Source: Ectocarpus siliculosus
Taxonomy: Eukaryota > Sar > Phaeophyceae > Ectocarpales > Ectocarpaceae
Direction: 5' to 3'
NCBI GenBank assembly: GCA_000310025.1
Contig: FN649727.1
Coordinates: 2,935,075-2,972,811, forward strand
Length of the DNA stretch: 37,737 nt
Under the pieces are notes generated by a model that was not told the origin of the DNA, did no database searches, and saw only the letters and a list, made by a program, of their open reading frames with translations. The position numbers were made by a program, and so were the translations under genes. Below are positions 1 to 37,737 of the stretch, one piece after another (the first letter of the stretch is position 1; each line of letters opens with the position of its first letter).

Positions 1-706
1 CCCGCCCGTTTGGTGAAAGCTGGGTGGTGGGTGGTGCGGGGCAAGCGAAACGGCTACATACGATCTGTTCGGGGAGCGGAACATGATTTCGCGCCACAGC
101 GCGCGCTTTCCGGACTGAGGTGTGTCATTCGTGTACCTCACCATGGATGGCAGTGGTTGGTGAGTGTAACAAGCCATAGAGAACTAACTACCTAGCGGGA
201 GATGTACGTAAGCCGCAATTTGTCGGAAACGAAAGTGTTTCCGCCCTCCTCGGCGGTGCTGTCCCGTTCTTTCCCTTCTGCTTGACGACGATTCAGCGCA
301 AGTCGCGCCCTCATCCGGCCAACTCTCTCTGTCTCTGTCCGTTCATACAACACACGCCCCACTTTTTTTTTTCTTACATGCGTGACGGCAGCGATAGCTA
401 TTGAGTTGTAGTCAGCACTCAGGAATGTGAGAGTGTCGGACTGTTGTATCAATTCTCGCCTGTGACTCTCAAACACCAACGCGCTTCCCAGCGCCCACCC
501 TCACAACGCACACAAACCCGAAAAAGAGACTGCAAGGAAGCATGCACTTCTCTTCTTTTCCACGCACATTTGTCGTGCGTGGCACACATTTTGTTGTGCG
601 TGCGCACGTGTCGCGATTACACACAAAAAGTAGAGACGGCAAGTGTACACACGCAGCTGTCCATTCAGTGCAGTCCGTTTTACACGCTCGCGTCCTGCCG
701 TCTTGC
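1..706. other. Intronic sequence of the aminopeptidase P gene
   Basis: No exon-like segment matching the next expected part of aminopeptidase P is visible on the minus strand. There is a T-run at about 363-373 that would be an A-run on the gene strand. I see no other gene or RNA here. Confidence 0.5.
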
Positions 707-827
707 CTGCAGTTCCTGATCGTTCTTGAGCGCCTTGGCGAGAGCGATGGGCGACGCCTTCTCCAGCACCAGGGAGGCGGGGACGGCCTCTCTCACGGCC
801 AAGTTCAGAGAGCTTGGCATGAGCACC
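707..827 (-). CDS. Aminopeptidase P exon 6 with probable GC donor
   Basis: The first base completes the split Arg codon, giving IDRVLMPSSLNLAV, then VLEKASPIALAKALKNDQELQ, where the family continues with an E-G-M-R segment. The exon end matches CAG|GCAAGA, a consensus GC-AG donor. The next exon is not found in 1-706. Confidence 0.8.
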
Positions 828-3800
828 CTGCCCGTGCCATTGCTGTCACAGCTGCTGCCACCGCTGGCGCCATTGTTGCTGGGGTGTCCAGGAAAGGATA
901 GGGAGGGGGTCAGCAGCCGCGACGTTACATCGGTTTGTGTAGTGGAAACAACTCTGACGTTCCGCGGTATAGTGTCGCAACGCCATCCGCCGCTTACTAC
1001 CAGGTAAAAATGTGGGAGAGATTACCTCTCTCCCTCGCACAGGTGTGGTGGGGACACGCGTCGTTCACCCACCACCACGTGTAGGCACCTGAAACTGTCG
1101 TAGAAAAGGTCAACATATCGACGCTCCAGGGTGGGAATGAAACGAGAGGAGAATAGCTCGTGGGACTAGCAAATACTGCTAGAAGTCAGCACTGAAGGCA
1201 TGCCTTTCAAATGATTTCATGTTTTTCACGGGCGTGTCCCTCTTAGTAGTGGTTTGTGACGGACGTTCTTTACTGTCTGGCCGGGTCGATCATCTGGCGC
1301 TTTTCCTACTCTTTCCGTCTCTATGCCGTTTGAAACTCCGCACACAACAGCCCGGTCACTGAGGTCATCTCGTCGGTATCTTTCAAGCGTTTCAAGTCGA
1401 ATCTTGGGGTTCCGGTTGGGAAATCTTAGGTTTTCCGTCCTCATCTTGAAGGAAGTTAAATCTCTCCCTACTGCGCGCAGACACAAGTAATGACGTTTCC
1501 TCACTGCGATCAGTTAGCATCAGGCTTGTTCCTGTTTTGACTGAGCCAAACGACTCGTGTTCCACGTTGGCCGAGGAATGCTATTACCTACTTGGGCAAC
1601 CCTATTCTTGGGTCATTCTTCACCCCTGGTTTAAAAATACAAATAAAAGGAAGATTTAGTCAGTGGTTAACCATTTTATTATTAGATGCTCGTAGCGGCG
1701 GTTCGCGCGGTCGTGAGTGATATGACACTTGCGATCATCAACTTGTAGCCAATAACATCTCGTTCTTCTCCATCTCCTATCCGCATTCCGACCGGTTTTT
1801 CCTCCGCTGTCTGCCGCTCCTCCGTTGGGAGGCAAACATCAAAAGAGTCACCCATCGGAACGTGGATAGGCCAGGGAGGAGAGTGAGATTTCATTGGCTC
1901 CGAGTTCATCACCGCGCAGAACACGAAAAGAGCATGGGGTTCCAAACTCTTATCAATCAGGCTTGTTTCTGTTTGACTGACCCAAACGACTTGTTTCCCA
2001 CGTGTGCCGAGGAATGCCGCCGACGTGGGCAACCCTATCCCTTGGGTACTTTTTGTACCCCTACTCAGTGGCTAACTTAACTGCTCGTTACGGCGATCTG
2101 CGCGGTCGCGAGTGAAGTGAAGCTTAACCTTGCGCTGGTACACTTGCAGCCAATGAAATATCGTTCTTCTCCATGTCCTATCCGCATTCCGACGGGTTTT
2201 TCCTCCACTGTTGTTTGCGGAGGAAACCCCCGTCGGAATGCGCATGGGAGAGCGAGAAGAGTGAGATTCTATTGGCTGCAAGTTTATCAGCGCACAGACA
2301 CGTGTTGGGCATGACATTACTCACTAATGTGATCAATCAGGCTCGTTCCTGTTTCGACTGAGCCAAACGACTCGTGTTCCACGTTGGCCGAGGAATGCTA
2401 TTACCTACTTGGGCAATCCTATTCTTGGGTCATTCTTCACCCCTGGTTTAAAAATACAAATAAAAGGAAGATTTAGTCAGTGGCTAACCATTTTATTATT
2501 AGATGCTCGTAGCGGCGGTTCGCGCGGTCGTGAGTGATATGACACTTGCGATCATCAACTTGTAGCCAATAACATCTCGTTCTTCTCCATCTCCTATCCG
2601 CATTCCGACCGGTTTTTCCTCCGCTGTCTGCCGCTCCTCCGTTGGGAGGCAAACATCAAAAGAGTCACCCATCGGAACGTGGATAGGCCAGGGAGGAGAG
2701 TGAGATTTCATTGGCTCCAAGTTCATCACCGCGCAGAACACGAAAAGAGCATGGGGTTCCAAACTCTTATCAATCAGGCTTGTTTCTGTTTGACTGACCC
2801 AAACGACTTGTTTCCCACGTGTGCCGAGGAATGCCGCCGACGTGGGCAACCCTATCCCTTGGGTACTTTTTGTACCCCTACTCAGTGGCTAACTTAACTG
2901 CTCGTTACGGCGATCTGCGCGGTCGCGAGTGAAGTGAAGCTTAACCTTGCGCTGGTACACTTGCAGCCAATGAAATATCGTTCTTCTCCATGTCCTATCC
3001 GCATTCCGACGGGTTTTTCCTCCACTGTTGTTTGCGGAGGAAACCCCCGTCGGAATGCGCATGGGAGAGCGAGAAGAGTGAGATTCTATTGGCTGCAAGT
3101 TTATCAGCGCACAGACACGTGTTGGGCATGACATTACTCACTAATGTGATCAATCAGGCTCGTTCCTGTTTCGACTGAGCCAAACGACTTGTGTTCCACG
3201 TTGGCGGAGGAATGCTGTTACCTGCTTGTGCAAGCCTATCCTTGGGGTGATTCTTGTACCCCTTGTCAGCGGATAACATCACACGGAGGAATCTCATGCT
3301 CATTACGTGTCTGCGCGCTGTAGACTTGAAGCCAATAAAATCTATTTCTTCTCCCTGGTGTATCCGCATTCCGATGGGTATTGCCCCCGCTGTTTGCCGC
3401 TCCTCGGGTCGGTAGGCCAACAGCGGAAGAAAACCCCGTCGAAACGCGGACAGGAAGAGCAAAAGAAGAAGATGTTATTGGTTGCAAGTTTATCAGCGCA
3501 AGTGTCATATCACTCACGACCGCGAGAACCGCCGTAACGAGAAGTTGATAATAAATAGTAAGCCACTGTTGACTAAGGGTACAAAATCACCCCAAGGATA
3601 GGGTTGCCCAAGGAGGCATCATTCCTCCGCCAACTTGGACACAAGTCGTTTGGCTCAGCCCCAACAGTAGATACAAACTGGAACACGTTGCAGGTGGAGG
3701 GTGAGAAAGCCAGAAGCAGACGAGAGGGATGCGAAACACACACTGCTGCAAAAATTTTGTACGATATCCGGTGGGAAATGAAGCAAGAACAACCCTCGAA

Positions 3801-6800
3801 AAAGGGCGGGGGGTAATGTGGGCGTACCCTTCATAAAAGGGTAAATACAATCTCCTCAACGCCTGCATGTCGAGGATGATTTCCTCTTCTTCACGCTCAC
3901 CTCGTGAGGATGCTCTGAATTATTTTGTTGTTTGAAACTCTATTTTGATTCCTTGCGGTCTCTCTTGTTGCTATGTACTATCTCGCCACGAGCTGAGGGA
4001 TGCACCTGTCGATCGGCAGCAGTGGTGCTGGTGCGGTGCCGGCAGCTGCGGGCGAAGGCTTCGGCTTCAGCGTTCGGAGTTCGGCCAGGAGAGCGTCGTA
4101 CGGCTTGATGGTAACGCCGGCCTCCATCAGATGCTGCAAAACGTCGGGGGAGTTGAACGCAAGGAAGCCAACTTATGTTGAAATTTCCGTACAAGGTAGT
4201 TTCGTCGACCCCTCCGGAGAATCATAATCCTTGCGACGGAGAGCAAACTTAAAACGCTCTCCGAAACGGGTTCATGGTCATGCGAGGAGTGAGAATTGCT
4301 CATGGCTGTTGTTGCCACACGAAGGAAAAAATTCGCTTTGAGGAGGAGTGCAGGGGGTCCGGCATCCTGCAGGGACACACAGAAGCATCGTCTGATCCCT
4401 CACCTGCTCCACCCCCTCCCCGAGCTTGACCGTGTCGATGAAAAGGAACGCGTCTTCTTGCGTCAGCAACGAGGCCGCGAAGGCCACCGGGTTGTACAAG
4501 ATGTCGCTACCTCTGATGTTGAACAGCCACGCCACCTGTAGGTCGCACAAGGCGTTGCCTTCAGATGAGCTTCTTCACGGGCGTCAGACGCACACGCGAG
4601 CGAATTCAGCCGGGAAACCGATGCAGTACACGCTCGCGGAGAGACGAGCCGTTCAAAAAAACAACAACCGAGATTTCATGTTTTGAAGAAATAACCAACC
4701 CCCGACAGACAACGATCACCTCGCAAGAACCTATAGGTAGACAACGTGGTCGGTGTAACGTCCTTGTGCAAGGCCAGTGCCGAGTGCTGCTTACATCGTC
4801 ACAAGGCGTCGCGAACACAGCGAGCCACGTTTCGATTTCCTTGTCGGGATAAAAACAAACAAACAAAAGCTCTTGCTACACCTGAAAATGAGTAACGATT
4901 TCTGGCTGTAGGCTGCCTTCCTTTCACGTTTCGTCAGAATCCAATCGGTGGCTATTCAATCCAAACTGCTAGTCGTTCGTACCTCATCCATTGCCATGAC
5001 CGCTCTAGGAACCAGGCCCTCTCCCTCAAGACGAGCTCCAATCACACACATGCTCTTTACTGCAAGCAAAAGTCGTTGGCCGTGTACGTACCTCATCCAT
5101 TGCCATAACCACGAGGGACGAGGCCCTCTCCTTAACGACAAGCTTCCGCACCGCGGCGATCTTTTCCGGGACGCCGACACCGGCGAACTTTAGAGGGTGT
5201 ACTCGCACGGGTCGCCGAGGGACGGGAGGCTGGTCGGTCCATATCTCATCCACCAGGTTTCTGCCATTTCGAATTGTTTGTTTTTTGGCGGAGTATGTCC
5301 TTCGGTTGGATGAGCGTGTGTGTGCGTGGGATGAGAGAGTCGAAATTACGCCACGTGCCAGCGGAGGAAAGTACACAAGTGGGTGTCGGGGCATAGGAAC
5401 AAGGACGTTGTGATCTCCTCCCCGTGCTTGTACCCACTAAGGCAAGGCTGCGCCCTCTCTCCACCCCCCAGTCTCTCTCTCGCTATCGTTGCGTCTCGTA
5501 CCCACTGATCGGCACCAGACACCCTCCGCTCGCCGCAAGCTTCGAGGTCAGAGTCCTCGCCGTCCCCGCCGACAGCAACCACGGATCGACTCCAACTCGA
5601 AAGCCGCCCACCCCCACCCCGCCCTTCTCGCCCCCGGCACCGTCTGCAGCAGCAGGAGCGACGGCAACAGAAACGGCAGTAGCCTCGCTTCCCGGCACCG
5701 CAGGATCTTCCTCCTTCTCTTTCTCCTCCGCCGCAGCGGTGGTGGTAGCGGCGGCGGCGGACACCCGGGCATCGCGAACAGTGGCAGCCTCCTGCTCCAA
5801 CCACTGCTCCAAGGTGGGAACGTCTTTCTCGCCGAGGCGCATGAGCATCCAGTCTGCGCTCAGCTGTTGGCTCGCCTTATTTTCCGTCGCAAGAAGATGA
5901 GCCGAAATAATACGTACCGGGCGTGGGTTAGGTGTTCAAAAGGAAAGCAAACAACACTTTTTCGTGGTAAACAAATAGCGGCCAACGATTACGAATACCT
6001 ACACCAGAGACGGAGCGAGATCTTTCTGAGCAAAGGACTGAAAGGTTTGCTAAAGACGGGCGTATCTGTCTGTGCGAAAAAACTCCGCGCTGAAAGACAC
6101 ACCGAACATGTTTGTCACAAGAACTTATACAGTATACGGGTGCATGTGTTCGACAAAGAAAACGATAATTGGCGACAAGATGGTACCCCACCATTCGTTC
6201 CGATACTTCACATGCTATAGCATACACTCGGTCAATCTCGGGTGCTTCCTGGAGATCACGCCGGCAAGGGAGAGTGGGGGTGATATTCTCCGTCACACCT
6301 CAAGATTTCGCCTTGTCCTTGTTGTATCTATCACGTAAACGCATACTGTACCATGATCTTTGTCGCTGCAGATCACCACATGGACATGTCGAAATCAATA
6401 GAGGCAACCCTTTCACCATGATCCCGCTCCAAGTACTATGGACACACTGCTATTGTTCGTGTGCTTCTGTATATGCATATCCGCTGCAGAGTTCATTCAG
6501 CCATGCGCAGGTGGCAGGTAAGAAAACCCACACCCATCCCCTATGCTACTGCTGTTAGTGCATACCTGCAAGAAGTACCGACCATCAGTCCACATGAGCG
6601 CCTTCGTGTGTGTTACGAGCGCTGTTCCCGCAGAGCCCGTGAACCCCGTGAGCCACTCCCTCCGCTTGTCGTGGTCGGCGACGTACTCACTCTGGTGAGC
6701 ATCCTGCGTCTCTACAAGATAGGCCGAGACTCCCCGCGCCTGCATTGCCGCGCGCAGGAGGCTGAGCTTCTCCTGCTTTCCATCATTGGCGGCAGATGAG

Positions 6801-6871
6801 GCAACAGTAACGCCATACCCACCGTTCGAGGGGGTAGCGATACGCGCCTTCTTTGGCACCGAGGAGGACAT
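707..6871 (-). CDS. Xaa-Pro aminopeptidase (aminopeptidase P, M24B-like), 5' part, six exons; continues off the left edge
   Basis: Aminopeptidase P removes an N-terminal residue that precedes proline and is usually cytosolic; no signal peptide is visible here. In translation order the exons are 6566-6871, 5502-5863, 5092-5260, 4404-4535, 4006-4133 and 707-827, and all reading phases join. Family motifs appear in order: DAHQSEYVADHDKRREWL, GFTGSAGTALVT, MWTDGRYFLQ, VGVDPWLLSAGTARTL, GNLVDEIWTDQPPVP, MDEVAWLFNIRGSDILYNPV, then VLMPSSLNLAV and SPIALAKALKND. These are the two non-catalytic creatinase-like domains of the three-domain eukaryotic form. The pita-bread domain with the Asp/His/Glu metal ligands would follow and is not in the window. 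The start is the ATG at 6871-6869. An in-frame TTG lies 18 nt upstream, but there is no upstream ATG. Unusual points are a low-complexity insertion in exon 2, a GC donor after exon 6 and a large repeat in intron 5. Confidence 0.9.
1518..3151 (+). repeat. 817-bp tandem duplication (two nearly identical copies plus a third partial start)
   Basis: Copy 1 is about 1518-2334 and copy 2 about 2335-3151, offset by exactly 817 bp. Only a few differences are visible, for example ctccgagttc versus ctccaagttc and gtggttaacc versus gtggctaacc. A third partial start follows from 3152 and diverges into the right hairpin. The high identity implies recent duplication or gene conversion. Confidence 0.9.
1530..3662. 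repeat. 2.1-kb foldback (inverted-repeat) element inside intron 5 of the aminopeptidase gene
   Basis: The left end (about 1532-1775) and the right end (about 3480-3662, reverse complement) share a long terminal inverted repeat. Shared tracts include TGAGCCAAACGACT, GAGGAATG, the GGGCAACCCTAT tract and GTGAGTGATATGACACTTGC. Inside are five hairpin units, each with an arm like CCTATCCGCATTCCGA and its inverted partner, at about 1755-1900, 2150-2275, 2572-2717, 2967-3092 and 3327-3482. No transposase-like reading frame is visible, so it looks non-autonomous. The small open frames in it repeat with the element and are not genes. Confidence 0.8.
4006..4133 (-). CDS. Aminopeptidase P exon 5
   Basis: It follows a ttttgcag acceptor and encodes HLMEAGVTIKPYDALLAELR and a Pro/Ala-rich loop ending LLPID. 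It stops after AG of a split Arg codon before gtgcat. Confidence 0.85.
4404..4535 (-). CDS. Aminopeptidase P exon 4
   Basis: It follows a ctacag acceptor and encodes VAWLFNIRGSDILYNPVAF then FLFIDTVKLGEGVEQ, the domain-2 signature. The donor is gtgagg, phase 0. Confidence 0.92.
4983..5033 (-). pseudogene. Partial duplicate of aminopeptidase exon 3 3' end with its own donor
   Basis: On the minus strand this piece ends in GCAATGGATGAG followed by gtacga, like the real exon end 109 bp upstream. It carries the same flanking gagagggcct tract and would read VPRAVMAMDE where the real exon reads SSLVVMAMDE. It has no clear own acceptor, so I treat it as a duplicated exon fragment or alternative donor. 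Confidence 0.6.
5092..5260 (-). CDS. Aminopeptidase P exon 3
   Basis: The split codon GG|A gives ISGNLVDEIWTDQPPVP, matching the family. The exon ends VVMAMDE before a gtacgt donor. The last ~50 nt plus the donor are copied 109 bp further downstream inside the intron. Confidence 0.9.
5502..5863 (-). CDS. Aminopeptidase P exon 2 with low-complexity insertion
   Basis: It starts LSADWMLMRLGEKDVPTLEQ, the usual strand following FLQ, and ends LAASGGCLVPIS before a gtacga donor, phase 2. Between LEQWLEQ and VGVDPWLLS sits an Ala/Glu/Gly-rich stretch of about 65 residues where related enzymes have a linker of roughly 10. Confidence 0.88.
6566..6871 (-). CDS. Aminopeptidase P exon 1 (start codon)
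   Basis: It encodes MSSSVPKKARIATP, a short Ser/Ala-rich lead, then the first creatinase-like domain with DAHQSEYVADHD, FTGSAGTA and MWTDGRYFLQ. It ends in CAG before a gtatgc donor, phase 0. Confidence 0.9.
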
Positions 6872-7080
6872 GGCCCGTCTTCCCTGCAATGCCTGCAGTT
6901 GATCCTGGGAGCTGCAGAGCTACAATAGCTGTAGACTGAGAGAGCTATGGCCAAGATGTGTAGGTACCCTGGAATCCTAGTATCGAACCCCCTCGTGTAA
7001 CTCTCCGCACCCGCAGACCCCGCACACGCAGCCAGGTACCGGGGTGCACCGCTCCGCGCCTTGCTGCTGCTGTGCGTGCC
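6872..7080. promoter_or_regulatory. Divergent (head-to-head) intergenic region
   Basis: Only 209 bp separate the start codons of the minus-strand aminopeptidase and the plus-strand coiled-coil gene, so both 5' UTRs and core promoters must lie here or overlap the first exons. No TATA box is evident. The region has a small inverted motif, agctacaatagct. Shared regulation is inference. Confidence 0.5.
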
Positions 7081-7188
7081 ATGAGTCTGAAAGATGCAGT
7101 CTCAGCTCTTCGCTCGCTCAAGGCGGAGCTCGAGGCCTGCCGTTCTTCGAAAGCGGAACTAGAGGTTGCCTACCGTGGAGTCCTCAAT
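7081..7188 (+). CDS. Coiled-coil gene exon 1 (start codon)
   Basis: It encodes 36 residues starting MSLKDAVSALRSLKAELEA, already heptad-like, and ends AAT before gtgaga, phase 0. Confidence 0.7.
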
Positions 7189-10100
7189 GTGAGAGTCATT
7201 CAATTTTTCGTCGCCGCCGTGCGGGATCGTCTCTGTGACTTACTACCCCTGCTGTAGTCTGTCTACTCTACTGCCGTTGTGCTGCTGCGCCTTGTGTACT
7301 TTGATCTGCTGCTTCTCGTCTAGACTATGCAGTATGCTTGTGTAGATCTACAGTACCGCTCTACTGCTGTAGCTGTCGGAGGAAAATATGAAGCTAACGG
7401 ACGAGAGTTAGTTGCGTGAAACTTTATGTTGGTTCAGAAAGAAGGAAATCTCTGTCCGCTACTGCTGTAATGCATGTAGCCTGTACCCTGCGCCACCCTT
7501 GGCAGCGCTGCCGATATTGCCAAATACCAGGTGCAGCCGTGGGCCCTCTGCGAGAGATCTATCGAGGAGTGTTGTCTGACAGGCCGACTTCACTATTATA
7601 GCCCTATAGCAGGCACCCGCCCTATTCAAAATACTCGGAGGACGAGACAACTTGATTACCTCATCTTGTTCCAACCGATTTCACCCGCCCTATTCCGGCC
7701 TCCCGCCCAATCTAACCCGCCCAGCGTAGAAGGCCCGCGACTATAGCTCTCTGCTGCTGTAGATGCCCTCGTGGGCCCTCTGTTTGGCGGTAAATTATGT
7801 GCGAGGTTGATTCGCCTACCGTCAAATTATTGCACCTACCGGCCACCCCCTTTTACCAGGCGCGTGACTGCTGTACCGCTGTGTACCCGATACTGCCGTT
7901 TTCCCGTACCCGTGGGGCAACAGGCTGAAGGGAGACTTGAACCATTGCACCACAGCGTGCCTGGCAGCACGACGTACCCGAAATGCGACAAGACAATTTT
8001 GCGCGTGCAATCAAGATCATCTTAGTTATATTATTGTGATGGTTTCAGAGCTGTGCAACTTGGCTGGTTCGCGTTGGACAGGCGTACAATGTTCCGTGGC
8101 ACGCCCTTCCATTGCTCTCCGTCTGTCCTTCTTTTCTTCGCCATCCCATCTTTCACCGCAACATGTGCAACTTCCCCCCCCTAAAGCTGAACGGAGTAAT
8201 AATTGAACGGCTCTCTCGCACCCATCCATCGATGAGAGGTTATTCCGTGTTAGTGCCGGAAAGTGGATCCGACTCTGAAATCTACCTTGTCGTGGAGCCT
8301 GTGGCGTACTCTGAAGAGGCCTGGCCATTCTCGATAGGTGGCACGTGTCTATCATCAAGGTAGAATCTGTAGCATACCGCATCAAGATGGGCAGTGAAGC
8401 GAACGCCAACCGCCGTCCGCCCTCCGCTGACCCCCCCTGACCACTATGGTTGACACGAATATAGGAGCTCCGGCTCGCCAAGGAACCTAAGCAAAAAGAA
8501 GGACAGGACCCCTCTAGGAGCGTCGGCAACAACAATGACGACGACGCGCCCAGGCGGGGGGATGAATCTGGGACCGCCGAGGTAGAGAGGGAGGAGTGGA
8601 GAGAGACCCTGGAAGAGGAAGCGCGGTGTTTGCGGGAAGAGCTAGCTGCGGTGAAGGCTCGCGCAGAGGTGTGATTACATGCTGATATTTCCCGTCTGTT
8701 TTGGGTATAGATAAGTGGGTGGGTCGGGATCGAGGGCATCTTCGCCACAATTTCAACCGCCAAGAGACAAACATCCACGCAAAGTTACTCGGTGGGATAC
8801 GTACAACAAATACTGCTCAATTGCCGTGGTACACAGCAGTCTAAAGGTTTTGTCCCATCTTCGTTGCTAAATCAGTTATCTCCCATTCCCACCCCGCCAC
8901 TCGTCTACGAGTAAAGGGCAAACTCAGGCTGTTCCTCCACCCACGCTGGCCCCGGCTTCCATCCTCGTTTCTTTTCCTCCGGACAAGATGAACCGCTCCT
9001 GCCTATACATGTATCCGCACCTGAGCACGATATCTTTTGAACCAGCAGGAGACGGTGGTATCTATCAATCAAGAATTAGAGGAAGCCGTGTGTGCCAGGG
9101 AGAGCGCCAGCAGTGCTGCGACAGCGGCGCAAGGGGAGCTGGTTGAGGAAAAAGCTAGGGCAGAAGCTGCCGAGAGGCAACTCAAGGGGTATGTACAGCC
9201 CACGAGAGGCGGGCACCCGTACATGGCCTATCGCGTTTGGTGGTTCAGGTTCCTGACCTCTGGTCCTCGGTAGTGGGCACACGCGGGACAGCCTTTTCCA
9301 CGGCACCAGCCTGTCCCCCTGTATACCATTAGGTTTCCTATTCCGTAACCTTTGCTGCCCCCCCTCTGCACGTTCTCTGGTCGATTGTCCCGCGGTCCCT
9401 CCTGCACTCACCGTCAGGGCTACCGAAGAAGCTGCTCAGCTGCGCACACGTCTAAATGACACAACCGTCGAGCTAGAGAGTGCAAGAAACGCGCTAGAAA
9501 CTGACGGGACAAACAGAGGCGGGGAGAGTACGAACAATGGCGATGACGATGAGGACGCGGCGGACCTGGAGAGCGAGGCGAGCTATTTCAAAGATCACAC
9601 ATGTTTGTCGGCAGTCCCGTGAAGATGGGTGTTTGCTCGCCCTGGTCGTATGTCCCTGTTTTGTATGGGTGGGCGCCATCATGTTCTTATCCACCGAGCG
9701 TATTCGTATCCACCGAGCGCATTCGTATGTCTACAGCAGCGTTCCCTCGACTCATGTTGTTTCAACTGAGGAAAGTGCGCTATGCCGGTCATGTTTCGTC
9801 GCCATCGTATGGATGCCTCGACTTCGCCGCGAGTCACTGCGACGAGAGTTGACAGAGGTGGCTGAGTGGAACGTTGCTCAAAGCTTGCAAACACCCACTA
9901 AACCTTTGCGTTACTTGCCCGCCCGTCTCGCTCTCCGCTGGCGACCAAACACCGCCCGGGACGCATGCGCAGTTGAAGTCAATTCGTGACACCATCACCG
10001 CACAACCGCCGAGTTCCCCTGCGCGAACCGAAGGCCAGGAGGCAGTCAGGCCAGTGGCATCGGAAGATGCCGTAGCATCCGCTCTCGAGAAAGTCAACCA

Positions 10101-13100
10101 GCTTCAGGAGGAGCTCGAGTCGACTGTTCGAGACAACGTTGAAATGCGAAGGCTGATTGAGAACACCCGGCAGAGGGAGGAGGAGGAGAACCAGCACCGA
10201 CTAGTTCAGGAGGGCGAGGCGGCGGCGAACTTGGCGGCGATGTCCTCCCAGCTTGCGGAAAGTACCGAAGAGTTGGAGGGGCTGAGAGAACGCCTGAAGG
10301 GAGTAGAGCAAGAAGAGGCGCGGATCAAAGCGAGCTGCAGTGAGAACGTTTCGGCTCTTGAGGCCTCGGAGGGAGAGGTAGCCTCCCTCGGTGCCTCGCT
10401 CGCTCATACCACCGAGGCGCTGGAGGAAGCGCAGCAGCTAGCGGTCACCAGGGAGGAAGAATCGTCCAACGCGCAGCGGGAACTAGCTGCTGCGCGCGAA
10501 GAGTTGAGCAGCGTAGCCGAGAAGGAGAGCAATGCTGCGGCCTTAGCAGCGGAGGCGGAAGAAGGCAGAGCAGCGGCAGCGTTAACAACCACGGTGGTGT
10601 TGGAACGAGAGAGAGCCGCGACAAGCGAAGCATTGTCGAGGGTCACGGAGCTAGAAACCACGCTCCGGGAGACCGAAGCGGGTCGAAAATCTCTGCTTGA
10701 TGCTGCTGCTTCGGACGCGGAGAAAATCGAGGCCCTGGCCGCCGACGTCGCGAAAGGGCTGGAAGAAAAGGAAGCGGCGAAAGAGGAAGCTCGGGGCGCG
10801 GAGGCCCGGGCGTCGACGGCGGAGGCGAAGGTGTCAAGGGTGAAGTCGAAGGTGGCAGCTCTCAAGGAGACCATGGTCGAGGCTGAGAAGGCCCACAAGG
10901 TGGCCGTAGAGAAGGAGGTGGAAGCCAGGCTAGGCGTCGAGGAGACGCTATTGATGGCGAACAAGGTGCGAGAGGAAGAGAGGATGGCAATAACGGCGCT
11001 GCTGTCAAACATTTCGGCAATTTCCTGCGACTAGAGCCACAGCTGTTCCAGACCTTAGTTTTGCTGCCGATGGAGATTCCGGAGGCGTTTTTTCTTGCCG
11101 GCTTTCCACGTGTGCTTCCCGGGCTGTTGTGGCGCATTCCGTTGGTGCTGGTTTGCTGCTGTAGCGTGTGAAATCCCTTGTGCGTATGATCCAGATCATG
11201 TTTGGATTCTCGGGGTGTGTGTAAAAAGGTGTATAGCAGGTACGTGTGGCGTTTTACCGGAATGCCGTTTTAGATGTACCGCATCGAGGGCATATTCGTC
11301 GGCCTCCATTGACGAAAAGCCGTACTAGGCTCAGAATCGCGATTCTTGTCCCTCCATCGTGGCAACAGTATTGCTTTTAAGCTTTCGACGTATTCATAGC
11401 GGTACCGTTGTTGTACGTGTAAGGTATCGACGGCCCTCGCATGGTTCAGGTTTACGGCGTTTGTACCTTCGCTAAATCCCGTCCCACGACCGACGACGCC
11501 TCTGCTGCAGGAGCTACAAAGGCTCGAGATCAAAAACGAGGAGGCACTCTCAGCATCCAAAGGACTCCGTGAAGAGTGTGAAGGCCTCACAGCCACCGTG
11601 GAAACCCTGCGCGCTGAAGCGGTCGCAGCAGCAGGCGACGGCGGCAACAAACCTAACAACGTGTCAACAGCAGTTGCCACGCAAACGGGTGAGGCAGAGG
11701 AAAACGAAGAAAAAGAGGAGGAAATCGCTCGCCTTCGTGCAGTTATTGAGGAGATGAAGCGGGCGGGTGACGAGGTTGGCGTCGCACGGGGCTCTGCTGG
11801 CGGTGTGTCTAGCCATGGCGGAAGAGGCCCTGACGATGGTGGATCAGACGAAGAGGAGGGAGGCGGTGCGCGTCGAGACGGGGAGGGGAGGGCAAGCACA
11901 AAACAGCAGGTTATGGCGGAGAGGGATAGCCTGCGGGCGGAGCTTGCGAGCGAGAAAGAGCAAGCGTCCATGCGGGCAGCGGGTTTAGAGACGCAACTCG
12001 CGGACAAAGAGGTGTGAATTCTTCCCATCCAATCGACACGTTCGCCTTTGCGGAGCCTTAACGTACTGTAGACTTGATTTGTGAGTGTATGAGAATGTGA
12101 GTGATGGAGACGCCCAAAGGACTCGTGTTTGGCGTGGTTTGGTGTCCCCTATTCTCATCATTCGTAATTCTTGACCGTCTTTTTTTTTTCTTCCCAAGGG
12201 CGCTTGAGCCATGAGACCTTATCGAGATCAGAGGAAGGCAATGTTGCCCATCTTCCTGACTGCCTGCATGATTTGCATGGCTGCCTACCTCCGGCCCACT
12301 CTTCCTCCGACGCTTGATCATCCGATTCCCAAGCGCGAAGCGGCGGACACGCAGCGGCGCCTGTACCTCCGACAAAGCGAGCTCGAGACCGAACTCGAAG
12401 ACTTGAACGCACACCACGATGCCCTCCGCGTGGAGTTGGCCCGCATGGACGCCTCTATCGAGAATGCCTCCGATGCCTCCTTCCGCCGCACCCCCTCTTC
12501 TTCTGCCACCTCTATGGGGGGTAGAGGAGGCGGGAGGTTGCGCGCAGGGGGCGGCAGCGTGGCCTCGCCAAAGTCAACCGGCAGGGACCCGGCCTCCATC
12601 GGAGCGGAGGTGGGAGGGGCAGTCGGCGGGATTTTGAGAGGTAAGTTTTGGTCCGGGTGGGGAGGCGGCAGCGTGACGAGCGCGGATACGAATGGAGGGG
12701 GCAGTACTGGCGAGGCTGGAGCCGGCAAAGGACCTGCTGCGGCGGCTCGAAAGGGGTCGAAGGCGAGGAGAGAGGGTGGCCGCGGGTATGGTGAAGGCAA
12801 GATTTCTACCGGGGCGGCCGGGGCTGGAGAGGCGGACCATCAGGTGCGGCAGGTGTCAATTTCGGCCTGTTGTTTGTGTTGTTGGCGTTTTCGGCTCCAT
12901 CGCTTTTTCGCCGCGAACGTCACTTGTTGACTTCCATACATAGACTGTCCACAAGTATTGGCACGAAGGCGAACGAATCAGTCCCTCGCTCCATGTATGA
13001 ATTCCGGGGTGAAGTGTCCCAACAAGATGGAAATACCTTGTGCAGGGGTGGGGAGGGATGACAGCGCAGCCTGTTGTTGGTGTACCGACGTCTCTTGCCG

Positions 13101-14764
13101 TGCTCAATGGCGATCAACCGGCTCGATCCGTTTCGGAGATGCCACGCGGACAATACCTCTCACGGAACGCACCCATGGCAACGGAATCGCTTTCAAGCGC
13201 AGGCACTCTCCCGAGAGAACTGTCTTGGGACAGGGGAACGCCTGGGGAGGCAATTGATCTGATCCCGAGTTTGGCGGGCTCGACTCGATCGCAAACCTTT
13301 CCTGGATTCTTCTTCGTTTAGTTGGAGGACCTGTTGAGATGACCGCAAACGTGGTGCTTTGGTAGAGAGAACAAGTGCGTCATTCTTTTCTGCGCCCCCT
13401 TGCTTTTGGCCTTTTTTGGCCCCATCTTCTGGTCGTCGACTCTGCAGTCCATCAGTCGGGTACGTGAGAACATGATGGCGAGGCTACAGGAAGCGGCGAG
13501 GGAAGGGAAAGTAGAGCAGAAGGAGACAAGCGGGGGTGCTGGCGGCGTCAAGAACAAAGACGTCGGCGGCGCCAACACCGACAACAGCGGTTCGCAGGGA
13601 GCGAGTGGCGAGAATAAGGAGGAGACAGGATCTGATGTCAAACACGTCTCTGACGTTGGGATGGCGGCAGCACCAAGAACGGTAGAAGACGAATGGGTCG
13701 AGGAAACCGTGGAGCACCCGCCCCCAGATTATGGACTGGAGTCTCCAGTCATTCGGTGCGAAATCGTCTCCGTCGTTGTTGGTGTTGCTTTGCTGTTACT
13801 GTTGTTGGATCCTGTTGCATTGATGGTGGTGTCACGAGATTTTGGTACGCCATCACTACTTCGTCCTCACATGTATAATGCCCTGTTTCCGTTGCCTCCG
13901 GCCCACCTGCACGAAAACCCCGCGTATACCAACCCGAAGGTACCTGCTACAACAATGGTCCACTGATCCTGACAAGCTCAAGTACCTGTCCCTCTGGCTC
14001 CGGTGTGTCATCGAACGGAGAAAGGTAGGCATGTCGACCTTGTGTCTTGCTGACCCTTCGCCCATGTCACCACGTATTCCACAACTCTTCGCACATATGC
14101 GCTGTCGTTGGAGGTCATGCTCCTCGTCCCTGGTTGTGAGTACCTTGGCGTCCGTCGTTGGTCTTGCTTGCGTAGACTGGAGTAAGGTCGACCTCTGACT
14201 GTGCGTAACCCATACCCACGCGCTACGCGCATGAATCGCCGCCGCGTCTGTTTCCGCATCAGGTACCAGACGCTTTCCCCTCGGGCTTGCAGCTGGTGGG
14301 GTTAGCTCCAGAGATCAAGGTGGGAGGTGCCATTCCATGTTTTGCTTCATGGGCAGCGCCCCAGTTCGACGCACGGTATGGTGAAATGCTGTGTACCTTC
14401 TGCTTTCTCAGGCCTGTAACTTGATGCAACAGAGCTTCATGACTTGTTGCACACGGTTGGTTCCACGTTATTCCCTACCCGCCCCCGCCCCCCTCGCCCC
14501 TTACGGCCTCATCACGTTCTTATTAGCGTTTGCTGCGCGTTCAACCCTCCGCCCCCGGCCTATTGTCGCTTCCAGGACGGCTTCTTGACTCTGGTCATCC
14601 CGATGATCCGCTTCACTGGCGGCATACCCGTGTTGGTCCACAGCCGACGCTCCCCTCCAGAAGAAAGCATTCCGGCGGGTGCAGGAACACCGACTTCTCC
14701 GGACAGCCACAGCAAGGAAACGGCTTTGTGGGACCTAAGGGTGAAGGTCGACCTCAACGGGTGA
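7081..14764 (+). CDS. Long coiled-coil protein, about 11 exons, unnamed
   Basis: Exons are 7081-7188, 8465-8668, 9049-9188, 9418-9613 (end uncertain), 9973-10965, 11511-12011, 12334-12843, 13448-13755, 13940-14024, 14263-14319 and 14576-14764. The start ATG gives MSLKDAVSALRSLKAELEA. Almost everything up to exon 6 is Glu/Ala/Leu/Arg heptad-type coiled coil without membrane segments. Exon 7 ends in a Gly/Ser/Lys-rich tail. The last four exons form a short ordered region with YLLQQWSTDPDKLKYLSLWL, FPSGLQLVGLAPEIK and DGFLTLVIPMIRF. Total is about 1,100 residues. A structural or tethering role, such as a golgin-like or cytoskeletal protein, is possible but unproven. The C-terminal region loosely recalls Golgi-targeting GRIP/GRAB segments. 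No enzyme motif is visible. Confidence 0.7.
8465..8668 (+). CDS. Coiled-coil gene exon 2
   Basis: It follows an atag acceptor and encodes ELRLAKEPKQKEG, an Asn/Asp-rich loop, then EVEREEWRETLEEEARCL. It ends GAG before gtgtga, phase 0, 68 codons. Confidence 0.72.
9049..9188 (+). CDS. Coiled-coil gene exon 3
   Basis: Encodes ETVVSINQELEEAVCARES and EEKARAEAAERQLK; acceptor cagcag, donor gtatgt, phase 2. Confidence 0.75.
9418..9613 (+). CDS. Coiled-coil gene exon 4 (3' boundary uncertain)
   Basis: The split codon gives GATEEAAQLRTRLNDTTVEL, then an acidic Asn/Asp loop. Two donors can keep the frame. GCA|gtcccg (9613) joins exon 5 at 9973. T|gtttgt (9602) would instead join a longer exon 5 from 9884. 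Confidence 0.6.
9973..10965 (+). CDS. Coiled-coil gene exon 5 (main rod)
   Basis: This is 331 codons of continuous heptad-like sequence, for example ALEKVNQLQEELESTVRDN, ending LLMANK before gtgcga. Reading through instead would reach a TAG at 11032-11034. I prefer splicing because exon 6 has a good acceptor, the same composition and no start codon of its own. Confidence 0.75.
11511..12011 (+). CDS. Coiled-coil gene exon 6
   Basis: A tctgctgcag acceptor precedes ELQRLEIKNEEALSASKGL. It contains an acidic Gly-rich break, GGRGPDDGGSDEEEGGG, then more coil to LETQLADKE before gtgtga. It is 167 codons, phase 0. Confidence 0.75.
12334..12843 (+). CDS. Coiled-coil gene exon 7 with Gly/Ser-rich tail
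   Basis: Acceptor gattcccaag, then REAADTQRRLYLRQSELET and a Gly/Ser/Lys-rich segment (GGRGGGRLRAGGGS), ending CAG before gtgcgg. A stronger-looking acceptor at 12199 runs into a stop at once, which could mark an alternative transcript end. Confidence 0.62.
13448..13755 (+). CDS. Coiled-coil gene exon 8
   Basis: A gactctgcag acceptor precedes SISRVRENMMARLQEAARE, then a hydrophilic linker and EDEWVEETVEHPPPDYG. Donor gtgcga leaves phase 2. Reading on without splicing adds a Val/Leu-rich stretch that resembles intron GTT repeats. Confidence 0.65.
13940..14024 (+). CDS. Coiled-coil gene exon 9, start of C-terminal domain
   Basis: One base completes CG|G, then YLLQQWSTDPDKLKYLSLWL and RCVIERRK before a good gtaggc donor. 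Phase agrees on both sides. Confidence 0.6.
14263..14319 (+). CDS. Coiled-coil gene exon 10
   Basis: Acceptor ccgcatcag, 19 codons VPDAFPSGLQLVGLAPEIK, donor gtggga, phase 0 on both ends. Confidence 0.6.
14576..14764 (+). CDS. Coiled-coil gene last exon
   Basis: Acceptor tcgcttccag, then DGFLTLVIPMIRFTGGIPVL and a Ser/Pro-rich tail, stop TGA at 14762-14764. A +1 frame stays open to 14872, so a further splice in the tail cannot be excluded. Confidence 0.5.
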   Translation, partial: DGFLTLVIPMIRFTGGIPVLVHSRRSPPEESIPAGAGTPTSPDSHSKETALWDLRVKVDLNG

Positions 14765-15792
14765 CCCGCTCCTCCTCGGCAAGGCTACACAAAATGGCGA
14801 TGACATGTGCAGTGGCGGCCCCGGGATGGGCAGTGGGGGTGGGAGTGAAGGACAGAGGGGATCATCTGACTTGATGCACGGAAAAGACCAAGGGGGTGGC
14901 TACCGCGTACCCCGAGGACCCCCAGCTTTGATATCCGTGCACAACATGACACGAAAGAAGGAGCAAAGGAGGTATATTTGCTAAGGAGCAAATGGTGCGT
15001 ATCACAGCAGTCGCAAGTTGCCCGTGTGTGTTCGCAGTTGGTCGGCTGGGCGTGCTTTGTAGCTACATATGCGTTTTGTTGGGGTGGGTCTTGGACACTG
15101 CCCTCACGACGCAGCGAAGGCGTTTCGCAGCTCGTACTCGATAGCACCATGACGGCTATCATGGGAGTTCAGATAATCCTCCGAAACACGAGTACCAGCT
15201 CCATCTGTGTACTATGGATACTACTGCCGTCTCTTCCCGTAACCAATAACATGGAGGTTGACCGTCGCCATAGACGTTGTGGTCAAGACTCGCAGTAACT
15301 GCTCGTGACTCGCCTTTTTGTGTAACATGTTTTCATCAAGGATGGGACGGGACATCCAAAGTAGAGAGCATTGTATGCATATTGCATGATGCAGTGTGCT
15401 ACATACTGCTGTACCCGCCAAGTTTGTTCCAGTGTGGAGGTGATCTTTCGAATCGTCCCAAATAATATTTGCGATCAGCAAGAAACAAATGGTCGCGGCG
15501 GTTCACCCTCCACATCCCCGAAGAGCATTGGAATCGTGGCTGTAAAATAAAAATGCCACGGAGAGTGGTACCTCGTGAGAGACGGAACTCACCGCGCGCA
15601 CAACGTATCTGTTAAAACTGTAGAATACTGTAGAATACTGTAAAACGTGTATGTATGCATATGTATGGATATCCAAAAGATTCATGTGGATGGGTGCCCA
15701 GCAGGAAGCAACCATGTGAAGGAGAGACATTTGCGTTCTCGATCCAAACAAGTAAGGGAAACGGTCACCTGCTGAAGGTACATGTAGACCAC

Positions 15793-15860
15793 TGTTAAGG
15801 AGGACCCGATTCGCAGGGTATCCGTCGATTGACTTTTACCAGAATCGGTACACCTTCGCA
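15793..15860 (+). repeat. 68-bp direct repeat, copy 1
   Basis: It begins tgttaaggaggacccgattc and ends accttcgca. It is identical by eye to the copy 278 bp downstream, and no inverted ends are visible. Confidence 0.9.
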
Positions 15861-16070
15861 TATGGCGTCAGCTGGATACTGGTTCGAATCTCCTTGGATG
15901 CACGTTTTTTCTCCTGACTTGGACATTTTCCCATGGACACCATGTGTGTCAGTCCTGAGAACACCTCTTCTTGGAATCGATCCTATAAAGAACCTTGTGA
16001 CACTTCCATCGAATTACCCGTCCTGGCCACAAGAGGTTCCCAGTTGAGGGTAAATTCTGTGGGTGGAGAG

Positions 16071-16138
16071 TGTTAAGGAGGACCCGATTCGCAGGGTATC
16101 CGTCGATTGACTTTTACCAGAATCGGTACACCTTCGCA
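16071..16138 (+). repeat. 68-bp direct repeat, copy 2
   Basis: Identical to 15793-15860; the two copies bracket 210 bp of unrelated sequence. Confidence 0.9.
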
Positions 16139-16434
16139 CCACGCTGTACATGTAGAAGACGTGTCCGTGCCCACAGATACGAGTCCGGGACACACAGCAA
16201 TGAGTGACAAACTGGTGGCAAGAATAGTCGCCAGAGGCGCCACACAAACCACGAATTATCATTTCTGTTGAACAAGAAATTTGACTCTTGGGGAGAAGTA
16301 CATTACTTTTCACAAAGGAAGATCCGGATACTGCGGTGCACCTCTCTCTTTCTCTCGAATCCTCACTCTCAATCGGCATCACACCCTTTGTTGCTCGCTA
16401 CCTACTACGCCTTGACGTCTCACCATATCAACAG

Positions 16435-17166
16435 GCTGATTTCGTCGTCAGCGAAGAAAAGAAAAGCATGCCAAAGGTGGGGCAGCTGGGCCACGTCGTC
16501 GTTGGTAAGTCCCGCTCTAGCGACATCTGCAGTTGCAGCTGTGCAAGCAAGTACACACGCTGCAGTTGCAGCTGTGAAAGCAAGTACACGCGCTGCAGTT
16601 TACCCGCATGGGGGCAACATGAGGCGGCATCCGTTTTCGGTATAGTCCTGAGGATGATGCAGATTGCGTGTGGCTGCTGAGGCTCTTCCTTCCCGTCTGC
16701 GAAATGGCAGGGAGGGCTTCAAATGACGCCGAGATGCGCTGTGTGTCTGACAGACAGCAAGTACAGGAGTAGCTCGGTGATTTTTTACCAACGATTTCTT
16801 CTCGGGTGGTGAACTCAGTCAACGACTGAAATTGGATTTTCTTTCAGCAGCAGCTTTCAGGTTTGTGCTGACCGCAGTTAGCACTCGGAGGTGTTGCCGG
16901 GTCACACCTTCGCGAAGCTAGATGACATATGTATGAATTCATACTGTTGCTATCGTTGTCCCATCACACCATGCATCGCCGGATTCAAATCAAAGGTGTT
17001 GCTGTAATGTGTAAAATGATTACAATATAGAGCCTGGTTGTTGTTTATTTTACCAGGAACTGCTGTCACTGCTCTTCTTCTTGAAGGACTTTCGAAACTT
17101 GCGCCGACACCTCCAGCAGGCCTTACCACATCAGTCATGATTCTTGTCATGTGCACCGACCAATGA
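16435..17166 (+). CDS. Putative small membrane protein, last two exons; 5' end unresolved
   Basis: Two exons fit: 16435-16504 and 17057-17166. The first has a good acceptor (atatcaacag) and a consensus donor (G|gtaagt) and encodes ADFVVSEEKKSMPKVGQLGH and VVV. The second follows ttttaccag, joins in phase, and encodes GTAVTALLLEGLSKLAPTPP, AGLTTSVMILVMCTDQ and a stop at 17164-17166. The hydrophobic runs suggest one or two membrane segments. I do not recognise the family. An upstream exon with the start codon must exist, and 15862 is only one possibility. Confidence 0.42.
16527..16600 (+). repeat. 33-bp tandem repeat, about 2.2 copies
   Basis: Units start at 16527, 16560 and 16593 with ctgcagttgcagctgtg and differ at two or three positions. 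The array lies in the proposed intron, 22 bp after its donor. One frame would read a repeated Ala-rich 11-mer (AAVQASTHAAV), but this is probably not coding. Confidence 0.8.
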
Positions 17167-17322
17167 CTAATACTGTGCTTTCGCCTCTCATCATGGTTTT
17201 GGCTTGGCGTACGAGTCCAGTAGCATCACAAAGGTCACACACCGCCGCTCAATCAACCGAAAATACAGCACGTACATGGGTGGTGGGGATGACGGAGCCT
17301 TGGTTACACTTTGATAGTAACT

Positions 17323-17521
17323 CTTTAGGACTAACCGATGTTGAACGTAGCAAGGCCTAACCCTAACCCTCACCCACGACCAAAGCACGGCCTAGCGGCC
17401 GCGAACTGGCCGGCACGCGGCTGCGCCGCGTGTGCTTGGAATGCGGAACGGGGAGAGGGCGCTGGAGAGGAATCGGTCGGCAGAACCAACGCCGAACAAC
17501 GCCCGACCGTTAGTCCTAAAG
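17323..17521. repeat. 199-bp MITE-like element with 13-bp terminal inverted repeats
   Basis: It begins CTTTAGGACTAAC and ends with the exact inverse GTTAGTCCTAAAG. The interior is GC-rich and noncoding. No clear target-site duplication is visible, so the assignment is tentative. Confidence 0.5.
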
Positions 17522-17967
17522 ATCTACGATCAATGTGTAAACACTGCTCGGATGGCGACTAGATCTCTCAACAATATGTTCTTGCTCGTAAAACGTGCCG
17601 AACGAAGGGATGGATGATGTATGTCTGTCCCGCTCATCCTCTCCTGAAGAAAACAAACGCAAGACATTACATGGATATATATATGTATCTCGTCGCCGTC
17701 AGGACGCGGTGATGCATACTGCTGTCAGTGCAGATTTGAGACCAGAGGCTTCGTCAGATCTCCTCAGTGCATCTAAACGGTAGTCTAGATTACAGTATCT
17801 TCTTCACCGTCGTCTGTTTTCTGGTACTGTATCTACTGCTGGTGCAATATAATTATTTCAGTAGCTAAATGGTAGTAGTGTAGTATTCAGGAGTCTTCGC
17901 CAGGTCTTTTTATCTGTCCTGTGGGAGGCTAACATAGGTTCCACACATGGGACAGATCGTGAGCTAC

Positions 17968-18326
17968 TGTCCTATGTCTCACCTATGTCCTTCAGATCAC
18001 CATATGGGAGCAAACATACCCCGATTACGTATATATGTCCTTCAGACCTCATCGGGCAAACATACCCCGATCACCTATCAAGCCCTCCAGATCACCTCGG
18101 GGAAACATACCCCGATCACCTACTACTCTGTATGTCCTCCAGATCACCTCTAGCAAACATCACCTATGTCCTTCAGATCAAATCTGACAAACATACATAC
18201 ATACCTCGATCACCTACTGTTATGTCTTTCAGATCACCTCTGGCAAACATAGACCGATCGTTGTGTCCTTAGATCATGGCGGGGAAACATACCACATACG
18301 GTCGTGTGGATCACCTCGGGTAAACT
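17968..18326 (+). repeat. Degenerate minisatellite, about 8 units
   Basis: Variants of tgtcctccagatcacct followed by (c)gggaaacataccccgatcac recur every 40-55 bp with substitutions and small indels. It contains no sustained reading frame shared between units. Confidence 0.8.
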
Positions 18327-18593
18327 TTTTATTTCTTCGACAGAGATGGATTCGCTGGGTCATACTGATGAAATGAAAAAAAACTTTCACCCACCACCAT
18401 GTCCCTCCCAACAGGGACATACGAGAGCTATAATAGCTCGTATCTGTAGGGATCTGATCTGTCCTATGCATATGTGTTCGTAGGTCTGGTGTTGTGGTTA
18501 GACTATGATGCAATACCTGCTGTGAACCAACCTCCCTTTCCTGTTGTTTGTTCCTGCGGCTGTCTGGTCCTGGCAGGTGGAGTGGTGGCCACA

Positions 18594-18672
18594 ATGTCTA
18601 GCGGTTTCGTCTCAGCACAGACGCCGATGATGGAGATTATTCTTCCCCTCTACCAATTCCCGTACTCCGACT
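18594..18672 (+). CDS. Spherulin-4/beta-helix gene, first recognised exon
   Basis: It encodes MSSGFVSAQTPMMEIILPLY then QFPYSD, the first beta strand of the spherulin-4 fold, and ends with T before gtgagt. The frame is open upstream and hydrophobic (CGCLVLAGGVVA), so a signal-peptide exon could splice in at the cag before 18577. The ATG at 18594 is a minimal start. Confidence 0.6.
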
Positions 18673-21600
18673 GTGAGTAAATAATCGACCTTGCCTGCTT
18701 ACGGCGACGGGGTGCAACTACAGTACATACTTGTAGGCTTCTTGGCTTAGCACCTGTTGTTGAGACGGTTATCACACAAAATGGTCAAGAAATTTACCTT
18801 CCTTGAGTCTGAAAATCTACTTTTTTCATTTATCTCCCAGCGTTTGACACTGCATGCCGCTGTATCGGAGTACCTGCTGTACGTGTATGCAGGAAACATG
18901 TATGGAGAGGCACAACTAGACTTGTCTTACGTAGGTGTGAATGCACACAAGGTTTGTACGAACAAGTTTTGTTGGCCAAAAATGAGCTACCTTGGTGTTA
19001 CATTTTCGAAGAAGGCCGCGAAATACCAGGAAAGTGTCTTTCCACCTGTATTGCTCGATTCGTGGGCTTGTGTTACGTGGCATTCCGCCTTGTTCTGTGA
19101 TGGTTGCTTGCGCTCGCTCTGTGAATGCGCCCAACTGGCGCCTCAACCACAACCGCACTCAGGTACCTTCTCTCCGGTATTCTTCTGCTGCCCTGCACTC
19201 ACGAAACAATTTGTCTATCATCTCTGTTTTGAGCATGAGAACATCTACGGTACCATTCAAAAGAGAGAAAGATTTGACGGTATTACTGCTGGTGCGTTCA
19301 ATGTTTCAACAGCACCTCCTGTCCTCCTCCACCACTTGAGAAGAACTTCGAATGCCACGCGATATACATGAAACAACTGAACAACAAGAACCAGCACCCC
19401 CCTATTTACACCCGTGCTTTGTATTCGTTGCGCGCCCATGGTCACGAACGACCGACCCCAAACAACAGTCCAGGTGGAGGCTCCCATGTGGGAGCAGCTG
19501 CTCGCCACCACGATAACCGGAACCCCGATTACGGCTATCCTGAACCCAATGAGCGGTCCCAACGTCGTTGACAATGACCTAGCTCTCTACAAGACGATCC
19601 TGAACACCTTCTTGAACCTTGGGGATGACCGAGCCGACCCCTCAGCCGACGAGCATGACTCGCTTACGGTACGCAAGTACCCTCAGACATCGGACTGGGG
19701 GATGACGTGCCCCAAGTTGTTGAATTTGTCACCAGTTGTTACGTGTCACACGTTTAAAGCGACAGCTTGAACCCGAGCAGGGGCAGGACTTTCTGCTCTG
19801 GCGTTGTCTGCGCCATGCAGTATGTGGTTGTGTTGGGTCTCAGGTGCCGAATGGGGGGGCGCATTGAACCCCACACACACAGCAAGTCCATTTTGCACGT
19901 TGAGGTAGGCGGCTAGCGCCTTGCTACTCATGATCGTGTTTCGAGGTACGTTAATCACTTCATGTAGACAAAACATGTTGTGTATTCGAGTGTAGGGCTA
20001 GATACGCTGCCATCAGGGAACTGCCAGAGTGCTCCATTGAACGCGCTTGTCCCGTTGGATCTCTCTCTAGGGCGCAAGTCATACAGCGCTGCACCACCCA
20101 TTCCGGTCCAGGACCGAAAGCCTCATATCATGTCCCCGAGACGCTGTGGTTACAGAGGAGGAGGCTTTCCCCCACTCTGCATGGATCCCATTGCAACTAA
20201 ACTTGCGACTGGTGCCCTTCTTCTCTCTCGCCCCACTTATCGCCACGCTGAAACACGCATCTCTCGTCCTTACTGCAGATGATTTGCTACGTGTCCACAG
20301 ACTATGGCGACAGGTCGGAAGACGAGGTCAACGCCGACATCGACCAGTATGAAACGGTGAGGGTACACGTTGGGACGGATACAAGCACGATTCCTTGGAT
20401 GGGCCAGCACACGCGAGCCCATGCAGACACCTCGTTTCATTACACTCCGTATTCGTTGAAAACTATCGGGGGGGGGGTGGATTTCGGAACATGAATACCC
20501 CTCCGCTTATATTATTTCTCGCAAACATAAAAGCACGAACGCGCTCGGAAATCGGTCGTGGCTGCCGGCTGTGCGTGAACCTCGGTCATGCTGTTAAAAC
20601 AGCCCATTACTACAACTTCCTCGCGTTGTGAGTGAATCACAAACGTGCACAACCTTTCCAAAAGATCTGTACCTAGCCAACAAGACGAAGGACACATGTT
20701 TGTTTCAGAGTCACTTCGTCTACATCAGCGCGCGACCCCCACTCTCCTCCCGCCGACCAAAGCCCACCGCCGAAGTTCAACTCCATGCGTGTACCGGAAT
20801 ACTTCAAAGACGGATCCACCCGCAGCCTCCGAGCGTTTGATTTCCTACTACACACGCTAACACCGTATTCGGTGTCAACCTGGGTTCCATGTCTATTGTG
20901 TTTTCGACCTTTTCAAGCCATTGTGTCTTCTTGTTTCGGAAATAACACCGAACGAATACAGAACTTTCCAGGGGTCTGCGACGGCATCTTTTTCGACGAG
21001 GCGCCCGCCGACATCACGGACGAGGGCGGCAACCCAACGGCGACGGGAGATCTCTACGAGAGGTACAACAACTACGTTGTGGAAAAAGAGTTTCCCGACA
21101 CGGAGGACCCGGTGAGGGCGAAGAGCTGGATGAGTCACTCGTCTTAGTTAGCGACGTAAAGCCAAGCTCACGTTCAAAGTGTCGAAGCTCATGACATCGC
21201 TTCTCACGGTCCGCCTCAAAACGCCGATGCTGTGCACGCAGCGGTAGGGAGTACGACGGCTTCATACGCTAATTTACCAACCCTGTGTATTTGTACCTGC
21301 GCGGTGTGCATGGGTGACGGGACCCGGCTTTCCATTTGACAGGGCCACGACTTGTCTGACACAACGACCCAGGCGTTGCTCTCACCGCGTCCTGCTGCAT
21401 GTCGCACCCTTTCCCTGCTTGGAAGCTCGATCCTGCGTCACATGCATCGACCAGTCAATGAACCCTTGGCGGTGTGTATTCCACTTTGATCTGTCTTTGT
21501 GCAGGACCTTTTGCAGGACCGGTCGTGGACGGTCACTTTCAACCCAGGAGGCGGCGTTGATCCTGCATACTTCGCCTTCAGTGGCAACCCCACCGTGATG

Positions 21601-24600
21601 AGCTACGAGAACTTCTATCGCGTGTGAGTGGTGTGATACGCGAGCGACAGCGCAACAGTGTAGTGTTGTAAGGAACAGCTGAACACCGGACAGTTGGAAT
21701 CCCCCGCAGGGCAATAATTCTCATGAACTCCTACTCCATCTGGAATTTTTCCACCTGACTCGTATGAGCAAAGAGTGTGCTTCAAGTGTATCACAAACGA
21801 AGCGACGTGTTTGCTGCTTGTGGCGCGCCTGCTTTGTGCGAGCGCGCAAGGATTTGAAGTCCCTTGCGGTACTTGAATTATGGTCGTGCCTGCCGAACGT
21901 GAAACGTTTGGTTAGCCGAGATGCCAATCAACCCATTACGCAACGTAAAACGGACGACCAGCTTCTGGTTCATTGTTGTGAAACGTAGCCTGGACCGCCG
22001 AAAACCCGGCGTTTCGCTCCTTCCCGGCTTGTAGGGAGATGCGAGGTCTTTGATCTACCGACGACGGGATGCCGGTCGTGACTGGTGTACCAGTCGGGAA
22101 GAAATCGTACGAGAAGGAGTCGATGCATTTGCGTGTGTTGCCCCCCCCCCCGCCGTGCACGCTATGGTCTAACGACTACGGCATGCACGACTATGAGTAC
22201 ACCCCCCCGCCGTGCACGCTGAACTGGCCGCCGCCACGCCGCCCGATTGGGATTGTCTGTGATCCATAGAATGAAGAACGTGGGCATGCCCAGGACTCCG
22301 TCGAGCGTCCTCGATCCTTCTCAACATGCGCTTGCCGTGCACACCACCTCGCCTGACCTAGACGGCAACACAGAGGTATGCCATCCAGCCATAATATTCC
22401 ATCGCTTATTACGGTTGGAACATTCGGGGAAAAAAGTATGTTGTAGACAAGAAATCAAAACCAGTTCGGGGCGGGGATCATTTGGTTGCTTGGCTGAGCT
22501 ATTCCGTTCGCACACCTCAGTGCCTTGGTTTCGATAACGATGATTTAATTGGATTCGATTGAAACGTTCTGATATATATGTAGAATGTTTCCTCTAGAGG
22601 TGGTCTTCTTCGAATATGGCGTGATCGGTTGAGAATTCGCTACCGACTACCTGGTATTTGATTACAAGGTTCGAGTTCTGTGGTTGTTATTTGATTACAA
22701 GTTTCGAGTTCTGTGGTTGACCAACAAGCGGTATAAAAGTAGTATTCTCGAGTCCTGTGTGGCGTACCGTTGTTTTCCTTTCGTCGCGTTTCAGGGCGTT
22801 GAGCACGATTCAACAACAAGCATTCGCCGACACGAGCGCTAGTTGCTGGTCGATCTCACGTCAAAGGAAATGCAGTTCCCGGAACCAAACTTCCTTCTTT
22901 GTTGATACCTACCTGCACACATACTGCATGCGTCCACGGTGTTTCAAGGGGCGGGGTATAAGTCCGGCCAATGATACTTTGTGCGATCTCCAGTGCCGTG
23001 TATATTTGTCCTCGCGCACGGCTCGTGCCCAGAGACGGCGTCCGAACCGACGGCACTCCCCAGCGATATGAAACGATTGCCCTTGTCGTTTCCACCCCGA
23101 CACCCGGCCGCGTGCGAGCTAGGAGACCCGCGCGCTCGTGGAGGCCATCGTGCAGGAAGCGGCGTGTTCCGGGTGGGGCAAGATCTACCTCACGAGCGAC
23201 TCCCAGGACCCTGGGTCGGACGATGGGGGCAACCCCTGGAACGTGTTGACGAACTACTGGGACACTCTTGTCGAGGCGGTGAAAGCGTACCCAACCCTTC
23301 CCCCGCCGAGCTGTTCGGGCCCGGAGATGGCCCTCATGGTGCCTGTGTGGTTGGCCGGAGAAGGTGCGCAGGCACTCGGCAGCTCACGATTGCAATGCTA
23401 GGGAGCCGGTATCTCGCGTGATCATGATTGAATGAAAGCGGTTGCTCGTCTCGCACAGACCACCCTCTCCTCGATCTCCACGGCGAGTACGCGGGAGTAT
23501 TGCGTGCTTGTGGCTGTGCATGCGACGCAGAGGTCGAGCTTACTTTTGCTGTGCACAGCTCGCCCATATGCGAAACACTCCTCCTGCTTTCGTCTCGATC
23601 CACCAACAATCACGAATAGCGTCACGAACAGACTATTACCAACTCCCGGTCTTGCCAGTGTAGCCGCCACCGTCCTTGTGCACGCGACGAACGGCGTCAA
23701 TGCCACCAACACTGTTGCTGCCGTTGTGCACTCCACACACACGTGGAAGCGACCTAAGGGACGCATGCATGCGTTTTACTTTGGTCGGCGCGGTTGGGTG
23801 CACTTGTGCCTGTATCGAATAAGCCTTTGATTTAGGTCCCGGTACAGCCACGGGAGACGGGGCGGTTGACGCGACAAGGTGGCTTCCAGATGCTCCCTGA
23901 CATCCAGTTCGGTCTTCGGTATCTCGCGTTTCGAAGTAAAACAATGAAAAATCGAAAAAAGAACGAAGATATCGAGCTGACTTCTCTTCTCCCGACATTG
24001 GCTTTTTTGTGGTGCACGCGCGGCAGCCTTGGAAGACGCGGTCGACGACGTGCTGGGTGTAGTGACGAAGAGCAACTTCTTGGAGGGTGGTGTAACGGTT
24101 GTTCTGGATGCTCGCGACGGCGACGGTACTAACCCGACTGCCACGCAGCTGCGTGATGCTGGCGCCAGGGTGAGCTTCGAGCTATCTCGCGTTACGGAGT
24201 ATGACAAATGAAAATATATGCATGTCAAGAATTGTGTTACTCTGTTACAGTAACTGTTGTTGTGGTGTTTCCTTCATTTCTTGCTGCTGTTGGTGGCGGC
24301 GGCGGTGGTAGCGGGAATCCTCTGTACCTGTGTTCGTGTGACCACGGTAGGCTGTCGTTGAGGACGCAAGAAAGCCTGGTCTACTTGCACGCAACGCAAC
24401 AGCCGTGCGTGGTAGAGTACGACTGTGCAGTTGCACTGGCTTCCAAGTGAGGCGGAATTAGAAAACCCCTTCACTTCAACGTGCGAGACGAAAACAGCTT
24501 GAACCCTCCACCTACCATCGGCAATCGAGCTGTTTGGTGGTGAGTTTCAGCGGGTGTGATTTTGCTGCCCCCCGAAAAATTCACCTGTACAACCGCCTCC

Positions 24601-24843
24601 GGCCCATTTTCATACCACGTATCATGTCGCAGGTCCTGTGCTACTTCGATTTCAACAGCTACACGGATGTTTACGACCTGATCGGCGAGCTCACTTCAGC
24701 CGACCCGCCGGCGGCTTTTGCCACGGAGGTCTGCGGCGGCTTGTATGTGGACAACTACTCCGAGTTCACGTTGAGCGCAGAGCAAAACATCTACGATCTG
24801 TACATAACTGTTCAGGTATGGGTGTGCTGCTGTCGTCGCTTCC

Positions 24844-24878
<35 letters not shown>

Positions 24879-27800
24879 TTGTCTTAAGAAGAACACAGGG
24901 TCACAATCGCATCAGCATAGGAGCTTCACAAACAAACCTGAGCCAGGTTTTCGTGTTCGAGTTGCTGGACTCAATTTGAGCAACCAAGCGACCACGCGAT
25001 GAGTGTTGTTCCTCCCCAAGTTCAAGTTCATTCCCAGTTTCACTTGGATCTCAACCAGCGTCGAAAAGCGTGCCGTTTGCGCTCGGTATTTGTTTCGGAC
25101 GTTGAGTCCAAAACAAACCGCGGAGTGTTTCCAATATCACGATGATGATGATGATGATGATGCCCTTCAGCTTGGACGGCGGACACCCCATGCCTTCGAC
25201 GCTTCACTTTCGCGACCGGTGTTGTCCCTCTCAACTCATGTCTCTCTCGGTTTCCTCCTCGACGTCCCAGAACGTGATTCCGCGCGGCATGCTGGTTATC
25301 GATTACGAAGACCCGGACGTCCAGCTGTTCGACCTGTACGCGAAAGATTGGACCGAGGTAAGCTGTGGATGATGGTTGCGAAATACTAGTGCAAATGATA
25401 AGGGGTAAGGATGCAACTACGCCGCCGGGCTAAGGGGACCTCCAACACAGTACATTTTGATGTATCTGGCATCCACGGGGGTGTGGAGTGCTCACGGTGA
25501 TTGTAAACCTTGACAAAACGGAACGATTTGAGCGACAAACTTGTATGATCTTCGGAGCAATTCACAGTGACCAAGGAGGGCACCTTGGTCTGAATTGTAC
25601 GGACAAGACTCGCCATCGATGTACCACGCTGGTGTGTCTACAAGCGAGGTGTTCGCTAATGCACGAATATTGAAATGGTTCTCGACACGCCAGTTATACT
25701 ACTACCTGTCGAAAAATGGAACACCAATCTTGGAGGCAGGGTTAGAAAACCCTCACACTCGTCTCTCAAGCTTGTCGTCAGGAACCGAGTCCATCCAGAT
25801 ATTTCGAGTTCGACACCAAAGCCGGAGCACCAAGGCTGGAGAGCTGTAAAAAACATCATGTTCATCAAGGTAAAAACGCCTACTCCCCCCTCACGTACAC
25901 CGCCTGCATGTTTTTAGTGCTCACCGAACGCGACAACTGGTATCGAACGCAATGCCAGGTTTCCTTCCAAGAGGGGCGGGTGGTCGTGGCTACTAGGGTC
26001 GAAGCTACGACCCCATTCGCCGTCCCCGATCTTAACAACGACAACGCCACTCCGCAAAACTCGGCCCTGATCGTCACTGGCTTCACGGAAACCACCGCCG
26101 AGGTAACCTTTCTTTAAGGCCTTGTTGAGACGTGTGTCCTTCCGTGGAAGAATCCGTCCATCCACAAGGAAGGGTACACACTATGTACACCTGTGTTACA
26201 CCGCTAGAGAGGCCGACTGCTCCCCCTCTCAACGAACCTGCATAGGTTGTTGAGCGCGAAGTCGCCTTCCCCTCCTACCCGCACCCACGACGGATCACAT
26301 TTACATCTCTCGTTTCCTCCGTGTTTCTTGGAAAGTTGTTGTCCTCATCACGTCGCCTTCCCCTCCTACGCGCACCCGCGACACGTCACATTTACACCTT
26401 TCGTTTCCTTCGTGTTTCATGAAAAGTTGTTGTTGTCCTCATCACCGCCTTTACGCCTTCTGCGATTTCTGCGAACCGCTTCCGACCTTGCCGCCGCACA
26501 GGCGCAAGAGGTGGAGTGCCTGCTCGCCGAGATGAAGGAAACCTTCGGGTACGGGTTCGTCACGGGTGTCCTCGACCCCCCCGCCGAGGCAGAAACCGCC
26601 ACCGTATACTTGGACCGATTGCACTCGGAACTTGATGTGAGTGTGTGGCCGCCCGTTCTCGTTGTACGTAGTGGGCTAGAGCGGGCGCGAAGCGCGACGG
26701 GCAACAGATTGCCAAGACGGTGGTGGCGCTCTTGAATTAGGGATTGCGATGGCCACAGAACACGAGAATAGAGAGGGGGAAGAGAGGCTTCAAGTCAGGC
26801 ACACCAGAAATTCAATGAGCGCCCGAACGTCGGCGGTGTCTCTAGTTCCGAGTAGAGCAGTGCTCCGTTTTTTGAGAAGGCCATGCGTGGTCAATGATTT
26901 AACCACGAAGGCCAGAAACACGTCACCCCCCCCACACCCCTCCTTCTCCTCTTTCCACCCTTCCCTACCCGGGTCCTGCCGGGTGTTCGCGAACAAATTG
27001 ATACCGTACAAGTCTCCCTTATCCCCTTTCGCCGCCGGAGCAAGACGAATCACCCGTCGGGATCGCCACGACTCATCTCTTTTCCTCCCCGCTTGCTATG
27101 TGCCGTGCTTGACTTCCTCTCCGCACCGCTATTCCGCCGCCATGGAACCCAGGACCCCACCATTACGGTCGAAAGTTGCGACGCCCCTGAGCCGGTGAGA
27201 AGTGTGGTATCAACGCGATCGACAAGTTTGCTGCGCGGCAGCATATGGGCACGGGGTTGGTTGACCGTAGTAGACCAGCATGCCTTGGCTACAGCAGATA
27301 GTGTACCCTAACGTTTTTTTTTGTTTGGGGAAATGATGTTGTTCGTCGCGCGGGAAGGCGCAGGTCGAAGGCGTCGTTATTGAATCGTTGCTAGATTGGT
27401 ACACGTCACGACGAACAAATTCCGCAACAAATTGTGAGTTGCACGTGGTTGTTGCACAACTTGTATATCCGGATCATCCCCGGTTTAAAAATTGGCCTCG
27501 TCGCTTCACCCCCCCCCCCCCCCCCTTTTTCGTCGCGTGGCAACGACGTTGTAAAACAAGCCCCCCACTCGGTGTTTGCCATCGGGATTGGGTTTTCGTC
27601 GCTTGGCAACGACGTTGTAAAACAAGCCAATTCACTTCGTGAACTCGGCAACCAGGTTACCGTCTTTTTTTTTTACCTCTGGTTTTTTTTTTGGCGGTAA
27701 CCATAATGGTGGTCGAGTAGATCATGTTGTGCGGGGTCGAGAAACCTCACTCCGCGCAACGGGGGATGATCGCACCACGTTGTGTTAAAATGGTCAAGCT

Positions 27801-30800
27801 TCCTCGAGGCAGTTACACAGTGCTTACAACTGTCTCTGGAAGTGAAAGCACCAGAAAATAAATTAAGTCATACGTAGCTGTCATCCGTACGCAAGGAAGT
27901 AAGCACAAGATGCCGAACACCCTTAGCAGGATGCAGCTCACCCTTCATGCGACTCGCCAAATACCTCACGGCGCTTCGCGCTTGGTGATGTGAGAGCCTG
28001 GTCCGGTGAGAACCCGGCGTGCTCCGTCCCGGCTTTGTAGGGATGCGAGGTCAATGGTCAAACGACTACGGCATGCACGACTATGAGTACACCCCCCCCC
28101 CCCCCTCCTGCCCCCCCTTCTCAACGCTCTCCTATTCCCACCACCACCTCGTCCTAATGTTCGTTGCTGTCGCTCCGACCCGGTGGTTAGCAGGTGACCT
28201 CGGCTTGCGGTTCAGATGGTGCGGCCGAGTTGACATGGCTCAGCAGCAGCCGCAAGATTCGCGTGAGGAATGGGGGCTGCGCAGACATGGCCAGGATCTT
28301 CGCCGAACTTGTACTCGAGGGCGTCGCTGGCGAAGGCATCACGACCGGTTCACCCCTTCGCGAGGTTGCCATGTTTTTGTCAAAAGCTTGTGTCTCTTGC
28401 CTCTCTGCTGTTGATCGTCGAATGCGCCCATTCTGTACTATAGTAACAGCAGCGGTCAGAGCGGATGCATAACCACGCGTGGCAGGGGACATGCGACGGG
28501 AGAGCTCGAGAGCCGGGGTGATGAAACCATTGCCTTGCGCTTCTAGTTGCTGTCTTTTTCGCAGAAATATTTGAATTGTGGTGTGCGCTGCGTCGGCATG
28601 CTGGGTTGTGTATGTTTCTCAGCCCTAGGTCACAAAATGTAAACATGACTACTCTCGCATTTCGCTTTAAAATCACCACATTTACAAACGGTGCTCTCAT
28701 ACATACATGCACCGGTGGACCGTTCCGCACGCAAAGCAGACTCGTTCGTCGGGCCTTCTTATTTCCTTTCTGGGTGAATCGAGCTGCAGTCTGCCACACA
28801 CGGGACACGTTCTTGATCCTCACTCCCCCCTTCTGTTAACTTCACACCCCCGAGAGAACATTGATTCGTCCTTTGGGAAAACTCAACAGCTCGGCCGTAT
28901 GCCACGACCCGTTTCTGACACAGATTCTGTGACTGATTGTGGATGTTGTTCGGACTTGTTCGAGGCCCGTGTGAGCTTCGCCCCTCTATGAATCGCATAT
29001 CCATATCGACGACGCCGCCGCAATCGTTCGACCAGGTGGAACCCGGAGTGTGGCAGCTCGACGCCACCATCGACGTCCAGGCCGGCTCTGTCCTGAAGAT
29101 TGTGGGGGAGGTGAGAGATCACACCCGCTTCGTGGAACAGGCATATGGCTCTCAATAGTTCGGCAGCACTAAGTGAGAGTCCCGCCTACCCGAACTCTTT
29201 CGGAGGTGCGCGTGTGCATGCTATCGTGACCGCGACATAATTTCCTCCAATGCACACAAAAAACAAGGCATAAATACATGTTTCGTAGAATTTTAGGTTC
29301 GCTAGGCTCGACATGCTTACAATGTGCGTAGGTGTTTTGCCTGGGTGTTTCATGTTTCGTCGGGTGCATAACTCCCCCCTCCATCACACGGGCGCGCCCG
29401 CCTTGCCCCTTGACTACTGTACCTCTCACCCGTTAACCGCCCATCCATCCGACTCAAGGATGGTCTCGGCGAGTGCAACGAGCTTCGCCTCCTCACCGAC
29501 TCCACCGACGGCAAGAGAACCAGGGTTCTGGGAAACAGAGGGGACATCGTCATCCAGAACACCAAGGTTTGTGCCATGGCGTTGGGTCCTGCTTTGTTTT
29601 TCTTCTCGGAACACGATACAGCAGCTACTCGAGCATTCGTCCATCGATCTTTCTTGCTAGGCAAGCATCGCTTTTGACGTTCTTGGCTTCATCTTGTCCT
29701 TTAGTGTCTAACCCTGGCTCTTGCAAGAACTTCACCTATTGAAATGTTGCACGAGTTGAATGTCTTTCACCGACCAACCATAGATCGCTCACATGGCATC
29801 CAATCAGGCATTCCCTCGGTAAACCCGAGGAAGCAATTCAGAGGGAAATCTTCCGACTTCGGGCGGGCACCAAGCGAATTCGCCGGACAGCGCATGAGCA
29901 TTTGCCAAGGGTTGGCACAGAAAGCGCCTCTGGATAGAGATCACCGGGAGTATGCTACCCACTCGTGTGTCCTTGGTTATGATTTGGGAAAGAAGGCACG
30001 GTTGCACCCGTTCCATTACCAACAACCTGATATTTATCTTTGTTCTGCCCAAGGATACTTGGGCCGATTAGTGCATGAACGAGCCGTGGCATCAGTCAAT
30101 AACCGGTTTTCCCTGTCCAGCCATATCTGAAATCCCGACGCTATTTTGGTGTACTGTCTTGCTGTTTCGTTTCGCCTTGTCTTGCCTGTCGTTCGTTTTA
30201 CATGGGGGCTAAAACAGATCGTCGGGTGGAAGAGCGACGAAAACGCGCCTGATACAACGGACAGCACCAATCGCGGGTACATCTTGTGCAGCTCCTGCCC
30301 TGGGACATGTATGTACCCGATCCCCATTCCGGCCTTTCACTTACCGTCGCTCGATACCACCATTTCTAAAGTCGATACGTTCGATTGCGCGTGAACATTC
30401 TTTAAAGTCTCGGGACGTATGCGACGGTGCGCAAATCGGCGAACCGCTGCAGGCCCCAGATTCGCGTTTGCGGAACGATTCGCAGCCGGATTTCCCGAGA
30501 AACGTCCTCCGCGCGCAACCTTTGGCGTTGCCTAGTAGCACTTCGTTGATGGTCTTTCTCCAGACTTGATCACGGCAGTCCAGTAGGTCGTTTTGGCGAG
30601 GACGGGCATCAACAACCCGACAGTAGCAATAGGGCTGTAGGATTCAACTTGATGTTTTCGCGGTGGTCAACCGGAAGCTGACTTCCCCACGGGCTCTGAG
30701 ATGTGGCATGGAAAACGACACCAGGAACCATTCCCAAGAGGGACACCAGCCTCGTTACCGTTGTTTTGGTTGCGTGCCCCTGCAAGACAGAAAGAAACAA

Positions 30801-33800
30801 CAGCACATTGTGCCTGCTAGCACATAGAAACCTTCAAACACGCCGTCGACGCGATCGATCGAAACGGTTTCAGGGCGCCGGTGGTACAAAATAGTGTTAT
30901 TATAGTAGCCTTTTCGAACACAACGGTCAGCACCGGCTAGCCGTTGTATCGGCCGTTGTGTCGCATTGGTATGGCGTTTTATACCGAAGGCAACTTGACG
31001 AAAAGAGTATGAAGTAACGACGATGTCCAACGCGCATGATTTGTTTTTCAAAGCAGCGACCGACCAGTGCGTAATGAGTGTGACGGACAGCGAGCTCTCG
31101 TACCTTGGAGGGGGGGGGACGAACACCGGTGGCTTAGCGTGGAAGGTACGTGTTTCATTGTTCCCACGAAACCCCCCCAGAAAAGGAGAGCGTCCGAGAT
31201 CGCGGTACACGGTGCTCTGATGTTTTTTTACTGGTGTTGTTTGGGCCAAGATGTTGTCTGTATGAGAAGCGCCAATGCGGTTTGTTCAGTGATATCAGCG
31301 GTGTTCCGCCACGTTGCTGACACCGACTGATACAGCCTTGGGGGTATGTTTGGTTTTGATTAATACGAGGACAGCGGCAGCTTGTCGAAGAAGAGAATAC
31401 ACCGAGTGAGTGCATGTAGAGACGGCGACGCGCGCGTACACCATTCCGCTGTCGTCAACTTATCTTGGGTGCCCTCTTGCCGCTCTCGAAGTTGGTGCTC
31501 GTTCCAACCTAGAACGTCAAGCCCTACTCATTCCCAGTACCTTGAAGTTCTGAGGGCTTGTCGTGGCCCACGTTTCCGATTGCTTGTTCATGCGGAAGCC
31601 TCTACCGCCATGCTGTAGACGCAAGATGCTGGCGAAAAGTGATCGCTGTAATACTTGGGGCGCGGTCCACCCCGCCCCGACAGGGCTAAGCATCGAGAGA
31701 ATCTTCAACCAGGCTGTCTATCGTCTTCCACACTATTGCGGTTCTTCATTAATTTATGCGCTACTCCTGTCGCCAGCATCGATCACTAATGTTTTCTCTC
31801 GTGCACATGAAGCCGGATGTCGTGTTGTACCGCCGTTGTACCACAGATGATCCCCCTAGTAAAGCAAGCTTGATATGTCCTCTTCTATGCATACAATCCT
31901 CGTCTATTGTTTCTTTGTGTAGTGAAGCCTGGTCACCGTTGTTGATTGTGGCTGCTACTTTTGTCTAACGGTGTGCTGCCTTCCAGGACCTCTGCAGTTC
32001 ATCGGCGACGGCCACGGCCCGGGGCCTGACACTCACAGGCAACCGCCGGGGAATTTGTGAGTTCTGTGCAACTCTCACTCGCGCCAAGAAACACAAGTGT
32101 CGGGGGTTTTGGCGGCGTATGTATGTATGTGAACACCAGAAGGTTCTCGTTGGTGATTTCAGTGCTTTGCCAACTTTCACGCAGTATTTTTTAGCTGCGT
32201 CTAGATTTTTGGGAGTTCCATATCTCGCGAGTACTGAAATCGCAAGTCCGCAATACTTGTGTGATCTTGAGAAGCCGAAATCAAACCATCAGACTAGTCA
32301 GCGCTGGCTAGTCTAATGGTTTGATTTCGGCTTCTTTCTATAGATCGCATAGCCGCAATGATAAGGCATTCGGTCATCCAGAGAGCAAACGCTTTCTGTG
32401 CGGGGTGGTCCTTGCTGTTTCTTGGAATAATTTCCTTTCGGTGACGAATCCAGCCACGAGCTCTGTCTGAGTTGAAACGCGGACGCAACTAACACAAACA
32501 ATTCAGACTCGAGGAACGGACGGTGCTCCTTTATGTTAACCGATCCCACGAAGAGTTTCACGGCATGTCAATGTGTATGTATCTGAAGAAACTCCCCATG
32601 TCCTTTTTGGACTCTTTGCTTCTCGCTGTGGGGGGAATGATGTTGCGGCGCCGTTTTCGCCTCATCGGACATCAAAATGATGGTACGGCGATCAACGATG
32701 ACGGCATCATCATCAACGGCAATAACAATACTGTGGACGGACCGGAGCGAAAAGACGCAAGAGGGGCGGTCCTGGACTTCGATGATCTCGATATCACGGG
32801 TAGCGTCAAGGAGGGCGTTCGCGTCGACTCGTGCTCAGGCCACGTCAAGGGTGAGTGTTGAGGTACGCAAGACTACACACAGGTAGTAGGCATTGAATGG
32901 GACTGAAGAGGAGACACGGTGAGTGGCGGGTGATGGACTGGATCAAGAATGGCATACCTTGTTGACAACGCCAAGTATTAAACATTACTGTATATAAGAG
33001 CATCGAACATTTGAAGCCCCTCCCCCCTCATTTTCCGCGTTGCACACATGAATACATTTGAAGGAAGTAGTAGACATGACATACTCCAAACCGCAAAAAT
33101 TCGTCAGCCGGTTCATGCGTTATTTACATGCCCACTCATGCCCGTCGTCAACAGTCCGGGAATTCGCTACTTCAAGGTACACATGCGAGGCTGGTTGGTC
33201 CCTTCTAGAACGCTGGGGTCAGTGGCGCCGGCCGGGATCAACCGCTCTCGGCACAGCCTGTCTACGCAAGACTCTGCTGTATCGACACAAGCTTTGCGCT
33301 GTTTGACCTCATTTTTCCAGATAGCACCGTCGACCAGGAGGACAGCTCGGCGTGGGCCATCTTCGTACAGCGACCCGACGGCACTGAGGTGAAACGCCCC
33401 AGCTACATACTTCGAAGTGTGTTTAGCTGCATCTTTCGGGAAGTTTAAACAACCGAAGTCGGTTGGCAGCAGCGCGTGGTCTTTGTATTCTCGAGTTTTT
33501 TTGCGCGTTCCGCAGGGCCTCGTACCAGTTGGCTGAGTGAGGGCTACAGTGCGCGTTGTGAATAGGTCGATAATCTCGTCATTTTCGCGTTTTTTTCACG
33601 TTCTTGTGATAGTGTTACGTCCTGTTCGTAGTGTCTGCTATAGCAGTATTATACGATCAAGGCGTATCCTCTGTCCGTTGTATGGCGCCATCAACATTGT
33701 AGGCCTGTTGCGATCCTCCCACCACCACCCACATTATTACCTGCTGTACACAGGTCAGCGGAAACCAGATAACGGGCAGCAAGAGCTTGATCCTGAGGGA

Positions 33801-34574
33801 TGATCTTGAGGGTGGCGCCTCGCCGACCGTGAACAGCAACACGATTCAAACGCCCACGCTCACCTCCGTTCGGTGAGAAAAGAACGCCTTCAACGCTGTA
33901 CGTTCATCTCGACATCTGGGGTGGTGCGATTTCGGCCCGGTTTCGTTCTTTTACTCGCTTTCGCTGGGCAGAATGTCGTTCGGTGGAGGTAGTGTTCCCC
34001 GCGGACGATGCCCGGTTGTTTTTGCTGTTCGACTCTTAATAACGCCATGCATGAAGATAAGACTTCACCCAATACTCTGCGCTCTTTTTCAGTGACCCTC
34101 TCGTTTGCGTCTGTCTCCCCTTGATCATGATGTGGTCACGTTTGACTCAATTACGTAGTACATGACATGACATGACATGACATGTACAACTGACAGAACA
34201 ATCACCACAACGTCTGCCTTCGGCCACGTGGTATACTTCGCACAGGAGAAAACTCGTTGTATTGTGCGTGTTTCGCAATGAGGAACAAGATAGCGGGAAG
34301 AGATTTAACTCGGTAGGTAGCGACTCTTGCTGACTCTGGTCGACTACAGTATTGCCCCGCCGTCCGTCCGTCCGTCCATCCACCCACCACCCCTTTTCTC
34401 CTCAGCGTCAGGACGGCCAACACACACTACAGTGGAAACAGTGGGGACGGGAGATGCGACGGCTGCTCAAGGATTGGCCTTGTCGCGTCGAGCACCGGGT
34501 GTTTCACCCAAGATTCAGCTTCGAGCGATTCCGAGGTCGACGCCTACATCACCGATCAACAATGTGCTCTTTGA
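18594..34574 (+). CDS. Large multi-exon protein: tandem spherulin-4-like domains fused to a right-handed beta-helix
   Basis: Exons in order: 18594-18672 (5' end uncertain), 19469-19668, 20279-20356, 20763-20790, 20972-21111, 21505-21621, 23123-23363, 24027-24169, 24633-24815, 25271-25357, 25771-25869 (uncertain), 25959-26102, 26502-26636, 27153-27194, 28194-28364, 29036-29110, 29459-29566, 30218-30308, 31054-31145, 31987-32056, about 32589-32850, 33321-33388, 33754-33872 and 34412-34574. Nearly all reading phases agree. Domain 1 carries the spherulation-specific family 4 pattern (ILPLYQFPYSD, ILNPMSGPN, CYVSTDYGDRSEDEV, CDGIFFDEAP, GWGKIYLTSD). Domain 2 repeats the pattern in divergent form. 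A Cys-containing linker follows, then beta-helix rungs with TDSELSYLGGGG and VSGNQITGSKS. The hydrophobic N-terminus suggests secretion. Function is unknown; a polysaccharide-related role is inferred from the fold families. I treat it as one gene because no stop codon intervenes between phase-matched exons, but a split into two genes is possible. Confidence 0.68.
19469..19668 (+). CDS. Spherulin-4 domain 1, exon with NPMSGP motif
   Basis: The joined codon T|TC gives SDFQVEAPMWEQLL, then TPITAILNPMSGPNVVDND. It ends LT before gtacgc, phase 0. Confidence 0.82.
20279..20356 (+). CDS. Spherulin-4 domain 1, exon with CYVSTDYGDR motif
   Basis: Strong acceptor ccttactgcag, then MICYVSTDYGDRSEDEV and NADIDQYET, donor gtgagg, phase 0. 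It matches the family segment G-Y-V-x-T-x-Y-G-x-R plus the D-I-x-x-Y helix. Confidence 0.85.
20763..20790 (+). CDS. 28-nt microexon in spherulin-4 domain 1
   Basis: It encodes PTAEVQLHA plus the first base of Trp. The pyrimidine-rich tract ctctcctcccgccgaccaaag precedes it and gtaccg follows. It is the only segment I found that repairs the phase between the flanking exons, and the result aligns with domain 2 (PPAAFATEVCGGLYVDN). Confidence 0.5.
20972..21111 (+). CDS. Spherulin-4 domain 1, exon with FFDEAP motif
   Basis: Encodes WVCDGIFFDEAPADITDE then LYERYNNYVVEKEFPDTEDP; donor gtgagg. F-D-E is the conserved acidic motif of the family. Confidence 0.85.
21505..21621 (+). CDS. Spherulin-4 domain 1, exon with FNPGG motif
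   Basis: Encodes DRSWTVTFNPGGGVDPAYF then NPTVMSYENFYR. Two in-phase acceptors exist, 21505 and 21517. The gtgtga donor at 21622 is used because the stronger gtgagt two bases later breaks the frame of the next exon. Confidence 0.75.
21988..22226 (+). repeat. Dispersed intronic repeat, copy A
   Basis: It shares cggcttgtaggga-gatgcgaggtc and cgactacggcatgcacgac plus tatgagtacac with copy B 6 kb away. A second tatgagtacac-like C-rich end is part of copy A. It has no coding frame common to both copies. Confidence 0.65.
22655..22720 (+). repeat. 33-bp tandem duplication
   Basis: Two copies of tatttgattacaag(g/t)ttcgag and following bases occur at 22655 and 22688. A TATAAAAG-like octamer lies just downstream at about 22732. 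Confidence 0.8.
23123..23363 (+). CDS. Spherulin-4 domain 1, final exon
   Basis: Encodes ETRALVEAIVQEAACSGWGK then IYLTSD, NPWNVLTNYWDTLVEAV, and a Pro/Cys linker ending VPVWLAGE before gtgcgc, phase 1. It aligns with the C-terminal helix-strand-helix of spherulin-4 proteins. Confidence 0.78.
24027..24169 (+). CDS. Spherulin-4-like domain 2, first exon
   Basis: Encodes ALEDAVDDVLGVVTKSNFLE then GVTVVLDARDGDGTNPTATQ and LRDAGAR. VTVVLDARDGDGTNP corresponds to ITAILNPMSGPN of domain 1. Donor gtgagc, phase 0. Confidence 0.75.
24633..24815 (+). CDS. Spherulin-4-like domain 2, second exon
   Basis: Encodes VLCYFDFNSYTDVYDLIGEL, then VCGGLYVDNYSEF and NIYDLYITVQ. CGGLYVDN replaces the CDGIFFDE of domain 1, so the acidic pair is lost. 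Donor gtatgg. Confidence 0.8.
24846..24880 (+). repeat. GTT-rich microsatellite in intron
   Basis: Imperfect then perfect (gtt)n / (gat gtt) run directly after the domain-2 exon donor. Confidence 0.85.
25141..25162 (+). repeat. (GAT)n microsatellite in intron
   Basis: Seven perfect gat/atg units upstream of the exon at 25271. Confidence 0.85.
25271..25357 (+). CDS. Spherulin-4-like domain 2, third exon
   Basis: Pyrimidine-rich acceptor (cctcctcgacgtcccag), then NVIPRGMLVIDYEDPDVQLF and DLYAKDWTE, consensus donor gtaagc, 29 codons, phase 0. Confidence 0.78.
25771..25869 (+). CDS. Spherulin-4-like domain 2, uncertain exon
   Basis: Two phase-consistent readings exist. From 25771 the frame reads LVVRNRVHPDISSST and ends WRAVKNIMFIK, joining 25959. 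From 25782 it reads EPSPSRYFEFDTKAGAPRLE and would join 25918. Both use the gtaaaa donor at 25870. It may also not be an exon. Confidence 0.35.
25959..26102 (+). CDS. Spherulin-4-like domain 2, fourth exon
   Basis: Encodes VSFQEGRVVVATRVEATTPF and NSALIVTGFTETTAE, donor gtaacc, phase 0. The alternative acceptor tttttag at 25917 would add LTERDNWYRTQCQ. Confidence 0.75.
26261..26445 (+). repeat. 91-bp tandem duplication in intron
   Basis: Two units, from 26261 and 26352, each begin gtcgccttcccctcctac and end ttgttgtcctcatcac, with scattered substitutions. Confidence 0.8.
26502..26636 (+). CDS. Spherulin-4-like domain 2, last exon
   Basis: Encodes AQEVECLLAEMKETFGYGF, VTGVLDPP and VYLDRLHSELD before gtgagt. 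It parallels ALVEAIVQEAACSGWGKIYL and the NYWDTLVEAV helix of domain 1. Confidence 0.8.
27153..27194 (+). CDS. Linker microexon
   Basis: It encodes the 14 residues DPTITVESCDAPEP between a gaacccag acceptor and a gtgaga donor, phase 0 on both sides. Confidence 0.55.
27526..27628 (+). repeat. Duplicated 36-bp segment after a 17-C run
   Basis: ttttcgtcgc(g/t)tggcaac followed by gacgttgtaaaacaagcc occurs at 27527-27562 and 27593-27628. The run of C at 27509-27525 precedes it. Confidence 0.8.
28000..28108 (+). repeat. Dispersed intronic repeat, copy B
   Basis: This is a shorter version of copy A: the gagaacccggcg, gtagggatgcgaggtc and cgactacggcatgcacgac modules, ending in a C-run. Confidence 0.65.
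28194..28364 (+). CDS. Cys-containing linker exon before the beta-helix
   Basis: Acceptor gttagcag, then VTSACGSDGAAELTWLSSS and RKIRVRNGGCADMARIFAEL, ending TTGSPLRE. The in-frame donor GAG|gttgcc is weak, so the 3' boundary is approximate; the frame stays open to 28472. Confidence 0.55.
29036..29110 (+). CDS. Beta-helix N-terminal cap exon
   Basis: Encodes VEPGVWQLDATIDVQAGSVL and KIVGE, the entry strand seen in many right-handed beta-helix proteins (V-W-x-L ... I-x-V-x-x-G-x-x-L). Donor gtgaga. The frame is open upstream, so an earlier acceptor, for example before 28978, is possible. Confidence 0.7.
29459..29566 (+). CDS. Beta-helix exon
   Basis: Encodes DGLGECNELRLLTDSTDGKR and VLGNRGDIVIQNTK; acceptor gactcaag, donor gtttgt, 36 codons, phase 0. 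Confidence 0.72.
30218..30308 (+). CDS. Beta-helix exon
   Basis: Encodes IVGWKSDENAPDTTDSTNRG and YILCSSCPGT, ending with T before gtatgt. The W-x-(S/T)-x-D...P-D pattern is typical of this helix family before the exposed-turn region. Confidence 0.75.
31054..31145 (+). CDS. Beta-helix exon with DSELSYLG motif
   Basis: T-rich acceptor (gtttttcaaag); T|CA gives Ser, then ATDQCVMSVTDSELSYLGGG and TGGLAWK before gtacgt. DSE-x-x-YLG followed by G-L-x-W-K is characteristic of the group. A run of nine G encodes part of the Gly stretch. Confidence 0.82.
31987..32056 (+). CDS. Beta-helix exon
   Basis: Acceptor tgccttccag, DLCSSSATATARGLTLTGNR then RGI and the first base of a codon, donor gtgagt. Confidence 0.65.
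32271..32334. repeat. Near-perfect 27-bp hairpin in intron
   Basis: Left arm 32271-32297 (gaagccgaaatcaaaccat, c, agactag) pairs with right arm 32308-32334 (ctagtct, a, atggtttgatttcggcttc), with one mismatch and a 10-nt loop. It could be a tiny inverted-repeat insertion or a hairpin RNA source. Confidence 0.85.
32589..32850 (+). CDS. Beta-helix exon with repeated GIIINGNNNTVDG rung; 5' boundary uncertain
   Basis: Encodes FRLIGHQNDGTAINDDGIII, NGNNNTVDGPERKDARGAV, LDFDDLDITGS and EGVRVDSCSGHVK, then G before a strong gtgagt donor. The frame is open from 32493. No acceptor in 32057-32600 restores the phase left by the previous exon, so a short exon is missing from this model or the 5' edge differs. 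Confidence 0.6.
33321..33388 (+). CDS. Beta-helix exon
   Basis: Acceptor catttttccag; the joined G|AT gives DSTVDQEDSSAWAIFVQRPD and GTE before gtgaaa. Confidence 0.78.
33754..33872 (+). CDS. Beta-helix exon
   Basis: Acceptor gctgtacacag, VSGNQITGSKSLILRDDLEG and SPTVNSNTIQTPTLTSV, ending CG before gtgaga. Confidence 0.78.
34161..34184 (+). repeat. (CATGA)n microsatellite
   Basis: Four to five perfect units of catga in the last intron of the spherulin-4/beta-helix gene. Confidence 0.85.
34412..34574 (+). CDS. Last exon of the spherulin-4/beta-helix gene
   Basis: CG|G gives Arg, then TANTHYSGNSGDGRCDGCSR, a Ser/Asp-rich tail and AYITDQQCAL, stop TGA at 34572-34574. Four Cys in this exon suggest disulfides in a secreted protein. 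Confidence 0.72.
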
Positions 34575-37502
34575 TTGTTGAACGTTACGATAACCTTCCA
34601 GTATCCTACAAGTACAACGGAGTGGGTGGAGGACTTACATAGCCTCCTTTCGAATGCCCCTCTGGAGGAACAGCCTCTTTGTAAACTATTACACGTACCA
34701 TGCGTGCTGCATGGTACCTGTCATCCACCACATAAAAAAAAATTCATTACGGTGTGTATGTAGTCTATTAGGTGTAGACGAAGTTTTCGAGAGAGTGGAG
34801 GGTAGAGTGCTCCCGAACGGGGCACAGCCATACCCGATCCCCCATTCTCGTGTTGGAATGTCATGATTAGATTAGTATATTTCATGGCCGCCGCTTTTTG
34901 ACCATTTTCTACATGCTTCGCATCGTGAGAAGGGTGTTAAGTAGAAATCGTGTAGTAAGTGACCGTTATTAGCTTGTACGAGGCCGGGTGTGCTTTGATT
35001 TGTACTGCGAAGTGGGCGCGCGACGATGCAGGGTAAAGTTGTGTACGAAAATTTCGAAGTCTCCTACAAGCGCCTGCTAATATGCTTGCCTGCCCGAGGA
35101 AGAGACAGACAGATAAAGAGCACTCAATGTTGAGCGTTTGCGCTTACATAGCGGTCCTTCAAGCATATATCGCTGCTTCCCTCTTGTACAGAGAGAAAAT
35201 GTAACGTTCGAATGCGCGCCCTGCTTCACTGGGGAGGAGGTCGTCCTGATAGCTACATGAATATTTCTTATGTTCGGTATGATGGGAGTTGTTCGCAGAT
35301 AAAATATTGTAGCTAGATGTTAAGGGAACAACGGGTTGGCACGAAGGCCGATAGTCGTGAACGTTGGTCGCCGTGGTGGTGGTGATCTCGACTAGAATGT
35401 TGGCGTCACGGCGATTTGACGAGGAGCTATTCGAAGGTCAGCGAAATAAGTTCAATGGGCTCGTTCGTTCGTCCTTTGGACCCCATTTTACAGTACAGGG
35501 CTCTCGTCGTGAGGAACAAAAAAAGTAACTGGAGCCTTCCTTGTGACGAATGGGTAGAGGGCAACCTACATGGTACACGTTTGTTTTCGTTGTCTTCATG
35601 GTTTTAGATTCTACAATCCATAGTGCGCGCAGTTTGAGAGTATAGAATGAGACACAACACGTGTGTGTTTGTTGCTGTATTCTGGGACTTGGTGATTCGC
35701 TTGTCCGTAGAGGATTAGACTACGGAATCAAAAACGATCTCGACCAAAATGAATGGTGAACGCAAGCAAGCCTGGGTTTTCCCTGAGGTACACATCTACC
35801 AAGAGGAAATCTACCATGTGCGAGAGAGCGACAACCACCAGCACATGACATGTTGTGACTACCGGGCAATCACGAGGCCGTTCGGCCCCAAGTAGACAGG
35901 CTAAAAAAATGGGCGTGTAGCGTTTCGTTTGTAACGGAACACCATCCGTGTGATGATATTTGAAGGATGTACGCTCTCCCAGAGCTTCTCGTGTACGCCA
36001 CGACGGAGAACACTTTTTGAAGTCCTCAAATGTGTCGGGAAAAAACAAAAAATGTCGCGCGCTGGGAAAGGAGGGGCTGCTGACCGGAAGGGCCTGTTAT
36101 CCTGATGACTACAAGTAGGAAGACATCCGAAACTAGACAAAGCGCCGAGAGAGGGACCGAAGACACACACGTTGCTGGTATCTCGTAGATCCCCTTCTCC
36201 GTTCAAGGACCCTTGAAAAAAAAAAGGGTGTCTGAGAGAGAGAGACACGGGTGAAGCTACAGGAACACTTGGTTGGATGGGATGACGGCTTTCGCGCAGC
36301 TGCTCACTTTGTTCGCATGCGGCCCATGTCATCTACTTCTTTACTCCTTTCCTCCTTCCCTCCTCCTCCCCTGTCCTGTCTATTAAATCGTGTTTCACAC
36401 GTGTGTCTTGCGATTAAACGCACCCTTGCGCCCGGCCTTCCGTCTACAGCAGTATCAGCCGTCCTTTCCTCCCCACTCACGCAGCCCGCCTGTTCAACTG
36501 TGTGTCTATACTTTAGCTAAATAGGTTACCTGACCGCTCACGGCAGAAACCTCACCCACCCCACTCCCCATCTTCACGCCGCTCCCGTGTCCCCACAGTA
36601 AACCCCAAGTCCTTCTCCACCTAATACCAACTCGATTGCCTGGCTGTTTAATACTCCGTTGGTTTGCCACCACACAAAGAAAGGGTGCTGCTCCTAACTC
36701 CTGCTCGTCCCCTTTCCATTCGCAGCCAAAGGTTGTCCATTATCCAAGTCCAGCGCGTGTGCGCGCGCTTGGGGGTGGGGGAAGGGGGACAAACAAAAAA
36801 ACAACCACACCAGTGAGGATCGACGCAGCGACCATAACAAGACCCCCCCGCCCGATCGAAAAACCGCGCGACTCAACAAGCCACGGGGAGAGAGTTACTA
36901 TGGCATACGTATGCGGCATCACGTTCTCTGTGAGTAGGGTCCAGGGCTCTTCCTCCGTGGCGGGCAGACCGCGAATGAATACGTAAGTCTCCTCCTCCAC
37001 GGAACAGCTGCCAAGATCAAAGGCGTTCCTGGTAAATACCGGTAGTAATCGCTGCTCAAGGTCAAGTCGGCACTGACCGCGTCACACAAGAGACTCGTCT
37101 GCTTGTCATTCCTGGGCAGCAAGCTCGTCATCAAATAGTGTTTTTCGCGTGTGCCTCTCCTACCGCAGCAGTCGCCACGACCCCTCTCCATCCGTCCGCG
37201 CTCTTAGTCTACAGCGCCAAAATAAAAACAAAAAAAAGCACAAGCAACGCGACTTCAAAGCTTGACCTCAGCCTTTATCATCATCACGAGAGATAGTAAC
37301 CACTAGCTGTATTGTATAGCCTGGAGTTCGCCCAGGAACCCTGCCGCTAAGAGCCAGTCGACCATCAAAACAACCATCACCATCACTACGCCTCGCACCA
37401 AGTCACTCCGAACCCCTCCTCCTCGTCCACCGCTAACAAACCCGAGAGACATAGGAGAGAGAACCACACCGCGAGCGCGGAACCGACCAAACGTCCAAGT
37501 TA
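34575..37502. other. Intergenic: two convergent 3' regions, no confident gene
   Basis: The left part should hold the 3' UTR of the plus-strand gene, and the right part the 3' UTR of the minus-strand gene ending at 37503. I found no exon pair with matching phases. One minus-strand open frame (36740-37000) contains a hydrophobic stretch but lacks a start ATG and neighbours. Confidence 0.5.
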
Positions 37503-37704
37503 TCACAGCTCCGCCTCCGCCTCCGCCTCCACCGAGCCGGCTGCGGCTGCGGCAGACGACACCGCTTCCGCGAACTGCTGGAGGTTCAAGACGATGAAGT
37601 ACGCGATGCCGGCCAGCGGCAGCACTACCGACACCAGCGCGCCGGCGAGGAACGTCCCCGCGCTGTCCTTGGGGGCCCCGTTGGTCTTGCCGTTCGTGCC
37701 GTGC
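37503..37704 (-). CDS. Last exon of a minus-strand membrane protein; continues off the right edge
   Basis: On the minus strand a caacag acceptor, itself preceded by a 16-base C-run, leads into HGTNGKTNGAPKDSAGTFLA. It then encodes a clear membrane helix, GALVSVVLPLAGIAYFIVL, an amphipathic NLQQFAEAVSSAAAAAG and an acidic EAEAEAEL tail, with stop TGA at 37505-37503. GC-rich third positions support coding. The family is not recognised. The tail suggests a single-pass or C-terminally anchored protein. Confidence 0.6.
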
Positions 37705-37737
37705 CTGTTGGGGGGGGGGGGGGGGTTTCTTTGCCTC

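What the first reader, a model, noticed from the sequence alone, without database searches (positions are those of the whole stretch)
18594..34574. Fusion of two spherulin-4-like domains with a right-handed beta-helix
Directly seen: phase-matched exons carry spherulin-4 motifs (ILNPMSGPN, CYVSTDYGDR, DGIFFDE, GWGKIYLTSD), a second divergent copy, and then beta-helix rungs ending at one stop codon. Known: spherulin-4 domains are usually single small secreted proteins, and beta-helices are common in polysaccharide lyases and epimerases. Inference: this is a composite secreted protein acting on, or anchored in, cell-wall polysaccharide. I am not aware of this architecture being described.
Basis: partly seen in the sequence, partly recalled or inferred. 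Interest (0 to 1): 0.8.

Follow-up and report, generated by a model that had tools for sequence, protein, structure and literature searches.

The report
Sugar-cutter fused to alginate-epimerase remnant
A seaweed-like genome carries what looks like one long gene joining a galactosaminidase-type sugar-cutting enzyme, a second diverged enzyme-like barrel and part of an alginate-modifying epimerase without its active-site motif, which suggests a hydrolase held in the algal wall.

Summary
The exon chain is real: 23 exons (18594-34574, +), 940 codons, one stop, 22 of 22 GT donors, 21 of 22 AG acceptors, GC3 0.75 against intron GC 0.52. Domain 1 is a full-length Spherulin4/GH135 domain (PF12138, E=1.5e-39) that keeps three residues invariant in 24 of 24 prokaryotic relatives. 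Domain 2 is a diverged, unassigned stretch, similar at the same weak level to GH135 and GH114 profiles. 'Second spherulin-4 copy' is not proven. Exons 14-18 are homologous to the N-terminal half of the genome's mannuronan C5-epimerases (hhalign E=1.1e-16, 0 of 60 shuffles), with two identical intron positions. The catalytic DPHD motif was not found. The last 201 residues are unassigned, and a beta-helix fold is not directly shown: no Pfam helix match. Best reading: a GH135-type hydrolase tethered to wall polysaccharide by an epimerase-derived, non-epimerising module. Weak points: no transcript, no resolved signal peptide, no canonical acceptor at exon 20. One of 27 prokaryotic GH135 proteins scanned, from Parcubacteria, also joins a beta-helix to GH135, in reverse order.

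The parts
18594..18672 (+). Exon 1 (phase out 1): ATG to LPLYQFPYSD, start of GH135 domain; true 5' end uncertain
   Evidence: an AG before 18577 suggests that the exon may begin there after an upstream signal-peptide exon
19469..19668 (+). Exon 2, GH135 (AILNPMSGPN)
20279..20356 (+). Exon 3, GH135 (MICYVSTDYGDR)
20962..21111 (+). Exon 4, GH135 (VCDGIFFDEAP; Asp and Glu invariant in 24 of 24 prokaryotic relatives)
21505..21623 (+). Exon 5, GH135 (FNPG, SYEN; Glu invariant in 24 of 24)
22294..22375 (+). Exon 6, GH135 (HALAVHTTSPDLDGNTE)
23123..23363 (+). Exon 7: end of GH135 (GWGKIYLTSD...NPWNVLTNYW) and start of domain 2 (EMALMVPVW) in one exon
24027..24169 (+). Exon 8, domain 2
24633..24815 (+). 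Exon 9, domain 2 (VLCYFDFNSYTD, VCGGLYVDN)
   Evidence: resembles both GH135 and GH114 motifs
25271..25357 (+). Exon 10, domain 2
25959..26102 (+). Exon 11, domain 2
26502..26636 (+). Exon 12, end of domain 2
27153..27194 (+). Exon 13, 14-residue linker (DPTITVESCDAPEP)
   Evidence: in phase, consensus splice sites; short, so weak coding evidence
28194..28364 (+). Exon 14, start of epimerase-derived module
   Evidence: hhalign to the ManC5-E profile begins at residue 4 of this exon's product
29036..29110 (+). Exon 15, epimerase-derived module
29459..29566 (+). Exon 16, epimerase-derived; its 3' junction (NTK|, phase 0) is identical in 3 of 6 ManC5-E paralog loci
30218..30308 (+). Exon 17, epimerase-derived module
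31057..31145 (+). Exon 18, epimerase-derived; its 3' junction (WK|, phase 0) is identical in 5 of 6 ManC5-E paralog loci
31987..32056 (+). Exon 19, unassigned C-terminal part
32671..32850 (+). Exon 20, unassigned, repeat-like (DDGIIINGNNNTVDG); acceptor is a non-canonical AC in this model
33321..33388 (+). Exon 21, unassigned C-terminal part
33754..33872 (+). Exon 22, unassigned C-terminal part
34406..34574 (+). Exon 23, last exon with the only stop

Best explanation
One gene encodes a composite protein of about 940 residues. The N-terminal domain is a GH135-type retaining endo-hydrolase for alpha-1,4-linked N-acetylgalactosamine-type polymers, catalytically competent by its conserved residues. 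The second domain is a diverged relative of the GH135/GH114 barrels, of altered or lost activity. The C-terminal module descends from the N-terminal half of the algal mannuronan C5-epimerases, without the catalytic half and its DPHD motif. It probably does not epimerise but keeps some affinity for uronate chains and so holds the hydrolase in the alginate wall. Shown: the exon chain, the GH135 homology and conserved residues, the epimerase homology of exons 14-18, and that no DPHD motif was found. Inferred: one transcript, secretion, activity, substrate, alginate binding.
For: 23 exons in phase, 22 of 22 GT, 21 of 22 AG, GC3 0.75 vs intron GC 0.52. PF12138 full length, E=1.5e-39. D119, E120 and E192 (domain numbering) kept and invariant in 24 of 24 prokaryotic rows; the FFDE motif also lines up with Sph3 chains 5c5g and 5d6t. 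Exons 14-18 versus ManC5-E: BLASTP E=4e-13, hhalign E=1.1e-16 with 0 of 60 shuffles, NCBIfam AlgG E=6.2e-4, far below that model's cut-off. Two intron positions and phases as in paralogs (3 of 6 and 5 of 6 loci). No DPHD-like motif in six frames over 26.6-35 kb. PMC11468063 states that all its brown-algal ManC5-E carry DPHD (section 6 read).
Against: No transcript evidence. Exon 20 has no in-phase AG acceptor. No resolved signal peptide (three weak candidates). Domain 2 is weakly related at best: against the GH135 profile without domain 1 it scores 22.5, and one of 100 shuffles or more reached up to 23.3. The shared epimerase half is not the part that matches AlgG structures or Pfam Beta_helix, a profile of that half finds no AlgG chain, and none of five paralog halves matches NCBIfam AlgG, so that it binds alginate is a guess. 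The last 201 residues are unassigned. The one search for a galactosaminogalactan-pathway family, Agd3, found nothing but had no ringing control.
Confidence: 0.45

Rival explanations
1. Two neighbouring genes: a GH135-type protein (exons 1-12) and an epimerase-like protein (exons 13-23), wrongly chained.
For: The stretch 26637-28193 holds only a 42-nt exon, and the epimerase homology starts right at exon 14. AlgG-type epimerases are normally stand-alone enzymes (recalled).
Against: Consensus splice sites in phase 0 across E12|E13|E14. No signal-peptide-like first exon in 26640-28180 by a crude filter. Exon 12 has no stop at its donor; read-through meets one only about 100 nt further on.
Confidence: 0.2
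2. A decaying gene: the composite was once functional but is now a pseudogene, as shown by the missing catalytic motif, the diverged second domain and the broken exon 19-20 junction.
For: Non-canonical acceptor at exon 20; the one in-phase AG (at 32553) would create a stop with exon 19. Catalytic motif not found.
Against: No other frame break in 940 codons; GC3 stays high in the late exons (0.62-0.86); domain 1 catalytic residues intact.
Confidence: 0.15
3. Domain 2 is a GH114-type barrel, so the protein couples a hydrolase for acetylated polymer (GH135) with one for deacetylated polymer (GH114), the pair that fungi encode side by side.
For: Only PF03537 appears for domain 2 (E=0.028). Local alignments to two of five algal GH114 proteins exceed all 300 shuffles. 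By eye it has a DN after its presumed nucleophile as GH114 does, not DE as GH135 does. Passages of PMC11356417 describe the fungal pair in one cluster.
Against: Below the Pfam cut-off (14.1 vs 27). Profile score about equal to GH135 with domain 1 (25.6 vs 25.4). The other three of five algal GH114 proteins do not stand out (15, 32 and 118 of 300 shuffles). The acid residue is not clearly kept. The intron directly before the CY motif is shared with domain 1 and not seen in the algal GH114 genes.
Confidence: 0.15

Closest known systems
Sph3 / spherulin-4 family (CAZy GH135, PF12138), PDB 5c5g and 5d6t
   Same: Full-length PF12138 match; FFDE motif lines up with Sph3; D, E and E kept as in 24 of 24 prokaryotic relatives
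   Different: Sph3 is described as one (beta/alpha)8 barrel (passages); here the domain is followed by a second stretch and an epimerase-derived module
Mannuronan C5-epimerase of brown algae (paralog on contig C16 matches AlgG 4nk6 at E=3.5e-19)
   Same: Exons 14-18 align over 163 columns with the N-terminal half, with two identical intron positions
   Different: No DPHD motif found; the catalytic half is missing or unrecognisable
GH114 endo-alpha-1,4-galactosaminidase (PF03537, Ega3); this genome has 22 exon matches at E<=1, 14 over the cut-off
   Same: Weak match of domain 2
   Different: Below the family cut-off; the C-terminal GH114 motifs (NEQC, vEY) are not seen by eye
Parcubacteria protein L034 (930 aa): beta-helix (DUF1565; Pel9A-like below cut-off) + Spherulin4 + Big_7
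   Same: Combines a right-handed beta-helix with a GH135 domain
   Different: Reverse order, other helix family, a bacterium; no second barrel matched

Membership tests
GH135 / Spherulin4 (domain 1) | PF12138 match above curated cut-off over the full profile | tested here: met
   136.4 bits vs cut-off 30.2, profile 1-239 of 239
GH135 / Spherulin4 (domain 1) | Catalytic Asp and Glu and neighbouring Glu | tested here: met
   D119, E120, E192 invariant in 24 of 24 prokaryotic rows. FFDE lines up with 5c5g; the later Glu is not paired by phmmer there, but is by hmmsearch with the 24-row profile
GH135 / Spherulin4 (domain 1) | Hydrolysis of alpha-1,4-N-acetylgalactosamine polymer | not testable with these tools
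   needs recombinant protein
GH135 / Spherulin4 (domain 1) | (beta/alpha)8 barrel fold | not tested
   no structure was predicted
GH135 / Spherulin4 (domain 2) | PF12138 match above cut-off | tested here: not met
   no match at E<=1
GH135 / Spherulin4 (domain 2) | Common descent with domain 1 | tested here: inconclusive
   global 1 of 500, local 60 of 500 shuffles, exon-to-exon none of seven; hhalign 25.4 vs shuffle maximum 22.1 of 100 with domain 1 in the profile, but 22.5 vs 23.3 without it; 4 of 6 domain-1 junctions have a same-phase counterpart (judged by eye)
GH114 (domain 2) | PF03537 match above cut-off | tested here: not met
   14.1 bits vs 27
Mannuronan C5-epimerase (C-terminal module) | Homology to the family | tested here: met
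   exons 14-18 only: E=1.1e-16, 0 of 60 shuffles
Mannuronan C5-epimerase (C-terminal module) | DPHD catalytic motif (His/Asp) | tested here: not met
   not found in six frames, 26.6-35 kb (a motif split by an intron would be missed); present in the six of seven paralog proteins whose sequence reaches this site
Mannuronan C5-epimerase (C-terminal module) | Right-handed beta-helix | tested here: inconclusive
   no Pfam or PDB match; last 201 residues no better than shuffles; shared half finds no AlgG chain; no structure predicted

The most novel reading that the evidence does not exclude
The alga has reused a piece of an alginate epimerase, without its catalytic motif, as an anchor in the alginate wall and hung a galactosaminidase on it: a wall-bound antifouling enzyme that cuts the alpha-galactosamine exopolysaccharides (fungal GAG, bacterial Pel) that hold microbial biofilms on the algal surface. 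PMC12054363 describes the substrates of GH114, GH135 and GH166 as fungal and bacterial exopolysaccharides (passages), and PMC11356417 reports that Sph3 can digest biofilms (passage).
Probability: 0.17. Interest if true: 0.85.

Novelty: new variant of a known kind. Interest (0 to 1): 0.52.

Why it matters
It would show an epimerase-family module reused without its catalytic motif, which surveys that take DPHD as the mark of the family could miss. It would also put a GH135 enzyme into a brown-alga-like genome, where the main text of the 2024 survey mentions GH114 but not GH135 (supplements not seen). If it cuts microbial exopolysaccharides, it is a testable mechanism of seaweed surface defence. 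The parts are separable by exon and can be expressed and assayed apart.

Tried and rejected
Two independent proteins: rejected for domains 1 and 2, which share exon 7. Exon 20 acceptors: one search lists five AGs in the open frame upstream of exon 20 (32506, 32513, 32553, 32555, 32588). Only 32553 is in phase with exon 19, and it makes TAG with exon 19's last base (worked out). A missed DPHD exon: none in six frames. PF12138 in the own genome found nothing, but none of its 14 control genomes rang and exon-by-exon search may not reach it, so this is uninformative. Plasmid tblastn with domain 1 and with domain 2: no match. Viral contigs with domain 1: two pattern matches, no relative; with the C-terminal part of the C16 epimerase: none. 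Agd3 (PF25116): none, no ringing control. 'Scone' PDB hits: ignored as irrelevant repeat proteins. NCBIfam gave domain 1 no family at E<=1.

Rows dropped: seven of 34 prokaryotic loci were first read in a wrong frame and were left out of the Pfam scans; they match the GH135 profile in the right frame. The GH135 alignment used 24 of the 34 loci. The GH114 profile used nine sequences (five bacterial, four algal). The epimerase profile was given seven paralogs, of which hhalign kept six. Searches were script errors, redone. One search used a wrongly placed exon 20; its exon table was redone, while its motif and first-exon scans stand.
Full report
What is in the sequence. I rebuilt the gene exon by exon on the + strand and corrected the last part. 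The model has 23 exons from 18594 to 34574, 2,823 nt, 940 residues and one stop at the end. All 22 donors are GT; 21 of 22 acceptors are AG. GC at third codon positions is 0.75, against 0.52 for introns, and every exon has GC3 between 0.62 and 0.86. The window lies in a 189-Mb genome (G000, contig C2). It holds 74 matches at E<=0.001 to a mannuronan C5-epimerase, the query itself included, and 22 exon matches at E<=1 to GH114, 14 of them over the cut-off. Both fit a brown alga: PMC11468063 gives on average 27 epimerase genes (section 6) and 5 GH114 genes (passage) per brown algal genome. That the genome is a brown alga is my inference; no call names it.

Domain 1. Exons 1-7 give a full-length PF12138 (Spherulin4) match, profile 1-239 of 239, 136.4 bits against a cut-off of 30.2, E=1.5e-39. 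Spherulin-4 is CAZy family GH135, described as retaining alpha-N-acetylgalactosaminidases with a (beta/alpha)8 barrel (passages of PMC12054363; PMC11356417). phmmer finds the two solved Sph3 chains only weakly (5c5g E=0.032, 5d6t E=0.041). The GIFFDE motif lines up there; the later Glu of Sph3 falls in an insert of a non-significant second piece. A scan of prokaryotic genomes returned 34 related loci. In an alignment of 24 of them (22 bacterial, 2 archaeal by record title) with domain 1, the Asp and Glu of FFDE and the later Glu (SYEN here, mostly FE there) are invariant in 24 of 24 and kept in domain 1; a profile of the 24 alone scores domain 1 at 101 bits. PMC12054363 prints the Sph3 pair as Asp196/Glu222. 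The 56-residue spacing that I count in chain 5c5g fits Asp166/Glu222, which I recall, so the printed 196 may be a misprint.

Domain 2. Exon 7 ends domain 1 and starts the next stretch (EMALMVPVW), so the two are joined inside one exon. Pfam gives domain 2 no PF12138 match at E<=1 and a sub-threshold PF03537 (GH114) match, E=0.028. Against domain 1 the local alignment score is reached by 60 of 500 shuffles and the global one by 1 of 500. Seven exon-to-exon comparisons give nothing (best 37 of 1000). hhalign scores are 25.6 against a nine-sequence GH114 profile and 25.4 against the GH135 profile that includes domain 1; the maxima of 100 shuffles are 20.5 and 22.1. Against the GH135 profile without domain 1 it scores 22.5, below the shuffle maximum of 23.3. 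So a relation to these barrels is likely but not firm, and which family cannot be told. Local single alignments favour GH114: two of five algal GH114 proteins beat all 300 shuffles, the other three do not (15, 32, 118). Of 24 GH135 proteins, three beat all 150 shuffles globally and none locally. The intron layout favours domain 1. Four of its six internal junctions have a counterpart of the same phase: E1|E2 with E7|E8 (phase 1), E2|E3 with E8|E9 (phase 0, directly before the CY motif), E4|E5 with E9|E10 (0), and E6|E7 with E11|E12 (0). E3|E4 has none, and E5|E6 (phase 2) differs. Correspondence was judged by eye on a weak alignment. The algal GH114 genes show no junction before CY but do have one near the E9|E10 place. 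By eye the FFDE of domain 1 becomes YVDN in domain 2, so the GH135 Glu is lost.

C-terminal module. A search of G000 with exons 14-23 found a distant relative on contig C16 (28% identity, E=1.8e-6). Its 782-residue open frame carries YGFDPHDDS, and residues 161-380 of its epimerase region match AlgG chains (4nk6, E=3.5e-19); it also has Pfam Beta_helix (E=3.7e-16). Between the two, BLASTP gives E=4e-13 over residues 5-178 of the module, 26% identity. A profile of paralogs (seven given, six kept) gives hhalign E=1.1e-16 for the first 178 residues, with 0 of 60 shuffles as good. NCBIfam gives AlgG at E=6.2e-4, far below that model's cut-off. Spliced alignment of six paralog loci shows common intron positions. 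The NTK| junction (phase 0) occurs in three of six and the WK| junction (phase 0) in five of six; both are exactly those of exons 16|17 and 18|19. The other junctions differ or are only near. The DPHD motif was not found in six frames over 26.6-35 kb. PMC11468063 states that all its brown-algal ManC5-E sequences have it. The last 201 residues are no better than shuffles against the epimerase profile (32 of 60). They look repeat-like (DDGIIINGNNNTVDG, SGNQITGS) by eye only.

Is the module a beta-helix? Not shown. It has no Pfam match at E<=1 and no PDB match (best E=0.37). The half that it shares with the paralogs ends about where their AlgG match begins. A profile of that half from five paralogs finds no AlgG chain (best E=1.1, unrelated), and none of the five matches NCBIfam AlgG.

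Is it one gene? The critical stretch is 26637-28193. A 42-nt exon (27153-27194) bridges it, with consensus sites in phase 0. No signal-peptide-like first exon passed a simple filter there. This supports one gene but does not prove it. The 5' end is open: exon 1 as drawn has no evident signal peptide; an AG at 18575-18576 and one of three weak upstream candidates (16468-16504) could supply one. The exon 19-20 junction is the model's flaw: of five AGs in the open frame upstream of exon 20 only 32553 is in phase, and it would create a stop, so I used an AC (32669-32670). A missed small exon, an assembly error or decay are all possible.

Distribution. Of the 34 prokaryotic loci I scanned 27 in-frame proteins against Pfam (8, 10, 9); all 27 have one Spherulin4 stretch and none has two. 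One, the Parcubacteria protein L034, has a beta-helix (DUF1565 over its cut-off, Pel9A-like below it) before its GH135 domain. So a beta-helix has been joined to GH135 in a bacterium too, with another helix family and the other order. In G000 the only other trace of domain 1 is a single weak exon on contig C9 (38% identity, E=0.03; PF12138 E=0.016, below cut-off). No other match to domain 2 was found at E<=1.

How it most likely works. Domain 1 cuts an alpha-1,4-GalNAc-type chain; domain 2 shapes or extends the site or is inert; the epimerase-derived module holds the protein on alginate. All three steps are inference. The protein is strongly acidic (151 D+E against 52 K+R), which would suit a cationic substrate or a calcium-alginate setting. 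Whether the substrate is the alga's own or a microbial exopolysaccharide is open; the substrates named in the passages that I saw are fungal and bacterial.

Novelty. No held paper has both 'spherulin' and 'brown algae'. 'GH135' does not occur in the main text of PMC11468063 (supplements not seen). The listings (20 of 83 papers; 20 of 25; 11 of 11; 12 of 14) show no such architecture in title or start of abstract; passages of PMC8307928 mention epimerases and WSC-domain proteins but not this. The library holds only open-licence papers. I file it as a new variant of known kinds: known families in a combination that I have not seen described, with one module lacking its catalytic motif.

Noticed in passing
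window 32057-32670: The intron between exons 19 and 20 has no usable in-phase AG acceptor; an AC fits in phase. Possible missed exon, assembly error or decay.
   Followed up: partly
window 1682-2071 and 2499-2888 (- strand), 1721-2080 and 2538-2897 (+ strand): Near-identical open frames repeated at a spacing of 817 bases, which looks like a recent tandem duplication of about 0.8 kb.
   Followed up: no
window 26261-26433: 91-bp tandem repeat, 1.9 copies, inside the intron before exon 12.
   Followed up: no
window 6497-6919, - strand: Exon with a creatinase/prolidase N-terminal domain (PF01321, E=1.5e-9); an Xaa-Pro aminopeptidase is my guess.
   Followed up: no
window 9853-11034, + strand: 393-residue open frame that looks coiled-coil-like, no Pfam match at E<=0.01.
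   Followed up: no
L003 (G000 contig C8), - strand: An epimerase gene with DPHD lies beside frames with cysteine-rich repeats resembling WSC domains (recalled, not scanned), so epimerase modules may be fused to other domains elsewhere in this genome.
   Followed up: no
G000 contig C26, about 5095-5107 kb: Several GH114 exon matches close together, probably a tandem gene cluster.
   Followed up: partly
L034, 488-3277: Parcubacteria protein with a beta-helix, a GH135 domain and a bacterial Ig domain: an independent beta-helix/GH135 joining.
   Followed up: partly
G000 epimerase paralogs (L001, L003, L038, L040, L041): The N-terminal half of the algal epimerases, upstream of the AlgG-like part, matched no solved chain and no NCBIfam family: a conserved region without assigned fold here.
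   Followed up: partly
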